Positions 1-64,000 of a stretch of DNA of 64,000 nucleotides are shown here, piece after piece (position 1 is the stretch's first letter; every line of letters begins with the position of its first letter). The notes under the pieces were generated by a model. The model did no database searches and was not told the DNA's origin. It saw only the letters and a program-made list of their open reading frames with translations. The position numbers were made by a program, and so were the translations under genes. This stretch comes from Acidobacteriota bacterium (GTDB taxonomy: Bacteria > Acidobacteriota > Vicinamibacteria > Vicinamibacterales > UBA8438), in the NCBI GenBank assembly GCA_009861545.1, contig VXME01000091.1, positions 1 to 64,000 of the forward strand, written 5' to 3'.

Positions 1-2
1 CG

Positions 3-1850
3 TGGACTGGCGACCCGTTTCGTGCCGCAAACGTCCTGCGGCGCAGACTCCTAGACCGGATCGACCGGACCAATGTCGCGCGCCTGCGGGTGGCCTGGCG
101 GCGGCCGGCCATCGATGCGTCGTTGACCGAGCCGTTTCCCGAGTTGGAGCCGTCCGGCTACCTGCGGGCCACCCCGATCCTGATCGACGGGGTCCTCTAC
201 GCGTCGAATGCCGTCGGCCTCGTCGAGGCGTTCGATCCGGGCACCGGCGAGACCCTCTGGCTGCAGCGGCCGCCGCTCCCGACGCTGGCGGGGGTGGCGG
301 GCCGCGGGGTTCACGGCGTGGCGTTCTGGTCGGAGGGTGCGGACCGGCGCATCTTCTCGTTCCGCAACCGGTTCCTGTATGCACTCGACGCGGAGACGGG
401 GGAGTCGATAGCCGGGTTCGGCAACGGCGGCCGCGTCGATCTGACCCCTGCCGGTGCAACGACCGCCCGCGGCGGGGCGAGCCCGATCGTGGTGGGCGAC
501 GTCATCGTGGTGGCGGGTGTGGTGGACGGCGCCGGCGACAGCGGCGTGCGCTGGCGCAACAGCGCGTCGGAGAACGTGCGGGGCTACCACGCGCGGACCG
601 GCGCGCTGCGGTGGACGTTCCACGTGGTGCCGCGTCCGGGCGAGCTCGGCGCCGATACCTGGGGCGCGGGTTCCCTCGGGGCGTCGGGCGACCTCGGGTC
701 GTGGTGCTGCCTCAGCGCCAACCCCGAGCTGGGATACGTCTACGTGCCGCTTACCGCGCCGACCGCCGCCTACTACGGCGGCCACCGGCCCGGCGACAAC
801 CTCTTCTCCAACAGCCTGGTCGCGCTCGACGCCGCCACCGGCGAGCGGGTCTGGCACTTCCAGATGGTGCATCACGACCTGTGGGAGTACGACACGGTGG
901 GGCCCCCGACACTGGGGGAGATTACCGTCGACGGCCGCCGCATCCGCGCCGTGATGCAGCCGAGCAAGACCGGATTCCTGTACGTGTTCGACCGGGAGAC
1001 GGGTGAGCCTGTCTGGCCGATCGAGGAGCGCCCCGTGCTGCCGTCGACCGTGCCGGGCGAGCGGGCGTCGCCGACCCAGCCGTTTCCGACGAAGCCGCCG
1101 CCGTTCGCGCACCAGGGCGTCAGCGAGGAGGACCTGATCGACTTCACGTCGGACCTCGAGGAGCAGGCCCGAGCCGTCGCCGACCGTTTCGTCCTCGGAC
1201 CCCTCTTCACGCCGCCATCGGTCGTCAGCGACGAGCCCGGCGGCGCCGACGGTACTTTGGCCCTCCCCGGCTCGTGGGGATCGGGCAACTGGAACACCGG
1301 CGCGTTCGATCCCGAGACCGGCTTCTACTACGCCTTCTCGCACCTCGTCCCGCGCGTCTACCGGCTGGCGGACGCCTCCGGGGAGGAGAACGCCGAGATG
1401 GCGTACCACAGCCCGAACCGCGACGCGCCGTACCTGGACGGCATCCCGCTGATCAAGCCGCCCTGGGGCCGAATCTCGGCGTTCGACATGAACCGCGGGG
1501 AGCTCATATGGCGGGTGGCCAACGGCCGCGGCCTGCGCGACCATCCGGCGCTGCGCGGTCTGGACTTGCCGCCGCTCGGCATCGCCAGCCGCCCGGTGAC
1601 GCTGGTGACCGCCACGCTGCTGTTCATCGGGGAGGGCGGCAACGTCTTCGGCGGCATCCAGGAGAACATGTGGGGGCCGACCTTCCGGGCCTACGACAAG
1701 GCGACGGGATCGGTGGTCTGGGAGATGGAGCTGCCGGCCGGGACCACGGGCGGGCCGATGACCTACCTGCACGAGGGGCGGCAGTACATCGTGGTCCCCG
1801 TCGGCGGACGTGACCGGCCGGCGGAGTGGGTGGCGCTGGCCCTGCCGTAA
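3..1850 (+). CDS. PQQ-dependent dehydrogenase, 5' end outside the window
   Basis: This is a quinoprotein of the eight-bladed propeller alcohol dehydrogenase family, expected to be periplasmic and to oxidise an alcohol or sugar with pyrroloquinoline quinone. The frame is open to the left edge, so the N-terminus and signal peptide are missing. Visible signatures are the vicinal cysteines in DLGSWCCL, the HHDLWEYD motif and repeated W-docking-like strands such as LVALDAATGERVWHF. The C-terminus (GGPMTYLHEGRQYIVV) is intact and ends in ALALP. A full-length paralog lies at 40034-42022, and the two share long stretches of sequence. Where the paralog reads RYSPLDRID, this copy reads RRLLDRID, so its 5' part may be rearranged just inside the window. 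The substrate cannot be read from the sequence. Confidence 0.88.
   Translation, partial: WTGDPFRAANVLRRRLLDRIDRTNVARLRVAWRRPAIDASLTEPFPELEPSGYLRATPILIDGVLYASNAVGLVEAFDPGTGETLWLQRPPLPTLAGVAGRGVHGVAFWSEGADRRIFSFRNRFLYALDAETGESIAGFGNGGRVDLTPAGATTARGGASPIVVGDVIVVAGVVDGAGDSGVRWRNSASENVRGYHARTGALRWTFHVVPRPGELGADTWGAGSLGASGDLGSWCCLSANPELGYVYVPLTAPTAAYYGGHRPGDNLFSNSLVALDAATGERVWHFQMVHHDLWEYDTVGPPTLGEITVDGRRIRAVMQPSKTGFLYVFDRETGEPVWPIEERPVLPSTVPGERASPTQPFPTKPPPFAHQGVSEEDLIDFTSDLEEQARAVADRFVLGPLFTPPSVVSDEPGGADGTLALPGSWGSGNWNTGAFDPETGFYYAFSHLVPRVYRLADASGEENAEMAYHSPNRDAPYLDGIPLIKPPWGRISAFDMNRGELIWRVANGRGLRDHPALRGLDLPPLGIASRPVTLVTATLLFIGEGGNVFGGIQENMWGPTFRAYDKATGSVVWEMELPAGTTGGPMTYLHEGRQYIVVPVGGRDRPAEWVALALP
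36..54. repeat. 19-bp repeat, copy 1
   Basis: The string CTGCGGCGCAGACTCCTAG occurs here and again exactly at 55946-55964. Its first half is an imperfect palindrome (CTGCG-G-CGCAG). It sits where the PQQ dehydrogenase loses similarity to its paralog. It may be the end of a dispersed repeat or mobile element, but two copies are too few to decide. Confidence 0.45.
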
Positions 1851-1867
1851 TCTTGGTTGCTTTTCTA

Positions 1868-1885
1868 GCCGGCAAACTTGCCGGC
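1868..1885. terminator. Perfect 8-bp inverted repeat after the PQQ gene (terminator-like)
   Basis: GCCGGCAA and TTGCCGGC are separated by AC, giving a strong GC-rich hairpin 18 nt after the dehydrogenase stop and 42 nt before brxA. No T-run follows the stem on the plus strand, so it is not a canonical intrinsic terminator. Its position would separate dehydrogenase transcription from the BREX operon. Confidence 0.5.
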
Positions 1886-1926
1886 GCGAATCATGCAATC
1901 CTTGACGCTGGTGCGCGTGCTGGGGC

Positions 1927-2727
1927 ATGATGTCCAGGATGCTCCAGCACGTTGAGGATCCGGACATCGAGTCAAGGGCCGCCAGGGCCGGATTGAAGTT
2001 CGGGGACAAGAGTGTCCACACGAGCCGCACCATCATGCTCGCGGACCTCGGCGAGCTTCTCGCGGCCGTTCCGCCGGAAGCGGCACGAGCAGACTACGCG
2101 GCGGCGATCATCGACGAGAACGTGCTCGGCAAGGCGACCATCGCGACGCGCCGCTGGACGGGACAGCGTCTCGGCGAGCTGTACGCGCTCGACCCGCGCC
2201 TGCCGATTTTCAGGGTCGTGCGGCGACTCTGGTCCGTCGACCTGCCGGGACGTCCGCTGCTGGCGATGCTGTGCGCGCTGGCGCGCGATCCCCTGCTGCG
2301 CTCGACGGCCTCGGCCGTGCTCGCTCTGCCGGTCGGAACGGAACTCGTCAGATCGCGATTCCTGGATGAGATACGAAAGGTCGTCGGTGCGCGGCTGAAC
2401 GAGTCGGTGCTCGACAAGGTAGCGCGAAACGCGGCGAGCTCGTGGGCGCAGGCAGGACACCTGCAAGGCCGCATGCGAAAGATACGCACCAGCGTGACGC
2501 CGACCCCCGGCTCCGTGGCGATGGCTCTCTGGCTCGGTGCCCTCGAAGGGCTCGGCGGCCCGGCGTTGCTCGATTGCCACTGGACGCAGGTACTCGACCG
2601 TGCTGGCCAGGATCTCCTGCCGATGGCGTTCGAGGCGAAGCGACTCGGTCTGATCCACGCGCGCGCCGGGGGGGGCGTCGTCGAGATCAACGCCAGCCGG
2701 TTGGATCCCGCGGCAGCCAGGACTTGA
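1927..2727 (+). CDS. brxA: BrxA, DUF1819 family BREX protein
   Basis: BrxA is the small helical first protein of type 1 BREX and is known to bind DNA in characterised systems. The core matches DUF1819: HTSRTIMLADLGELLAAV, then an ENVLGKATIATRRWTGQRL segment, and a C-terminal helix-rich part ending in INASRLDP. At 266 residues it is a little longer than typical, with about 30 extra N-terminal residues, so a start inside that stretch is possible. ATG at 1927 is followed at once by a second ATG, and neither has a strong Shine-Dalgarno sequence. The gene ends 3 nt before brxB. The order brxA-brxB-brxC is diagnostic of BREX. Confidence 0.88.
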   Translation: MMSRMLQHVEDPDIESRAARAGLKFGDKSVHTSRTIMLADLGELLAAVPPEAARADYAAAIIDENVLGKATIATRRWTGQRLGELYALDPRLPIFRVVRRLWSVDLPGRPLLAMLCALARDPLLRSTASAVLALPVGTELVRSRFLDEIRKVVGARLNESVLDKVARNAASSWAQAGHLQGRMRKIRTSVTPTPGSVAMALWLGALEGLGGPALLDCHWTQVLDRAGQDLLPMAFEAKRLGLIHARAGGGVVEINASRLDPAAART

Positions 2728-2730
2728 GCA

Positions 2731-3288
2731 ATGGGCAAGATCGAAGACCTGGCGGCCGTCTACGAGCGACATGTGAGCGTGCCTTGGCAACGCAGCGTGT
2801 CCGGCGCGCAACGGGTGATGCTGGTGGTCTACGACAAGGAGCTCGAACGCACGCTGAGAGACCGAATCGGTGAATTCGAGCAGGCGACGCGCCGTAGCGA
2901 GCACGACTGGACGCTCGTCGACTGCACGCGTTGGTTCGCCGAGTGGATGGCGCAGGACGAGTACCGCGAAGCCTGGTTCGAAGATCCGGATCTGCTCGGA
3001 ATGAAGCTGCAAGGCGAGTTTCGCGAAGCGGTCGCCAGCAGGCTGCGAACCCGACTCGAGGCGGCCGGCGACAACACTGTCGTCGCGTTGCTGGGCGTGG
3101 CCTCCCTCTACGGCTTTCTGCGCGTTTCGGAGGTGATTCGTTCGGTGGAGCAGACGATTCACGGACGATTGGTGGTGTTCTTTCCGGGCACCAAGAACGA
3201 GAGCAACTATCGGCTGCTCGATGCCCGCGACGGCTGGAACTACCTGGCCCAGGGGATCACGCTGCACGATGGAGGACCGGCGTTGTGA
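2731..3288 (+). CDS. brxB: BrxB, DUF1788 family BREX protein
   Basis: This is the second core protein of type 1 BREX, of unknown biochemical role but needed for defence in model systems. The 185 residues match DUF1788: an N-terminal helix (IEDLAAVYERHVSVPWQ), the central VALLGVASLYGFLRVSEVI segment and the conserved C-terminal LVVFFPGTKNESNYRLLDA followed by RDGWNYLA. It starts at ATG 2731, three nt after brxA stops, and its TGA overlaps the GTG start of brxC by 4 nt, so the three genes are probably translationally coupled. Confidence 0.88.
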   Translation: MGKIEDLAAVYERHVSVPWQRSVSGAQRVMLVVYDKELERTLRDRIGEFEQATRRSEHDWTLVDCTRWFAEWMAQDEYREAWFEDPDLLGMKLQGEFREAVASRLRTRLEAAGDNTVVALLGVASLYGFLRVSEVIRSVEQTIHGRLVVFFPGTKNESNYRLLDARDGWNYLAQGITLHDGGPAL

Positions 3289-6200
3289 AGATTCACGAGG
3301 TGCTCGATCGCGACCCGCGCACCACACGGCTCGCCAACAACGGGCAGGCGCGGATCGTCGACGTCGCCGACGCCCCGGCTCTCGAGGAACTGCGTGCGGA
3401 GCTCGAGACGTTCGTTTGCGACGGGCAGTTCGGCGACGCTCTCCAGCGCATTCTCGACCGTTATCTGGCGAACCTCGGGACCCCGAAGCAGGACTCGGCC
3501 TGGGTCAGCGGTTTCTTCGGCAGCGGCAAGTCGCACCTCCTGAAAATGCTCACCCACCTGTGGGTGAACACCCCGTTCCCGGATGGGACGACCGCGCGCA
3601 GTCTCGTTCGCGGCGGTTTGCCCGATGAAGTGCAGGCGCAGCTTCGCGAGCTGGACACCCACGCGCACCGGGCCGGGCGGTCTCCCGTGGCCGCAGCGGG
3701 AACACTGCTCGGCGGCAGCGTCGATCACGTCCGTCACAGCGTGCTGTCCATTCTGCTCCGCGCCCGCGGCCTGCCCGCGCTGTATCCCCTGGCGCGCTTC
3801 TGTTTCTGGTTGCGCGAGCAGGGACTGCTCGACGGCGTTCGCGCGGCGGTCGAGGCAGCCGGGAAGGACTGGCTGCGCGAGCTCAACAACCTCTACGTAA
3901 GTCCCGTCATTGCCGACGCCATCGTTGCCGCGGATGCCGGCTTCGCAGCGGACGGCAAGGCGGCGCGGCAGCTTCTGACGCGGCAGTTCCCGCCGTTGAG
4001 GACCGACATCTCGACCGAGCAGTTCATCGAGGCCGCCCGGCTCGCCCTGTCGGAGAACGGCGAGCTGCCGCACACCGTGCTCGTGCTGGACGAGGTGCAG
4101 CAGTACATCAACGAGGCCCAGGATCGCTCGGCCGCCCTCACGGAAGTGGCCGAGGCGGTGCAGACCCAGTTCTACAGCCGGGTCATGCTGGTGGGCGCCG
4201 GACAGTCGGCGCTCTCGGCCGGCACCCCGGCGCTGATGTGGCTCCGCGACCGCTTCCGGATCGCCGTGGAGCTCACCGATGCCGACGTCGAGGCGGTGAC
4301 CCGCAAGGTGCTGCTCCACAAGCGGCCGAGCGCCGGCCCGGCGATCGAGGAGATGTTCGAGCGGCACGCGGGCGAGGTTGCTCGCCACCTGCAGGGCACC
4401 CGGGTGGGGTCGCGGCCCGAGGATACGCATATCCGGGTAGCCGACTATCCGCTGCTCTGCACCCGCCGGCGTTTCTGGGAGGCGTGCTTCCAGGCGGCCG
4501 ATGCCGCCGGAAGCCACAGTCAGCTCCGATCGCAATTGCGCATTCTGCACGACTCGCTCGAGAACGTGGCCCATCGCTCGCTGGGCGCCGCGATTCCGGC
4601 GAGCGATCTGTTCAGCGCGCTGGCGCCGAGCCTGGTAAGCACGGGGGTGCTGCCCAACGAGCTCAACACCCGGATCCAGAAGCTCGACGAGGGCAGCAGC
4701 AACGGGGGACCGCTTCAGCGAGACCTCTGCGGCCTCGTCTTTTTGATCGGAAAGCTGCCGCGGCAGGAGGGTACGGATCTTGGGGTGCGTGCCAATGCGG
4801 GCACGTTGGCCGACCTTGTCATCGACGATATCACCACCGACTCCGGTACCCGACGCCACGAAATCGCCCATACGCTCGAGTTGCTGGTTAAAGACGGCGT
4901 ACTGATGAAGGTCGGCGAAGAGTATCGACTGCAGACGACCGAAGGCGCCGAGTGGGACCGCGCCTTCCGCGAGCGCCGGCAGGCGCTGACCGAAGTCGAG
5001 ATCGCCACCCGCCGTGATCAACTCTTCGCCCACGCCGTCCTGGAGGTGCTCGGCGGAATCAAGCCGGTGCAGGGGCAGGCCAAACTGCGCCGCAAATTGG
5101 CGATGCATACCGGTACCGAGCCGCCGCCCGCGAATGGCGAGGTCGTCAGTATCTGGCTGCGCGACGGCTGGTCGTGCGGCCGGAACGATGTGGAGAACGA
5201 GGCGCGCCGGCTTGGCGCCGACGACCCGACGCTGCACGTTCATCTTCCGAAAAAGAGCGCCGACCTGCTCAGGGGCCACATCCTCGACGTCGAAGCGGCT
5301 CGGCAGGTGCTCGATCACTACGGTGTTCCGGCCTCGCCTGAAGGGCGGGAGGCCCGCGAGAGCATGGAGAGCCGTCGCGCCGGCGCTGCCCAGGACCGGG
5401 ACGCGATCGTCAGCGACGTGCTGCGCGCGGCGACGGTTCTTCAGGGCGGCGGCTCCGAGGTATTCGGGGAAGGCTTGGGCGAGAAGCTCAGGACGGGCGC
5501 CGACGCGTCCCTCGCGCGTCTCTTTCCGAGGTTCGACGACGGTGATCATCGCGGGTGGGAGTCGGCGGTCACGCGCGCCAGGCAGGGCTCGGACCAGCCG
5601 CTCAAGGTAGTCGGCTGGGATGGGGCGACCGACGGCCACCCGGTCGCCAAGGAGGTGCTCGGCACGGTCGGCGCCGGCGCCCGGGGCACCGCGCTCCACA
5701 AGCTGCTCAAGGCCGCCCCCTACGGCTGGCCGCAGGACGCCGTCGACGCCGTGCTCATCGCGCTGCATCGCGCCGGGCATCTGCGCGCGACCCGAAACGG
5801 ACAGCCGGTGGCCGCGGGCGCTCTCGATCAGGCCGGCATCAAGGCGGCGGAGTTCCGTCCGGAGAAGGTTCGCCTGACCACCGGTCAGCGGATTGCGTTG
5901 CGGGGGCTGTTCGGGAAGCTAGGAGTCAACACGAAGAGCGGAGAGGAAGAGAACCGTGCGCCCGAATTCCTCGGCGCACTCGGTGTGCTCGCAGGACGCG
6001 CGGGCGGACCGGCGCCGCTGCCGCCCGCTCCGGATACGACGGTCATCGAGGACATGAAGCGGTTGGCCGGTCCCGAGCAGCTCGCGGCGATTCACGCGCG
6101 GAAGGGCGAGCTGGAGCGGCGGATCGAGGACTGGAACACGCTCGCCGAGCGCGCCGAGGTCAGGATGCCGGGCTGGAAGCTGGCGCTTGCGTTTCGTCGC

Positions 6201-6794
6201 CAGGCGGATGGGCTGCCGGTCGCCGCGAGTGTCGGCGCGGACATCGACGCCATCGCTGCGCACCGCTCGTTGTTGACGGGGAACGACCCGGTCGGGCCGA
6301 TCGTCGCCACGTTGGCCGCCGCTCTGCGCGAAGCACTCGTCGGGAAGCACAAGGACCTCACCGGGGCGATTGAGACCGCCGGCGCAGCGCTCGCCGGCGA
6401 TGCGACCTGGTTGGGGCTCGACACGACGGCACAGGCCGAGATCCGCCGCCGTCTCGGTCTCGACGCGCCGCCGCCGCTCAACGTCGCGACGGACCGTGAT
6501 CTGCTGCGCACGCTCGACGCCCGATCGCTCGCGGCGTGGCGGTCCGAAATCGACGCGGTGGATACCCGGGTCGGGCGGGCCCTGCAGGAAGCAGCCGAGC
6601 GGATCGATGCGAGCACGCCGCCCGGTGGCACGGATGCGACGGGCGATACGAATCCGCCGACGCCGCCCCGCACGACGACCATCCACGTACGCCGAGGTAC
6701 GCTGCCGGACGAACCGGCGGTGCGGGAATGGTTGCGGGAGCAGGAACAGAGATTGAACGATGCTGTTCGTCACGGGCCGGTAATCGTGCGCTGA
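3285..6794 (+). CDS. brxC: BrxC, large P-loop ATPase of BREX
   Basis: BrxC is the large AAA+-like ATPase of BREX and is thought to act with BrxB, PglX and PglZ on incoming DNA. The protein has 1169 residues, close to the usual 1200. A Walker A motif (GFFGSGKS) lies near residues 76-83 and a Walker B motif (VLVLDEVQQYI) near 265-275. The opening MKIHEVLDRDPRTTRLANNG is the characteristic BrxC N-terminus, which fixes the GTG at 3285 as start. That GTG overlaps the brxB stop by 4 nt. The frame stays open further upstream, but that part lies over brxB and is not BrxC-like. The C-terminal third is helical and low in recognisable motifs. Confidence 0.92.
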   Translation: MKIHEVLDRDPRTTRLANNGQARIVDVADAPALEELRAELETFVCDGQFGDALQRILDRYLANLGTPKQDSAWVSGFFGSGKSHLLKMLTHLWVNTPFPDGTTARSLVRGGLPDEVQAQLRELDTHAHRAGRSPVAAAGTLLGGSVDHVRHSVLSILLRARGLPALYPLARFCFWLREQGLLDGVRAAVEAAGKDWLRELNNLYVSPVIADAIVAADAGFAADGKAARQLLTRQFPPLRTDISTEQFIEAARLALSENGELPHTVLVLDEVQQYINEAQDRSAALTEVAEAVQTQFYSRVMLVGAGQSALSAGTPALMWLRDRFRIAVELTDADVEAVTRKVLLHKRPSAGPAIEEMFERHAGEVARHLQGTRVGSRPEDTHIRVADYPLLCTRRRFWEACFQAADAAGSHSQLRSQLRILHDSLENVAHRSLGAAIPASDLFSALAPSLVSTGVLPNELNTRIQKLDEGSSNGGPLQRDLCGLVFLIGKLPRQEGTDLGVRANAGTLADLVIDDITTDSGTRRHEIAHTLELLVKDGVLMKVGEEYRLQTTEGAEWDRAFRERRQALTEVEIATRRDQLFAHAVLEVLGGIKPVQGQAKLRRKLAMHTGTEPPPANGEVVSIWLRDGWSCGRNDVENEARRLGADDPTLHVHLPKKSADLLRGHILDVEAARQVLDHYGVPASPEGREARESMESRRAGAAQDRDAIVSDVLRAATVLQGGGSEVFGEGLGEKLRTGADASLARLFPRFDDGDHRGWESAVTRARQGSDQPLKVVGWDGATDGHPVAKEVLGTVGAGARGTALHKLLKAAPYGWPQDAVDAVLIALHRAGHLRATRNGQPVAAGALDQAGIKAAEFRPEKVRLTTGQRIALRGLFGKLGVNTKSGEEENRAPEFLGALGVLAGRAGGPAPLPPAPDTTVIEDMKRLAGPEQLAAIHARKGELERRIEDWNTLAERAEVRMPGWKLALAFRRQADGLPVAASVGADIDAIAAHRSLLTGNDPVGPIVATLAAALREALVGKHKDLTGAIETAGAALAGDATWLGLDTTAQAEIRRRLGLDAPPPLNVATDRDLLRTLDARSLAAWRSEIDAVDTRVGRALQEAAERIDASTPPGGTDATGDTNPPTPPRTTTIHVRRGTLPDEPAVREWLREQEQRLNDAVRHGPVIVR

Positions 6795-6822
6795 CGCTGC
6801 TGGGTGGAAACGAGGGCGGCAC

Positions 6823-7932
6823 ATGCTTGGCACTCTCCAACTGGAAAAGTTCCGTGGGTTCGAGACGTACGCGTTGACCGATCTCACGCGCGTGAATCTG
6901 CTCGTCGGCAAGAACAACTGCGGCAAGACGTCGATTCTCGAGGCGATCCATTTTCTGGTTTCAGGAGGGGATCCGTTCGTTCTCACGGGGACAGCGAATC
7001 GGCGCGGTGAAGTGAGCGACACGGGCGCCACAGCGCGAGGATGGCGACCCGATGTCTCCCACTTCTTCTTCGGCCATCGTCTCGAGCCGGGGGCGGCCTT
7101 TCGTCTTCTTGGCGACGGCTACGAGCCGGTTTCAGTTGAGGTTCGCCTTGCTGAGGCCGCCGACGACTACGGGTCTCGATACGGCGATGACGATTCGGAG
7201 CGCGCCTTCCCGCTCGTTCTTCAGTTGGAGCGAAACGCGCAAAAGAGTGTTCTTCCGCTCAGGGAAAACGGATCCCTGATCGAGTCCCGAATTCGATTTC
7301 GATCGCCGCGACGGACTCTTGCCGGTCCGTTACCGCGAAGGCCCGAGGACCTGACGCCGCCGTTCGAATTCGTCACTCCGGACTCGCTCGATCCGGATCG
7401 CATGCGAACCATCTGGGACAGGGTCCTGACCGAAGATCGGGAATCGGAGGTCATCGATGCCGTGAAGCTCCTGGACGGCGACCTGAAGTCCATTCGCTTC
7501 CTGACGAGCGATGCTTCGCGGGCGCGGTCGGACCGGGCAGGCGTGTTGCTCGGTTTCGAGGGGGGCGGCCCGCGTGTGCCCCTGGGGAGCTACGGCGATG
7601 GGATGCGGCGGCTTCTTGCGCTTGCCCTTGCGTTCGTACAAACCGCAGGCGGCGTACTGCTGGTCGACGAGATCGACACGGGGCTGCATTGGACGGTGAT
7701 GGAAGACATGTGGCGACTGGTCGTCGATACCGCGCGCAAGTCGTCGGTGCAAGTGTTCGCGACGACGCACAGCTACGACTGTATCCGCGGGCTCTCGTCA
7801 CTCGTTGAATCCCATCCGGATCTCGCCGGCGACGTTTCCATCCACAAGATAGGGCGGTCCATCCGCAAGGCGGTGCACCTCGACGCGGACGATATTCGGG
7901 TGGCTGTCGAGCAGAACATCGAGATGCGTTGA
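6823..7932 (+). CDS. AAA15/OLD-type ATPase, PARIS AriA-like
   Basis: This 369-residue ABC-type ATPase of the AAA15/AAA21 group is a class that often acts as the sensor half of two-gene defence systems. Visible are LEKFRGFE at the N-terminus, Walker A GKNNCGKTS near residues 29-37, a signature-like SYGDGMRRLLALALA, Walker B VLLVDEIDTGLHW near 280-290 and an H-loop FATTHSYDC. The stop codon overlaps the ATG of the next gene by one nt (TGATG), so the pair is coupled. The layout (ATPase then OLD-like TOPRIM protein) resembles PARIS AriA-AriB, but the partner belongs to DUF3226 rather than DUF4435. It sits inside the BREX operon between brxC and pglX. Confidence 0.82.
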   Translation: MLGTLQLEKFRGFETYALTDLTRVNLLVGKNNCGKTSILEAIHFLVSGGDPFVLTGTANRRGEVSDTGATARGWRPDVSHFFFGHRLEPGAAFRLLGDGYEPVSVEVRLAEAADDYGSRYGDDDSERAFPLVLQLERNAQKSVLPLRENGSLIESRIRFRSPRRTLAGPLPRRPEDLTPPFEFVTPDSLDPDRMRTIWDRVLTEDRESEVIDAVKLLDGDLKSIRFLTSDASRARSDRAGVLLGFEGGGPRVPLGSYGDGMRRLLALALAFVQTAGGVLLVDEIDTGLHWTVMEDMWRLVVDTARKSSVQVFATTHSYDCIRGLSSLVESHPDLAGDVSIHKIGRSIRKAVHLDADDIRVAVEQNIEMR

Positions 7933-8651
7933 TGGCGACCGAAACCGCGCGATCCGTCCTTCGTGTGGAGGGGTCCGATGACCTGCATGCGCTCGTGCAC
8001 CTGCTCCGCCACCATGGCATCGATCATGACCGGTGGGCCTGGTTTCCTTCGATCGTGACTGCCGGCGAGGGCGCGGACGCCCCGGGGGACGGCAGGATCG
8101 CGCTCCTGCGGGGCGTTCGGACGGCGGTAAGGCTGAGCGAGGGCAAGGCCGTCGGCTTCGTACTGGATGCGGACGATTCCGTCGAGAATACGTGGCGGGC
8201 GATTTCCGACCGCCTCGAGAGAGCCGGGGTGGTACCGCCGCCGGCCATTCCCGTGGAAGGCTTCGTCGGGGAATCCGCCGAGTACAACACCAGGGTCGGC
8301 GTATGGCTGATGCCGGACAATCAACAGGAAGGGGTGCGGGGAGAGGGAACGCTCGAGCGCTTTCTTGAAGCTCTCGTTCGGGGGGAGGACCCCTTGCTTC
8401 CATATGCTCGGCAAGCCACAACGCAGGCGAAAGCAGTTCATGGAGCGGGCTATCCGGACGGCGACGTCAGGAAGGCGATGCTGCATGCGTGGCTGGCCTG
8501 GCAGGAGGAGCCGGGGCTGCCGTACGGCACGGCGATCCGGGCCCGGTACTTTCGTCACGACAATCCGGCAGCCGAGCAATTCGTTGCCTGGTTTCGTCGC
8601 GTGTTCGAGGGGGGTTTCGCGCTCGCTGCCGAGGATGCTCGCCATGCTTGA
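7932..8651 (+). CDS. DUF3226-type TOPRIM protein, partner of the upstream ATPase
   Basis: This 239-residue protein has the two acidic TOPRIM motifs of OLD-like nucleases: the glutamate in LRVEGSDDLHAL near residue 13 and a DxD in VGFVLDADDS near residue 80. It matches DUF3226 in length and motif layout. By analogy with PARIS AriB and OLD TOPRIM domains it is probably a metal-dependent nuclease held or delivered by the adjacent ATPase; no activity can be shown from sequence. ATG at 7932 overlaps the ATPase stop by one nt. The 3' end overlaps the next gene by 8 nt. Confidence 0.78.
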   Translation: MATETARSVLRVEGSDDLHALVHLLRHHGIDHDRWAWFPSIVTAGEGADAPGDGRIALLRGVRTAVRLSEGKAVGFVLDADDSVENTWRAISDRLERAGVVPPPAIPVEGFVGESAEYNTRVGVWLMPDNQQEGVRGEGTLERFLEALVRGEDPLLPYARQATTQAKAVHGAGYPDGDVRKAMLHAWLAWQEEPGLPYGTAIRARYFRHDNPAAEQFVAWFRRVFEGGFALAAEDARHA

Positions 8652-9936
8652 CTCGCCTGCAGCACTGCTACGGAGCATCGGGCTCGGAGAGGGCGCGCAT
8701 CTCGAGCTGAAGGAGGTCGTGTTCGCCGGAGAGCGGGTCAAGGGACCTGGGCGCGAGCAGCTCGCCGACGAACTCGCGGCGTTCGCCAACGGTCACGGCG
8801 GCGTGCTTGTGCTCGGCGTCGATGACCGTACGCGGGACATCGTGGGCATTGCGCTGGAGCGGCTCGACGCCGCCGAACAGTACGTGACCGCGATTGTCGA
8901 CGATTCGATCAAGCCGCCGATCTATCCCTTGATCGAACGGCTTGAGCTGCTGGATTCGGAGGGCGTGGCGCGACCGGTCCTGCGCGTCGAGGTCTCGCCG
9001 AGCCTGTTCGTGCACGAGAGCCCCGGCGGGTTTCTGCATCGCGTCGGCAGCGCGAAGCGGAGGATGGAGCCCGACTTCCTGGTCCGTCTCCATCAGCAGC
9101 GCAGCCAGTCCCGGCTGATCCGGTTCGACGAACAGCCGCTTCACGATGCGTCATTCGCCGATCTCGATCGCGCGCTGATCGACCGTTTTGCGGTCGACGG
9201 CATGGGCGACGACAGGGAGACCCTGGCGTGCAAGCTCGGCATGGCCGCAAGGTCAAGCGCGCGCGGTCCCCTCCCCACCGTCACGGGGATTCTGCTGGGG
9301 ACCACGGAGCCGATCGAGCGGCTGCCGCATGCCTATGTGCAGGCGGTGGCGTACCGCGGGCGCAGTGTGCCCGAGTCGCTGGAGTCCCCCTGGTACCAGC
9401 TCGATGCCGCCGACATTTCGGGGCCGGTCGACCGGCAGATCGCCGGGGCCTGTCTGTTCGTCGCCCGCAACCAGAAGGTGCGTGCAAGAAAGACGATGGG
9501 GCGTATCGACCTGCCGCAGTACGATATGGCGGCGGTGTTCGAAGCCGTCGTCAATGCGGTAGCGCACCGCGACTATGCCATGCACGGCGCGCACATCCGC
9601 CTGCACCTGTATTCGGACCGCGTCGAATTGTCCTCGCCCGGCGCGCTTCCGAACAGCATGACGGTGGATGATCTTCCATACCGGCAAACGAGCCGCAACG
9701 AAACCCTCACGGGCCTGCTCGCGAGGTGTCCCATCCCGACGGGGATTCCAGGGCTGGAGACACCGAGGCAGACGCTGATGGACCGCCGCGGCAATGGGGT
9801 TCGGGTCATTCTGGAGAACAGCGAGAAGTTGTCGGGGAAGCGGCCCGTCTACGAGACCTTCGGCGACGAGTTGCGGTTGACGATCTACGCCGCCGACCCG
9901 GCCGCCGGAGGGGCGGCAGAGTTGCCGCCGGAGTGA
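8644..9936 (+). CDS. AlbA_2 (Schlafen-like) plus GHKL ATPase protein, copy 1
   Basis: The N-terminal third is an AlbA_2/Schlafen-AlbA domain (HLELKEVVFAG, then LADELAAFANGHGGVLVLGV), which in relatives binds or cuts nucleic acid. The C-terminal half has a HATPase_c_4 (GHKL) fold with the N-box EAVVNAVAHRDYAMHG near residues 300-315. Such proteins are often annotated as RecG-like helicases or transcriptional regulators. Two in-frame ATGs (8635 and 8644) overlap the preceding TOPRIM gene; I chose 8644. A clear paralog lies at 24059-25324 behind another ABC-type ATPase gene. Here it forms a coupled trio with the ATPase and the TOPRIM protein. Confidence 0.8.
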   Translation: MLDSPAALLRSIGLGEGAHLELKEVVFAGERVKGPGREQLADELAAFANGHGGVLVLGVDDRTRDIVGIALERLDAAEQYVTAIVDDSIKPPIYPLIERLELLDSEGVARPVLRVEVSPSLFVHESPGGFLHRVGSAKRRMEPDFLVRLHQQRSQSRLIRFDEQPLHDASFADLDRALIDRFAVDGMGDDRETLACKLGMAARSSARGPLPTVTGILLGTTEPIERLPHAYVQAVAYRGRSVPESLESPWYQLDAADISGPVDRQIAGACLFVARNQKVRARKTMGRIDLPQYDMAAVFEAVVNAVAHRDYAMHGAHIRLHLYSDRVELSSPGALPNSMTVDDLPYRQTSRNETLTGLLARCPIPTGIPGLETPRQTLMDRRGNGVRVILENSEKLSGKRPVYETFGDELRLTIYAADPAAGGAAELPPE

Positions 9937-9942
9937 GCGAGA

Positions 9943-12900
9943 GTGGAACCGCTATCCGTTGACCTCCGAAACCGGCTCGCCTCGACCATCAAGGCCGCGC
10001 GGCGCGCGGGCGAATCCGGCGCCCGCAACGCGCTCGGCATGCTCGCGGTCGGCGACGCCCGCGCGCACCCATCGATGTCTTCGGCGGAGCAGGACCTGCG
10101 GCGCCGCCTGCGGGCGCACGGGCGTCAACTCGGGGACGGGCGCGATGCCGAAACCGGCGAGCAGAAGATCGACCGCCTCGCCCACGAGGTGGCCTACGAG
10201 CACTGGCACCGGATGCTGTTCGCCCGCTTCCTGGCGGAGAACGAGCTCCTCATCGAACAGGAATCGGGCGTCGCCGTGTCGCTGGCGGACTGCGAGGAGC
10301 TGGCGCGCGAGCAGGGGCAGGATCGCTGGACGCTGGCCGGCCGCTTCGCCGAGTCGATGCTGCCGCGGATCTTCCGGAGCGACGATCCGGCGCTCGCCGT
10401 CAGGCTGGCGCCGGAGACGCGGCAGGAGCTGGAGCGGTTGGTCGAGGCGCTGCCGGCCGAGGTCTTCACCGCGCGCGACGCCCTGGGCTGGACCTATCAG
10501 TTCTGGCAGGCGGAGCGGAAGGACGCGGTCAACAAGAGCGGCGTGAAGATCGGCGCCGACGAGCTGCCCGCCGTGACGCAGCTCACCGAGCGCTACATGG
10601 TGCTGTTCCTGCTGCACAACACCGTCGGCGCGTGGCGTGCGGTCCGGATCCTGGCCGCGCAACCGGAACGCGCCGCGACCGCCGCGAGCGAGGAGGAGTT
10701 GCGGCGGGCCGTGCGCCTGGAAGCGGACGGGGGCTACGACTTCTCGTATCTGCGATTCGTGCGTGAGCCGCGGGACGGCGACGACGCGGAGCAACCGACG
10801 GGGCCCTGGCGGCCGGCGGCCGGGCGCTTCGAGGGCTGGCCCCGCACGGCGGCCGACCTCCGCGTGTTCGATCCCTGCTGCGGCAGCGGCCACTTCCTGA
10901 TCGAATGCCTCGATCTGCTGGTCCGCCTGCGCATGGAGAAGGAACGGCTCGCACCGGGCGCCGCGATCGACGCCGTGTTGCGGGACAACCTGTCCGGTCT
11001 GGAGATCGATCCGCGCTGCACGCAGATCGCCGCCTTCAACCTGGCGTTGACCGCGTGGACCTGGCCCGATGCGGGCGGCTATCGGCGCCTGCCGGACCTG
11101 AATCTCACCTGTTCCGGATTGGCGCCCAACGCCCCTCGCGACGAGTGGACCCGGTTGTCGGATGATGCGGCCGACGCCGGAGGACTTCCCTCGAAGCGCG
11201 ACCTGTTCGGCGTCGAGGACACGCTGATGTCCGCGCCGCTCCGCAACAGCCTCGGCGCGCTGCACGACCTCTTCGCCCAAGCGCCGGTGCTCGGCTCGCT
11301 CATCGACCCGCGCGCCGTTGAGGCGGATCTCTACCAGCACGACTACGAGGCGGTGCGGGGGTTGCTCGGCGTTCTGCTGGAACGGGAACGTGGCAGCGAC
11401 GAGCGGACCGAGCGCGCCGTGGCGGCCCAGGGTATGGCGCGCGCCGCGGAACTGCTGGCCGGCCGCTATCACCTGGTCATCACCAACGAGCCCTACCTTG
11501 CCCGCCGCAAGCAGAGCGACGAACTGAAGCAGTTCGCCCAGGACCGGCACTCGGCCGCGAAGGGTGATCTGGCCACGCTGTTCGTCTCGCGCATCTTCGG
11601 TTGGCTCGACAAGCATGGCGTCCACGCGGTGGTGACGCCGCAGAACTGGCTGTCCCAGACGAGCTACAAGAAGCTCCGGGAGATGCTGCTGAAGCAGCGG
11701 ACGTGGAACCTGGTCGCGCGGCTGGGGCCGGGCGCGTTCGAGACGATTGGCGGGCATGTGGTGAACGTCGCGTTGAGCGTGCTCTCCACGGACCGGTCGA
11801 GACCGGACTCGCGAATGGCGGGCATCGACGTTTCCGGTACCCGGGACCAGAAGTCAGTCCGGGCGGATGAGAAGGCAGTGCTTCTCCGCGGAAGAACGCA
11901 CGGTGCTGACGTGGGCCACGCATCGAACGGAGCGGTCCACGTGCTTGGGCAACGTAGGCAGCTCGACAATCCGGATTCAATACTCCTGTTCAACAGCGGC
12001 GCCAGCAGTGAACACCTCTCCAGAGTTGCCTTGGCATACCAGGGAAAGAAGTACCCGAACGGTCTTCCCGAACCGTACTCCGATGATCCGACGCAGTGGA
12101 TCTTTCACGGCCACCCGTGCGGAGGTATCGCGTGGGACGAGGACGCCAAGCGGATAGTTCACGGGCCACGGCGAATCGATACGACCGTTCTTCAAGTCGC
12201 GGTCGCGCGGCTGCTGGGGTACCGCTGGCCCGCCGAGCAGGATCCCGAGCTTCGGTTGGCGGCTGAAGTACGGGAATGCGTAGCGCAGTGCAGGAACCTT
12301 GCCGAGTTCGCCGACGCCGACGGCATCGTCTGTCTGCCTCCGGTTGGCGGCGAGTTCGCAGCGGCTGACCGTCTGCGCCAACTGCTCGTCGCCGCGTACG
12401 GCACCGATTGGACCGCGGAGACCGAACGGCGACACCTGGTCGCAGCGGCCGGAAGATCCGAGCCTGTCGATTCCATCGAAGCGTGGCTGCGCGACCGCTT
12501 CTTCGAGGAACACTGCCAGCACTTTCTTCAGCGTCCCTTCGTCTGGCACATCTGGGACGGCCGCCGCGACGGTTTCCATGCATTGCTCAACTACCACCGC
12601 CTCGCGGGTTCAGACGGCGTGGGCCGCCGCACGCTCGAAGCGTTGACGTACAGCCATCTTGGAGATTGGATGGCGCGTCAGAAAGCGGACCGAGACCAGG
12701 GACTTGATGGAGCGGATGGGCGACTTGCGGCTGCACAGGACCTTCAGCACCAGCTCAAGAAGATCATCGCTGGCGAGCCTCCGTGCGACGTCTTCGTCCG
12801 CTGGAAGCCTCTTGGCGAACAGCCGATCGGTTGGGAGCCGGACATCAACGACGGTATTCGGATCAACATCCGCCCGTTCATGTCGGCGGATCTGTCGAGG

Positions 12901-13161
12901 CGAGGCCGGGTCGGCGCTGGCATCCTGCGCGTCAAGCCGAAGATCAAGTGGTCCAAGGACCGGGGGCAGGAGCCAAGAAACTTGCGCTCGCAAGACGAGT
13001 ACCCGTGGTTCTGGGGCTGCCCTGGCGACCGCACCCAGACCGAGCGTACCGATTTCCGCGGCGGCGCGGATTTCGATGGCAAGCGCTGGAACGATCTGCA
13101 CTATACGAATGCCGTCAAGCGGGCCGCACGGTCGCGAAGTACGGTCGAGGCGGGCTCATGA
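9943..13161 (+). CDS. pglX: PglX/BrxX, BREX adenine-specific DNA methyltransferase
   Basis: PglX is the site-specific N6-adenine methyltransferase that marks host DNA in BREX and gives the system its target specificity. It has 1072 residues. Motif I (FDPCCGSGHFLIECLDLL) lies near residues 309-326. Motif IV, normally NPPY, reads NEPY (LVITNEPYLARRK) near residue 515. The C-terminal part (about 690-1072) should be the specificity and BREX-contact region. The start is GTG at 9943, 6 nt after the AlbA/GHKL gene. The stop overlaps the next gene (ATGA). The last ~56 codons have a diverged second copy at 21070-21258. Confidence 0.92.
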   Translation: MEPLSVDLRNRLASTIKAARRAGESGARNALGMLAVGDARAHPSMSSAEQDLRRRLRAHGRQLGDGRDAETGEQKIDRLAHEVAYEHWHRMLFARFLAENELLIEQESGVAVSLADCEELAREQGQDRWTLAGRFAESMLPRIFRSDDPALAVRLAPETRQELERLVEALPAEVFTARDALGWTYQFWQAERKDAVNKSGVKIGADELPAVTQLTERYMVLFLLHNTVGAWRAVRILAAQPERAATAASEEELRRAVRLEADGGYDFSYLRFVREPRDGDDAEQPTGPWRPAAGRFEGWPRTAADLRVFDPCCGSGHFLIECLDLLVRLRMEKERLAPGAAIDAVLRDNLSGLEIDPRCTQIAAFNLALTAWTWPDAGGYRRLPDLNLTCSGLAPNAPRDEWTRLSDDAADAGGLPSKRDLFGVEDTLMSAPLRNSLGALHDLFAQAPVLGSLIDPRAVEADLYQHDYEAVRGLLGVLLERERGSDERTERAVAAQGMARAAELLAGRYHLVITNEPYLARRKQSDELKQFAQDRHSAAKGDLATLFVSRIFGWLDKHGVHAVVTPQNWLSQTSYKKLREMLLKQRTWNLVARLGPGAFETIGGHVVNVALSVLSTDRSRPDSRMAGIDVSGTRDQKSVRADEKAVLLRGRTHGADVGHASNGAVHVLGQRRQLDNPDSILLFNSGASSEHLSRVALAYQGKKYPNGLPEPYSDDPTQWIFHGHPCGGIAWDEDAKRIVHGPRRIDTTVLQVAVARLLGYRWPAEQDPELRLAAEVRECVAQCRNLAEFADADGIVCLPPVGGEFAAADRLRQLLVAAYGTDWTAETERRHLVAAAGRSEPVDSIEAWLRDRFFEEHCQHFLQRPFVWHIWDGRRDGFHALLNYHRLAGSDGVGRRTLEALTYSHLGDWMARQKADRDQGLDGADGRLAAAQDLQHQLKKIIAGEPPCDVFVRWKPLGEQPIGWEPDINDGIRINIRPFMSADLSRRGRVGAGILRVKPKIKWSKDRGQEPRNLRSQDEYPWFWGCPGDRTQTERTDFRGGADFDGKRWNDLHYTNAVKRAARSRSTVEAGS

Positions 13162-14909
13162 CGGGTGCGTTGCTGTCGAGGCAGTGTGGGCGACAGCGTC
13201 CCGCGGCGCCTGAGGCCAACAGGACACAGGCGCAATTTCCGGTCGTCCCGCCGGCTAAGGCCGGGGGGGCGTTTTTGGCGTTCGCGGCAGGAGACGCGTT
13301 GGGCTGGCCGCAGGAGATTCCGCGCAACGTGCGGAGCAGTGCACACGGCGCGTCGCCGCGGATGGAGTTTCAGACGTGGACCCGGCGGACCGGCGGCCGG
13401 TTCCGCCCCTACGAAGAGACCATCGGAGCGGGAGAGTACAGCGACGACACACAACTCACGCTTGCCGTGGCGCGCAGTAGGACGAATCACAGCGCCGACT
13501 GGTGGAAGGCGTTCATGCGGGTGGAGCTGCCGCGCTGGACGATCTACGAACGCGGCGGTGGCGGCGCGACGAAGCGGGCGGCACAGGCTTGGCTCGCCGG
13601 CAGCCCGCCGTGGCAGTCCGGCAAGATGGATGCTGTCCGCCGGTATTTCGATGCCGGTGGCAACGGGGTGGCCATGCGCGTGCTTCCGCACGCCCTGTTT
13701 CTCGCGGGCCAGGACGACTCGGCGGTCTTGGTGCATGACGTCGTACGTGACGGGGCGGCAACGCACGGGCATCCACGCGCGCTGGTCGGCGCAACCGCCT
13801 GCGCGTACGCGGCATGGTCGCTGGCGCGCCGGCACCGGACGCTCGGCTTCGGAGAACTGCTGGATCTGCTGATTGATGAACACAGCGGATGGGGCGCGTT
13901 TCCCGACATGGAGCGCGGCGGCGAGGCTTGGTCCGCCGCCGCGGCTCGGGTGCTCGACGAACCCTACGAGCGTCTCTGGCAGCGCACCGTCGACGAAATG
14001 CGGCAATTGCTGGAACAGGCCCGCAACGGAATCCGGGCGGGTGCCCTGGCCGACGATCGCGCGGTGCTCGACGACCTCGGATGCTTCGGACGCTTCAAGG
14101 GGGCAGGCACAGTCACTGCTGCTGCTGCTGCGTATCTCGCGGCGAGACATGCCGCGCAGCCTGCCCAGGGCGTACTCCGGGCGGCCTTCGAGCGCGGCAC
14201 CGACACGGATACGCTCGCGGCAATGACCGGGGGGCTCCTCGGGTGTCTCGCTGGCGACGAGTGGTTGCCGGCGCCCTGGCGTGATGTGCAGGACGCTGCC
14301 TACTTGCGTCGCATCGCCGGTCAGGTGGCCCTGGGACCGTCCGGTGCCGAACAGCGGCCGGTGGAGACGCCAGCGGCCACGCAGTCGATCCTGACTGACC
14401 TCGCCCGAAACGGGGATCATGAAGTGGCTTTGGGAGAATCGACACGCGTCCAGGCGACGGCGCTACCGGATCTCAAACCGCTCTCGAATTCGATCACTGT
14501 GCACGCGTGGCGGCTCCGAACGCCCGAAGGGCAAACCCTGTACGTCACCAGAGTCGAGGAAAACAGGCGGTCACGCCGCGCCGGCCCGCCAAAGGCCGAG
14601 CCGTCTTCGGTTCGGCGGCCGTCTTCGGATCCTGCGACTTCCAAGTCCGACCCAGCAACACCCGCGGTCTCGGATTCCGGAGCCGACGTGGCGGTCGATC
14701 AAGGTGATGCGCTCTACGCCGAATTCCAACGGCAACTGCGGACACTGTTGAGCAACGGACCGGCGAGGCCCAAGAGAATCGAAGAGGCGCTGGGACTCAT
14801 TCCCCTCCAAGTTCGCAAGTGGCTGGAACGAATGGAGCATGGCGGGGAAATCGAACGCGCTTCCAGGAATCCGGTGACGTACGCCCTGACGCGGAAGACG
14901 CTGCTGTGA
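13158..14909 (+). CDS. ADP-ribosylglycohydrolase with C-terminal winged helix
   Basis: This is an ARH/DraG-family enzyme of 583 residues, expected to remove ADP-ribose from a modified protein or nucleic acid. Family motifs are present in order: AFAAGDALGWPQE near 42-54, the metal-binding SDDT near 95-98, GNGVAMRVLPHAL, THGHPRALVGA, and the second metal site RGTDTDTLAAMTGG near 346-358. After residue ~400 comes a low-complexity linker and then a C-terminal winged-helix-like domain (PARPKRIEEALGL, QVRKWLERMEHGGEIERA), which is not part of standard ARH enzymes. ATG at 13158 overlaps the pglX stop; the TGA overlaps the next ATG by one nt. No ADP-ribosyltransferase gene is visible in the window, so the substrate is unknown. 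Confidence 0.85.
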   Translation: MTGALLSRQCGRQRPAAPEANRTQAQFPVVPPAKAGGAFLAFAAGDALGWPQEIPRNVRSSAHGASPRMEFQTWTRRTGGRFRPYEETIGAGEYSDDTQLTLAVARSRTNHSADWWKAFMRVELPRWTIYERGGGGATKRAAQAWLAGSPPWQSGKMDAVRRYFDAGGNGVAMRVLPHALFLAGQDDSAVLVHDVVRDGAATHGHPRALVGATACAYAAWSLARRHRTLGFGELLDLLIDEHSGWGAFPDMERGGEAWSAAAARVLDEPYERLWQRTVDEMRQLLEQARNGIRAGALADDRAVLDDLGCFGRFKGAGTVTAAAAAYLAARHAAQPAQGVLRAAFERGTDTDTLAAMTGGLLGCLAGDEWLPAPWRDVQDAAYLRRIAGQVALGPSGAEQRPVETPAATQSILTDLARNGDHEVALGESTRVQATALPDLKPLSNSITVHAWRLRTPEGQTLYVTRVEENRRSRRAGPPKAEPSSVRRPSSDPATSKSDPATPAVSDSGADVAVDQGDALYAEFQRQLRTLLSNGPARPKRIEEALGLIPLQVRKWLERMEHGGEIERASRNPVTYALTRKTLL

Positions 14910-17900
14910 TGACCACGTTGGCTCCATCGCACTTGGAGGCTCTGAAGTCCTTCCTGCTTGAGTTGCGCGCTACTGGCGACGACGGCTTTGAAGGCCTGAT
15001 GGCGAGCGTTCTGACAAGTATCACCGGAATATCGTTCAGACTGGCGGCCAGCGGATCGCAATTCGGCAGTGACGGAACTGCCGTCAGAGAGGAAGATGGT
15101 GTCTCCTTCGAGTGCAAGCGCTACAAAGACAAGATTCCGAGAAGTAAGATCCTGTCGAAAATCGCTGAACTCTCGCTGAGTACAGCAAGTGTCGATGCCT
15201 GGGTTCTCTGCGCTACCTCGAAAGTATCGGCTCAGATAGCCTGCGACGTACGAAAACATGGTCGGGAGTTCGGAATCGGTACGATTGTGCTGGATTGGGC
15301 AGGCGTTCTTCCCAGGTTGGCTGTCGCGGTCGCGATGTCGACGGACGCCACGCGACAAGCTCTCGGTGCTGACGCTTCGGTTTCGGCGGCCGTCCAGGCG
15401 GTCCGGGCAACCAGTGATTTCAATGCATGCGCCGAGGAACTTCGTCTCGACCTCCGGGAACCGCTGGTCGGAACAGAGGTCGCACGGCAAGCGAACGCCG
15501 CTTGGCTGACGGCGGCTCTCGCCAGCCGAGAGCAGGCGATACTCGCCTTCGGCGAGCCATTGTCGCCGCTCGATGAGGCACATGGCACCGCACGCCTGCG
15601 AGCGGATCTGGTCGCAAGGGTCCAGCCGTTCATGACCGGCGATGCGGCCGGCACAATCCTGTGCGTGCTCGGTGGAGAGGGAGCGGGAAAGTCCTGGTTG
15701 GTTGCACATTGCTGGTCTCGCGTCGACCGAAGGCCGTTGATGGTCGTACTGCGTCCCAGGGACTGCCAGGAAGTCGTCGGGCCCGACGACTGCGAAAGTC
15801 TGCTCGCTTCCGAACTCCCCGCACAGGCCGGCGGCCCTGTGAACGACGGCGTCGTATCGGGTTGGCGCCGGAAGCTGGCCCGTTGGCGCAACGGTCGTCG
15901 TCCCGACCGTCCTCGCCTGATCGTCGTCATCGATGGTGTGAACCAGCGTCCGCAGGTCGACTGGGCTCGGGTCATCGACGCGTTCGGCGACGCGCTGAAC
16001 CGACTCGGCGGTCGGCTCATCATAACGGTTCGCACGACCTACTACGAGGCCAGACTCCAACCTCGTTTGGTGGCGCCGGTCGAAGAGTTGAGCGTTCCGG
16101 AGTGGACCGCAACTGAACGCGACGAGATCCTCGCCGCGAATGGAATCGACCATACCGTTCTTCACCGCGGCCAGGACGCTCACGCAGCGGTTGGACGTTC
16201 ACTTCTCAATCCGCGCCTGCTCGGAATAGCCGTCCGCCTTCTGAAGGTAAAGACTGTAGAACATATCGACGAGTTGAGCGTGAATCACCTGCTGTTCGAA
16301 CACCTCCGAACCCGCGAGCAGGAAAGTCGCAATCCGGAGCCGGCGCACGAGTGCGTGCGTCGTCTTCGAACCCATGCCGAAGCGGTTCTGCGCCGACACC
16401 AGAAGGGCCTGAGCGATGACGTCACTGTCTTCGATGCTGAGGATGTACAGAGTGTAGCGGACGGAAGATATTTCGTTCCGGTGGACGGAGATCCGACGCG
16501 CTACGCGCTGCACGACGACGGTTTGGTACTCGCATTCGGTCTAGTCGTGCTCGATCGGTTACGCATCGCATTGAGGAACGATCGAGATCTCGCGGCCGAA
16601 CTGGATGCAGCTATCGATCCCATCGCCGCTCTTGACCAGACGGCAGCCGCACTGATGGGGGCGCTTACGTACGCGTGCATCGACGACGAACAGCCCGACG
16701 AAATCGTGGTCGCGCTTCTGCGCGCCTTCGCGGAGCTCCAGAATCCGAACCACGAGGATCTGGAGGCATTCAAGTCGCTTGCCCGCACGAGGTCACCGGC
16801 GTTCCTGGAAGCTGCGCGCCGTCTGTGCTTGGCGGGATGGAACCAGCCAAATGTCGATTGGATCGAAGCGGCTTTGGTGTCTTCCAAGGCGCACGACGAT
16901 GTGCTGCGGAACATCCAGATCGCTGTCGCGGGGTGGCTGCGATGTTTTTCGCTGGAACCCAGCGTGGGCGTCCGCGGGGGAGTGAGCGCCGAAGAGAGAG
17001 CCAAGGGAACGGAGAAAATCAACGACGACCTGCGGTCCTTGTCGAGCGCAGAACGACAACTGCTGGAAGGCATGGAGGAGACAGTCGGTGATATCGAGGC
17101 TCTCACTCGACTGGCATTCACCCTCATGTCGGGCGGGCCGATCGCACCATTCGCGAAAGGCATTGTTCAGTGGTGTCTTGCGCACATGCTCAACCAGAAG
17201 GGATGGCCCTACGACGTACTCGGATACGTCGTCAGGCTCAACCGCGTCGACTGGAGGGCTGCGCGCGCGGGGTTGTTGAAGGAAGGCGCCATCTTCCGTA
17301 GAACCGACGTATCCCGACCCGGATCCTGGGCTCTGATCGTGCTGCTGGAGGCGACCGGAGAACCCGGCGACGCGAGGGAGGCGGAGGAGCTGAGGGCCAA
17401 AGTCAGCGACTTCGAACCGCGGAGGGGTTGGAGACTCGTGGAGCAATACTGCTCGTCCGACCCCTGCGATCCGTCGGCGTCGAAGCCGATAGGCATAGCA
17501 GCTACGGCGGGCCGTTACGAGACGATAGACGTTTCGTCGCTCTACGGTGGCCCATACCGTACCGGAGAAGACCTTTTCTGCGAGATGGCCAGGCCGGGTG
17601 TCGTGCGGTTCGAAGCCGAAGTCGGAGTTAGCAAGTATCGGGAATTCGCCGAGGAGGTCTTGAAACGCCGAGGAGCTTCCTTGAAGCGGGGGTTGTTCTT
17701 CCTCCGGCCGCACAGTGCTCTTCTGACGAGGGAAATGGCGCTGAAATTGGCAGCGGAGTGCGAGAAGCGTCTCGGGGCGACTTCTGATGTGCCGGAGAGG
17801 GATCGATGGTGGATGGCGCAGGACCAGTTGCTTCTCGCGTTTCCGAAGCTGAGCGCGGAGGAACAGGTGAAGGCACTGTTGGGAACGACGGTCGGGAAGG

Positions 17901-19462
17901 ACGTCCTGCGGTCGCTGTTGGGCGTGATGAAGCCGTTGGATGAAACGGTTTTCGACCGCTACTTCGGCGGGGCATGCGACGAAAACAATCCCCGCAGCCA
18001 GTATTTCCTTCTAGTATTCGCGAAAGGCAGCGGTACGCTTGTTTCCCGGCGTTCCCGGGACTATATCGCGTTGCTGACGACCTCGCAGTCGGAGCTGGTC
18101 CGAATGGCCGCATTGGAGAGGAGCTTTCGCCTCCGGGACGAGAAGCTCATGAGACAGGTGGTTGATTCCGGGTGGCGCGCGGAGAGAGGAGAGGAGAGGA
18201 ATAGCTACGAGAATGCGTATGGCTCCGCGATTTTGGCGGAAGGGGTGGTGCGCGACTGGATCTCAGTCGATGAAGCATTGGATAAGATGTCTTCGCGACA
18301 CTACGGCTGGGCTGCAAGATGGCTTGGCTCGACCGCCGCACAAGAAGTTGCGCGACGGATTGACTTTTCTATAGGCGCTGCGCTCGGAGTGCAGGTGGAG
18401 AACACGCTGCCGGACGTAGAGTACCGGTGCCGGCAGGAAGGGCAGCCGAACTCGTTTCCGTACTGGGTAACAGAAAGGGAAGGACAATCGGATGTTGTTG
18501 CCGAAGCAATGAAGCGTCCACGGAGTGACGAGGCATTCGAAGAGCAGGAGAGGCGGCGGCACGAAGCATTCGAGACGTTCAGGAAGAAGGTGGATCAGGC
18601 GAATGCGGGGATCCTGCTCGACGACATCGCCAAGGAGGAATTCGAGGCGATTGTGGATGCAGCTCCAGACGTCGCGGATCGCTGGTACCGCTTGTTTTCG
18701 GGACTGAGTGAGTGTGGAAGGCAGCCTGTTCACAACCTGGTTCTGATGCTTGCGTACGCGTTGCGAGAACGATGCCCGAAGCGGGCCGTGGCGCTGCTCA
18801 GGGCGGTCTACGGGCAGGTTGGACCCATTCGGTTCACGGTCGGCCGCGCGAGAGTGCCGCTGGCGGCGGCGATTGCGTGGAGTGCGGCAGGGAGTGACGC
18901 TGGACGTGAGTGGTGCCATGAGCGGCTGAATCTGGCGAGGAATGATCATGAGCTCGCCGTGGAGGTGTTGGCTGCCTTGTCGAGTCGGGAGGAGGCGGCG
19001 TTGTCCGAATTCATTCGCGAGCGGCTGGACAGGGAAGAGCCGGAGGGCATCGCGAGGGCGCTGCTCGTGGCGGGATTCTCGAATCAGGAGGATCGGAACA
19101 AGGACGTGCTCTATCGCTACAGAGAAGCAAAGGGGTTCATTGGCGAGGCGTACAGGGCGGCGAAGCATGCACTTGATCGGGACGGATGGGCTCGGTACTG
19201 GTTCGAGGAGATGTGCAAGGCGGACCGCCCGACGGAGTTCTGGCGGTATTCCATACTGTTCACCAAGATTGTGGACGGCCGGTTCGCAACATGGCACTCC
19301 GAGTACACACGGCAAGAAGAACCGATGCGCCTGTTTTGGCCGAGCTTAGACGGGGAAGTGAACAGGCGGATAGAGAAGTGGCGCAAACACCGGGAAAAGA
19401 CGCTGTTCGGCGGGAAGAGGCCGGCGGACGTGTTTCTGCCTGTCGGGAAGAGGCCCAGGTGA
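14909..19462 (+). CDS. PD-(D/E)XK nuclease-STAND NTPase, Avs-like sensor
   Basis: A 1517-residue three-part protein. Residues 1-130 form a Mrr/PD-(D/E)XK-like nuclease: E28, D55 in QFGSDG, and E68-x-K70 in FECKRY. A P-loop NTPase follows, with Walker A LGGEGAGKSW near 254-263, Walker B LIVVIDGVNQ near 337-346 and a sensor-like GGRLIITVRTTYY. The remaining ~1000 residues are helical and without sharp repeats, as in the target-binding arms of STAND sensors. Effector plus STAND plus long helical sensor is the plan of antiviral Avs proteins, which cut DNA on binding a phage protein. The gene overlaps the ARH stop by one nt and looks lower in GC than pglX. I cannot assign it to a named Avs type. 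Confidence 0.8.
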   Translation: MTTLAPSHLEALKSFLLELRATGDDGFEGLMASVLTSITGISFRLAASGSQFGSDGTAVREEDGVSFECKRYKDKIPRSKILSKIAELSLSTASVDAWVLCATSKVSAQIACDVRKHGREFGIGTIVLDWAGVLPRLAVAVAMSTDATRQALGADASVSAAVQAVRATSDFNACAEELRLDLREPLVGTEVARQANAAWLTAALASREQAILAFGEPLSPLDEAHGTARLRADLVARVQPFMTGDAAGTILCVLGGEGAGKSWLVAHCWSRVDRRPLMVVLRPRDCQEVVGPDDCESLLASELPAQAGGPVNDGVVSGWRRKLARWRNGRRPDRPRLIVVIDGVNQRPQVDWARVIDAFGDALNRLGGRLIITVRTTYYEARLQPRLVAPVEELSVPEWTATERDEILAANGIDHTVLHRGQDAHAAVGRSLLNPRLLGIAVRLLKVKTVEHIDELSVNHLLFEHLRTREQESRNPEPAHECVRRLRTHAEAVLRRHQKGLSDDVTVFDAEDVQSVADGRYFVPVDGDPTRYALHDDGLVLAFGLVVLDRLRIALRNDRDLAAELDAAIDPIAALDQTAAALMGALTYACIDDEQPDEIVVALLRAFAELQNPNHEDLEAFKSLARTRSPAFLEAARRLCLAGWNQPNVDWIEAALVSSKAHDDVLRNIQIAVAGWLRCFSLEPSVGVRGGVSAEERAKGTEKINDDLRSLSSAERQLLEGMEETVGDIEALTRLAFTLMSGGPIAPFAKGIVQWCLAHMLNQKGWPYDVLGYVVRLNRVDWRAARAGLLKEGAIFRRTDVSRPGSWALIVLLEATGEPGDAREAEELRAKVSDFEPRRGWRLVEQYCSSDPCDPSASKPIGIAATAGRYETIDVSSLYGGPYRTGEDLFCEMARPGVVRFEAEVGVSKYREFAEEVLKRRGASLKRGLFFLRPHSALLTREMALKLAAECEKRLGATSDVPERDRWWMAQDQLLLAFPKLSAEEQVKALLGTTVGKDVLRSLLGVMKPLDETVFDRYFGGACDENNPRSQYFLLVFAKGSGTLVSRRSRDYIALLTTSQSELVRMAALERSFRLRDEKLMRQVVDSGWRAERGEERNSYENAYGSAILAEGVVRDWISVDEALDKMSSRHYGWAARWLGSTAAQEVARRIDFSIGAALGVQVENTLPDVEYRCRQEGQPNSFPYWVTEREGQSDVVAEAMKRPRSDEAFEEQERRRHEAFETFRKKVDQANAGILLDDIAKEEFEAIVDAAPDVADRWYRLFSGLSECGRQPVHNLVLMLAYALRERCPKRAVALLRAVYGQVGPIRFTVGRARVPLAAAIAWSAAGSDAGREWCHERLNLARNDHELAVEVLAALSSREEAALSEFIRERLDREEPEGIARALLVAGFSNQEDRNKDVLYRYREAKGFIGEAYRAAKHALDRDGWARYWFEEMCKADRPTEFWRYSILFTKIVDGRFATWHSEYTRQEEPMRLFWPSLDGEVNRRIEKWRKHREKTLFGGKRPADVFLPVGKRPR

Positions 19463-19551
19463 TGCGTGGAAATGCGATGGCGGTGGCGCTCCCGTGGGGT
19501 TGCATGTGATGGCGGAGTGCGGACGACCGGTCGGACAGGAGACACCCTGCG

Positions 19552-21070
19552 ATGTCCATCCTTGACGCGTCGTTGCGGAAGACCTGGGAGGCGTTGCGCG
19601 CGCAGAAGCAGGTGCAGGACGACTTCCTCGACGAGGTCCGGCTGAAGGGCCTGCGCGGGATTCGCAACCTGCGGGTGGCGTTCGACTACCCGGTGTCGGT
19701 GGTCGCAGGCCCGAACAGGTGCGGCAAGTCCACGGTGCTGTTCGCCTGCGCGGCGGCGTATGCGCCGGCCGGTCGGAGCGCTCGCACCCATACACCGGCC
19801 GCGTTGTTTCCGGGCTTCTCGGACGGCGGCGAGAGCGGGTTCGTCGACGAGGGGGGCGGGACGGCACTGGAGTTCTACTATCTCGCCGCCGGCGCCCGCT
19901 ACTCGATGGTGTGGAAGAAAGGCCGGTCGTGGAGCCGGAGCTTCATGGGCCGGAAGGACGTGCGCCAGCCCGAACGAGCGTTGTACCTCCGAACGCTCGC
20001 CAACCTGACGAATCCCTCCGAGGTGCGCGGCCTGCTGCAGCTCGGTCGCGGGACCTTCGACGCGGAGGAGATCGCTCCCGATCTGCTGCTGTTCGCCCGC
20101 CGCATCCTGCCGCAGAAGTACCACGGCGTCTCGCTGATTCGCGGGCGCAACCGGGACCTCCTGTTCGCCGGGTTGGACCACCATGACGCCGTCCGCTACT
20201 CGGAGTTCCACATGTCCGCGGGTGAGCGCGCCATCCTGCGGATGTCCAAGGACGTCTCCAGCCTGAAACACGCTGTCGAGCACGACCGGGCTGTGGGTCG
20301 TCACCACCACCTGCAAATCGCAGCAGCAACTCATGCTGGAGCTGCAGCGGATCGCGCCGCCCGAAGGCCGGATCTTCCTCAAGCGGGATGCGGCGACGCT
20401 CGACGTCACGCGGCGGCCTGGCTGGCGCGACATCTTCCAGAAGGCCCTGTACGGCCTTCCGCCACCTCGTCCTCGCAGAGGATGGACAAGCGATCCGTCG
20501 ACTGGGTGATCCTGGGCGTGCTCGACGTGTTGAACTACCGCAACGGCACCCGCCACGACGACTTCGTCATCGGCCGCGATACCGGCAGCGACGAGTTCCG
20601 GGGGCACGTTCACGCGTTCGGCAAGTTCGGGAGGCTGGCCGGCTTCGTCTTCGTGCTCGCCGGCGACGCCGAGGACAGGGCGCCCGCCCCTGATCGAGGC
20701 GGCGAGCCGGTACGGCCACAAGCTCGACCCCCTGTTCCTGCCCGGCCGCAGCGCGCCGGAAGCGTGGATCTGGAACGCCGTCCGGGACCGGCCGGACGAG
20801 TACGCGCGGGAGTACGGACTGACCGTGGCGGACCTGCGCGCACGACTGGCGTCCATCGAACAGACGTTCGCCGGCGACGCGACGACCCGCCGGCAGGACA
20901 TACCGAAAGCGATGGTGCGGGCGTTGTCGGACGAGTTGACGCGGTCCGTGCCCGAGATTGCGCGGATCGCCGGCAGACTGGAAACCGAGGCGGCCCGTGG
21001 AGAGATGGCCGCGTTCAGCGTCGGGCTCACGGAGCAGATCGACGCGTCGCGGCAGGCAGGCGCCCGCTGA
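19552..21070 (+). pseudogene. OLD-family ATPase/TOPRIM nuclease gene, rearranged and frameshifted
   Basis: The N-terminal ATPase half is readable from ATG 19552: Walker A VAGPNRCGKSTV and signature SAGERAILRMSKDVSS. At 20269 the reading breaks. The segment coding the H-loop (VTTHSPVVLDSV) is present only on the opposite strand at 20269-20319, and the Walker B segment is absent. Similarity resumes with QQQLMLELQRIA and PPEGRIFLKRD. Three further frame changes follow near 20455, 20497 and 20690, linking TOPRIM-like pieces (HLVLAEDGQA, LGVLDVLNYRNG, FVFVLAGDAED) to the C-terminal LFLPGRSAPEAWIW part, which ends at 21070. The neighbours are intact, so this looks like local decay or a local assembly fault. 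An intact gene would encode a class 1 OLD-like nuclease of roughly 500 residues. Confidence 0.78.
20269..20319 (-). other. 51-bp inverted and displaced H-loop segment
   Basis: Read on the minus strand these 51 bases give exactly 17 codons, DLQVVVTTHSPVVLDSV, the canonical H-loop of an OLD/ABC ATPase. In intact relatives this segment lies on the coding strand between ELQRIA and PPEGRIF. Here those two pieces are joined directly, and the segment sits upstream of QQQLM in reverse, in place of the missing Walker B region. Confidence 0.75.
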
Positions 21071-21258
21071 TGGCAGAGTACCCGTGGTTCTGGAGCTGTC
21101 CCGGCGTCGGCTTGCTGGCCGAGCGCACGGATTTTCTCGGCGGCCCCGAGTTCGACGGCAACCGCTGGAACGACCCGCACCATACGAACGCGGTGAAGCG
21201 GGCCGCACGGGCGCGCGAGGCGGTCGAGGCGGGCTGGAGGGAAGGCGATGGTCGATGA
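21070..21258 (+). CDS. Stand-alone PglX C-terminal segment (62 aa)
   Basis: This short reading frame is a second, diverged copy of the PglX C-terminus. EYPWFWSCPG, ERTDFLGG, EFDGNRWND and HTNAVKRAARAR line up with the last ~56 residues of the pglX product; about 38 of those 56 aligned residues are identical by eye. The ATG at 21070 overlaps the stop of the decayed OLD gene, and the 3' end overlaps the ATG of the PHP-SMC gene by 11 nt, so it lies within a coupled series. It may be a functional small subunit, or the 3' scar of a second pglX lost when cargo was inserted. I cannot tell which from sequence alone. Confidence 0.7.
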   Translation: MAEYPWFWSCPGVGLLAERTDFLGGPEFDGNRWNDPHHTNAVKRAARAREAVEAGWREGDGR

Positions 21259-24055
21259 TCGGGATTCACGATGGCGGTATCCCGGCGCACGCTGGTGGAA
21301 GTTCGATCTGCACACGCATACGCCGGCCTCGGTCGACTACGGCAAAGGGCCGACGCAGACGTCGCCGAGAGACTGGCTCCTGGACTACATGCGCGCAGGC
21401 GTGGACTGCGTGGCGGTGACGGACCACAACTCCGGGGAGTGGATCGACGAGCTGAAGGCGGCTCTGGCGGCGCTGGAACGGGAGGCATCGTCGGACTACC
21501 GGCCGCTGTATCTGTTTCCGGGGGTCGAGATCACCGCCAACGGTGGGATACACGTGCTGGCGGTGCTCGATCCCGGCAAGGGGGCGAGCGACGTCGCGAC
21601 GTTGCTCGGCGCGGCGGGGTATGGGGGCGAGCCGGGGCGCAGTGACGTCGCCGCGAGCAAGGCGCCCATCGGGGTGGTGGAGGCCATCCTGGACGCGGGC
21701 GGCATACCGATTCTCGCGCACGTTGACGGCCCCTCGGGAGCTGGAGCATTGCCGGGCAACACCTTGAAGCCGTTGCGGGACGTGGAGGGGCTGCTCGCCG
21801 TGGAGGTGGTGGACACCGGCGGCGAGATACCCGGCGCGTACCGGAAGAATCGACCTGCCTGGGCGGAGGTGCTCGGTTCCGACTCCCACCACCCGTCGGG
21901 CGCGGACGCGGCGCGCTTCCCGGGATCTCACTACACGTGGGTCAAGATGGCCCGTCCATCGCTCGAAGGGTTGTGCCTGGCGCTGCTCGACGGCGGCGGC
22001 TTCTCGATTCGCCGCAGCGACGAGGCGGAAGCGCTGGATCCCTTCGCGAGACCCAGGCATTTCGTCGAAGCCATCGAGATCGGCGAGGCGCGGTACATGG
22101 GGCGCGGCGAGCCGTCGAGGCTCGAGTTCCATCCGGCGTTCAATGTCCTCGTGGGCGGGCGCGGCACGGGCAAGTCCACGGTTGTTCACGCACTGCGGAT
22201 CGCGTCCGGCCGGGAACGAGAACTGCAGAGTCTCGACAAGGCCAGCGACCCGCGCGTGACGTTCGAGCGCTTCAACGGCGTTCCGGCCGACCGCCGCAGC
22301 AAGGGGGGGCTGACCGAGAGGACGGTGATTCGGTGGATCGTCATGCGTGACGGCGTTCGGCATCGGGTGATCTGGCGGCGCCAGGGGAACACCGTCAGCG
22401 TGCAGGAGGACGCGGGCGATTCGAATTGGAGGGCGGCGCCGGTCCAGGCCGTGACGCCGACGCGGTTTCCCCTGCGGATGTTCGGGCAGGGGCAGATCGC
22501 GGCCCTGGCGGGCGAGAACCAGCAGCCGCTGTTGCAAGTGATCGACGACGCGGCCGATGTGGTCGAGCTGCGGCGAGAGCTCAGGGAGGCGTGCCAGGCG
22601 TTCTACGCGTCGCGGGCGAGGATCCGGGAAGTCGAAGGCCAGCTCGCTCGTCGTGACGGCCTCGTGGTCGAGCAGCAGGATGTCGGGCGCAAGCTGGCCC
22701 GCTTTGAGGACGCCGGGCACCGGGACGTGCTGTCGGCCTACCGGCAGCGCAACCGGCAGCGGCGGGAGCTGGACCGGCAGTTCGAAGCGGCGGCGTCGAT
22801 GCCTGCACGCATCGAAGTTCTGGCCGGCGAGCTGGTGGCCGATGACCTGCCGGACGGCCTGTTCGTTCCCGATTCGGCGGACGCGCCGGAGGTCCTCGAC
22901 GTTGTCGGTCGTCTCGCCGCCGGCGTAGACCAGGCGGCGGGCCGGCTGCGGACCGCCGCGGAAGATCTGCGCGACGCCATCGAGACTCAGCGTGCGGCGT
23001 TGGAGAAGAGCGCTTGGCATACGGCCGTGGGTGACGCGCGCGCAGACTACGAGAAACTGGTCGGAGCTTTGCGCGCGGAGGGCGTCGACGACCCGAGCGA
23101 GTACGGGCGCCTGATGCAGGAGCGCCAGCGGCTCGATGCCGAGATCGAACGGCTGGACTCGTTGCGGGAAGAGCGCGACCGGCTGATCGAGCAATCACGA
23201 TCGCGGCGGCAGGCGGTTGGGGCAGCGCGCCGGGCGGTGAGCGACGCCCGCGTCGCGTTTCTCGAGAACGCACTGGCCCGGAACCGTTTCGTCCGCATTC
23301 GAAGCCGCCTGTACGGGGGCGATCCGCAGGTGGTCGAGAGGTCGCTTCGCGACACGCTGGGCGTCACCGACGACCGTTTCGGCGAGGACATCCTGGTCAT
23401 GGAGGGGGATCGTGCCCGCAAGGGCGAGGTCGCCGAGCTGCTCGCCGGCCTGCCGGACGATCCGGACCGGCGCCGCGAAGCGATCGAGCAGCGCATCGAG
23501 CGGCTGAAGGAACGCATGGTCGCGGCGGCGGCCGGGAACGGTGACTTCGGCGGCCACTTCAACAACTACTTCGAGCGCGAGTGCGGCAAGCGTCCCGAGC
23601 TGCTCGACAAGCTGCTCACCTGGTTCCCGGAGGACGGGTTGGATGTCGAGTACAGCCGGCGGGGAGACGGCACGGATTTCCGGCCCATCGGGCAGGCCTC
23701 GGCGGGGCAGCGCTCGGCGGCCATGCTGGCTTTCCTGCTGGCGCACGGCGAGGAGCCGCTGGTGCTGGATCAGCCCGAGGACGACCTCGACAATCACCTC
23801 ATCTACGACCTGGTCGTACGCCAGATCAGGGAGAACAAGGCGAGGCGGCAGATCATCGTGGTGACGCACAACCCGAACGTGGTCGTGAATGGTGACGCGG
23901 AGATGCTCCACGTGCTCGACTTCCGTCGGGGGCAGTGCGTGGTGGGCAAGTCGGGGTCGCTGCAGGACAGGGAGTTGCGCGAGGAGGTCTGCCGCGTGGT
24001 CGAAGGCGGGCGCGAGGCGTTCGCCAGTCGCTACCGGCGTCTCGGGCGGAGTTGA
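21248..24055 (+). CDS. PHP-SMC hybrid ATPase, TrlF-like
   Basis: A 935-residue protein joining an N-terminal PHP phosphoesterase domain to an SMC/ABC-type ATPase. PHP motifs are DLHTHT near residues 20-25 and AVTDHNSGEW near 58-67. The ATPase has Walker A VGGRGTGKST near 302-311, a long charged coiled coil through about 430-760, signature QASAGQRSAA, Walker B PLVLDQPEDDLDN near 837 and H-loop VVTHNPNVVV. This is the TrlF-family layout, found in many defence islands. The PHP part is probably a metal-dependent nuclease or phosphatase controlled by the ATPase. It overlaps the upstream short frame by 11 nt and is followed after 3 nt by an AlbA/GHKL gene. Confidence 0.85.
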   Translation: MVDDRDSRWRYPGARWWKFDLHTHTPASVDYGKGPTQTSPRDWLLDYMRAGVDCVAVTDHNSGEWIDELKAALAALEREASSDYRPLYLFPGVEITANGGIHVLAVLDPGKGASDVATLLGAAGYGGEPGRSDVAASKAPIGVVEAILDAGGIPILAHVDGPSGAGALPGNTLKPLRDVEGLLAVEVVDTGGEIPGAYRKNRPAWAEVLGSDSHHPSGADAARFPGSHYTWVKMARPSLEGLCLALLDGGGFSIRRSDEAEALDPFARPRHFVEAIEIGEARYMGRGEPSRLEFHPAFNVLVGGRGTGKSTVVHALRIASGRERELQSLDKASDPRVTFERFNGVPADRRSKGGLTERTVIRWIVMRDGVRHRVIWRRQGNTVSVQEDAGDSNWRAAPVQAVTPTRFPLRMFGQGQIAALAGENQQPLLQVIDDAADVVELRRELREACQAFYASRARIREVEGQLARRDGLVVEQQDVGRKLARFEDAGHRDVLSAYRQRNRQRRELDRQFEAAASMPARIEVLAGELVADDLPDGLFVPDSADAPEVLDVVGRLAAGVDQAAGRLRTAAEDLRDAIETQRAALEKSAWHTAVGDARADYEKLVGALRAEGVDDPSEYGRLMQERQRLDAEIERLDSLREERDRLIEQSRSRRQAVGAARRAVSDARVAFLENALARNRFVRIRSRLYGGDPQVVERSLRDTLGVTDDRFGEDILVMEGDRARKGEVAELLAGLPDDPDRRREAIEQRIERLKERMVAAAAGNGDFGGHFNNYFERECGKRPELLDKLLTWFPEDGLDVEYSRRGDGTDFRPIGQASAGQRSAAMLAFLLAHGEEPLVLDQPEDDLDNHLIYDLVVRQIRENKARRQIIVVTHNPNVVVNGDAEMLHVLDFRRGQCVVGKSGSLQDRELREEVCRVVEGGREAFASRYRRLGRS

Positions 24056-24058
24056 TGC

Positions 24059-25324
24059 ATGTTTGACAGTCGCAAGGAGCTGCTGGACCGCATACGGCTC
24101 GGCGAGGCCGCGTTCCTGGAGTTGCAGGAGGTGCGCTTCGCGGGCGGCAAGGTGAAGGGACCTGGGCGCGACGAGCTGGCCGACGAGCTGGCGGCGTTCG
24201 CGAACGGTCGTGGTGGCGTGTGTCTGCTGGGCGTCGAGGACAGGCCGCGCGAGATCGTGGGCATTCCCGTCGACCGTCTGGAGGCCGTGGTCGTCTTCGT
24301 CCGGGAGATCTGCACGGACTCCATCGATCCGCCGCTCGCGCCGGTCATCGATCCGTTGTGGTTGCCGGCGACGAGCGGCGAAGAGCTCGCCGTCGTCAGG
24401 ATCGACGTGCCGCGCAGCCTGTTCGTGCACCGGAGCCCGGGGGGATTCCTGCACCGCGTGGGTGACGCCAAGCGCGTGATGTCGTCCGAGTATCTCGGGC
24501 GGTTGTTCGAGCAGTGCAGTCGGACGGGCATCATTCGGTTCGACGAACAGAGCGTGGCCAGCGCGAGGATCGAGGACTTGGCGGCGGGCCTGTGGGAGCG
24601 ATTCCGCACGTCGCGCACCGGAGACGCACGCGACGGACTGTTGACCAAGCTGGGGTTGGCCCGCGGGGACGAGGGTGGGACGCTCCGCCCGACCGTCGCC
24701 GGCGTGCTGATGGCCACGGACGATCCGCGGCGGTGGCTGCCCAATGCGTTCATCCAGGCCGTCGCCTACCGGGGGACCCGGATTCAACCCGATCAGTCGG
24801 GAGATCCGTATCAGCTCGACGCCGCCGACATCGCCGGTCCGTTGGACGCTCAGGTCGAGCTGGCGTGCCGTTTCGTCGCGAGGAACATGAAGGTCGCGGC
24901 GTTCAAGCATCTGGGGCGGGCCGACCGGCCGCAGTTCGACATGGAGGCCGTGTTCGAGGCGGTCGTCAACGCGGTCGCCCATCGGGACTACTCGATTCAC
25001 GGATCCAAGATTCGGTTGCGTCTCTTCGACGACCGGCTGGAGCTGTTTTCGCCGGGCGGGATTCCCAATGCGATGACCGTCGAAGGCCTTGCACACCTGC
25101 AGTCCGCGCGAAACGAGGTCGTCACCAGTCTGCTGGCCAAGTGCCCGGTGCCGGCCGAGATTCCGTGGCTCCGGACGGATCGGGTCACCCTGATGGACAA
25201 GCGCGGTGAAGGTGTGCGGATCATCCTGGACAACGGAGAGCGACTGGCAGGCAGGGCGCCCGAGTATCGACTCGTGGACGAGGCGGAGCTCGTGTTGACG
25301 ATGCATGGAGCGGGCGCCGAGTGA
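24059..25324 (+). CDS. AlbA_2 (Schlafen-like) plus GHKL ATPase protein, copy 2
   Basis: A 421-residue paralog of the protein at 8644-9936 with the same layout. The AlbA_2 part reads FLELQEVRFAGGKVKGPG, then LADELAAFANGRGGVCLLGV; the GHKL N-box is EAVVNAVAHRDYSIHG near residues 300-315. It starts 3 nt after the PHP-SMC gene, so the two form a coupled pair. In both places in this operon the AlbA/GHKL gene directly follows an ABC-type ATPase module, which suggests a shared accessory or regulatory job. It could act as a nucleic-acid-binding ATP-dependent regulator. The identity of its target is not visible. Confidence 0.8.
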   Translation: MFDSRKELLDRIRLGEAAFLELQEVRFAGGKVKGPGRDELADELAAFANGRGGVCLLGVEDRPREIVGIPVDRLEAVVVFVREICTDSIDPPLAPVIDPLWLPATSGEELAVVRIDVPRSLFVHRSPGGFLHRVGDAKRVMSSEYLGRLFEQCSRTGIIRFDEQSVASARIEDLAAGLWERFRTSRTGDARDGLLTKLGLARGDEGGTLRPTVAGVLMATDDPRRWLPNAFIQAVAYRGTRIQPDQSGDPYQLDAADIAGPLDAQVELACRFVARNMKVAAFKHLGRADRPQFDMEAVFEAVVNAVAHRDYSIHGSKIRLRLFDDRLELFSPGGIPNAMTVEGLAHLQSARNEVVTSLLAKCPVPAEIPWLRTDRVTLMDKRGEGVRIILDNGERLAGRAPEYRLVDEAELVLTMHGAGAE

Positions 25325-25391
25325 TGTCAGAGACCGACCCTGACGGGAAGTGCAGCAGCGCGGGCCGGCCACGGCGACGGAAGGACCGGAC

Positions 25392-27170
25392 ATGACGCTT
25401 CACGAGTCCCGCTACCCGCGCATTCCCTACGGCCTGGCCAACTTCCGGCGCATCCGCATGGAGCGCCGGCTCTACGTGGACAAGACGCGGTTTCTCCACG
25501 CACTGGAGCAGGTGGATCACGCCGTCCTGATTCGGCCGCGGCGCTTCGGCAAGACCTGCTGGGTGTCGGTGCTGGAGCACTACTACGATCGCACCTGGGC
25601 CCACGAGTTCGACGCCGTGTTCGGGGGCACCGACATCGGCCGGCAGCCCACCGAGCAGCGTCACCGCTACGTCGTCCTGCGCTTCAACTTCTCGGCGTTC
25701 AAGACCGCCCTGGACGGTCTGGAGCACTACTTCGAGGAGTACTGCCAGCTCCGGCTCCGCAACGCGCTGGAGCGGAATCCGGACCTGTTCCCCGAGACGG
25801 CGGTGCGGCGCATCCGCGCGCCGGCGTCGGTCAACGGCCAGCTCAACGAGCTGTTCGCGTACGCGAGCGACCACGGCATTCCGCTCTACGCGCTCATCGA
25901 CGAGTACGACAACTTCACCAACACGGTGCTGGCCCACCACGGCGAGGCGGCGTACCAGAGCTTCACGCACGGCGGCGGCTTCTACCGCAACTTCTTCGCC
26001 ACCCTCAAGGCCGGCACCGAGGCGGGGAGCGGCGGGCTGGAGCACCTGTTCATCACCGGTGTGTCGCCCGTCACCCTCGACGACGTCACCAGCGGCTTCA
26101 ACATCGGCGGCAACATCAGCCTGCGGCCGGAGTTCAATGACCTGCTGGGGTTCACCGAGGACGAGGTGCGGGGCCTGCTGGAGCTGTATCGGGACCACGG
26201 CGTGCTCGAGCAGGACGTGGACGCCGCCCTGGACGTGATGCGCGAGTGGTACAACGGCTACCGGTTCGCCAGGCGGGCGGAGGGCGATCTCTACAACACG
26301 GACATGGTGCTCTACTACCTGTGCGAGTCCGTCCCGAACCGGTCCCTGCCGGACGAGCTGATCGACACCAACGTCCGCATCGACTACGGCAAGCTGCGTC
26401 ATTTGCTGGTGGTAGGCCGGCAACTCAACGGCAACTTCGATCTGCTGCGGCACGTCATCGGCGACGGAAGGGTGGACGCCCAGGTGCAACCCAACTTTCC
26501 GCTGGAGCGGCTGAGCGAGCGGGAGAACTTTCTCTCCCTGTTGTATTTCTTCGGCCTGCTGAGCTTTCGGCACGTCTCCGGCGACACGCCGCGCCTGGGG
26601 ATTCCCAACCAGACCGTCCGGCGATTGATGTACGGCTATCTGCGCGACGCGTGGCGCGACGTGGACGTGTTCTCCGTCGACGCCTACGACTTCTCGCGCC
26701 TCGTGCGCGCCATGGCCTACGAGGGGGCCTGGCGGCCGGCGCTGGAACACCTGCGCGACGCGATTCGCCGACAGACCGGCATTCGCGACTACGTCGACGG
26801 CGAAAAGGTGGTGCACGCCTTTCTCGCCGCGCACTTCAGCCTGCTCGACGTGTTCCTGATCCACACGGAGCACGAGCTGAACCAGGGCTACGCCGACCTC
26901 TACCTGCAGCCGTTCGTGGCTCGCTACCCCGGCACGGCGTTCGGCTACGTGATGGAGGTGAAGTACCTGAAGCGGCGCGAATCCCTCGACGAGTCCGTGG
27001 TGGCGGAGAAGGTGCGGGAGGCCGCTGATCAGGTGCGGCGCTACCTGGCGGACGAGGATCTGCACCGTCGCCATCCGTCCGTGCGGCACGTCGGTCTGGC
27101 CGTCGTGTTCCATGGCTGGGAGATGGCGGCCTGCGACGCGGTGGGGGCCTTGGGCGCCCACGAAGAATGA
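25392..27170 (+). CDS. AAA-ATPase_like protein with C-terminal PDDEXK_9 nuclease domain
   Basis: A 592-residue protein with the PF09820-type ATPase domain (Walker A IRPRRFGKT near residues 47-55; ALIDEYDNF as Walker B) and a C-terminal PDDEXK_9 domain (GYADLYLQ near 499-506 and the ExK of MEVKYLK near 520-526). An Asp plus an Glu-x-Lys pair is what an active PD-(D/E)XK site needs. ATG 25392 is preferred over an upstream in-frame GTG at 25350 because GGAAGGA lies about six nt upstream of it. It is separated by 67 and 55 nt from its neighbours, less tightly packed than the rest. Such proteins are abundant and mostly uncharacterised; its place before pglZ suggests a defence nuclease. Confidence 0.82.
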   Translation: MTLHESRYPRIPYGLANFRRIRMERRLYVDKTRFLHALEQVDHAVLIRPRRFGKTCWVSVLEHYYDRTWAHEFDAVFGGTDIGRQPTEQRHRYVVLRFNFSAFKTALDGLEHYFEEYCQLRLRNALERNPDLFPETAVRRIRAPASVNGQLNELFAYASDHGIPLYALIDEYDNFTNTVLAHHGEAAYQSFTHGGGFYRNFFATLKAGTEAGSGGLEHLFITGVSPVTLDDVTSGFNIGGNISLRPEFNDLLGFTEDEVRGLLELYRDHGVLEQDVDAALDVMREWYNGYRFARRAEGDLYNTDMVLYYLCESVPNRSLPDELIDTNVRIDYGKLRHLLVVGRQLNGNFDLLRHVIGDGRVDAQVQPNFPLERLSERENFLSLLYFFGLLSFRHVSGDTPRLGIPNQTVRRLMYGYLRDAWRDVDVFSVDAYDFSRLVRAMAYEGAWRPALEHLRDAIRRQTGIRDYVDGEKVVHAFLAAHFSLLDVFLIHTEHELNQGYADLYLQPFVARYPGTAFGYVMEVKYLKRRESLDESVVAEKVREAADQVRRYLADEDLHRRHPSVRHVGLAVVFHGWEMAACDAVGALGAHEE

Positions 27171-27225
27171 GCAATATGACGCAGCCGCATTACGCACGTA
27201 AGCGGCATCAGACGGGACGGCAGTT

Positions 27226-29580
27226 GTGAATGCCCACGGACAATCCGACGTGCGGACGGTCTCCGACACCGTCCTCGACCGTCTGATCGCCAACCTGCGG
27301 TCGAAGGACGCGCCCCTCGACGGCCAGACCCGCCCGGCCGCGATCCTGTGGACGGACCCGAGACGGGAATGGCTGCCGCTGGTCGATCCGCTCCTGCAGC
27401 GTGTCGAGGAATACCTGGCCCTGGGCGACTACGCCCCCGCGCGCCGCACCGGTCCGGCCGTGTGGCTGCGCTGCGTCGTGGACGGCGCGCTCGACGAACC
27501 GGCACTGCCGGATGACCAGCCGCCGATCATCTACCTGCCGGGCGTTGCGCGGCAGGATCTCCGCGCGGGCGAGGAGTGCCCGGACGGGCTGAAGCCGCTG
27601 GTGGAGCTGCTGTTCCGGGGCGCCCTGTGGCACCAGCCGAATGGGACCGACTGGACCGTGAACGCCTTCCTGACCTCCCGGAAGACCCTCGGTTTGGACG
27701 TTGCCGGCGACCGCGCCACGTCGGAGGCGCTGCTGCGCGCGCTGGAAGAGGTGGCGCTGACGCCGGTGGCGCAGCTCGCGGGGCGTCACCTGGAGGCGGA
27801 AGACTTCGATCGCATGCTGGCCGGGGACGTCATTCGGGATCTCCTGCGGTGGATGGGGGATCCCGACACGGCGCGCAAGCGAATGGGCGAGAAAGGCTGG
27901 CACGCGTTCTGCAGTCGCTGCCGGGACGAGTTGGGTTTCGACCCGGAGCAGGAGGCGGACGTCGTCGCCGGAGAACGCATGGCGAAGGGCGAAGGGGCGT
28001 GGGCGGCGGTGTGGGAGCGGTTCACCGAGGCGCCGGGCAGCTACGGTGACATCGCCGGTCTCCTGCGGCGCAGCGCACCGGCGGACACGCTGCGATTCGA
28101 GGAGCGGGAACGGTGGCCGGACCTGAACGACGAGGACGAGGAGGCCGTGCGGCTCGCGCTGCAAGGGCTTCCGGAGCTCTCGCACGGTGAGGCATGCGAG
28201 GCCGTGGCCGGTCTGGAAGAGAAGCATGGGGAACGGCGTGCCTGGGTGTGGGCTCGCCTGGGGCAGGCGCCGATGGCGGGGATCCTGAAGCCGCTCGGGA
28301 GTCTGGCGACCGCTGCACAGCAGGCGCTGGGTGGCATCGAGCCTGCCGACGTGGCGGATGCATACCTGGAGCGTGGGTGGCAGGCGGACCTCGGCGCGTG
28401 GCAGGCGGTGGCCGCGGCGCCCGTCGCCGACGAAGCGTGCGTGGCGGCGGCGGTACGTCATTTGCTGCAGCCGTGGCTGGAGGATTCGGCTCGGGCGTTT
28501 CAGGCGGCGCTCGAACGCTCTCCCCTGCGGGGCGCCGGCGGGCAACCGGCCGTCGAGGCGGAGGACGACGGTTGTCTCGTGTTCGTGGACGGTCTGCGCT
28601 TCGATCTGGCGCAACGTCTGGTGGAACGGATGGAAGGCCGCGGGTTTCGCGTCGACCTCCGTCGGCGCTGGGCCGCGCTGCCGACGGTCACCGGCACAGG
28701 GAAACCGGCGGTGACACCGGTGGCGGCAGAGATCGAGGGGGACACGCTGGGGCAGGCGTTCGGGGCGCGGATGAAGGTGGACAAGAAGCCAGCCGATGCG
28801 GCGACCCTGCGCGCCGCGTTGGAGGTCGCGGGCTACCAGATCCTGGGTGGCGATGGCGCCGACGCGCCACGAACGCATCCGGCGCGGGGGTGGCTGGAAA
28901 CCGGCGAGTTCGACACGCTCGGCCACCAGCGGGACGCGTTGCTCGCGCGTGACCTCGAACGGGAGCTGGAGCGCGTGGCCGAACGGATCGAGCGCGTGCT
29001 GGACGCCGGCTGGACGTCGGTGCGGGTGGTGACGGACCACGGGTGGCTGCTGCTGCCCGGCGGACTCCCGAAGGTGGATCTGCCGAAGCATCTGACCGAG
29101 AGCCGCTGGGCGCGCTGTGCGGTGATGGCCGGCGAATCGGCGCCCGACGTCGTCCGCGCCCCCTGGCACTGGAACGGCGCGCAGTGGTTCGCGACCCCGC
29201 CCGGCGTGGCCTGCTTCAACCGTTCCGAGGAGTACGCGCACGGCGGCCTCAGCATCCAGGAATGCCTCATCCCGGATCTCGTCGTGACGCGTGCCGAGGG
29301 AGGGGAGACGGCCGGCAGCATCACGTCGGTGACGTGGCGCGGCCTCCGCTGTTTCATCGAAGCGGAAGTTCACGGCGGTCCCGTGACGGCCGATCTGCGC
29401 CTGGAGCGGCCGACCGGCCAGTCGGTGGCCGCGGCCGTGAAACCGGTCGATGCGGAGGGCGCCGTGAGTCTGGTTCTGGCCGACGACGAGCACGAGGCGG
29501 CGGCGCTGGTGCTGGTGCTGGTGGACGAGACGGGCCGCGTGCTCGCCCAGCGGCCGACCCGTGTGGGAGTGGACACATGA
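27226..29580 (+). CDS. pglZ: PglZ, BREX phosphatase-like protein
   Basis: PglZ is the alkaline-phosphatase-superfamily member of BREX, needed for defence; in studied cases it has metal-dependent phosphodiesterase or nuclease activity. The 784-residue product has the PglZ core CLVFVDGLRFDLAQRL near residue 450 and the metal-binding VVTDHGWLLLPGG near 600, and a long N-terminal helical part. The C-terminus is beta-rich (LRLERPTGQSVAAAV). It resembles the PglZ form of type 1 BREX. Start GTG 27226; the stop overlaps the brxL ATG by 4 nt. Normally pglZ directly follows pglX, but here about 14 kb of cargo separates them. Confidence 0.9.
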   Translation: MNAHGQSDVRTVSDTVLDRLIANLRSKDAPLDGQTRPAAILWTDPRREWLPLVDPLLQRVEEYLALGDYAPARRTGPAVWLRCVVDGALDEPALPDDQPPIIYLPGVARQDLRAGEECPDGLKPLVELLFRGALWHQPNGTDWTVNAFLTSRKTLGLDVAGDRATSEALLRALEEVALTPVAQLAGRHLEAEDFDRMLAGDVIRDLLRWMGDPDTARKRMGEKGWHAFCSRCRDELGFDPEQEADVVAGERMAKGEGAWAAVWERFTEAPGSYGDIAGLLRRSAPADTLRFEERERWPDLNDEDEEAVRLALQGLPELSHGEACEAVAGLEEKHGERRAWVWARLGQAPMAGILKPLGSLATAAQQALGGIEPADVADAYLERGWQADLGAWQAVAAAPVADEACVAAAVRHLLQPWLEDSARAFQAALERSPLRGAGGQPAVEAEDDGCLVFVDGLRFDLAQRLVERMEGRGFRVDLRRRWAALPTVTGTGKPAVTPVAAEIEGDTLGQAFGARMKVDKKPADAATLRAALEVAGYQILGGDGADAPRTHPARGWLETGEFDTLGHQRDALLARDLERELERVAERIERVLDAGWTSVRVVTDHGWLLLPGGLPKVDLPKHLTESRWARCAVMAGESAPDVVRAPWHWNGAQWFATPPGVACFNRSEEYAHGGLSIQECLIPDLVVTRAEGGETAGSITSVTWRGLRCFIEAEVHGGPVTADLRLERPTGQSVAAAVKPVDAEGAVSLVLADDEHEAAALVLVLVDETGRVLAQRPTRVGVDT

Positions 29581-31637
29581 GCGAGTCCGTCGCGATGGAC
29601 CAACTGGACACTCTTGCGGCGGAGGCCTTTCCGGGCTATCTCGTACGCAAGGATTTGGTACGTCGGTATGCGCGGCAGTATCCCGTCCCGACCTACGTGG
29701 TCGAGTTCCTGCTGGGGCGCTACTGCGCCAGCGTCGATGATCGCGAGATAGCGGAAGGGCTGGAGATCGTCGAGCGCCAGCTCCGGGGCCGGACCGTGCG
29801 GACCAGCGAGCAGGAGATCTTCAAGTCCCGCGCGCGGGAGAACGGATCCGTCAAGCTGATCGACGTGGTTCGCGCGAAGCTGGACGCGAAGAACGACTGC
29901 TACGTCGCCGAGCTGCCCAGCCTGAGCCTGAACGACGTGCAGGTGTCGGACGCCATCGTCAAGGACAACGAGCGCATGCTGGGCGACGGGTTCTATGCCG
30001 AAGTGACGCTCGGCTACGATCCCGTCGAGTCGCAGGACGCGGCGGGTCGACCGTTCCGCGTCGCGCAGTTGCGTCCCATCCAGATGTCGAAGCCGGACGT
30101 GCTCGACGTGCTGGCCCGGGGGCGCCGGGCGTTCACGACCGAACACTGGCGCGACTTTCTCATCCGCTCCGCGGGCCTGGAGCCGGCCAACCTGGACGAG
30201 GCGGCCAGGCGCGTCGTGCTGCTGCGCATGGCGCCGTTCGTTGAGCGCAACTACAACCTGGTCGAGCTGGGTCCGCGCGGCACCGGCAAGAGCCACATCT
30301 ACCAGCAGCTCTCGCCGTATTCCCACCTGCTGTCGGGCGGCAAGGCCACCGTCGCCAAGATGTTCGTGAACATGGCCAGCGGGCAGCGCGGCCTCCTCTG
30401 CCAGTACGACGTGGTCTGCTTCGACGAGATCGCCGGGATCTCGTTCGACCAGAAGGACGGCGTCAACATCATGAAGGGCTACATGGCCTCCGGCGAGTTC
30501 AGCCGCGGCAAGGAGAGCATTCGCGCCGAGGGCGGCGTCGTCATGGTCGGCAACTTCGAGGTGGACGTCGAGCAGCAGCAGCGGATCGGCCACCTCCTCA
30601 GCCCGTTGCCGAAGGAGATGCGGGACGACACGGCGTTCCACGACCGCATCCACGCCTACGCGCCGGGCTGGAACTTCCCGAAGCTGAACCCGACCGATCA
30701 CCTGACGGATCACTTCGGGCTGGTGAGCGACTTCCTGAGCGAGTGCTGGACGCGTTTGCGACAGACGAGCCGGGTTTCGGTGCTCCAGAACCGGGTGTTC
30801 TGGGGCGGCGCCCTGAGCGGACGCGACGTCGAAGCCGTGCACAAGACCTGTTCCGGTCTCGTGAAGCTGCTCTTCCCCGATCCGGACGAGCCCGTATCGG
30901 ACGACGACCTCGAGTGGGTCGTGCGGCTCGCGCTGGAGTCCCGCCGGCGCGTGAAGGAACAGCAGAAGCGCTGCCTGAAGAGCGAGTTCCGCAACACGCA
31001 CTTCTCCTTCACGTTGGGGGTCGACGGGATCGAGCAGTTCGTCTCCACGCCGGAGCTGCACAGCGACGAAGCCATCGACGGCGACCCGCTTCCGCCCGGA
31101 CAGGTATGGGCAATCGGCCCCGGCCGGGGCGAGACCGGCGCGGGTCTCTATCTCATCGAGGTCGCGGCCGGCCCCGGCAGCGGCGCGAAGATCCTGAACC
31201 ACCCCGTGCCGCCCGCGTTCCGCGAGAGCGTCAAGGTGGGCGAGCAGAACCTCTACGCGCGTGCCAAGGAGCTGATCGGCGATCGGGACCCGCGGGCCCG
31301 CGAGTACACCATCCAGCTACGGCCGTTCGACGCCGACACGTCGGGTGCCGGACTCGGGCTGCCCGTTCTGGTGGCCTGCGTGGGCGGGTTGCTGGAGCGC
31401 AGCATCCGCGGCGGCACCATCGTCGTCGGGCCGCTGAACCTGGGCGCGTCGCTCGACATGATTCCCAACCCCGTTTCCGTCGCCGAGCTCGCGGTGGACA
31501 AGCAGGCCGCCACGCTGCTGATGCCGGTCTCGGCCCGCCGGGCGCTGAACGATTTGCCGGACGACCTGTGGACGAAGATCAACGTCGAGTTCTACAGCGA
31601 CCCGGCGGACGGGGTGTTCAAGGCGCTGTTGGAGTAG
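29577..31637 (+). CDS. brxL: BrxL, Lon-like AAA+ protein of type 1 BREX
   Basis: BrxL is the hallmark of type 1 BREX, a DNA-binding AAA+ protein with a Lon-like C-terminus. The product has 686 residues and opens with LDTLAAEAFPGYLVRKDL, typical of the family. Walker A GPRGTGKS lies near residues 232-239 and Walker B VVCFDEIAGI near 279-288. The Lon-like part shows ESVKVGEQNLYARAKELIGD, a candidate serine in TSGAGLG and a lysine in AVDKQAATLLMPVS. It is last in the operon; the next gene converges from the other strand. Its presence, and the absence of PglW, BrxF or BrxHI genes, assigns the system to type 1. Confidence 0.93.
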   Translation: MSESVAMDQLDTLAAEAFPGYLVRKDLVRRYARQYPVPTYVVEFLLGRYCASVDDREIAEGLEIVERQLRGRTVRTSEQEIFKSRARENGSVKLIDVVRAKLDAKNDCYVAELPSLSLNDVQVSDAIVKDNERMLGDGFYAEVTLGYDPVESQDAAGRPFRVAQLRPIQMSKPDVLDVLARGRRAFTTEHWRDFLIRSAGLEPANLDEAARRVVLLRMAPFVERNYNLVELGPRGTGKSHIYQQLSPYSHLLSGGKATVAKMFVNMASGQRGLLCQYDVVCFDEIAGISFDQKDGVNIMKGYMASGEFSRGKESIRAEGGVVMVGNFEVDVEQQQRIGHLLSPLPKEMRDDTAFHDRIHAYAPGWNFPKLNPTDHLTDHFGLVSDFLSECWTRLRQTSRVSVLQNRVFWGGALSGRDVEAVHKTCSGLVKLLFPDPDEPVSDDDLEWVVRLALESRRRVKEQQKRCLKSEFRNTHFSFTLGVDGIEQFVSTPELHSDEAIDGDPLPPGQVWAIGPGRGETGAGLYLIEVAAGPGSGAKILNHPVPPAFRESVKVGEQNLYARAKELIGDRDPRAREYTIQLRPFDADTSGAGLGLPVLVACVGGLLERSIRGGTIVVGPLNLGASLDMIPNPVSVAELAVDKQAATLLMPVSARRALNDLPDDLWTKINVEFYSDPADGVFKALLE

Positions 31638-31685
31638 GAGCGGCAGTGCTCTCGTACCTGCACGCCGGCAGAGGATCTTGGCAGT

Positions 31686-33191
31686 TCAGAACGCGACGTT
31701 CGCTCCCATCATGAGCACATGGGAGCGACCGAATCGATCGCTATGCGTTCGGTCGAGCAGTATTTCGCCGTCTTCGTTGCTGATACTGCCGCCGCTGATG
31801 AAGTTCAGAGGCGCGTAGCCCTTGACGCGGACGTACTCGGCGAACAGCTTCGCGTTCGCTCGGTGGAACCATGCGATACCCAGAACGAGCTGATCCTGTC
31901 TCTCCCAGGGAGCGCCGTCCGGACCGGCGATGAAGCGGCTGAATTCTGCGGAGAAGTCCATCCGTCCCGCGCCGCGTGCATGCCGGTATCTCGCTCCGAG
32001 ATCGAAGCTGGTTACCCGGCTCGGGGCGAATTGCGGTATGGCGGGGTTGAAGGTTCCGGGCCATTCGTCCGTGGTGCGTGCGAACTCGCCCTTCAGCGTG
32101 AAGTTGCGGTAGTCCAGTCTTCCATAGGCGTCGAGGGCCGGGTTGTTGTCCGGGCAGGGTGCGAAGTGAATGACCGGGAATTCCTGACAATAGGCGCTGC
32201 CGCGCTGATATGAGCTGCCAAACAGGAGCCGGGCAGCCGAATCCCGCTTCGGGCTGTAGTTCACGTCGACGGCGAAGTTGTTCAGGCTGCTCGGAACGTT
32301 CGTCCCGTTGACGGGCGTGTTCGCGGCCCGGAACTGCGCTCCCCCCTGTATGCCCATGATGGATGCGTGCAGACCGTCGTTCGTGTAGCCCAACGTCACG
32401 CCGTTGGCCAGTCCGCCGAAGGCATGCCAGACGGTGGAGGCGGTGAATGGATTCAAGGTGTCGGTCAGACCGAAGGGGACCGCCATCTTGCCGAGGCTGA
32501 CGTAGAAGGGCGAGTCGTCGAGGTTGCCGAGCAACGCATAGGCGCGCCGCACCTGCACCTGGTTCCGCTCGATGGCGGTGTTCGTGCCGTGGCCGAAGCT
32601 CTGCTCGGGATCGTACAGGAGCTCCGCGTTGGCCGTGATCCAGCCTCCCATCACGCTCGTGAAGCCAAGCTGCATGGAATGGACCGCTGCCTCCGAGACC
32701 GTGGTTCCGACCTGGTTGGCGGCGGTCGGATGGCGCATCAGGTAGCCGAACTTGTCGGCGGTATTGGACGATTGCAGGTTGGCGATAGTGGTGACCGCTC
32801 CCTGCACGTGTACCGAGTTCGGCGCGAGCGTCCCATCCTGCTTGCGGTCGAGGATCAGGAGCTGCTTCCGGTTGATGTTCGTGGTCGGGTCGAGGATGTC
32901 GTAGCCGTATTGCGAGTCGATGGCGATGTGCCCGGTCGAAGTGCCCGTCGACGTTGGGGAAGCGGGTTGCCCGTTGTTTTCCGCCGCTTCGGGATCCGGT
33001 TCGTTGCGCCGGATCTCGCACGGTGGGCCGTGTTCCTCTGCCTGAACGATATGTCCGGCGCATCCACGGTGCGCGTCGTTGCCGGCCAGGTCCACGGTCA
33101 GCAACAGCACGGCCGGAACAACGAGGGCGCCCGTGCGGAGCAGGCGTTCTCCATTCGATCTGCGGAACGCGTCGCAGAGGCCGCAAGGCAT
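31686..33191 (-). CDS. Outer-membrane beta-barrel porin, possibly LbtU-like
   Basis: A 501-residue protein with a hydrophobic N-terminal segment (VVPAVLLLTVDLAG) and then alternating amphipathic strands ending in the outer-membrane C-terminal signature NVAF. Phrases such as SPFYVSLGKMAVPFGL and GWITANAELLYDPEQSF resemble the LbtU/DUF3573 siderophore-porin group and related phosphate- or carbohydrate-porin folds. It would lie in the outer membrane and pass a small solute that I cannot name. It converges on brxL with only 48 nt between, and marks the right edge of the defence island. Confidence 0.62.
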   Translation of the reverse strand: MPCGLCDAFRRSNGERLLRTGALVVPAVLLLTVDLAGNDAHRGCAGHIVQAEEHGPPCEIRRNEPDPEAAENNGQPASPTSTGTSTGHIAIDSQYGYDILDPTTNINRKQLLILDRKQDGTLAPNSVHVQGAVTTIANLQSSNTADKFGYLMRHPTAANQVGTTVSEAAVHSMQLGFTSVMGGWITANAELLYDPEQSFGHGTNTAIERNQVQVRRAYALLGNLDDSPFYVSLGKMAVPFGLTDTLNPFTASTVWHAFGGLANGVTLGYTNDGLHASIMGIQGGAQFRAANTPVNGTNVPSSLNNFAVDVNYSPKRDSAARLLFGSSYQRGSAYCQEFPVIHFAPCPDNNPALDAYGRLDYRNFTLKGEFARTTDEWPGTFNPAIPQFAPSRVTSFDLGARYRHARGAGRMDFSAEFSRFIAGPDGAPWERQDQLVLGIAWFHRANAKLFAEYVRVKGYAPLNFISGGSISNEDGEILLDRTHSDRFGRSHVLMMGANVAF

Positions 33192-33308
33192 TGCAGGCTC
33201 CGGGGGGGCGTCAATCGTTTGGAACAGTACCGTCCTGCACTATAGCGCCGGGCTGGCGGGCAGCGCAAGCCGCGGAGCCCCGGAAGGCGCCTCGGCCGGA
33301 TGGATGAC

Positions 33309-34097
33309 TCACTCGAAGCCCAGCTCGACGCGGCCGATCCCCGGGAAGTCCGCGGTCAGCCGCTCCCCCGCCTCGGCGGGATAGATGACGTCGGTGGTGA
33401 CCCCCGTGGTCACGAAATCGCCGCGCGAGAGGGAGAGCCCGCGGCGCGGCAGCTCGTTGGCCAGCCATGCCATGACCTCGAGCGGGTGGCCGAGGACGTT
33501 GCCCCCGGAGCCGGTCAGCCGCTCCTCGCCGTTGACGAGGAGGCGGGTCGGCTGCGCGGCCAGGTCGAGCCCCCGCCAGTCGTCCACCGGCGCGCCGTGG
33601 ATCCAGGCGCCGTGAATCGCGTTGTCCGCCGCGAACGACTCCGGCGTGAACCGGTCGAGGCCCGCGAAGTGATGCTCGACGAGCTCGATGGCCGGATACA
33701 GCGCCCCGATGTGCTCGGCGATGGACCGGCGATTGTGGCCCCCATCGATCACCGGCACGTCGGCCGCCATGCGGAAGGCGATCTCGACCTCGATCAGCCG
33801 GATGACGTAGTCGGCGGCGCGCAGGGTGACCCCGGACTCGTGCAGGCGCGCCGTGAACAGGCGGCCGAACACCGGATACGGCACGCCCAGCATGCGCTGC
33901 GCGGCGGGATTGGTCAGCGCCACCTTGTAGCCGGCCGTCGTGCCGCCCCAGTGCGCGCACAGCCCGTCGACCAGCGTCGCCTGGGCCTGATAGGCAGCCG
34001 CGAGGTCCGGCGGCATGAGCGCCGACGGCAACTCGTCGACGCGTTCGTGCCGGGTGCGCAGTGACTGGAGGTACTGTGCTGTCTCGGTGATGCTCAT
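33309..34097 (-). CDS. 2-keto-4-pentenoate hydratase/decarboxylase-like enzyme
   Basis: A 262-residue protein of the MhpD/fumarylacetoacetate-hydrolase-like fold. Family marks are GYKVALTNPAAQRMLGV, IEVEIAFRMAADVP, PAIELVEHHF, GNVLGHPLEVMAWLAN and RGDFVTTGVTT. These enzymes hydrate or decarboxylate 2-keto dienoates during aromatic ring degradation and need a divalent metal; E and D ligands lie in the IEVEIAF region. No other ring-cleavage genes are nearby, so the true substrate is open. ATG at 34097 gives the family-like MSITETAQYL start. It lies between the porin and a divergent secreted-protein gene. Confidence 0.8.
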   Translation of the reverse strand: MSITETAQYLQSLRTRHERVDELPSALMPPDLAAAYQAQATLVDGLCAHWGGTTAGYKVALTNPAAQRMLGVPYPVFGRLFTARLHESGVTLRAADYVIRLIEVEIAFRMAADVPVIDGGHNRRSIAEHIGALYPAIELVEHHFAGLDRFTPESFAADNAIHGAWIHGAPVDDWRGLDLAAQPTRLLVNGEERLTGSGGNVLGHPLEVMAWLANELPRRGLSLSRGDFVTTGVTTDVIYPAEAGERLTADFPGIGRVELGFE

Positions 34098-34199
34098 GGG
34101 GCTGTCCGGCGCGCCGGTCTGTCCGACGCCACCAGTATACGGGCACCGGACGCGACGCCGGTGTTGACATCCGCGCACCGTGCGGGCATCGTGGGCGCG

Positions 34200-35372
34200 A
34201 TGTATCGAAGGAACTTCCGGGTGGAACTCGCCGGCGCCGGTTTCCTCGCCGGCGCGCTGGCACTGGTCCTCGCCGGTGCGCCGACCGGCGCCTTCGCGGA
34301 GACCCGCGGCTACGTGATCTCCATGGTGCACACCGCCACCTACGCGAACACGGATACCTGCCCGGACGGATACAACGGCAGCTTGGCCGATCTGAAGGTG
34401 CGGCGCCTCGTCCGCCGGGGCTTCAGTGAAGAAGAGGCCATCGCCATCCTCGCCAACGGCGGCGTGGACCGGGACGGCAACCGCGTCGCGCTCAGGGAGC
34501 TGCCCGAACTCGACGGTATCGAGGTGAACCCGGGCAACGTGCCGGTGCTCGTTGCCGATCCGCGGATCCACACGGCCTACGGGAGGTTCGCCTACGGCTT
34601 CAATCTGAACGGCCGGGTGGAGCCCGATGCGTTCGAGAATCCCGACAGCGGCGAGCGGGGCGTCGACAACCAGATGTGGCGCGCGCTGGGTTGCTTCGAG
34701 GTCTACCAGGTGCGCCGGCCCGTGCGGCCGTACAACGAGGACATCGCCTGGGATACGGCGCTGGACGCGATGCCCGCCTGGCTGATGTCGATCACCGGCG
34801 ACGATCTGGACAGCGACGGGGAGGTGACGGTCACCTTCGACCGGGGGCTGAACGTCGCCATGCGGGACGCGCGCGGCGGCGTGCTGTCGGGCGCGACCTA
34901 CGTAGTCGATCCCGATCCGCGCTCGCACAGCGTGTTCGATGGGCGTATCGACGACGGCGTGCTCACCATCGAGCCGGGCGACTTCTCCATCCAGGGCGAG
35001 TCGCAGTTCTACGCGATCCTGCGGCTCACCGGGACCCGCCTGTGGCTGAGGATGGCGGAAGACGGCGGCGCGTCGGGCATCATCGGCGGCTACCAGCCCT
35101 GGCGCGACTACTTCCACTACCTGGCGATTCGGGGCGAGGAGAGCGCCCAGGTCGATCTGGCCGGCGTGTACTACGCCATGCGGCGTCTCGCCGACGGTGT
35201 GCCCGACCCGGAGACCGGGGAGAACACCGCGATCTCGGCCGCCTATTTCCTGGAGGCGGTGCCGGCGTTCCACGCCACCCTCTCCGGCGAGGTCGTGGCC
35301 GAGTCGGTGGGGCCCGGCCCGCTGCTCAGCGGCCCCGCGGTGCAGGAGAACGTCACCCTGGACCCGGAGTGA
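34200..35372 (+). CDS. Secreted protein of unknown function, first gene of the DUF1592/DUF1552 cluster
   Basis: A 390-residue protein beginning with a Sec signal peptide (hydrophobic GAGFLAGALALVLAGAPTGAFA, cleaved near AFA-ET). I chose ATG 34200 because the signal starts there; an in-frame GTG at 34161 has no support. No catalytic motif is recognised. A DDLDSDGEV segment resembles an EF-hand calcium loop. It lies 22 nt upstream of the DUF1592 gene, and all three genes run in the same direction, so it is probably co-expressed with it and with the DUF1552 gene. Confidence 0.65.
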   Translation: MYRRNFRVELAGAGFLAGALALVLAGAPTGAFAETRGYVISMVHTATYANTDTCPDGYNGSLADLKVRRLVRRGFSEEEAIAILANGGVDRDGNRVALRELPELDGIEVNPGNVPVLVADPRIHTAYGRFAYGFNLNGRVEPDAFENPDSGERGVDNQMWRALGCFEVYQVRRPVRPYNEDIAWDTALDAMPAWLMSITGDDLDSDGEVTVTFDRGLNVAMRDARGGVLSGATYVVDPDPRSHSVFDGRIDDGVLTIEPGDFSIQGESQFYAILRLTGTRLWLRMAEDGGASGIIGGYQPWRDYFHYLAIRGEESAQVDLAGVYYAMRRLADGVPDPETGENTAISAAYFLEAVPAFHATLSGEVVAESVGPGPLLSGPAVQENVTLDPE

Positions 35373-35394
35373 GGATATGGACGGGAGGATGCAC

Positions 35395-37011
35395 ATGCGG
35401 CGGTTCGGAGGGCTGGCGCTGCTGTTGGCCGGGTTGATCCTCGGCGCGTCGGCGGCAGTGGGCGCGGCGGGCGAGATGACCTTCCTGCGCCTGACGCCGG
35501 CGCAGTATCAGCGCGCCATCCACGAGATCTTCGGTTCCGGCATCCAGGTGGACCACGGCACCACGGTGCTCGGCGTCCGCGACCGGGGACTGCTGGCGCT
35601 CGGGGCACGGCGGAGCACGCTGAGCGCCGCGGAGATCGAGCGCTTCGAGGCGCTGGCGCAGCAGATCGCCGCGCAGGTGACGGATCCGTCGCGGCGGGCC
35701 ACGCTCATCGGGTGCCGGCCGAAGGCGGACGACGCGCCCGACGATGCCTGCGCCGCGCGGTTCGTCACGCGGGCGGGACGGTTCCTGTTCCGCCGGCCGC
35801 TGACCGTTGACGAGACCGACCTGTACGTCGCGGTGGCGCGCGCGGCCGCACAGACCCTCGGCGACTATTACGGCGGGCTGCGCGCGGCGCTCGCCGGGAT
35901 GCTCGTGGCCCCTGAGTTCCTGTTCCGCGTGGAACACGGCGAACCCGACCCCGCCGATGCCGGCAAGCTGCGGCTGGACGCCTGGTCGCGCGCGTCGCGG
36001 CTCAGCTTCTTCTTGTGGGACAGCGCGCCGGACGGGCTGCTGCTGGACGCGGCCGAGTCGGGCGAGCTGCTGACGCGGGAAGGGCTCGACCGGCAGATCG
36101 AACGGCTGCTGGCGTCGCCCCGGGTGGAACAGGGGCTGCGGGCGTTCTTCTCGGACCTGCTGCAGTTCGACCGCTTCGCGACGCTCTCCATCGATTCGGG
36201 CCTCTTCCCGCGGTTCACCAAGAACGTCGAGGACGACGCGCGCGAGCAGACCCTGCGGACGGTCGTCGATCACCTGCTGCACCGTAACCGCGACTACCGC
36301 GATCTGTTCGTCTCGCGCGACACGTTCCTGACGCCGCCGCTGGCCGCCATCTACGGGGTGCCGCTGGCGCGCTCGCAGGAGTTGGGCGGAGCCGTGCCGT
36401 GGGTTCCGTATCGGTTTCCCGAGGGCGACAGCCACGCGGGGTTGCTCGCGCAGGTGAGCTTCCTGGCCCTGCACTCGCATCCGGGGCGGTCGTCGCCGAC
36501 GCTGCGGGGTCAGGCGGTGCAGGAGATCTTCCTGTGCCGGCGGGTGCCGCCTCCGCCCCCGGACGTCGACTTCAGCCTCTTGCAGGACACCTACAACCCC
36601 GACTTCCGGACGACGCGCGACCGTCTCCGCGAGCACCGGGAGAACCCGGCGTGCGCGAGCTGTCACAACCTGACGGATCCCATCGGGCTGACGCTGGAGG
36701 TATTCGACGCGTCCGGCGGCTATCGGACCACCGAGAACGGCGCGCCGATCGACGCCAGCGGCGAGCTGAACGGCAGAAGCTACGACGGGCCGCCGGGATT
36801 GGGACAGGCGCTGCGGGACGAGCCGCGGGCGGCCTCCTGCTTCGTCGAGCGCGTGTTCTCCTACGGCGCGGCGCGGATGCCGACGGACGACGAGCGGGCC
36901 TGGCTCGCCGACGTGCAGACGGAGCTCGCGGACGACGGCCTGCAGTGGCGCGCGCTGATGCGCCGCATCGCAGGGAGTCCGGACTTCTACACGGTAGTGC
37001 CGGGAGCGTGA
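35395..37011 (+). CDS. DUF1592/DUF1588 domain secreted heme protein
   Basis: A 538-residue exported protein with the domain series typical of Planctomycetes and Acidobacteria: a DUF1595-like part (FLFRRPLTVDE), DUF1592 (SFFLWDSAPDGLLLDAAESG), DUF1588 (a CASCH heme-binding CxxCH in NPACASCHNLTDPIGL) and DUF1585 near the C-terminus. The CxxCH indicates covalent heme c, so it is probably periplasmic and redox-active. Of three in-frame ATGs (35377, 35389, 35395) I chose the last: GGGAGG ends six nt before it and it starts a clean signal peptide. These proteins usually sit beside a DUF1552 gene, as here, 34 nt downstream. Confidence 0.83.
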   Translation: MRRFGGLALLLAGLILGASAAVGAAGEMTFLRLTPAQYQRAIHEIFGSGIQVDHGTTVLGVRDRGLLALGARRSTLSAAEIERFEALAQQIAAQVTDPSRRATLIGCRPKADDAPDDACAARFVTRAGRFLFRRPLTVDETDLYVAVARAAAQTLGDYYGGLRAALAGMLVAPEFLFRVEHGEPDPADAGKLRLDAWSRASRLSFFLWDSAPDGLLLDAAESGELLTREGLDRQIERLLASPRVEQGLRAFFSDLLQFDRFATLSIDSGLFPRFTKNVEDDAREQTLRTVVDHLLHRNRDYRDLFVSRDTFLTPPLAAIYGVPLARSQELGGAVPWVPYRFPEGDSHAGLLAQVSFLALHSHPGRSSPTLRGQAVQEIFLCRRVPPPPPDVDFSLLQDTYNPDFRTTRDRLREHRENPACASCHNLTDPIGLTLEVFDASGGYRTTENGAPIDASGELNGRSYDGPPGLGQALRDEPRAASCFVERVFSYGAARMPTDDERAWLADVQTELADDGLQWRALMRRIAGSPDFYTVVPGA

Positions 37012-37045
37012 CCGGCCGGTTCGGGTAGTAGAGAAGGAAACCGAC

Positions 37046-38401
37046 ATGAGTGCTACACGCGAGATCGACCGCCGCACGGTGCTGCGGGGCATGCTTCAGG
37101 GCGGCGCCGCCGTCGCCGTCGGGCTGCCGGTGCTGGAGTGTTTCCTGAACACGAGCGGGACCGCCTACGCAGCGACCGCCGGGGCCCCCGCCGCGCCCCT
37201 GCCGCCCTGCTTCGGCACCTGGTTCTGGGGCCTCGGCCTGACGCCCAACCACTGGGAGCCGGCGACCACCGGCCCCGACTACGAGTTGCCGGAGCACCTG
37301 GCCGGACTGCAGCCCATCAAGTCGAAGATGAACCTGTTCAGCGGCATGCAAGTGTTTCTGGACGGCAAGGTGAACCAGAACCACTATTCCGGCGCCCAGG
37401 GGCAGGCCACCGGCATGGTGTCGCGCAACGGCAGCGACTATTCGACGAGCATCGACACCATCGTCGGCGAGCAGATCGGCCGGGGGACGCGGTTTCGCTC
37501 CCTGGAGGCGACCTGCGACGGCGACAGCAGCGCGAGCTGGAGCGCGCGCGGCTCCAGCGGCCTGAACCCGTCCGAGACGTCGCCCCTCGCGCTGTACGCG
37601 CGCCTCTTCGGCGACGGCTTTCAGGATCCGAACATCGCGGATTTCAGGCCCGACCCGGCGGTGATGGTGCGGCACAGCGTGCTGTCCGCCGTATCCGAGC
37701 AGCGCAGGAAGCTGATGTCCGCGGTCTCGGCAGCGGACCGGGCACGGCTGGACGAGTACTTCTCGTCGGTGCGCGATCTGGAGCAGAAGCTGGCGTTCGA
37801 GCTCGACCGGCCGGCGCCGCTCCCGGCCTGCACGGTGCCGGGAGAGGGGACCGAGGAGATCGGGGCGCTCGTCGAGCAGGTCGAGCGCACCCACCGGCAG
37901 TTCGCGCATCTTCTCGCGCACGCGATGGCGTGCGGCCAGACGCGGATCTTCAATCTCACGATGGGCTCGGCGTTCTCCCGGCTGCGCAGGCCCGGCGAAG
38001 TGAACGCCTACCACGCCCTGACCCACGAGGAGCCGATCGATCGGGAGCTCGGGTATCAGCCCACCTGCAAGTGGCTGGGCGAGCGGATGATGGACTTCTT
38101 CCGGGAGCTCGTCCAGACGCTGGACGGGATCCGGGAGGGGAACGGCACACTGCTGGATCGCACGGTGATCCTCGCGTTCACGGACCATGGCGAGGCGCGG
38201 ATGCACTCCATGAAGCGCTACCCGATTCTCACCGCCGGCAGCGGCGGGGGGCGGATGAAGACGGGCCTGCACGTCGCGGCCGAGGGCGACGCGGCGACCC
38301 GCGTCGGGTTCACCGTTCAGCAGGCGCTGGGCGTGGTCAGCGGCCGGTGGGGCACCGAGTCCAACCAGGTGTCGCGGCCGTTCGGCGAGGTGCTGGCGTG
38401 A
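37046..38401 (+). CDS. DUF1552 family Tat-exported protein
   Basis: A 451-residue protein with a twin-arginine signal (DRRTVLRGMLQGGAA, AVGLPVLECFL) followed by the DUF1552 fold. Conserved marks are NLFSGMQVFLDGKVNQNH, VLSAVSEQRRKLMSAVSAAD, HLLAHAMACGQTRIFNLTMG and VILAFTDHGEARMHS. The layout recalls the alkaline-phosphatase/sulfatase-like DUF1501 proteins, but the function of DUF1552 is unknown. It follows the DUF1592 heme gene by 34 nt; the pair is conserved across Acidobacteria and Planctomycetes and probably works together in the periplasm. Confidence 0.85.
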   Translation: MSATREIDRRTVLRGMLQGGAAVAVGLPVLECFLNTSGTAYAATAGAPAAPLPPCFGTWFWGLGLTPNHWEPATTGPDYELPEHLAGLQPIKSKMNLFSGMQVFLDGKVNQNHYSGAQGQATGMVSRNGSDYSTSIDTIVGEQIGRGTRFRSLEATCDGDSSASWSARGSSGLNPSETSPLALYARLFGDGFQDPNIADFRPDPAVMVRHSVLSAVSEQRRKLMSAVSAADRARLDEYFSSVRDLEQKLAFELDRPAPLPACTVPGEGTEEIGALVEQVERTHRQFAHLLAHAMACGQTRIFNLTMGSAFSRLRRPGEVNAYHALTHEEPIDRELGYQPTCKWLGERMMDFFRELVQTLDGIREGNGTLLDRTVILAFTDHGEARMHSMKRYPILTAGSGGGRMKTGLHVAAEGDAATRVGFTVQQALGVVSGRWGTESNQVSRPFGEVLA

Positions 38402-38426
38402 CGTCTCGCTGGCGCTCGAGAGCAGT

Positions 38427-38442
38427 CGTCGCGGAGGCGACG
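38427..38442. terminator. 6-bp inverted repeat downstream of the DUF1552 gene
   Basis: CGTCGC-GGAG-GCGACG is a perfect GC-rich hairpin with a four-base loop, 26 nt after the DUF1552 stop. No T-run follows, so termination by this hairpin alone is uncertain. Confidence 0.3.
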
Positions 38443-38495
38443 CTCGATGCGGGCACGGTCGGTCCGAGGGCGCGTTGGCGGGCTGGAGAGTTGCC

Positions 38496-39854
38496 ATGAT
38501 GGGTTTGCGATGGAGTCGTCTGGCGGTCTGGTACGGGCTCGTTGCCGCCGCGTTCGCCGTGTTGGCGGGGGGGCCGACCCAGGCGCGGGCGGAGGAGCAG
38601 TCGGCGCCCCGGACCGTGCCGCCCGGGGTGACCCTGGTGGAGGTGGTCCGGGAGCTGAACGCGTCGGCGGCGCAGCTGCTCTGGGTGCGACTCGGGGATG
38701 CCGATGGCGGGACCCTGCTGTTCCGGGCGGATGGCGGACCCGGCGAGGCGGGGTGCATCGACGAGTGCGCCGAGGAGTTTCCTCCTCTGCTGGCGCCGCC
38801 GGATGCCGAGCCCTTCGCCGACTGGTCGCCGGTCCGGCGCCCGGACGGGCGGCTGCAGTGGGCCTACCAGTCGCATCCGCTGCATACGTGGTCCCTCGAG
38901 GAGGAGCCGGGCGAAGTCGCCACCAACGTCGGTCTGGCCGAAACGGCGAACATGAAGCTCGCCGAGCGGGCCGCGGCGGGCGGGGCGCTGCGGCCGCCCC
39001 CCGAATGGCGGGTCGCCCGCTTCGAGCCCGCCCGGTCCATCGAGGTGCCGGCCGGCATCGAGGCCAGGTTCGTATCGTCGGCGCAGGCGGTCGTGCTGAC
39101 CGATTTCGAGGGCTTCACGCTGTACGCGCTCGAGGGCGTTGCCGAGAACAACGGTCAGACCTGTTCCGATCACGGCTGCGAGGTGGACTGGCTGCCCGTC
39201 CCCGCGCCCGCGCTCGCCCTCGACGTGGGACGGTTCTCGGTCGTGACCCGCAAGGACGGCTCGCGCCAGTGGGCCTGGCGGGGCCGGCCCCTGTACCGGT
39301 ACCGGGGGGACTTGCTGCCCGGGGACGCGCACGGCCGGGCCGTCGACGAGCGCCGGATCATGGCGGTGCTGACCGAGAACTTCCGGCCGCCGCAGGTGGC
39401 GGTGACGGCGCTCGAAGGCTACGGCGACGCCCTGGCGCTCGACGGCATGACGCTGTACACCGGCTCCGCGTTCGAGAAGTACTGGGGCGGGCGCAACCTG
39501 CGGGACAGCTTCAAGAACGCCTACGACCGGGGCAAGCGATTGGGCGGCGACGCCTGCGCGGACACCCAGTGCCTGACGATGTGGCGTCCGTTCCGCGCTG
39601 CCGCCGATGCGCGGTCGACCGGCTTCTGGGAGGTGTTCACGCGCCGCGACGGTAGCCGGCAGTGGGCCTACAAGGGCTACGCGGTCTACACCTACGCGGG
39701 CGACGAGGCGCCCGGCCAGAACCGGGGGCAGGCCACCTACGCCTTCGCCACGCTGGACGGGAGCCCCGAGGAGATCGAGCGGGCGGTGTGGCTGGCCGAG
39801 CTCGGCGGCACCTACGGCGGGGCGGGCGTGTACTGGAACGTCGCCAAGCCGTGA
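38496..39854 (+). CDS. Secreted Lipoprotein_15 (COG4315) repeat protein
   Basis: A 452-residue exported protein with three or more copies of the short secreted repeat of COG4315/PF03640, each of the form FTLYALEG or MTLYTGSA, paired cysteines (CIDECAEEFPPL, CSDHGCEVDWLPV, CADTQCLTMWRPF) and then SRQWAWRGRPLYRY or SRQWAYKGYAVYTY. The N-terminus has a signal peptide ending near TQARA. ATG 38496 is preceded by GGAGAG at a normal distance; a second ATG follows at once. The role of the family is unknown. Regular Cys pairs suggest disulfide-stabilised beta domains in the periplasm. Confidence 0.75.
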   Translation: MMGLRWSRLAVWYGLVAAAFAVLAGGPTQARAEEQSAPRTVPPGVTLVEVVRELNASAAQLLWVRLGDADGGTLLFRADGGPGEAGCIDECAEEFPPLLAPPDAEPFADWSPVRRPDGRLQWAYQSHPLHTWSLEEEPGEVATNVGLAETANMKLAERAAAGGALRPPPEWRVARFEPARSIEVPAGIEARFVSSAQAVVLTDFEGFTLYALEGVAENNGQTCSDHGCEVDWLPVPAPALALDVGRFSVVTRKDGSRQWAWRGRPLYRYRGDLLPGDAHGRAVDERRIMAVLTENFRPPQVAVTALEGYGDALALDGMTLYTGSAFEKYWGGRNLRDSFKNAYDRGKRLGGDACADTQCLTMWRPFRAAADARSTGFWEVFTRRDGSRQWAYKGYAVYTYAGDEAPGQNRGQATYAFATLDGSPEEIERAVWLAELGGTYGGAGVYWNVAKP

Positions 39855-40033
39855 TCCATGCGTGCGGCCGGTGCAGGCGACTCGGCGATGATGGCTTCGT
39901 TGTCGAAGACGCCACCATGTCCATCCGGCAGCCGGCTGATCGATACCCGCGCCGAAGCGGATGACCTTCTGGTCTCGTGTTGCGCCAGTCTGGTGGCGAG
40001 CGTGGCCAGACCGCGAAAGGAAATCGCTCGAGG

Positions 40034-42022
40034 ATGCGTGATTTCTCCAGGCTGTTGTTCGCGGCGCTGATGACGGCGGCGGTCGTTCCCGCCGGAGCGC
40101 AGACGCCTGAACGGGAATGGTCCTACTTCGGCGCCGACGCGGCGTTCACGCGTTATTCGCCCCTCGACCGAATCGACCACGAGAACGTCGGCGATCTGGA
40201 GATAGTCTGGCGCCGGCCGGCGGCCGACCTGGAACTGCAGACGGCGTTTCCCGATCTGGGAGTGAACGCGTACCTGCGCTCGACGCCGATCCTGCTCGAC
40301 GGCGTGCTCTACGCCCCGAACGCGCACGGGTTGCTGGAGGCGTTCGACCCGGCGACCGGAGAGACCATCTGGCGTCAGCCGCCATTCGCCGCCACCGAAG
40401 AGGAGGTCGCCGGCGGCAGCACGCGGGGAGCTGCGTACTGGACGGACGGCGACGCCCGGCGGTTGCTGTTGGTCCGCGGGGGGTACCTCTACGCGCTGGA
40501 TGCGGAAACCGGCCGGCGGGTGGCGTCGTTCGGACTTGCCGACCAGGGCCGGGTCGACCTGGACTGGGAGCATCCGCTCGCCGGCGAGTTCGACTGGACG
40601 GCCGGGCCCCTCGTGGTCGGCGATGTCGTGGTGGTGGCCGGAACAACCGGCGGCTCGGGCGACGGCGGGATCGTGCGGGAGGCGGCCCCGGAGGACGTAC
40701 GCGGCTTCGACGCGCGGACCGGCGAGCTGCTGTGGACGTTCCACGTGGTGCCCCGGGACGGCGAGTTCGGCGCGGATACCTGGGGCGACGGCTCGGGCGC
40801 TTACTCGGGCGACCTGGGTTCCTGGTGCTGCCTGACCGCAGACGAGGAGCTGGGGTACGTCTACGTGCCGCTGTCCGCGCCGACCGGAATGGTCTACGGC
40901 GGCCACCGGCCGGGCGACAACCTCTTCTCGGACAGTCTCGTCGCCCTGGACGCCGCGACCGGCGAGCGGGTCTGGCACTTCCAGATGGTGCACCACGACG
41001 TCTGGGAGTACGACACCGTTGGGCCGCCTATACTCGGCGACATCACGGTCGACGGCCGTCGCATCCAGGCGGTGATGCAGCCGAGCAAGACCGCGTTCCT
41101 GTACGTCTTCGACCGCAGGACCGGCGAGCCGGTGTGGCCGATCGAGGAGCGTGCGGTGCCGCAGTCGACCGTGCCGGGCGAGCGGACCTCGGCGACGCAG
41201 CCGTTCCCGACGAAGCCCCCGCCGTTCGACCGCCAGGGTGTCACGGTGGACGACCTCATCGACTTCACGCCGGAACTGCGGGCCGCTGCCCTGGAGGCAG
41301 TGGAGTCGCTGGTGCTGGGGCCGCTGTTCACGCCGCCGTGGCCGCGCAGCGGCGAGCCGGGCGGCAAGCTCGGGACGTTGACCGTCCCGGGCGGCTGGGG
41401 CGCCGGCAACTGGCACACCGGCGCGTTCGATCCCGAGACCGGCATCTACTACGCGGTGTCCCACACGCAGCCGACGGTCTGGAGCGTTTCCCCGACCACC
41501 GCCGAGGACGCCACGCTCGCCTGGGCGACCTCCCGCGGCGAGGAGCTGCGCGTCCCAACTCCCAGGCCGCGCGGGCTGCCGATTACCAAGCCGCCCTACG
41601 GCCGCATTACCGCCCTCGATTTGAACCGCGGCGATCTGGCGTGGATGGTCCCCAACGGCGACGGGCCGCGCAACCACCCGCTGCTGAAGGACCTCGATCT
41701 GCCGCCGCTCGGCATTCCCAACCGCCCGGCGCCGCTGGTCACCGGCAGCCTGCTGTTCCTCGGCGAGGGCAGCGACGCGATCATGGGCACGATCCGCGGC
41801 GAGGGCGACCCGTCCGACCCCGAGCAGGACCAGTCGTGGCGCTGGGGCCGGAAGTTCCGGGCCTACGACAAGGCGACGGGCGAGGCGGTCTGGGAGACCG
41901 AGCTGCCGGCCGGTACGACCGGCGGCCCGATGACCTACCTGCACGACGGGCGCCAGTACATCGTGGTCGCCGTCGGCGCCCGCGACGAGGTCCCCGAGTG
42001 GGTGGCGCTGTCGCTGCCCTAG
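40034..42022 (+). CDS. PQQ-dependent dehydrogenase, full length
   Basis: A 662-residue quinoprotein and intact paralog of the gene at the left edge. The signal peptide (LLFAALMTAAVVPAGAQ) is followed by the family N-terminus EWSYFGADAAFTRYSPLDRI, the vicinal cysteines in GSWCCLTADEELG, HHDVWEYDTVGPP and the C-terminal TGGPMTYLHDGRQYIVVAV. It should oxidise an alcohol or polyol in the periplasm. No cytochrome c domain is fused, so an external electron acceptor is needed. ATG 40034 is chosen because the signal peptide begins there; AAGGAAA lies upstream. The 179 nt upstream of it hold no recognised site. Confidence 0.9.
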   Translation: MRDFSRLLFAALMTAAVVPAGAQTPEREWSYFGADAAFTRYSPLDRIDHENVGDLEIVWRRPAADLELQTAFPDLGVNAYLRSTPILLDGVLYAPNAHGLLEAFDPATGETIWRQPPFAATEEEVAGGSTRGAAYWTDGDARRLLLVRGGYLYALDAETGRRVASFGLADQGRVDLDWEHPLAGEFDWTAGPLVVGDVVVVAGTTGGSGDGGIVREAAPEDVRGFDARTGELLWTFHVVPRDGEFGADTWGDGSGAYSGDLGSWCCLTADEELGYVYVPLSAPTGMVYGGHRPGDNLFSDSLVALDAATGERVWHFQMVHHDVWEYDTVGPPILGDITVDGRRIQAVMQPSKTAFLYVFDRRTGEPVWPIEERAVPQSTVPGERTSATQPFPTKPPPFDRQGVTVDDLIDFTPELRAAALEAVESLVLGPLFTPPWPRSGEPGGKLGTLTVPGGWGAGNWHTGAFDPETGIYYAVSHTQPTVWSVSPTTAEDATLAWATSRGEELRVPTPRPRGLPITKPPYGRITALDLNRGDLAWMVPNGDGPRNHPLLKDLDLPPLGIPNRPAPLVTGSLLFLGEGSDAIMGTIRGEGDPSDPEQDQSWRWGRKFRAYDKATGEAVWETELPAGTTGGPMTYLHDGRQYIVVAVGARDEVPEWVALSLP

Positions 42023-42115
42023 TGCGGCACCCGCGGCCTGCACGACGTCATCCCCTTCGGCGGCGGCCGGAGCGTGATCCTGAAGTACAGCCGGATGTTC
42101 GACGTGTTCGACTGA
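42023..42115 (+). pseudogene. In-frame coding-like tail after the PQQ dehydrogenase stop
   Basis: The frame continues after the TAG for 30 codons (RGLHDVIPFGGG, then ILKYSRMFDVFD) to a TGA at 42115. It reads like the C-terminal end of another protein whose 5' part is gone. No start codon or ribosome-binding site serves it. Confidence 0.35.
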
Positions 42116-42151
42116 TGTCCCCTCAGCTCGTTCGGGGCCTGACCGACGGAC

Positions 42152-42673
42152 TCACTCGCTGCGGTCTGCCGAAGTTCGCTCGAGAAGCTCCTGCAGTCGC
42201 GGCAGCGCCCGTCGGTCCTTCTCGCGGTCCGCGGCGCTCTTCGACCGGATCACGTCGGCCAGCGACGCCACCAGGATGGTCACGCCTTCGGCGGCATCGA
42301 GGGCGACAGCGTCCCGTCTCAAGTCCTTGTAGCCGCCTGTACCCGCCGGCGTGAAGGATACGTCCAGGGCGCCCGCCCGGGTCGTCAGGTTGAGGATGGC
42401 GTCCGGTCCGAGATTGCGCAGGAAACCGGCGGAGCAATCGAAGGGGAGACCCTGAGGGACATCGTCGGTGCGAATGCGGGCGGCGAGCGTTTTCAGAGCG
42501 GTCGCGAGACACTGCAGATTGTCGGGATCGTTGGCGGGCGCGATGTCGATGTCGACGGTCACGCCGACATCGCCGTGCAGGATCGCGGCCATCCCGCCAA
42601 TCAGCACGAAGCGCACGTTGGCGTCATGCAGTGCGGCCAACATGACGACCGGATCGAAGGGCTCTTCAGCCAC
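42152..42673 (-). CDS. Nucleotidyltransferase-fold protein, putative toxin partner of the XRE gene
   Basis: A 173-residue protein with a minimal nucleotidyltransferase core: VRFVLIGGMAAILHGDVGVT, then the acidic pair DIDIAP. The C-terminal helix has ASLADVIRSKSAADREKD, typical of MNT/DUF6036-like proteins. GTG at 42673 gives a compact product and overlaps the upstream XRE gene by 8 nt. XRE-plus-nucleotidyltransferase pairs often behave as toxin-antitoxin modules in which the enzyme nucleotidylates a cellular target; here that is inference from layout. The two genes are transcribed away from suf. Confidence 0.72.
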   Translation of the reverse strand: MAEEPFDPVVMLAALHDANVRFVLIGGMAAILHGDVGVTVDIDIAPANDPDNLQCLATALKTLAARIRTDDVPQGLPFDCSAGFLRNLGPDAILNLTTRAGALDVSFTPAGTGGYKDLRRDAVALDAAEGVTILVASLADVIRSKSAADREKDRRALPRLQELLERTSADRSE

Positions 42674-42992
42674 GGACCCGCTTCCGCAACTGACGCTGGC
42701 CTCGCAGGACGAACCGCGCGGCGCGGGTGGCGTCGGCCAGACGCTGGGCGGGTGTTCGACGAAGCGTGCGCGAGAACAGCGAGGCGGTCTCCGGGTCGGG
42801 TTCGCCGAGCCTGGCACGTACCTCGAATCCAGTTGCCCGGACGAGGCGCTCCACCATGTCCGTGGAGGGAGTACGGGCGCCGGATTCTATGCGGGCAATC
42901 GTCGACTGCGGCACGCCGGCTCTGTGCCCCAGCTCCGCCTGCGTGAGCCCGGCACGTCTGCGTGACTCACGAACGAGATTGCGAAGGATCAC
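42666..42992 (-). CDS. XRE-family helix-turn-helix regulator, putative antitoxin
   Basis: A 108-residue protein with an N-terminal XRE/Cro HTH: RRRAGLTQAELGHRAGVPQS, then IARIESGARTPS. The C-terminal part (EVRARLGEPDPETASLF) is probably for dimerisation or partner binding. The start is GTG at 42992. A perfect palindrome lies 10 nt upstream (43002-43017) and is a likely autoregulatory operator. It is the first gene of a two-gene unit with the nucleotidyltransferase. Confidence 0.8.
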   Translation of the reverse strand: MILRNLVRESRRRAGLTQAELGHRAGVPQSTIARIESGARTPSTDMVERLVRATGFEVRARLGEPDPETASLFSRTLRRTPAQRLADATRAARFVLRGQRQLRKRVRG

Positions 42993-43001
42993 TTGGCCTG
43001 T

Positions 43002-43017
43002 ATAGCCGATTGGCTAT
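43002..43017. promoter_or_regulatory. Palindromic operator upstream of the XRE/nucleotidyltransferase pair
   Basis: ATAGCC-GATT-GGCTAT is a perfect 6-bp inverted repeat, ending 10 nt before the GTG of the XRE gene and between the divergent suf promoter and that gene. It has the size and place expected for an XRE dimer site. Confidence 0.6.
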
Positions 43018-43052
43018 GTAGAGTGCAAGCGGGACGACTGGGCCAACGGCGG

Positions 43053-43082
43053 TTGCGTGAGCACCTGCCGATTCGGTAGAAT
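43053..43082 (+). promoter_or_regulatory. Sigma70-like promoter of the suf operon
   Basis: TTGCGT (43053-43058) and TAGAAT (43077-43082) are 18 nt apart, matching 4/6 and 5/6 of the -35 and -10 consensus. Initiation would fall near 43089, inside the IscR-like site. Confidence 0.5.
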
Positions 43083-43085
43083 TCC

Positions 43086-43110
43086 ATATCCGACCATTCT
43101 GGTCGGCAAT
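43086..43110. promoter_or_regulatory. IscR/Rrf2 type 1-like operator upstream of sufB
   Basis: The 25-bp site starts ATATCCGACC, is centred on TTC, and carries the perfect inverted repeat CCGACC-ATTCT-GGTCGG. Compared by eye with the IscR type 1 consensus as I remember it, about 20 of 25 positions agree. It overlaps the expected transcription start of the suf promoter, the arrangement used for repression by Fe-S-loaded IscR. No iscR/rrf2 gene is in the window. Confidence 0.55.
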
Positions 43111-43186
43111 GCGGATCGACCATCGACCGCGACTCTTCGCCGGCCCAGGGCGGCCGGAGGTGTCGCGTGGACCGGGAGCAGGCGTC

Positions 43187-44629
43187 ATGGCGACCTCGAC
43201 CGACAACATCGAGCAGCTTGCGAATCAGGACTACAAGTACGGCTTCGTCACCGACATCGACGCCGAGGCGGTCCCGCCGGGGTTGAACGAGGAGATCATC
43301 CGGATCATCTCGGCCAAGAAGGACGAGCCCGAGTGGCTGCTGGAATGGCGGCTCAACGCGTTCGGCGTCTGGCGGACGATGGCCGAGCCGAAGTGGCACA
43401 ACGTGCACTTCCCGCCGGTCGACTTCCAGGACATCATCTACTATTCCGCTCCGAAGCAGAAGCCGAAGCTGGAGAGCCTCGACGACCTCGATCCGGAGAT
43501 CAAGGCGACCTTCGACAAGCTCGGCGTGCCGATCGAGGAGCAGAAGGTGATGGCCGGGGTGGCGGTCGACGCGGTGTTCGACTCGGTGTCGGTCGCGACC
43601 ACCTTCAAGGACAAGCTGGCCGATCTCGGAATCATCTTCTGTTCGTTCTCCGAGGCGGTGCGGGACCATCCCGAACTGGTCCGCAAGTACCTCGGGTCGG
43701 TGGTGCCGGCTTCCGACAACTTCTACGCGGCGCTCAACTCGGCGGTCTTCTCCGACGGCTCGTTCGCCTACATCCCGAAGGGCGTCAAGTGCCCGATGGA
43801 GCTGTCCACCTACTTCCGCATCAACGCGGCGCAGACCGGGCAGTTCGAGCGGACGCTGCTGGTGGCCGACGAGGGCGCGACGGTGAGCTACCTGGAAGGC
43901 TGCACGGCGCCGATGCGCGACGAGAACCAGCTCCACGCGGCGGTGGTCGAGCTGGTGGCCCTCGACGACGCGACGATCAAGTACTCGACGGTCCAGAACT
44001 GGTATCCCGGCGACAAGGACGGCAAGGGCGGCATCTACAACTTCGTCACCAAGCGCGGCAAGGCGTCGACGAACGCCAAGATCACCTGGACGCAGGTGGA
44101 GACCGGCTCGGCCATCACCTGGAAGTACCCGAGTTGCATCCTGCAGGGGGACAACTCGGTCGGCGAGTTCTACTCGGTCGCCGTCACCAACAACCGCCAG
44201 CAGGCCGACACCGGCACGAAGATGCTCCACCTCGGGAAGAACACCCGCAGCACCATCGTCTCGAAGGGGATCTCGGCCGGCAAGGGCCAGAACACCTACC
44301 GCGGCCTCGTGCGGATCGGCAAGAACGCCAAGGGGGCGCGCAACTTCTCGCAGTGCGACTCGCTGCTCATCGGCGACAAGTGCGGCGCGCACACCTTCCC
44401 CTACCTGGAGGTGCGCAACACGTCGTCGCAGGTCGAGCACGAGGCGTCGACGTCGAAGATCGGCGAGGACCAGATCTTCTACTGCCGCCAGCGCGGCCTG
44501 TCGACCGAGGACGCGGTCAACATGATCGTCAACGGCTTCTGCAAGGAGGTCTTCCGCGAGCTGCCGATGGAGTTCGCGGTGGAGGCGCAGAAGCTGCTCG
44601 GCGTCAGCCTCGAAGGCAGCGTCGGATAA
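43187..44629 (+). CDS. sufB: SufB, Fe-S cluster scaffold subunit
   Basis: SufB is the scaffold component of the SufBCD complex, on which Fe-S clusters are built in the cytosol. The 480-residue product has the standard family length. Conserved parts are [76 protein letters not shown] and the C-terminal [19 protein letters not shown] 43187, behind GGGAGCAGG, gives the normal N-terminus. It is the first gene of sufBCDSU-sufT, all on one strand. Confidence 0.95.
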
Positions 44630-44743
44630 GCCCGCAGCGGGTCTGTCGGGTCGGCACGGAGCGGCGCGGTCGGTCGTGCAAGGCCAGCCGGCTGGTTGAA
44701 ACAAGAGACGCACAGCGCAGGTGCGAAGGGAACGTCAGACAGC

Positions 44744-45505
<762 letters not shown>

Positions 45506-45515
45506 CGGGGTGGCG

Positions 45516-46868
45516 ATGACGACACTCGCACCTGCCGAAGCGTACGCCGACGCGTTCGAGGCGGTCCGCCGCACGGCGCCTGCGCCCGGCGCGGTCGTCG
45601 ATTTGCGGCGCCGAGCCTTCGAGCGCTTCACCGCGCTCGGTGTGCCGACCACGCGACTGGAGGCGTGGCGCTTCACCAACGTCGCGCCGATCGCGAGCAC
45701 CGCCTTCGCCCTCGCCGCGCCGGCCGAGCGCGAAGCGGCCAAGGCCGATACCGCGCCGCACGCCCTGCCGGGCATCGGGTCCGGACTGCTGTTCGTCAAC
45801 GGCCGCCACGTGGCGCTCGCCTCGGACGTGTCCGTGCTGCCCGCCGGCGTCGAAGTGCTGAGCTTGGCGGACGTGCTCGCCTCTGAAGCGAACGAAACCC
45901 GGGCGGCGGTCGAGGCGCACCTGGCCTCCGGCGCCGGCATCGAGGACGCGGCGTTCACGGCGCTCAACACCGCGCTGCTCCACGACGGCGCAGTCGTGCG
46001 CGTGCCTGCCAACACCGTGGTCGAGCAGCCGATCCAGTTGCTCTTCGTCACGTCCCCGCCTCCGGGCGGCGAGCCGGTGATGACCCATCCGCGCGTGCTG
46101 CTCGTCGTCGGCGAGAACGCGCAGGTGCGGGTCGTCGAGAGCTACGGCGGCGGCGATTCCCCGTACCTGACGAACACGATCACGGAGGTCGTCGCCGGGC
46201 CGGGCGCCGTGGTCGACCACTACAAGCTGGTGCGCGAGGGCCCCTCCGGCTACCACATCGGCGCGATGCACGTCCGGCTCGGCCGGGCCGCCAACTTCTC
46301 GTCGCACGCGGTCACCCTCGGGGGCGCGATCGTGCGCAACGACGCGCAGGCGCTGCTCGCCGGCGAAGGGGTGGAGTGCACGCTCAACGGCCTCTACCTG
46401 GCGAACGGGCGCCGACTGGTCGACAACCACACGACGATCCACCACGCGCAGCCGCACTGCTCGAGCCACGAGCTCTACAAGGGAATCCTGGATGGCGAGG
46501 CCCGCGCCGTCTTCAACGGCAAGATCATCGTCGCCATCGACGCCCAGAAGACCGACGCCAAGCAGACCAACAAGGCGCTGCTGCTCTCCGAGGACGCGCA
46601 GATCAACACGAAGCCGGAGCTGGAGATCTTCGCCGACGACGTGAAGTGCACCCACGGCGCCACGGTGGGGCAGCTCGACGAGGACGCGCTCTTCTACCTG
46701 CGCGCCCGCGGGCTCGGAGTGGAGCAGGCGCGGAGCGTCCTCATCCACGCCTTCGCCGGCGACCTGCTGAACCACATCGCCATCAAGCCGATCCGCGATC
46801 AGCTCGACGATCTCCTGCTGGCGCAACTGCCCGGATCGGGTGGAGGGTCGTTCCATGTGGACGCGTGA
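45516..46868 (+). CDS. sufD: SufD, Fe-S assembly subunit
   Basis: SufD pairs with SufB and SufC in Fe-S cluster assembly and iron acquisition. The product has 450 residues. Family marks are RRRAFERFTALGVPTTRLEA, EAWRFTNVAPI, VEQPIQLLFV, VVDHYKLVREG, DNHTTIHHAQPHCSSHELYK and DEDALFYLRARGLG. ATG 45516 is preferred to the GTG six nt upstream. The gene is only 10 nt from sufC, so it is probably co-translated. The C-terminal region resembles SufB, as expected for these paralogous subunits. Confidence 0.93.
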   Translation: MTTLAPAEAYADAFEAVRRTAPAPGAVVDLRRRAFERFTALGVPTTRLEAWRFTNVAPIASTAFALAAPAEREAAKADTAPHALPGIGSGLLFVNGRHVALASDVSVLPAGVEVLSLADVLASEANETRAAVEAHLASGAGIEDAAFTALNTALLHDGAVVRVPANTVVEQPIQLLFVTSPPPGGEPVMTHPRVLLVVGENAQVRVVESYGGGDSPYLTNTITEVVAGPGAVVDHYKLVREGPSGYHIGAMHVRLGRAANFSSHAVTLGGAIVRNDAQALLAGEGVECTLNGLYLANGRRLVDNHTTIHHAQPHCSSHELYKGILDGEARAVFNGKIIVAIDAQKTDAKQTNKALLLSEDAQINTKPELEIFADDVKCTHGATVGQLDEDALFYLRARGLGVEQARSVLIHAFAGDLLNHIAIKPIRDQLDDLLLAQLPGSGGGSFHVDA

Positions 46869-46985
46869 CGACGAAACCGGGACCGGACGGTGTTACCGGG
46901 CGACCCGTCGACACGAGCATTGCGGATTCCGCTGCGCTCGAGTTGCGGCGGGGCACGGCCGGACCTGTTCGCGGGGGTGTCTGCG

Positions 46986-48241
46986 GTGAGCGCCCCGCAA
47001 GTCGCCGCCGCGACGGCGCCGCCGGGGCTCGACGTCGAGCGCATCCGGCGTGATTTCCCCATCCTCGAGCGGATGGTCCGCGACCACCGCCTCGTCTACC
47101 TCGACAACGCCGCCACGACCCAGAAGCCGCGGCCGGTGCTCGACGCGCTGGCCCACTACTACGACAACACCAACGCCAACATCCACCGGGGCGTCTACAT
47201 GCTGAGCGGGGAGGCGACCGCCGCCTACGACGCCGCGCGCGTCAAGGTGCAGCGATTCCTCAACGCCCGCGCGTCGCGGGAGATCATCTTCACGCGCAAC
47301 TCCACCGAGAGCATCAACCTGGTGGCGCACAGCTTCGGCCGGCGGCACGTGGGCCCCGGCGACGAGATCGTCATCACCCACATGGAGCACCACTCGAACA
47401 TCGTGCCGTGGCAGCTCCTGTGCGAGCAGGTCGGGGCGCAGCTCCGGGTGGCGCCCATCGACGACAGCGGCACGCTGCAGCTCGACGAGTTCGAGCGGCT
47501 CCTCGGACCGCGCACGAAGCTGGTCTCGGTGGTGCACCTGTCGAACTCGCTCGGCACCATCAACCCGGTGCGCGAGATCGTCGACATGGCGAAGCGCCGC
47601 GACGTGCCGGTGCTCATCGACGGCTCGCAGGCGGTCTACCACATGCCGGTGGACGTGCAGGCGCTCGACTGCGACTTCTACGCCTTCACCGGCCACAAGC
47701 TGTACGGCCCGACCGGCATCGGCGTCCTGTGGGGGCGCGAGGAATGGCTGGAGCGGATGCCGCCGTACCAGGGCGGCGGCGACATGATTCGCTCGGTCAC
47801 GTTCGAGAAGACGACCTACGCCGATCTGCCCCACAAGTTCGAGGCGGGCACGCCGCACATCGCCGGGGTGGTCGGCCTCGGCGCGGCCGTCGACTACCTG
47901 CAGGGGGTCGGCTTCGATGCCATCGCTCCGCACGAGGCGGACCTGCTGGACTACGGCACGGCGGCGCTCTCCGAGGTCAAGGGGCTGCGGCTCATCGGCA
48001 CCGCCGCGCACAAGGCGAGCATTCTCGCTTTCGTCATGAAGGGCGCGCACCCGCACGACGTCGGCACCATCGTCGATACCGAGGGGGTCGCCCTGCGCAC
48101 CGGGCACCACTGCACGCAGCCGATCATGGACCGTTTCGGGGTGCCGGCCACGGCCCGCGCCTCGGTGGCCATGTACAACACGCGCGAAGAGATCGACGCG
48201 CTGGTGCGCGCGCTCGAGCGCGTGCGGGAGATGTTCCCCGT

Positions 48242-48245
<4 letters not shown>
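46986..48245 (+). CDS. sufS: SufS, cysteine desulfurase
   Basis: SufS is a group II PLP-dependent cysteine desulfurase that supplies sulfur as persulfide. The product has about 419 residues. The PLP lysine lies in FTGHKLYGPTGIG, and the active cysteine in RTGHHCTQPIM near the C-terminus. Other marks are YLDNAATTQKPRPVLDA and GDEIVITHMEHHSN. GTG 46986 (or 46977) gives a normal-length N-terminus; longer versions of the frame start are unlike the family. The stop overlaps the sufU ATG by 4 nt. The partner sulfur acceptor is SufU, encoded next. Confidence 0.94.
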
Positions 48246-48691
<446 letters not shown>

Positions 48692-48842
48692 GCGGAGCCT
48701 GTCACGGCTCGACGACGGTCAGGCCTTTGAAGTAGCGACGGTAAGCACGCCACATCCGTCCCGCCAGGAACAGCGCCCTGTCGTGCGGGGAATCGCGACG
48801 AATCCCGGACGGCGCGTGGTATCGTGTTTCCGAAAGACACGC

Positions 48843-49538
48843 ATGGGGATACTGAAAATCGACGACGTGCCGCCGCCGCTCGGCGCCGGCGGGGATGGTG
48901 ACCGGTCCGCGGCTGCCGGAGGAGTCTCGGAAACCGGTATCGGGCAGGCGACTGCCGGCGCGGCCGGAGCCTCCACGGCTGCCGCGCCGCCCACTGCCGC
49001 CACGGCCGAAGGAGGCGCAACGGGCGCGGCACCGCCTGTCATTCCACCGCACGTGGACGGCTCCGCACCGCCGCCGCAGGCGCCGAGGCCACCGTTGCCG
49101 GCGCCGGACGGGCCGCCCGCGTCGTCCATGTTCGATACCAGCGCGCTGACGGCCCCCGCCGCGCAGACCGGGCCGTCGGCCGCTTCGCCAAAGGAGCCCG
49201 CGCCGCCGATCGAGCCCGACCCGGTCAGGACGCTGGAGCTCAAGCCGCAGATCGTCGAGCAGCTCTCGACGGTGTTCGACCCCGAGATCCCGGTCAACAT
49301 CTACGAGCTCGGTCTGATCTACGACATCGCCGTCGACAAGGAGGGCCTGGCCGTCATCCAGATGACCTTGACCGCGCCCGGCTGCCCGGCGGCGGTAACC
49401 CTGCCGGCCGAGGTGCAGGGAAAGGTCCAGGGAGTCGACGGCGTCAGCGACGCCCGCGTCGACCTGGTCTGGGAGCCGCCGTGGGACAAGGACCGGATGT
49501 CCGACGCGGCGAAGCTGCAGCTCGGGATCTTCGACTGA
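48843..49538 (+). CDS. sufT: SufT-like MIP18/DUF59 protein with long Pro/Ala-rich N-terminal region
   Basis: The C-terminal ~100 residues are a DUF59/MIP18 domain, used in Fe-S cluster maturation: VFDPEIPVNIYELGLIYDI, then LTAPGCPAAVTLPAEVQ and ARVDLVWEPPWDKDRMS. The N-terminal ~130 residues are almost only Pro, Ala, Gly, Thr and Ser and are likely disordered; most SufT proteins lack such a tail. ATG 48843 is chosen, with MGILKIDDV as a possible short docking segment. It lies 151 nt after sufU and is probably still part of the suf operon. Confidence 0.85.
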   Translation: MGILKIDDVPPPLGAGGDGDRSAAAGGVSETGIGQATAGAAGASTAAAPPTAATAEGGATGAAPPVIPPHVDGSAPPPQAPRPPLPAPDGPPASSMFDTSALTAPAAQTGPSAASPKEPAPPIEPDPVRTLELKPQIVEQLSTVFDPEIPVNIYELGLIYDIAVDKEGLAVIQMTLTAPGCPAAVTLPAEVQGKVQGVDGVSDARVDLVWEPPWDKDRMSDAAKLQLGIFD

Positions 49539-49568
49539 GCCGTCGGCGCGGTCGAGCCGATCCCTCCA

Positions 49569-51116
49569 ATGACCACCATCGCCGCGCGGTCCGACTACCG
49601 GATCGGCCGGGACAACATCCGGTTCCTCGGCCTCGACGTCCACAACCCGGTCTTCGTCGTCTCCAGCCTCACCATCATCGCGTTCGTCACCGCGGTGCTG
49701 ACCTTCCGGGACGCCGCCGCGGGCGTCTTCGACGCGCTGTACGCCTGGCTCACCTCGACGTTCGACTGGGTGTTCATGGGCGCGGGGAACCTCTTCGTCC
49801 TGTTCTGCCTGCTCCTGCTGGCGACGCCGGTCGGCCGCGTGCGGCTGGGCGGTCCGGACGCCAGGCCCGACTACTCCGCCTGGTCCTGGGTCGCCATGCT
49901 GTTCGCGGCCGGGATCGGCATCGGCCTGATGTTCTTCGGCGTGGCGGAGCCGGTCGACCATTTCCGGAATCCGCCGCTCGGGGTCGACGCCGCGGACACC
50001 GCCGCCGCGCACCGGCTCGCCATTGCCTCGGCCATCTATCACTGGGGCGTGCACCCGTGGGCGATGTTCGCGGTCGTGGCGCTCGCGCTCGCCTTCGCGG
50101 CCTACAACCTGGGGTTGCCGCTGACCCTGCGGTCGGCCTTCTATCCGGTCCTGGGCGAGAGGGTCTGGGGCCGGTTCGGCCACGTCATCGACGTGCTCGC
50201 CGTGTTTGCCGCGCTCTTCGGGCTGGCCACCTCGCTCGGGCTGGGCGCCGAGCAGACAGCGGCTGGGCTGGCCCATCTGTTCGGCGTGCCGGACACCGAC
50301 ACGACCAGGGTGCTGGTCATCGCCGGCATCACGTCCGTCGCGCTGGCGTCAGTGGTCGCCGGGCTGGACAAGGGCGTCAAGCGCCTGAGCCAAGTCAACC
50401 TGTTCCTGGCCCTGCTGCTGCTCGCGTTCGTGCTGGCGGTAGGGCCGACCCTCGACCTGTTCGCCGGGTTCGTCGCCAGCATCGGCTACTATCTCGCGGC
50501 GATCGGACCGCTCAGCAACTGGGTGGGACGGGACGACTTCGACTTTCTGCACGGATGGACCACCTTCTTCTGGGCGTGGTGGCTCTCGTGGTCGCCCTTC
50601 GTCGGCATGTTCATCGCCCGGGTCTCGCGCGGCCGGACCGTGCGCCAGCTGGTCGGCTGCATGCTGGTCGTTCCGGTGTCGCTCTCCGCGCTCTGGATGC
50701 ACGCCTTCGGGGCGACCGCGCTGTCGCACTACCTCGACGGGGGCCACACCGCGGCGGTCGATGCGGTGCAGGCCGGGCAGCCGGAGATGGCGCTGTTCAG
50801 GATGCTGGAGCTGCTGCCGCTCACCGGCGTCACGTCGACCATCGGCATCGTCCTGGTCATCGTCTTCTTCGTCACCTCCTCCGATTCCGGCTCGCTCGTG
50901 ATCGACACCATCACCGCCGGCGGCAAGCTCAACGCGCCGGTCGCCCAGCGCGTCTTCTGGTGCACGTTCGAAGGGCTCGTCGCCATCACCCTGCTGGTCA
51001 GCGGCGGACTGGTGGCCCTGCAGACCGCCTCCCTCCTCACCGGCTTTCCGTTCGCGCTGGTGCTGCTCGGGATGTGCTACAGCATCTGGAAGGGCCTGCG
51101 CGCCGCCGCGGCGTAG
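49569..51116 (+). CDS. BCCT-family transporter (betaine/choline/carnitine type)
   Basis: A 515-residue membrane protein with about 12 predicted hydrophobic segments and the BCCT signatures: AAGIGIGLMFFGVAEPVDHF near residues 114-133, YHWGVHPWAMFAVVALAL, and TTFFWAWWLSWSPFVG followed by RVSRGRTVRQ. These carry compatible solutes such as glycine betaine, driven by Na+ or H+. The glycine-rich stretch GIGIG (GMGIG in many Na+-coupled members) is the substrate and sodium region. The start is ATG 49569, 30 nt after sufT, but a functional link to suf is doubtful. Confidence 0.9.
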   Translation: MTTIAARSDYRIGRDNIRFLGLDVHNPVFVVSSLTIIAFVTAVLTFRDAAAGVFDALYAWLTSTFDWVFMGAGNLFVLFCLLLLATPVGRVRLGGPDARPDYSAWSWVAMLFAAGIGIGLMFFGVAEPVDHFRNPPLGVDAADTAAAHRLAIASAIYHWGVHPWAMFAVVALALAFAAYNLGLPLTLRSAFYPVLGERVWGRFGHVIDVLAVFAALFGLATSLGLGAEQTAAGLAHLFGVPDTDTTRVLVIAGITSVALASVVAGLDKGVKRLSQVNLFLALLLLAFVLAVGPTLDLFAGFVASIGYYLAAIGPLSNWVGRDDFDFLHGWTTFFWAWWLSWSPFVGMFIARVSRGRTVRQLVGCMLVVPVSLSALWMHAFGATALSHYLDGGHTAAVDAVQAGQPEMALFRMLELLPLTGVTSTIGIVLVIVFFVTSSDSGSLVIDTITAGGKLNAPVAQRVFWCTFEGLVAITLLVSGGLVALQTASLLTGFPFALVLLGMCYSIWKGLRAAAA

Positions 51117-51174
51117 GAGCCTGCGCCTTCGTCGCCCTTGTCCCTACTACACTGATGAGAGAAGGGAAGGCGAA

Positions 51175-51636
51175 GTGAACGCGTCGGACGCGCTGAGAGG
51201 AATCGTGGAGTCGGTGACGCCCCGCCTCGAGCGGCTGGCGGGCGCGGAGGTCACGGGCAGACCGGCGCCGGGGAAGTGGTCGAAAACCGAGATCCTCGGC
51301 CACCTGATCGATTCGGCGGCCAACAACCACCACCGCTTCGTTCGGGCGCAGCTCGTCGACGAGCTCGACTTCCCCAGCTACGAGCAGGACCGTTGGGTCG
51401 AGCGGCAGGACTACGCCGGCGCCGACTGGCGCGAGCAGCTGACTCTGTGGCGCGCCTACAACCTGCACCTCGCCAGGGTCATCGAGCGCATCCCGGAAGC
51501 CGCCCTGAACAGACGCTGCCGCCTCGGAACCGAAGGCGTCATGACGCTGGACGAGATCGTGGAGGGGTACCTGATCCACCTGCGGCACCACCTCGGACAG
51601 TTGCTGCCGGACCTCGAGGCGTCGGCCGAGGACTAA
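51175..51636 (+). CDS. DinB-family metal-binding protein
   Basis: A 153-residue four-helix-bundle protein of the DinB_2 type. His residues in LGHLIDSAANNHHRFV and LIHLRHHLGQLLPDL form the expected metal site. DinB-like proteins are related to damage-inducible proteins and thiol-dependent transferases; the role here is unknown. GTG 51175 follows GGGAAGGCGAA. The gene ends 3 nt before a short, stop-interrupted frame. Confidence 0.8.
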   Translation: MNASDALRGIVESVTPRLERLAGAEVTGRPAPGKWSKTEILGHLIDSAANNHHRFVRAQLVDELDFPSYEQDRWVERQDYAGADWREQLTLWRAYNLHLARVIERIPEAALNRRCRLGTEGVMTLDEIVEGYLIHLRHHLGQLLPDLEASAED

Positions 51637-51639
51637 CGG

Positions 51640-51906
51640 GTGTTGCGCGCCGACCTGGAGTCGCCGGACAAGGCGGCGCTGGCGTACCGCGACTTCGTCC
51701 GCGCCGCCGTTCGGCGCTGCGTGCTGGAGTGGAAGACGTTTCGGCCGGACGACGTCAGGGCCATGGCCGTGGAGGCCGGTATTCCAGAGGCCGACTGGCA
51801 GGGGGGCGTCGACTACGTCGGGTAAGAAATCCGCGGCCTCCACGAAGGCAACGCCATCCGCTACCGGCTACGGCCCGAGGACCTGGCCGGCCTCACCCGC
51901 TCCTGA
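51640..51906 (+). pseudogene. Short gene interrupted by a nonsense codon
   Basis: GTG 51640 opens a 61-codon frame (AYRDFVRAAVRRCVLEWKTF, then DWQGGVDYVG) that ends at TAA 51823. The same frame continues with GLHEGNAIRYRLRPEDLAGL to TGA at 51906. The second part reads as an ordinary soluble domain end, so the two halves probably formed one ~88-codon gene with a single stop mutation. I do not recognise the family. Translation could also stop here naturally and give a 61-residue product. Confidence 0.45.
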
Positions 51907-52197
51907 GAAGCCTCGCGGAAACGTGGCACGCCGCACTCGCTGGCGGGCTGGGACATCCCGTGTTCATCCCATGTGCACAGCATGCACTGGCTACTGTGAC
52001 CTCAACGCGCGCCGCTTGACGCGCCTGGTCACGACGCCGTCCGCGTCCTCTCCGTAAACCCCTGCAATCACAACCGTGGACGGCGCCGGGTTCGGCCTCC
52101 CGGAGCGATGGCATTCCGTGTGCAGGAACTCCTCATCAACGGGAGCGTCACGGATCGTCCGCGGGCGTGGCTCTCCACTGCCGAAGGGAGGAGTAGG
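51907..52197. other. Non-coding stretch before the outer-membrane protein gene
   Basis: With the stop-interrupted frame upstream, more than 300 nt here lack a sure gene. I see GGGAGGAGTAGG at its 3' end serving the next start, an open but unsupported frame from 52108, and no tRNA or clear terminator. Confidence 0.4.
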
Positions 52198-52980
52198 ATG
52201 CAGATCGGCGGCATCGTTCGAGGTGGGGTCATTCTGATTTCGGTGGCGGGGTTCCTGGACGGATCCGCCGCCGTCGCGCAGTCGTTGCCGGCCGACGGAC
52301 CGGCGTCGCCGGCCGCGGGATCGCTGCGTCTCGCCCGCGTCCCGGTCGAACCGCCCGGCGGGCGCATGGAGTCGGGCGCACAGCGTGACCAGGAACCGCA
52401 AGCGACCTACTTCGATGGAGGGGGCCTCCATCTCGCCCTTGGCGCTACGTCGTTCTGGCAGCGGCCGACCGCCCAGCCGGAAGCGGCGACATTCCTGTCC
52501 GCGGGCCTGCATCTCGGCAGTGCTCTGGCCGTCGTCGGCGAACTGGGAAGGGGGTGGAGGGCGAGCGGCCGCCTGCAGACGCCGGGCGGAGCCGGACCCG
52601 CGTCGGCGTGTTCCGACATCCACGCGGGGTTCCACACCTTCATGGGAGGCGTGCAGTACCGCCTGTCGCGCGCCCGGCGCAGCACACGGTTCGTCCAGGT
52701 CCTCGCCGGCCGCGCGTCATTCGCCGGAACGGCCGGGGAAGCCGACAACGGCGGCGCGTACTCGCGTTGCTTCGATTCCTTCTCGTCCGGATTGGCCCTG
52801 GCCGCTGGCGGCGGGGTGGACTTTCATCTCACCGATCGACTCGCGCTCCGCGTCGCGGCGGCCTACCGGCGCCTCAGCCTTCCATCGCTCGACGGGACGG
52901 AGCGCGTTTTCATGAGGAACGACGCGGACCGGCATCTGGGCATGGTGCGGGTCGCGGTGGGGTTCGTCCTCGGCATCTGA
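52198..52980 (+). CDS. Small outer-membrane beta-barrel protein
   Basis: A 260-residue exported protein: a signal peptide (GVILISVAGFLDGSAAVAQ) and then alternating amphipathic strands (LHLGSALAVVGELGRGW, GGVQYRLSRARRSTRFVQVL, RVAAAYRRLSLPS), ending GMVRVAVGFVLGI. This is the look of an OmpA/OmpW-like 8- to 10-strand barrel. The start ATG 52198 directly follows a strong GGAGGAGTAGG. No ligand is apparent. It is separated from the next gene by 98 nt. Confidence 0.6.
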   Translation: MQIGGIVRGGVILISVAGFLDGSAAVAQSLPADGPASPAAGSLRLARVPVEPPGGRMESGAQRDQEPQATYFDGGGLHLALGATSFWQRPTAQPEAATFLSAGLHLGSALAVVGELGRGWRASGRLQTPGGAGPASACSDIHAGFHTFMGGVQYRLSRARRSTRFVQVLAGRASFAGTAGEADNGGAYSRCFDSFSSGLALAAGGGVDFHLTDRLALRVAAAYRRLSLPSLDGTERVFMRNDADRHLGMVRVAVGFVLGI

Positions 52981-53078
52981 GCCGACTTCGTCAGTGGCTG
53001 GCTCCGGGGGGACAGACGCGCGGCCACAGTCTCGGGACGGGAGGCGCGCGCAACGATTGCGAAAGGAGGGATGCGGTG

Positions 53079-54164
53079 ATGCTCAGCCCGGATCTGGTTG
53101 GCTTCGTCAAGGAAGGTTTGGGGCGGGGACTTTCGCGCGACGAGATCGAGGACATTCTCGTTCGTGCGGGCTGGCCCGCGGATCAGGTCCGGCGGGCGCT
53201 GGTCGGATTCGCCGACGTCGAGTCTCCGATCCCGGTTCCGCGACCCGTCGTCTCGACCCGGCCGCGCGAGGCCTTCCTGTATGTCGTGATGTTCATGGCG
53301 TTGTTCGTCAGCGCCTTCAACCTGGGGGTGGTGCTGTTCGCACTGGTCGATCTGGCTCTACCCGATCCCGCCGGCGTGCCGTCGGAGGTAATCCGCGCGG
53401 CGCTCCGGTTGTCGGTGTCGGCGCTCGTCGTGGCGAGTCCGGTGTTCGCCTGCGTCACCCGGATCGTCCGGCGCGGCGTCGAGGCGCAGCCGAGCGCCCG
53501 CACGTCGCGGATCCGGCTGCAGCTCACCTACGTGACGCTGTTCGTCGCCTCCTGCGTGCTGGTGGGCGCGGTCACCGTCCTCCTCTACAGCTTCCTGGGC
53601 GGCGAGCTGACGGCGCGATTCGTGCTGAAGGCGCTGACCGTGACCGCGATAGCGGGCGGGGCGTTCAGCTACTACCTCCGCGACCTGCGCGAGGCGGAGC
53701 GCGATCCCCGCGACACACGCGTTCCACGCCGTCGCGACCCCCTTCCCGCGATCGGCGCCGCGACGGTGGCCGTCGCGGTAGTCTCCGGGTTGGTCGCACT
53801 GGGCTCGCCGGCCGGCCAGCGTCGCGAGCGGCTGGACGCGCGCCGCGCCCAGGACCTGCGGGTGATCGCTCGGGCCGTAGATCGCTACGAGGCGACGCAC
53901 GAGCGGCTGCCCGCGACGCTCGACGAGCTGCAGCGCGGCTCCGACGTCCAGGTAGCCATCACGGACCCGGTAACGCGCGACCCGTACGGCTACGAGACAG
54001 GGGAGGGAACCGCGTACGAGCTGTGCGCGGTCTTCGAGCTGGCTACCACCACCGACGAGCGCGAGTTGCGCAGGGGGCGGCCGTTCTCGAGACACGAGGC
54101 GGGCCGGCACTGCTTCCCGCTTCGGGCCGAGCGGGACCGTCTTGATCCGGCCGCCTCGAGATGA
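53079..54164 (+). CDS. Membrane protein, DUF5671-like, with a periplasmic C-terminal domain
   Basis: A 361-residue protein. Residues 1-45 form a small helical domain (MLSPDLVGFVKEGLGRGLSR, then WPADQVRRALVGF) resembling a UBA- or SHOCT-like helical hairpin. Five hydrophobic segments follow (FLYVVMFMALFVSAFNLGVV, LTYVTLFVASCVLVGAVTVL and others). The C-terminal ~130 residues are soluble (ARAVDRYEATHERLPATLDE) and read like a type IV pilin/minor-pilin-style globular domain. A strong AGGAGGG precedes adjacent GTG and ATG codons; I chose the ATG. Function unknown. Confidence 0.65.
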   Translation: MLSPDLVGFVKEGLGRGLSRDEIEDILVRAGWPADQVRRALVGFADVESPIPVPRPVVSTRPREAFLYVVMFMALFVSAFNLGVVLFALVDLALPDPAGVPSEVIRAALRLSVSALVVASPVFACVTRIVRRGVEAQPSARTSRIRLQLTYVTLFVASCVLVGAVTVLLYSFLGGELTARFVLKALTVTAIAGGAFSYYLRDLREAERDPRDTRVPRRRDPLPAIGAATVAVAVVSGLVALGSPAGQRRERLDARRAQDLRVIARAVDRYEATHERLPATLDELQRGSDVQVAITDPVTRDPYGYETGEGTAYELCAVFELATTTDERELRRGRPFSRHEAGRHCFPLRAERDRLDPAASR

Positions 54165-54219
54165 TTACGGCAGCGCGAACGCCAGCACGGTGCTGCTCGC
54201 GATCACCGCGGCAACGGCG

Positions 54220-55215
54220 TTACGGACGAAGCTCCCGGCCCAACCGCTCCAGCCTGCGGGCGCCGGCGAGGATGCCGTGCAGCCCGTAGTTCCCCTCGTG
54301 GCAGGCGTACTCGAAGAGCGGCCCGTCGGTGCGCCGGAACGGCATCATCACCGTGTAGGGCGCGGTGTAGACCGTCAGGTCGTTCACCGTGTACTCGTAG
54401 GCCACGGTGTCGGGATCGATCCGCGTCAAGCGCTCGATCAGGTGCATGTTCGTCGATGACAGGCTGCTGCTCCCGCCGGCGAACTGGGCGGTCTCGATGA
54501 CGAGGGTCTCGCCCTCCCAGTGGGCGCGGGAGACGCCGCTGCGCTGCGGGAACGGCGGCTTGGCGGTGTCGTCGATCGGGATGATCCGGGCGTTGTGCAC
54601 CATCTCGTTCAGGATCGCCACGTAGCCGGGCGCCTGGAAGATCATCACGTTGTTGTTGTAGGTGCCCGACGTCATCGGCGGGCCCGCGTTGAAGCCCATG
54701 ATGCAGCGGTCGAACATGCTCCGGTTCTCGTAGGAGTCGTACATGTGCTCGCGCCGGTACGCCGCCCGCTCGCGACCGCGCGCGATGGCCTCCTCCGTGC
54801 GGGGCGGCCGCCGTCCGTTCGGCGGATCGACGATCAGCGAGGTCCGCTTGTCGGAGGTCAGCTCGATGCCCCGCTCGTACCAGAACTCGTTGTACGACAG
54901 CACGCCGCCCTCGGACCGCGGCCGGTAGAAGAGTGCGCCCTTCTCCGGGTCGAAGAGGTCACGGTTGCGGCGGATGCGCTCCGACGCTTCGAACTGCGCC
55001 GCCTCCTCCGCGCCGAGCGTCTCCACGCCCTCGAACTGCTGCGGTCGCTCCAGCGGCGTCAGCGTGCGGAAGGTGAAGATGCCCGAGACGTCCGGCTGGC
55101 CGTCGGGCGTGCGCAACGGCATCGTCCGGTCGCCCGTCTGGGCCAGCACGGCCGGCGCGGCCAGGGCGAGGAGGAGCAGCACGGTGCAGAGGGCGGCGAA
55201 GGTCTTTCTCGGCAT
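54220..55215 (-). CDS. Secreted acidobacterial protein of unknown function, paralog A
   Basis: A 331-residue exported protein with signal peptide CTVLLLLALAAPAVLAQ. Conserved parts are PDGQPDVSGIFTFRT, SLIVDPPNGRRPP, MFDRCIMGFNAGPP, HWEGETLVIETAQF and EYACHEGNYGLHGIL. The same phrases recur in the product at 55961-57100, so the two are paralogs. Many Acidobacteria carry dozens of such genes. The role is unknown. A divergent gene (VOC protein) lies 279 nt away. Confidence 0.65.
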   Translation of the reverse strand: MPRKTFAALCTVLLLLALAAPAVLAQTGDRTMPLRTPDGQPDVSGIFTFRTLTPLERPQQFEGVETLGAEEAAQFEASERIRRNRDLFDPEKGALFYRPRSEGGVLSYNEFWYERGIELTSDKRTSLIVDPPNGRRPPRTEEAIARGRERAAYRREHMYDSYENRSMFDRCIMGFNAGPPMTSGTYNNNVMIFQAPGYVAILNEMVHNARIIPIDDTAKPPFPQRSGVSRAHWEGETLVIETAQFAGGSSSLSSTNMHLIERLTRIDPDTVAYEYTVNDLTVYTAPYTVMMPFRRTDGPLFEYACHEGNYGLHGILAGARRLERLGRELRP

Positions 55216-55494
55216 GGTCGGTCTCGTCTTCTCGTGCGTGTCGATGAGGAGCGCGGGATATTGCCGACGGGTTGCCCCGCAGGATCCGAAACAGCTTACA
55301 TCAGGCGGAAGCCCCCATCGTTGCGGGTCATTCCGCCGCCGGCCTGCGGTCGAAGGCGAAGGACCGGATCGAGCCCGGGAGAGCCTGCGGTGTCGCCGCC
55401 GTGTTCGACGCCAATCGAGTCGTCGTCGGAACGAGACACGCCGTGTACCGTATGGCCAATACGTACGTCAGGTCGCGCAAGAGGAAACTGCGGA

Positions 55495-55920
55495 ATGGAA
55501 CCGATCATCGACCATATCGAGATTACCGTGCGCGACATGCGCGTCGCTGCGCCGTTCTACGACAAGCTGCTTCCGCTCCTGGGCTTCGATCTCAAGAACC
55601 GGAACAGCGCCGTGCTGGACGATCACGAGCTGCACGTCGTCGAGTACCTGCACCCGCGGTTGGGGTTCGCCATCAATTCGCCGAGGAGCGCTTTTCGGAC
55701 CGATGCGGTCAATCGCCGCAGGCCCGGCGCGCTGCATCACCTTGCATTCAGGGCGAAGTCCCGCGCCGAGGTCGATCGGCTGCACCGCGAGGTGTCGACG
55801 ATCGGAGCCGAGATCGTGAGCCCGCCGCGGGAGTACCCGGAGTACGTGCCGCCGGGCTACTATGCGCTCTTCTTCAAGGACCTCGAGGGCATCAAGTACG
55901 AGATCGTCCACACGCCGTAG
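55495..55920 (+). CDS. VOC-superfamily (glyoxalase/dioxygenase-like) protein
   Basis: A 141-residue single-domain VOC protein: IDHIEITVRDMRVAAPFYDK at the N-terminus, PGALHHLAFRAKSRAEVDRL in the middle and YYALFFKDLEGIKYEIVHTP at the end. His7, His in LHHLAF and the C-terminal Glu are placed as the metal ligands of this fold. It could be a lyase, dioxygenase or resistance protein; the small size alone does not decide. ATG 55495 is preceded by GAGGAAA. Confidence 0.78.
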   Translation: MEPIIDHIEITVRDMRVAAPFYDKLLPLLGFDLKNRNSAVLDDHELHVVEYLHPRLGFAINSPRSAFRTDAVNRRRPGALHHLAFRAKSRAEVDRLHREVSTIGAEIVSPPREYPEYVPPGYYALFFKDLEGIKYEIVHTP

Positions 55921-55945
55921 CGGTCGGGATCCGGGACTGACGCCT

Positions 55946-55964
55946 CTGCGGCGCAGACTCCTAG
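55946..55964. repeat. 19-bp repeat, copy 2
   Basis: Exact second copy of CTGCGGCGCAGACTCCTAG (see 36-54). It covers the stop codon of the minus-strand gene at 55961-57100. Confidence 0.45.
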
Positions 55965-57100
55965 CGGGCGCCGCCCCCGCCGGTGGTGGTGTCCAACGAG
56001 AACGGATCCGGGCCGCGCCCTTCGGCGAACGCCTGCTCCATCATCCGGTGGCCGATGAACATCGCCGGCAATCCGTAGTTCCCCTCGTGGCACCGCGGCT
56101 CGTAGTAGATCCGGTTCTGCAGGTCGCTCTGGCGCCGCAGCTCCTGCCGGACCGTCCACGGCGCCGTCCAGACGGTCGGATCCTCGATGGTCGCCTCGTA
56201 GACGAGCGTGTCGGCGTCGACCACGGTGTACCGCTCGACGAGCCTCCGGTTCTCGGACGAGGCGCGATACGGGAACTTCGGGGAGAAGTTGGTGGTCTCG
56301 ATGACCAGCGTGTCGCCCTCCCAGCGCCCCCGCGAGTCGCCGTGGCGAAGACGGACCCGGCTCGGCGGATGGTCGCCGCCCAGATTGACGACGCGCTGGA
56401 AGCCCTGGCCCTGCCCGACGTCGTAGGCGATCGCCAGGGCGCCCTCGCCCTGGGTGATGCGCCGGTGCCCGTTGAAGTCGGGCGTGGCGCCCAGCATGCA
56501 CCGGTCGCCGAGGCTCTGGTCTTCGGGCCCGTCGTGGCGGTTCATCCGCAGCGTGTTGTAGAAGGGCGGGATGTCGAACCGGCGCGGCGACACCGGCCCG
56601 TATTCCCCGCCCTCGCAGCCCGGCGCCTGCTGCTCGCAGGTCGGCGTGTTCCGCATCAGCATCGTCCGCCAGTCGCGCTTGACGTCCTCCTGCCGCTGCG
56701 CCTCCGGGGTCAGGGCCGGGATGCGCCCGTTCGGGGGATCGACGACGAGCGACGTGCGCGGACCCGCCGGCTTCGCCGAGCTGAAGACCGCGTTGTAGGC
56801 CCCGGACACGTCCTGCGCGCTCCCGCGCGGACCGCGGATGTTGCGCCCCGGGTCGAACCGGCGCGCGTCATCGCGGGCAGCGCGCTCTTCCGCGGTCGCG
56901 AATTCCCGATCGCCCAGCTCGGGCGCCCGTTCGAAGGGCGTGTCCCAGACGTCGAGCCAGATCCCATCGAGAGCCGGATGTCCCCACTCGGTCCTGCCGA
57001 TCTCCTGCCCCGCCACCGGAGCGGCGGCGAGCTGGAAAACCACCAGGACGGCGGCCAGCGCCATCGCGACACGGAATGAATCGAGCAGTCGTCGCTGCAT
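55961..57100 (-). CDS. Secreted acidobacterial protein of unknown function, paralog B
   Basis: A 379-residue exported paralog of the protein at 54220-55215. It has a signal peptide (VAMALAAVLVVFQLAAAPVAG), SLVVDPPNGRIPALTPEA, DRCMLGATPDFNGH, RWEGDTLVIETTNFSPKF and RCHEGNYGLPAMFIGHRM. ATG 57100 is preceded on its strand by GGAGG at proper spacing, so the longer frame upstream is not used. Function is unknown; export is clear. Confidence 0.68.
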   Translation of the reverse strand: MQRRLLDSFRVAMALAAVLVVFQLAAAPVAGQEIGRTEWGHPALDGIWLDVWDTPFERAPELGDREFATAEERAARDDARRFDPGRNIRGPRGSAQDVSGAYNAVFSSAKPAGPRTSLVVDPPNGRIPALTPEAQRQEDVKRDWRTMLMRNTPTCEQQAPGCEGGEYGPVSPRRFDIPPFYNTLRMNRHDGPEDQSLGDRCMLGATPDFNGHRRITQGEGALAIAYDVGQGQGFQRVVNLGGDHPPSRVRLRHGDSRGRWEGDTLVIETTNFSPKFPYRASSENRRLVERYTVVDADTLVYEATIEDPTVWTAPWTVRQELRRQSDLQNRIYYEPRCHEGNYGLPAMFIGHRMMEQAFAEGRGPDPFSLDTTTGGGGAR

Positions 57101-57270
57101 GTCCCGACCTCCTCGAATGCCGCTCGGCAACCCGCGCACTCGACGCGGGCCATGCGGGAAAGTTGACCCGACCATCATAGTGCGCGGCTACTGGTTGGAC
57201 AACGGCCTTCCGTGTGCGCGGCGCGGTGCGTCCCCTCCGTGGAAAGGCTTGGCGTACACTCGCAGCACCC

Positions 57271-57360
57271 ATGCCGCAGCTCGAGCACATCGACGCCATC
57301 GAACGGCGCCTCTGGAGCGCCGCCGACACGCTGCGCGCGAACTCGAAGTACGCGGGTGCT
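57271..57360 (+). pseudogene. 5' fragment of a type I restriction-modification methyltransferase gene (hsdM)
   Basis: From ATG 57271 the frame reads PQLEHIDAIERRLWSAADTL, then RANSKYA, the characteristic N-terminus of HsdM proteins. After about 30 codons the similarity stops in a palindrome, and the sequence continues as a Fic gene fragment in another frame. This is the remnant of a deleted type I R-M locus. Confidence 0.6.
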
Positions 57361-57367
57361 GAGCACC
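57355..57367. repeat. Perfect palindrome at the hsdM-Fic junction
   Basis: GGTGCT-G-AGCACC lies exactly where HsdM-like coding ends and Fic-like coding begins. Short inverted repeats at such joints fit a deletion end-point or a site-specific event. Confidence 0.45.
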
Positions 57368-57854
57368 GCCCTCGGTCTTCCATTACGAGTTCGAGTTCAT
57401 CCATCCCTTCGAGGACGGCAACGGTCGCCTGGGCCGGCTCTGGCAGACGCTGATCCTGACTCGCTGGAAGCCGCTGTTCGCTCATGTGCCCGTCGAGAGC
57501 CTCGTCCGTGCCCGCCAGAGCGACTACTACGAAGCCATCCGGCGGAGCTCGGCGGAAGGCGAAAGCACGGCGTTCGTCGCCTTCATGCTGGAGACGATTC
57601 TTGCAGCCGTGCGGACCCCCCATGTGGCCCCCCAGGTTGCGCGTCTGCTTTCCGTGCTGGACGGCGAGATGTCGCTGCGGGAAATCCTGCACGCGCTCGG
57701 GCTCCGCGACCGCAAGTCGCTGCGGCAACGATACCTGTTGCCCGCGTTGCAGGGCGGCTGCGTGGAGATGACCCGTCCCGACGCGCCCAGCGCCAGGAAT
57801 CAGAAGTACCGGCTGACACCGCTGGGGCAGCGTGTGCGGTCGGAAGCGGGCTGA
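57363..57854 (+). pseudogene. Fic-family AMPylase gene, 5'-truncated
   Basis: The frame after TGA 57360-57362 gives VFHYEFEFIHPFEDGNGRLG, a complete Fic active motif (HPFxxGNGR), and a C-terminal winged-helix-like segment (LREILHALGLRDRKSLRQRY), ending at TGA 57854. The N-terminal Fic half is missing and no start codon is placed to make the motif part of a full domain; the first in-frame candidate is GTG 57486, which lies after the motif. The parent would have been a Fic/DOC protein of about 330-370 residues, often encoded with type I R-M genes. Confidence 0.68.
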
Positions 57855-57962
57855 GTCGACCGCGTTGCGGCGGCCTGAACGCTGCGCCGTGCCCCGAATC
57901 GGGCACGAGTCGAAAAGGACTCCGGGCCAGGGTCGAGGCGAGAAGTCAGGGCGGGAGTCGTT

Positions 57963-58727
57963 CTACAGCGGCTCCACCGTCACGTCGCTGATAGCCACGT
58001 GCGACAGCAGCCGCATGCTGTTGACCACGTAGTCGGGCGTCAGGGTGTCGACCGGCACCTTCCCGCCGTCGACGGCGTAGTTGTCCTGGTCGGAGAAGAG
58101 CACGCCGCCGATCCGATCGAACGCCGTCGCCCGGCGGAAGCGGAGTCCGTTGTCGAAGTCGTAGCCGAACTGCTCGATGCGGCCCGTCTCCGGGTCGAAC
58201 CAGAAAGTGTAGGCGTCGTCCGCGTCGTTGCTCGTGCCGGGGGTGAACGACACCTTCATGCGGTGCAGGTCGCGGCCGTTCCAGCGGTCGAGGCCTAGGT
58301 CCTCGAAGTGGATGTCGCCCCCCTTCAGGGTGTAGGGCAGCAGGGGGAAGAAGACGCGCGCATTGGCGAAAGCGGTGGCGCGCCGCTCGCCCTCGGCGTC
58401 CAGCTCGACCTCTTCGCCGCCGCGCCACTCGGTGACGCCGTCGTTGTTCAGGCGCACGCGGCGCTCCGGCCGGTCGCCGCGGGCCGGGTCGGTCACGGTG
58501 AACTCGAACTCGCCCCCGTTGCGGGTCGCTTCTATGTCGAAGCTCCCCGACAGCGACGTGATCGTCATCGTCATCCGCGAGCTCTCGTAGAGGTCGCCGC
58601 CGTGGTACGCGATGGACTGCGCGACGATAGCGGGCAGGTCTGCGTCGGGTGCGGCGGCTCCCCCACAGGCAGCCGAGACGGCGACGGCGCTGGCGAGTGC
58701 TCCGGCGATGGCATGGCGTGCGTGCAT
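57963..58727 (-). CDS. Lipoprotein, DUF6503-like
   Basis: A 254-residue lipoprotein. The N-terminus has a signal peptide with lipobox-like AVSAACGG, so it is likely anchored at the inner or outer membrane. The body is beta-rich and resembles LolA/LppX-type or DUF6503 folds (VAQSIAYHGGDLYESSRMTM, WFDPETGRIEQFGYDFDNGL). No catalytic residues are obvious. It stands alone between the Fic scar and a GNAT gene. Confidence 0.65.
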   Translation of the reverse strand: MHARHAIAGALASAVAVSAACGGAAAPDADLPAIVAQSIAYHGGDLYESSRMTMTITSLSGSFDIEATRNGGEFEFTVTDPARGDRPERRVRLNNDGVTEWRGGEEVELDAEGERRATAFANARVFFPLLPYTLKGGDIHFEDLGLDRWNGRDLHRMKVSFTPGTSNDADDAYTFWFDPETGRIEQFGYDFDNGLRFRRATAFDRIGGVLFSDQDNYAVDGGKVPVDTLTPDYVVNSMRLLSHVAISDVTVEPL

Positions 58728-58821
58728 GGCGACTTCCTTCAGTCTGACCGGTTCATTGCGTCTTCACCACAGTTTACCGCGGTCGTCGGCGCGCGTTTGC
58801 CGGCCAGCGGCGCGACGATCG

Positions 58822-59370
58822 TCAGCGGGAGCCTGCCGCCGGCGGCGTCGTTCGCCGGTATCGCAGCTCGCGGAGCGAACAGCCGGCGCGTTCCAGAAGG
58901 ATCCGCGTCTCGCCGTCGGCACGGAAGCCCATCGAATGGAAGAACTGCCGCGCCGTCTCGTTCGACTCCAGCTCCCAGAGCTCCACCCCGGTGAAACCTC
59001 GGGCCCCGGCGTCCGCCAGCGACCGCTCGCACAGCAGCCGGCCTGCGCCTCGACGCCAATGCGAGGGGTGCACGAAGAGCGCCCAGATTTCGCCGGTCGC
59101 GCCCGCCGCGCGGACGCCGGGCGCCGAACGCAGCGTGCAGAACCCCACCACCGCGGAGCCGTCGCAGGCCACGAGGGTGGTGCTGACCCGGGGTCGCTCG
59201 AGGCATCGTCTCCACCCGGGAACGCGGGGCGCCACCTCCGGAGGGTCCAGGACGAGATGCGCGATCCGATCGGGAATCAGCGGTCGATAGGAAGCCTGCA
59301 GGCCGGCGGTGTGCACCGTCGCAATGGCCTCGGCATCGGCGACGTCGGCGCTGCGGATCGTGACGCTCAT
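58822..59370 (-). CDS. GNAT-family N-acetyltransferase
   Basis: A 182-residue GNAT protein. The acetyl-CoA motif A region reads GEIWALFVHPSHWRRGAGRL, with RRGAGR as the Q/RxxGxG/A pyrophosphate loop; motif B has ELWELESNETARQFFHSMGF. The substrate amine is unknown. ATG 59370 gives MSVTIRSADVADAEAI, the usual GNAT beginning. No operon partner. Confidence 0.82.
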   Translation of the reverse strand: MSVTIRSADVADAEAIATVHTAGLQASYRPLIPDRIAHLVLDPPEVAPRVPGWRRCLERPRVSTTLVACDGSAVVGFCTLRSAPGVRAAGATGEIWALFVHPSHWRRGAGRLLCERSLADAGARGFTGVELWELESNETARQFFHSMGFRADGETRILLERAGCSLRELRYRRTTPPAAGSR

Positions 59371-59445
59371 TCGGCATCCTGCATTTCTTGCGCAGACGAT
59401 GCGCCACATGGTGAGCCGCCGAGCAAGGTCTTCGGCGGACGGGGT

Positions 59446-59898
59446 TCAGCGCCGCTCTCGGAGGCGTTCCCGAATCGCTTCCCGCCTCTCCTCCTGAAGC
59501 TCCTCGTACGCCTCGAGCTGCGCGTCGGTCAGCACGTCGTCGAGTGCGTCCATGGCTCGCTCCTGCACGCCATCGAGATCGCGACGCAGCCGGCGGGCCC
59601 GGAAGAACCCGAGTCGGCCGGTGGATTCCGAACCGTTCCGCAGGTCGATCCCGTATTCGCGGAGCACCTCGAGCCGGGCCTCGAACGCGGCCTGGAGGAT
59701 CGGTCCGACCCGCTCGACCTGGGCATCGGTCAGGCCGAGCCGGGTGCGGGTTGCCTGGAACTGGAGCCGAAACTGTTCGACCGCCTCCGCCCCACCCGCC
59801 TGCGGTGAAGGCGCCGTCGGCTCCCTCTCCGCCGCGAGCGCCGCGGAGCAGGCGATTGCCGCGACGATGATGATCGCCACGCTGGCCCTGGTACTCAT
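59446..59898 (-). CDS. Small periplasmic Spy/CpxP-like protein
   Basis: A 150-residue exported protein with a signal peptide (VAIIIVAAIACSAALAA) and a highly charged helical body (LGLTDAQVERVGPILQAAFE, MDALDDVLTDAQLEAYEELQ). The LTDAQ repeats recall the LTxxQ motif of the Spy/CpxP periplasmic chaperone group. A second ATG upstream at 59949 would add non-signal residues, so 59898 is preferred. Function is inferred only from fold type. Confidence 0.62.
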   Translation of the reverse strand: MSTRASVAIIIVAAIACSAALAAEREPTAPSPQAGGAEAVEQFRLQFQATRTRLGLTDAQVERVGPILQAAFEARLEVLREYGIDLRNGSESTGRLGFFRARRLRRDLDGVQERAMDALDDVLTDAQLEAYEELQEERREAIRERLRERR

Positions 59899-59962
59899 GA
59901 CCTCAGGGTACCATACGGCCGCAGCCGAACCGTCTGCTTGCGCCATCATCGATAATCACCGG

Positions 59963-60898
59963 ATGCCCGACCGCGTTCGTGTCTTCGGCCCGGCCACCGC
60001 CTCCAACCTCGGTCCCGGCTTCGACGTGCTGGGTCTGGCCCTCGAACGCCCCGGCGACCTCGTCGAGGCCGAGTTCCGCGACGAGCCGGGCGTGGAGATC
60101 GTCGAGGTGACCGGCGCCGACTCGCTCAACACCAACCCGCGCGAGAACGTGGTCGGCATCGCCGCCGCCGCGGCGCTCGAACTGTTGCGGGCCGCTGACC
60201 GCGGCGTCCGTCTGTGGTTGCACAAGCGGATGCCCCTCGGCAGCGGTCTCGGCAGCTCGGCCGCCAGCAGTGTCGGAGGCGCCGTGGCGGTCGATGCGTT
60301 GTTCGGCGGCGTGCTCTCGACCGACGACCTCGTTGCCTGCGCCCTGCGCGGGGAGGCGGCGGCTTCCGGCACCGCGCACGCCGACAACGTGGCGCCCAGC
60401 GTGCTAGGCGGCATCGTCCTCATCCGCGCCGCCGACCCGTTGGACCTGATCCGGCTGCCGGTGCCCGAACCCCTCCGCGTCGTGCTCGTCCACCCCCACG
60501 CGCAGGTGCTCACCGCCGAGGCGCGGCGGCTGGTGGCCGAGCGGCGGTTCACCATCGGGCAGGCGGTCGCCAATCTCGGCAACGTCGCGGCGCTGGTCAC
60601 GGCGCTGCACAGCGGGGACCTGGCCCTGCTTGGCCGCAGCATCCAGGATGCGCTGGTGGAGCCGGTTCGTGCGCCCCTCGTGCCTGCCTTCGACGAGGTC
60701 AAGCGGGCCGCGCTCGACGCCGGCGCGCTCGGTTGCTCCATTTCCGGCTCGGGGCCGAGCGTGCTCGCCTTCGCCGACTCGGATGCCATGGCCGCGGCCG
60801 TGGCCGACGCGATGCAGGCGACGTTCGCGGCGGCCGGTCTCGAGAGCGACCGCTACGTCGGGCCGGTCAACACCGCCGGCGCTTGCGTCCTGGCGTGA
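59963..60898 (+). CDS. thrB: Homoserine kinase
   Basis: ThrB phosphorylates L-homoserine with ATP in threonine synthesis. The 311-residue product has the GHMP-kinase marks: VFGPATASNLGPGFDVLGLA at the N-terminus, the ATP loop MPLGSGLGSSAASS near residues 91-104 and a C-terminal SISGSGPSVLAFADSDA. Length and motif order fit ThrB better than mevalonate kinases. ATG 59963 has no strong Shine-Dalgarno, but the family N-terminus starts there. No other threonine genes lie in the window. Confidence 0.9.
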   Translation: MPDRVRVFGPATASNLGPGFDVLGLALERPGDLVEAEFRDEPGVEIVEVTGADSLNTNPRENVVGIAAAAALELLRAADRGVRLWLHKRMPLGSGLGSSAASSVGGAVAVDALFGGVLSTDDLVACALRGEAAASGTAHADNVAPSVLGGIVLIRAADPLDLIRLPVPEPLRVVLVHPHAQVLTAEARRLVAERRFTIGQAVANLGNVAALVTALHSGDLALLGRSIQDALVEPVRAPLVPAFDEVKRAALDAGALGCSISGSGPSVLAFADSDAMAAAVADAMQATFAAAGLESDRYVGPVNTAGACVLA

Positions 60899-60905
60899 GT
60901 AGGTA

Positions 60906-60923
60906 TACTCATCAGTATGAGTA
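60906..60923. promoter_or_regulatory. Palindrome over the vapB-like start codon
   Basis: TACTCAT-cagt-ATGAGTA is a perfect 7-bp inverted repeat; the right arm contains the antitoxin ATG at 60917. This is a likely operator for autoregulation by the toxin-antitoxin complex. Confidence 0.6.
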
Positions 60924-61165
60924 CACGCCTGCAGATCGTCATGTCCGAAGCCGAGGTGGCGTCGTTGCGCCAGGTTGCCCGTCGCGCCGGGTTGACCGTG
61001 AGCGAATGGGCGCGGCGAGCGCTGCGTGCGGCGCGCAATGCTCAGGCCGTTCCGAGCCCGGCAAGCAAGCTGCAGGCGCTCGAGCGTGCCCTGGGCTGCA
61101 ATCATCCCACCGGCGACATCGACGAGATGCTCTCCGACATCGAGCGCGGCCGTGATCTTCGTTGA
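60917..61165 (+). CDS. Ribbon-helix-helix antitoxin, VapB-like
   Basis: An 82-residue protein with an N-terminal RHH fold (TRLQIVMSEAEVASLRQVAR, then GLTVSEWARRALR) and a C-terminal tail that would wrap the toxin (HPTGDIDEMLSDIERGRDLR). The palindrome over its start codon fits autoregulation. It overlaps the toxin gene by 14 nt, the usual TA arrangement. The start lies 19 nt after thrB. Confidence 0.78.
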   Translation: MSTRLQIVMSEAEVASLRQVARRAGLTVSEWARRALRAARNAQAVPSPASKLQALERALGCNHPTGDIDEMLSDIERGRDLR

Positions 61166-61541
61166 CTCCAACGTGCCGATGTACCTGGTAGGTGCGCACC
61201 ACCCGAATCGGGACCGGGTCGCGGAGTTCCTCGGGGCGCACGCCGCCAGCGACTACGTCACGAGTGCGGAGGTGTATCAGGAGATCGTGCACCACTACGT
61301 TGCCGTCGATCGGCGCGCCGCGATTGCAGACGCATTTCGGCTTCTCGACGATCTGGTGACCACGGTATTCCCGATCGTCCGTGAAGACGTTTCCGTTGCG
61401 CACACGATCGCCAACGAGCAGCACGCACTCTCGGCGCGTGACTGCCTTCACTTGGCTGTCATGGAGCGTCGAGGGGTGAAGACGGCGCTGACCTGCGACA
61501 CGGCGTTCGCGCTCAGGCCCGGGATCGAGTGCGTCCCGTAG
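61152..61541 (+). CDS. PIN-domain ribonuclease toxin, VapC-like
   Basis: A 129-residue PIN protein. The acidic residues of the active site are visible: D in VIFVDSNVPMYL at the N-terminus, E in VTSAEVYQEIV, D in LSARDCLHLAVMERRG and D in LTCDTAF. VapC toxins cut tRNA or rRNA. GTG 61152 overlaps the antitoxin by 14 nt. Nothing is damaged, so the pair is probably active. Confidence 0.82.
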   Translation: MIFVDSNVPMYLVGAHHPNRDRVAEFLGAHAASDYVTSAEVYQEIVHHYVAVDRRAAIADAFRLLDDLVTTVFPIVREDVSVAHTIANEQHALSARDCLHLAVMERRGVKTALTCDTAFALRPGIECVP

Positions 61542-61608
61542 TTTGCGAGCGGCCCGCAGGCCTCGGTCGGTACCGCCGGCGCACGGGAGGTGCAGGCGGG
61601 GAGCGCCG

Positions 61609-62352
61609 TCAAGGCGCCGTCGACGGTGATTCGCCGCGCCGCGGCCGCTGCAGCGCCAGGAAGAAGGCCGCCGACATGCCCGCCGCGCCGAACAGCATGC
61701 ACATCACCATGATCTGGTAGCGCACCGCTATCAGCGGGGAGACGCCCGACAGGATCTGGCCGGTCATCATCCCCGGCAGCGACACGAGGCCGACGGCGAA
61801 GAGCGTGTTGACCTGCGGGATCAGTGCGGAGCGCATGGCGATGGGGCGTGCGTCGACGTACGGCGCCCCGCGGGCGAGCTCGGCGTCGAGCCGCTCTGCC
61901 GACAGGCTGACCGCGTTCATCGAGGCGGCGAACACCATGCCGCCCAGCGGTATCAGGACCGTCGGGTCGTGCCACGGCTCGGCCGCGAGGACGCCCTGCG
62001 TGACGAGGGCGAGGGTGGACAGGCCGCTGGCGCAGATTGCGGCCAGGGCCTGCGGGTAGACCGCCCTGCGGCGGCGCGCCACCGGCCGCAAGGAGATCCA
62101 GCCCGCCGCGGCGAGCATCACCGTCAGCGTGCCGAGCACGACCGCCGGGTGGCTCGTGCCGAAGATGAACGTCAGTACGTAGCCCACCAGCGCGAGCTGC
62201 GCCACCATGCGTCCGATGCCGTACAGCGCGGCGCCGGCGCCGGCCGACCAGCGGTGGAGGATGGCGAGCACCACCAGCGCCGGCAGCAGGGAGAGACTGA
62301 GGTTCGTGAGCGGAATCGCGTCGACGGAGCCGGTCATGTTGCCGTGGAGCAT
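61609..62352 (-). CDS. FetB-like ABC permease (UPF0014), without its ATPase
   Basis: A 247-residue membrane protein with about seven hydrophobic segments and the FetB/UPF0014 marks: IGRMVAQLALVGYVLTFIF, IPLGGMVFAASMNAVSL, RSALIPQVNTLFAVGLVSLP and PGMMTGQILSGVSPLIAVRY. FetB works with the FetA ATPase in metal export, but no ATPase gene is adjacent. The ATG at 62352 or the one at 62337 may be used. It converges with the toxin gene. Confidence 0.82.
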   Translation of the reverse strand: MLHGNMTGSVDAIPLTNLSLSLLPALVVLAILHRWSAGAGAALYGIGRMVAQLALVGYVLTFIFGTSHPAVVLGTLTVMLAAAGWISLRPVARRRRAVYPQALAAICASGLSTLALVTQGVLAAEPWHDPTVLIPLGGMVFAASMNAVSLSAERLDAELARGAPYVDARPIAMRSALIPQVNTLFAVGLVSLPGMMTGQILSGVSPLIAVRYQIMVMCMLFGAAGMSAAFFLALQRPRRGESPSTAP

Positions 62353-62514
62353 ACCGCGGGGTGGTGGCTCGCGGCCGGCTCTCTCGGGGTGGCCGTCCGG
62401 GCGATACGACCGGGCGGGGCGGGCAGCCGGGGGGAGAACCCAGGGGAGAACCCGGCCGTTGGGAACAGGAGCCCGAGCGGGAGCGGCGCGCCGCGCCCCG
62501 CCCGGGCCGGAGCT

Positions 62515-63090
62515 CTATTCCGCGTTGACTGCCGGCGCCGGGTCCGACGACGGCCCGGGCGGCGGTGAGGGCGGCGCGGCCACCGGAATCACCGTCGCCT
62601 CCGGCATGATGAACCAGGCCAGCGCGTAGGCGAAGATGCCGCAGATCACGAAGCCGGGGAAGATGGAGAGCAGGACCCACAGGATGCGTACCGCCGTGAC
62701 GTCGACGGTGAAGTACTCGGCCAGGCCGCCGCAAACGCCTGCCACCGTGACGTTGTCGGCCGACCGCTGCATGCGCCTGCGCCCGACGATGATGGGCTCG
62801 GAGGCGGGCTCCGCTTCCGGCACGATGATCCAGGCGACGACGTAGGCGAGCACGCCGAGCAGGATGGTGCCGGGCACGATGGACAGGATGACCCAGGCCA
62901 CGCGGATGAAGACCGGATCGGTGTCGAGATACCGCGCGATGCCGCCGCAGATGCCGGCGAGCTTGCGGTCGACCTGCGAACGCCGCAACGGCTTCGGAAA
63001 CAGGCTGGCCTGTGCACGCTGGCGCCGGCCGCAGAACTGGCAGTAGGACGCGTCGTCCGGAATCTCGCGCTGGCAACTCGTGCAGATCAT
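62515..63090 (-). CDS. Double PspC-domain membrane protein with zinc ribbon
   Basis: A 191-residue protein with an N-terminal zinc ribbon (CTSCQREIPDDASYCQFCGR), then two PspC domains in tandem (RRSQVDRKLAGICGGIARYL and NVTVAGVCGGLAEYF), each followed by a transmembrane segment (VILSIVPGTILLGVLAYVVA; LLSIFPGFVICGIFAYALAW). PspC proteins sense membrane stress. The Pro-rich C-terminus is probably cytoplasmic. No other psp gene is nearby. A 162-nt GC-rich stretch without a clear site separates it from the permease gene. Confidence 0.85.
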   Translation of the reverse strand: MICTSCQREIPDDASYCQFCGRRQRAQASLFPKPLRRSQVDRKLAGICGGIARYLDTDPVFIRVAWVILSIVPGTILLGVLAYVVAWIIVPEAEPASEPIIVGRRRMQRSADNVTVAGVCGGLAEYFTVDVTAVRILWVLLSIFPGFVICGIFAYALAWFIMPEATVIPVAAPPSPPPGPSSDPAPAVNAE

Positions 63091-63223
63091 GTCGGCCTCT
63101 CCTGTCTCGCGGTTCGCTTCCCGGCCGCGGGTCGCAACGGCGCGCGCTGAAGGCGGTCGCCGCCCGCCCCGCGGTACATGGAGATACGCAGACGCCTGCC
63201 GAGGGTTCCCGGTGCGGTCGTGC

Positions 63224-64000
63224 TCAATCGGTCTCGGGCGGGAAGACGGTCGCCCGCCAGCCGGCGAGCAGGTGGACGACGTCCGCGCGGCCTGCCGGCG
63301 CCAGCATCAGGAACCGCTCGCCGCCGGGTGCGGCGTCGTAGGCCGGCAGGTTTCCCAGGGGATCGCGGACATGCGTGCCGTCGAAGAGGTGCTCCGGGTC
63401 GCCGCCGGGCCGGCCGGCGTCGTCGATCGCGACCCGGTGGAGGCTTCGTCCGCGGCGGTAGAACAGCGCGCCGCCCGACTTGTCCCAGACCGGTTCCGTC
63501 CCTCCGAACGGCGTGATCCGCATGGCCGGGCCGTCCGCGGGCGCGTCCGCGGGACGGATGAACACCTGGTCGCCGTCGCGGCCGGCGACGTCGGACACGT
63601 ACGCGATCCAGCGGCCGTCCGGCGAGAACGCCGGCGCCCGTTCGTTGGCGTCGGTCGCCAGCCACGGCATCGCCTCCTCGCCGGCGCCGTCGGGCCAGGT
63701 CCAGATGTCGCGGAGACGGTCGGGGCGCAGCTCGTGGAAGGCGAGCGTGCGCCCGTCCGGCGACCACGATCCCGGCGTGCGCTGGTCGCCGCCGACCAGG
63801 GGGCCGGAGACGTCGCGGCGCCGCACGCCGAGGCGGAAGAGCCGCTGCAGCCCGGTGCGCGACGAGGCGAACGTCAGCGTCGCGCCGTCGGGTGACCAGA
63901 CGGGGGAGTGGTTGTCGCCCGCCTCCGCGGTCACCTGCCGGCGGCCGCCGCCCGCGAGGTCGAGCAGCCAGAGGTCGCGGCGCAGGAAAGCGGTGACCGC
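63224..64000 (-). CDS. TolB/PD40-type beta-propeller protein, 5' end outside the window
   Basis: The minus-strand frame is open to the right edge. It shows WD40-like PD40 repeats: HSPVWSPDGATLTFAS, TPGSWSPDGRTLAFHELRP, RAPAFSPDGRWIAYVSD and TEPVWDKSGGALFYRR. In Acidobacteria such C-terminal propellers are common behind serine/threonine kinase or winged-helix domains, but the N-terminal part is not in the window, so I leave the class open. It ends with VVHLLAGWRATVFPPETD. Confidence 0.72.
   Translation of the reverse strand, partial: AVTAFLRRDLWLLDLAGGGRRQVTAEAGDNHSPVWSPDGATLTFASSRTGLQRLFRLGVRRRDVSGPLVGGDQRTPGSWSPDGRTLAFHELRPDRLRDIWTWPDGAGEEAMPWLATDANERAPAFSPDGRWIAYVSDVAGRDGDQVFIRPADAPADGPAMRITPFGGTEPVWDKSGGALFYRRGRSLHRVAIDDAGRPGGDPEHLFDGTHVRDPLGNLPAYDAAPGGERFLMLAPAGRADVVHLLAGWRATVFPPETD

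Follow-up and report, generated by a model that had tools for sequence, protein, structure and literature searches.

A PDC-M38 ATPase-TOPRIM pair and an adjoining Schlafen/AlbA gene between brxC and pglX in a type I BREX operon of an Acidobacteriota bacterium

Among the described systems closest to the locus studied here, PARIS consists of an OLD-type ABC ATPase (AriA, 464 aa) and a separate TOPRIM protein (AriB) with a DUF4435 domain, which are encoded by overlapping, occasionally fused genes and can sit within BREX. PARIS senses Ocr, and it is active even where a cell has neither type I RM nor BREX, which is why its discoverers ruled out that it guards EcoKI (PMC9122126). Within the BREX of Salmonella D23580, PARIS responds neither to Ocr nor to the homologue Gp5, though both block that BREX (PMC11341690). 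The guarding of BREX against anti-restriction proteins by PARIS-like modules was proposed in January 2026 (PMC12839542), and BREX-linked Schlafen-minimal histidine kinase RNases have been described as well (PMC12839542). An ABC ATPase and a TOPRIM domain also occur in the OLD nucleases of classes 1-3 (OLD, GajA, retron-Eco8), and AbiL comprises the partners AbiLi and AbiLii. Finally, the candidate systems of PADLOC-DB, referred to as PDCs, derive from a guilt-by-embedding screen (PMC12988326); for one of these candidates, PDC-M38, a literature search found no published activity.

The window, meaning the whole stretch of 64,000 nucleotides that was analysed, contains a complete type I BREX operon with brxA, brxB, brxC, pglX, pglZ and brxL, and three plus-strand genes lie between the end of brxC at 6794 and the start of pglX at 9943. 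The features are as follows:

1939-2727, plus strand: brxA (PADLOC BrxA 3e-88)
2731-3288, plus strand: brxB (PADLOC BrxB 1e-70)
3285-6794, plus strand: brxC (NF033441 BREX_BrxC 4e-200)
6823-7932, plus strand: M38A, OLD-type ABC ATPase (PDC-M38A), predicted sensor/regulator, 369 aa (AAA_21, PADLOC)
7932-8651, plus strand: M38B, DUF3226 TOPRIM protein (PDC-M38B), predicted nuclease effector, 239 aa (PF11536, PADLOC)
8631-9895, plus strand: presumed inserted segment, DNA similar to the Ppl-AlbA cassette of genome G525 (locus L139, 12363-13630; blastn)
8644-9936, plus strand: first Schlafen/AlbA_2 plus GHKL (HATPase_c_4) protein, predicted RNase and separate module, 430 aa
9943-13161, plus strand: pglX, N6-adenine methylase (PADLOC PglX E=0)
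21248-24055, plus strand: Ppl, PHP-SMC-like, the usual partner of the SLFN/AlbA gene (PADLOC Ppl 3e-118)
24059-25324, plus strand: second SLFN/AlbA_2 plus HATPase_c_4 protein, directly behind Ppl, 55% identical to the first copy
27226-29580, plus strand: pglZ (PADLOC PglZ 9e-267)
29577-31637, plus strand: brxL (BrxL_ATPase 5e-125)

The operon thus begins with brxA, brxB, brxC, M38A, M38B, the first SLFN/AlbA gene and pglX, continues with an ADP-ribosylglycohydrolase, a large protein with a weak Mrr-like match, a HEC-04-like ATPase and Ppl, and ends with the second SLFN/AlbA gene, an AAA-ATPase_like/PDDEXK_9 protein, pglZ and brxL. A sequence-only reading of this DNA had placed an ATPase, a TOPRIM protein of the DUF3226 type and an overlapping third gene inside BREX at 6823-9936, and all of this was borne out, including the end at 9936; the start of the third gene was set to the ATG at 8644 by its homologues. 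M38A and M38B overlap by 1 nt, the last base of the M38A stop codon TGA being the first base of the M38B start codon ATG (TGATG), and M38B and the first SLFN/AlbA gene overlap by 8 nt (ATGCTTGA). Since the codon scores in this region are strongly coding and the dN/dS ratios are low (0.24-0.28 for M38A/M38B, 0.17 for the first SLFN/AlbA gene), the three reading frames are not due to chance. An Rfam search of positions 1-33000 gave no match, and a promoter scan of 6400-10200 found no promoter.

M38A matches the Pfam families AAA_21 (E=6e-23, 82.7 bits at a cut-off of 27) and AAA_15 (E=5e-19, 69.7 bits at a cut-off of 32.1). It retains intact ABC motifs, namely Walker A (G29-K35), the signature (G258-D-G260), Walker B (D282-E283) and the H-loop (H316), whose residues are invariant or nearly so in 29 relatives. 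The AF2 model (pLDDT 87) is structurally most similar to PtuA and to Rad50/SMC heads in Foldseek, with OLD at rank 22 and AriA absent from the first 50 matches. M38B is a DUF3226 protein (PF11536, E=2e-49) in which, among 36 relatives, E13 and D79 are invariant and D81 is either D or, in 8 of the 36, N. When the PDB sequences were searched with an M38B profile, only chance matches came back, and the best Foldseek match of its AlphaFold model (pLDDT 83.5) is the TOPRIM domain of OLD (6njw) with a probability of 0.96, a TM score of about 0.5 and a weak E value of 0.03. With the ABC ATPase motifs on one protein and the TOPRIM residues E...DxD on the other, the pair belongs to the OLD-type ATPase/TOPRIM superfamily.

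Both proteins find their best, full-length matches in PADLOC-DB in the two components of PDC-M38 (7e-66 for M38A, 8e-37 for M38B), likewise a pair of neighbouring genes carried inside an immune system, and the only difference found in the pair is a tail of 11 residues on the M38B of the window. The pair is therefore a member of an already catalogued candidate defence system. The likeness to PARIS suggested by the sequence-only reading holds for the layout, i.e., an OLD-type ATPase of the AAA_15/AAA_21 type and a TOPRIM protein in an adjacent, overlapping two-gene cassette or as a fusion, within BREX, but not for membership, as DUF4435, the defining domain of PARIS, is absent and M38A ranks AriA (1e-26) third, below PDC-M38A and the full-length AbiLi model PDLC02336 (1e-45). 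A Pfam scan of M38B gave no match to DUF4435, a search of the whole genome matched DUF4435 only on contig C83 and not in the window, and a profile-profile comparison of M38B with DUF4435 reached a probability of 47% with the TOPRIM core alone aligned. M38A is also shorter than AriA. Despite the match of M38A to AbiLi, the pair was not assigned to AbiL either, because M38B gives no match at E 0.01 to any AbiLii model of PADLOC. It further differs from the OLD nucleases of classes 1-3, with which it shares the combination of ABC ATPase and TOPRIM, in being encoded by two separate genes and in having neither a helicase nor a reverse transcriptase partner.

To place the pair in a wider context, relatives of M38B were sought in one genome per species and the best 80 of 291 confirmed candidates, from many phyla, were examined. 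M38A lies directly upstream of M38B on the same strand in 79 of these 80 loci, and in the remaining one the two are fused; the genes overlap by 1 nt in 41 and by 4 nt in 15 of the 79 adjacent pairs (56 in total). M38A-M38B is a real and widespread two-gene unit. No relatives of M38B were present among 50,697 phage records, and a phage origin was rejected on this basis; only three plasmid records contained relatives, with at most 31.5% identity. In the closest relatives carried within BREX (G524/L034 and G537/L036), both from the family to which the window belongs, the pair occupies the same slot directly behind brxC, and G523 retains a remnant of M38A in the brxC-pglX slot. A second setting is the Hma system of SNF2 helicase, DUF1156 methylase and DUF499 ATPase, where the pair stands directly before the methylase gene in five loci (L028, L086, L091, L094, L111) and directly behind the helicase gene in a further one (L109). 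In L028 the methylase gene is followed by Ppl and a SLFN/AlbA gene, so that two modules of the window's BREX are found together within another methylation system. For most M38 pairs among the best 80 of 291, however, neither immediate neighbour is a recognised defence gene, hence embedding is not their rule.

The first SLFN/AlbA protein comprises a SLFN_AlbA_2 domain (E=6e-15) and a HATPase_c_4 domain (E=2e-19). Its family profile matches human SLFN14 (E 1.6e-8), SLFN12, SLFN5 and SLFN11 across the nuclease lobe, and its residues E16, E21 and D61 align with E206, E211 and D249 of SLFN14, positions which we take to be the catalytic residues of SLFN13/14. In the C-terminal half, the residues E/N, D-R-x-E and G-x-G that mark a GHKL-like domain are conserved. 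By its domain and its E/E/D triad, the protein qualifies as a Schlafen-type RNase at the sequence level, and we infer that it may be an RNase regulated by the GHKL-like domain. It shares the combination of SLFN/AlbA_2 with GHKL, the BREX setting and the conserved E/E/D residues with the BREX-linked Schlafen-minimal histidine kinase RNases (PMC12839542), from which it differs in that its gene adjoins M38B rather than Ppl and in that a Pfam scan of its C-terminus matched no clear wHTH.

The sequence-only reading had regarded the third gene as an extension of the pair and called for a survey of its co-occurrence with DUF3226 proteins. In this survey no SLFN/AlbA gene was found behind M38B in any of the 80 pairs (best 80 of 291); 8 of these loci break off no more than 1.3 kb from M38B, which leaves 72 that are fully informative for the downstream gene. 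A conserved trio of M38A, M38B and SLFN/AlbA was accordingly rejected. The usual partner of the SLFN/AlbA gene is Ppl, as it lies directly behind Ppl in all seven Ppl loci of the class, the second copy of the window included, and does so in L028 as well. The first copy of the window is 79% identical to the copy behind Ppl in G525, its sister in the tree with a support of 100/100, as opposed to 55% identity with the second copy of its own operon. In blastn, M38AB orthologues match the window up to 8609-8616, the Ppl-SLFN junction of G525 (L139) matches it from 8631 to 9895, with 13 nt from the end of ppl included, and orthology to pglX resumes at 9949, so that the borders of the segment coincide with the end of M38B and the start of pglX. 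These borders, together with the tree, indicate that the first SLFN/AlbA gene was probably inserted from a Ppl cassette. The tail of M38B itself does not carry this argument, since an ungapped comparison with the ppl tail of G525 was only slightly better than random. This tail of 11 residues is absent from the closest orthologues, which stop at RRVFEGG*, and the stop codon of M38B falls inside the first SLFN/AlbA gene. We read the junction as an insertion fused in frame behind M38B, as a result of which translation would stay coupled. The three genes do lie side by side, but as a local juxtaposition and not as a conserved three-part system.

The variability of the gene behind M38B is also apparent from a comparison with G537 of the same genus. 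The backbone genes are highly similar (brxB 95%, brxC 86%, pglX about 85% over most of its length, brxL 96%), as are Ppl (95%) and the second SLFN gene (96%), whereas M38A and M38B, at 55% and 65% identity, fall below the backbone genes. Behind M38B, G537 contains a HEC-01A ATPase, a DUF4276 protein, another gene and a SIR2 protein, while G524 has a HEC-01A gene at this position, and in G523 and G525 this slot contains a HEC-01A homologue. The brxC-pglX slot is a cassette hotspot inside a stable BREX backbone.

In our view the slot carries two separate backup defence modules, an abortive-infection pair of the PDC-M38 type and a Schlafen-type RNase with a GHKL domain, a reading to which we assign a probability of about 0.7. 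By analogy with related systems, M38A as an OLD-family ABC ATPase would hold the TOPRIM nuclease M38B in check and release it on sensing a phage-derived trigger, after which the freed M38B would cut an essential nucleic acid, causing growth arrest and aborting the infection. The second module, which presumably reached its place behind M38B from a Ppl-Schlafen cassette and is now expressed as part of this operon, would act independently of the first. The opposite assumption, a genuine three-component system in which M38A and M38B control the Schlafen-GHKL protein as a further effector or as a regulator, could draw on the shared operon, the 8-nt overlap and the purifying selection, and co-transcription and the low dN/dS do leave room for an acquired cooperation of the third gene. 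The best 80 of 291 M38 loci nevertheless all lack this gene behind M38B, BREX operons orthologous to this one within the family hold other genes at this position, and its usual partner is Ppl, which makes such a system very improbable.

A different role for the pair was raised by the sequence-only reading, namely that of a PARIS-like guard of BREX. Such a guard would sense anti-restriction proteins such as Ocr, by which BREX or PglX is disabled, and would respond with cell death. The layout of ATPase and TOPRIM protein with a 1-nt overlap fits this idea, as does the position of the pair beside adenine methylases, the targets of such proteins, in both BREX and Hma. However, a pair without DUF4435 is not PARIS, PARIS itself senses Ocr in cells without any RM or BREX, and most M38 pairs of the best 80 of 291 stand alone. 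We consider a guard function unlikely; as a hypothesis it is neither new for BREX nor, judged by the closest test, PARIS in the Salmonella BREX, favoured. The solitary pairs agree with passenger cassettes for general defence that are merely co-expressed from the BREX operon without a functional link to it, for which the changing content of the slot between close relatives with a BREX backbone of 85-95% identity also speaks. This possibility is still a doubtful one, as the recurrent placement beside a methylase gene in BREX and Hma exceeds what would be expected from random integration. More speculative, and rather improbable, is the notion that the slot holds interchangeable backup effectors reading the adenine-methylase state of BREX or Hma, with M38AB and the newly coupled Schlafen RNase as a layered trigger upon inhibition of PglX or its complex, distinct from PARIS. 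As regards two separate backup modules, the asparagine at D81 in some relatives, the weak Foldseek E value of M38B and the fact that embedding is not the rule for M38 pairs are points against this reading.

The locus is a further, well-resolved example of a BREX operon with backup effectors inside it. How such sets are assembled can be read here from the sequence, as the ATPase-TOPRIM pair is stable and the gene behind it varies within a backbone of 85-95% identity. The three-component reading is corrected, which moves attention to the pairing of Ppl with Schlafen-type proteins. Moreover, BREX and Hma make use of the same two modules, so that the sensing of the host system by embedded modules can be tested directly.

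The BREX operon of the window also carries the following genes:

13158-14909, ADP-ribosylglycohydrolase with a weak winged-helix match at its C-terminus
14909-19462, 1517-aa protein with a weak Mrr-like nuclease match at its N-terminus
21248-25324, Ppl, then a SLFN/AlbA_2-HATPase_c_4 gene
25350-27170, AAA-ATPase_like and PDDEXK_9 protein, flanked by the Ppl cassette and pglZ

The ADP-ribosylglycohydrolase gene overlaps pglX by 4 nt, and a relative with 60% identity also lies behind pglX in G525, a genome from the same taxonomic family. The 1517-aa protein, for which the PADLOC search gave no match, contains a P-loop NTPase followed by repeats, as judged by eye, and looks like an Avs/STAND-type sensor within BREX. 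The AAA-ATPase_like and PDDEXK_9 protein has a counterpart with 92% identity in G537, a relative from the same genus.

A direct repeat of 160 bp (12997-13156 and 21076-21235, 81%) was also observed, both copies of which bound an 8-kb cassette in the window. The last ~53 codons of pglX are thereby duplicated at the end of the HEC-04-like ATPase gene. HEC-04 relatives elsewhere in the taxonomic family are without this pglX-like tail, because their match to the ATPase stops at about residue 511. The same pglX-end repeat is found in G537, but there it encloses a different cassette. The repeat may be a recombination anchor or a decoy of the PglX tail.

Outside BREX, the same genome contains two more pairs of M38A (OLD-type ATPase) and M38B (DUF3226 TOPRIM), at locus L024 (702-2473) and locus L025 (7067-8620). 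One of them is possibly degraded, with its M38A, on contig C84, split over two frames. Both proteins are fused into a single gene in a Planctomycetia MAG (L045, 7619-9343). DUF4435, the AriB-type domain of true PARIS, is encoded elsewhere in the window's genome, on contig C83 (L186, 1009-1854).

Seven SLFN/AlbA genes of this genome, including the window's copy behind M38B, are at least 35% identical to that copy. The genome also harbours an Hma system (L023, contig C160, 5262-19859), in which a SLFN/AlbA gene is placed between the helicase and the methylase. The order of Ppl followed by a SLFN/AlbA_2-HATPase_c_4 gene was found in all Ppl loci of the host class (7/7) and in one further Hma system, L028, and owing to this constant pairing Ppl may here belong to a system of more than one gene.
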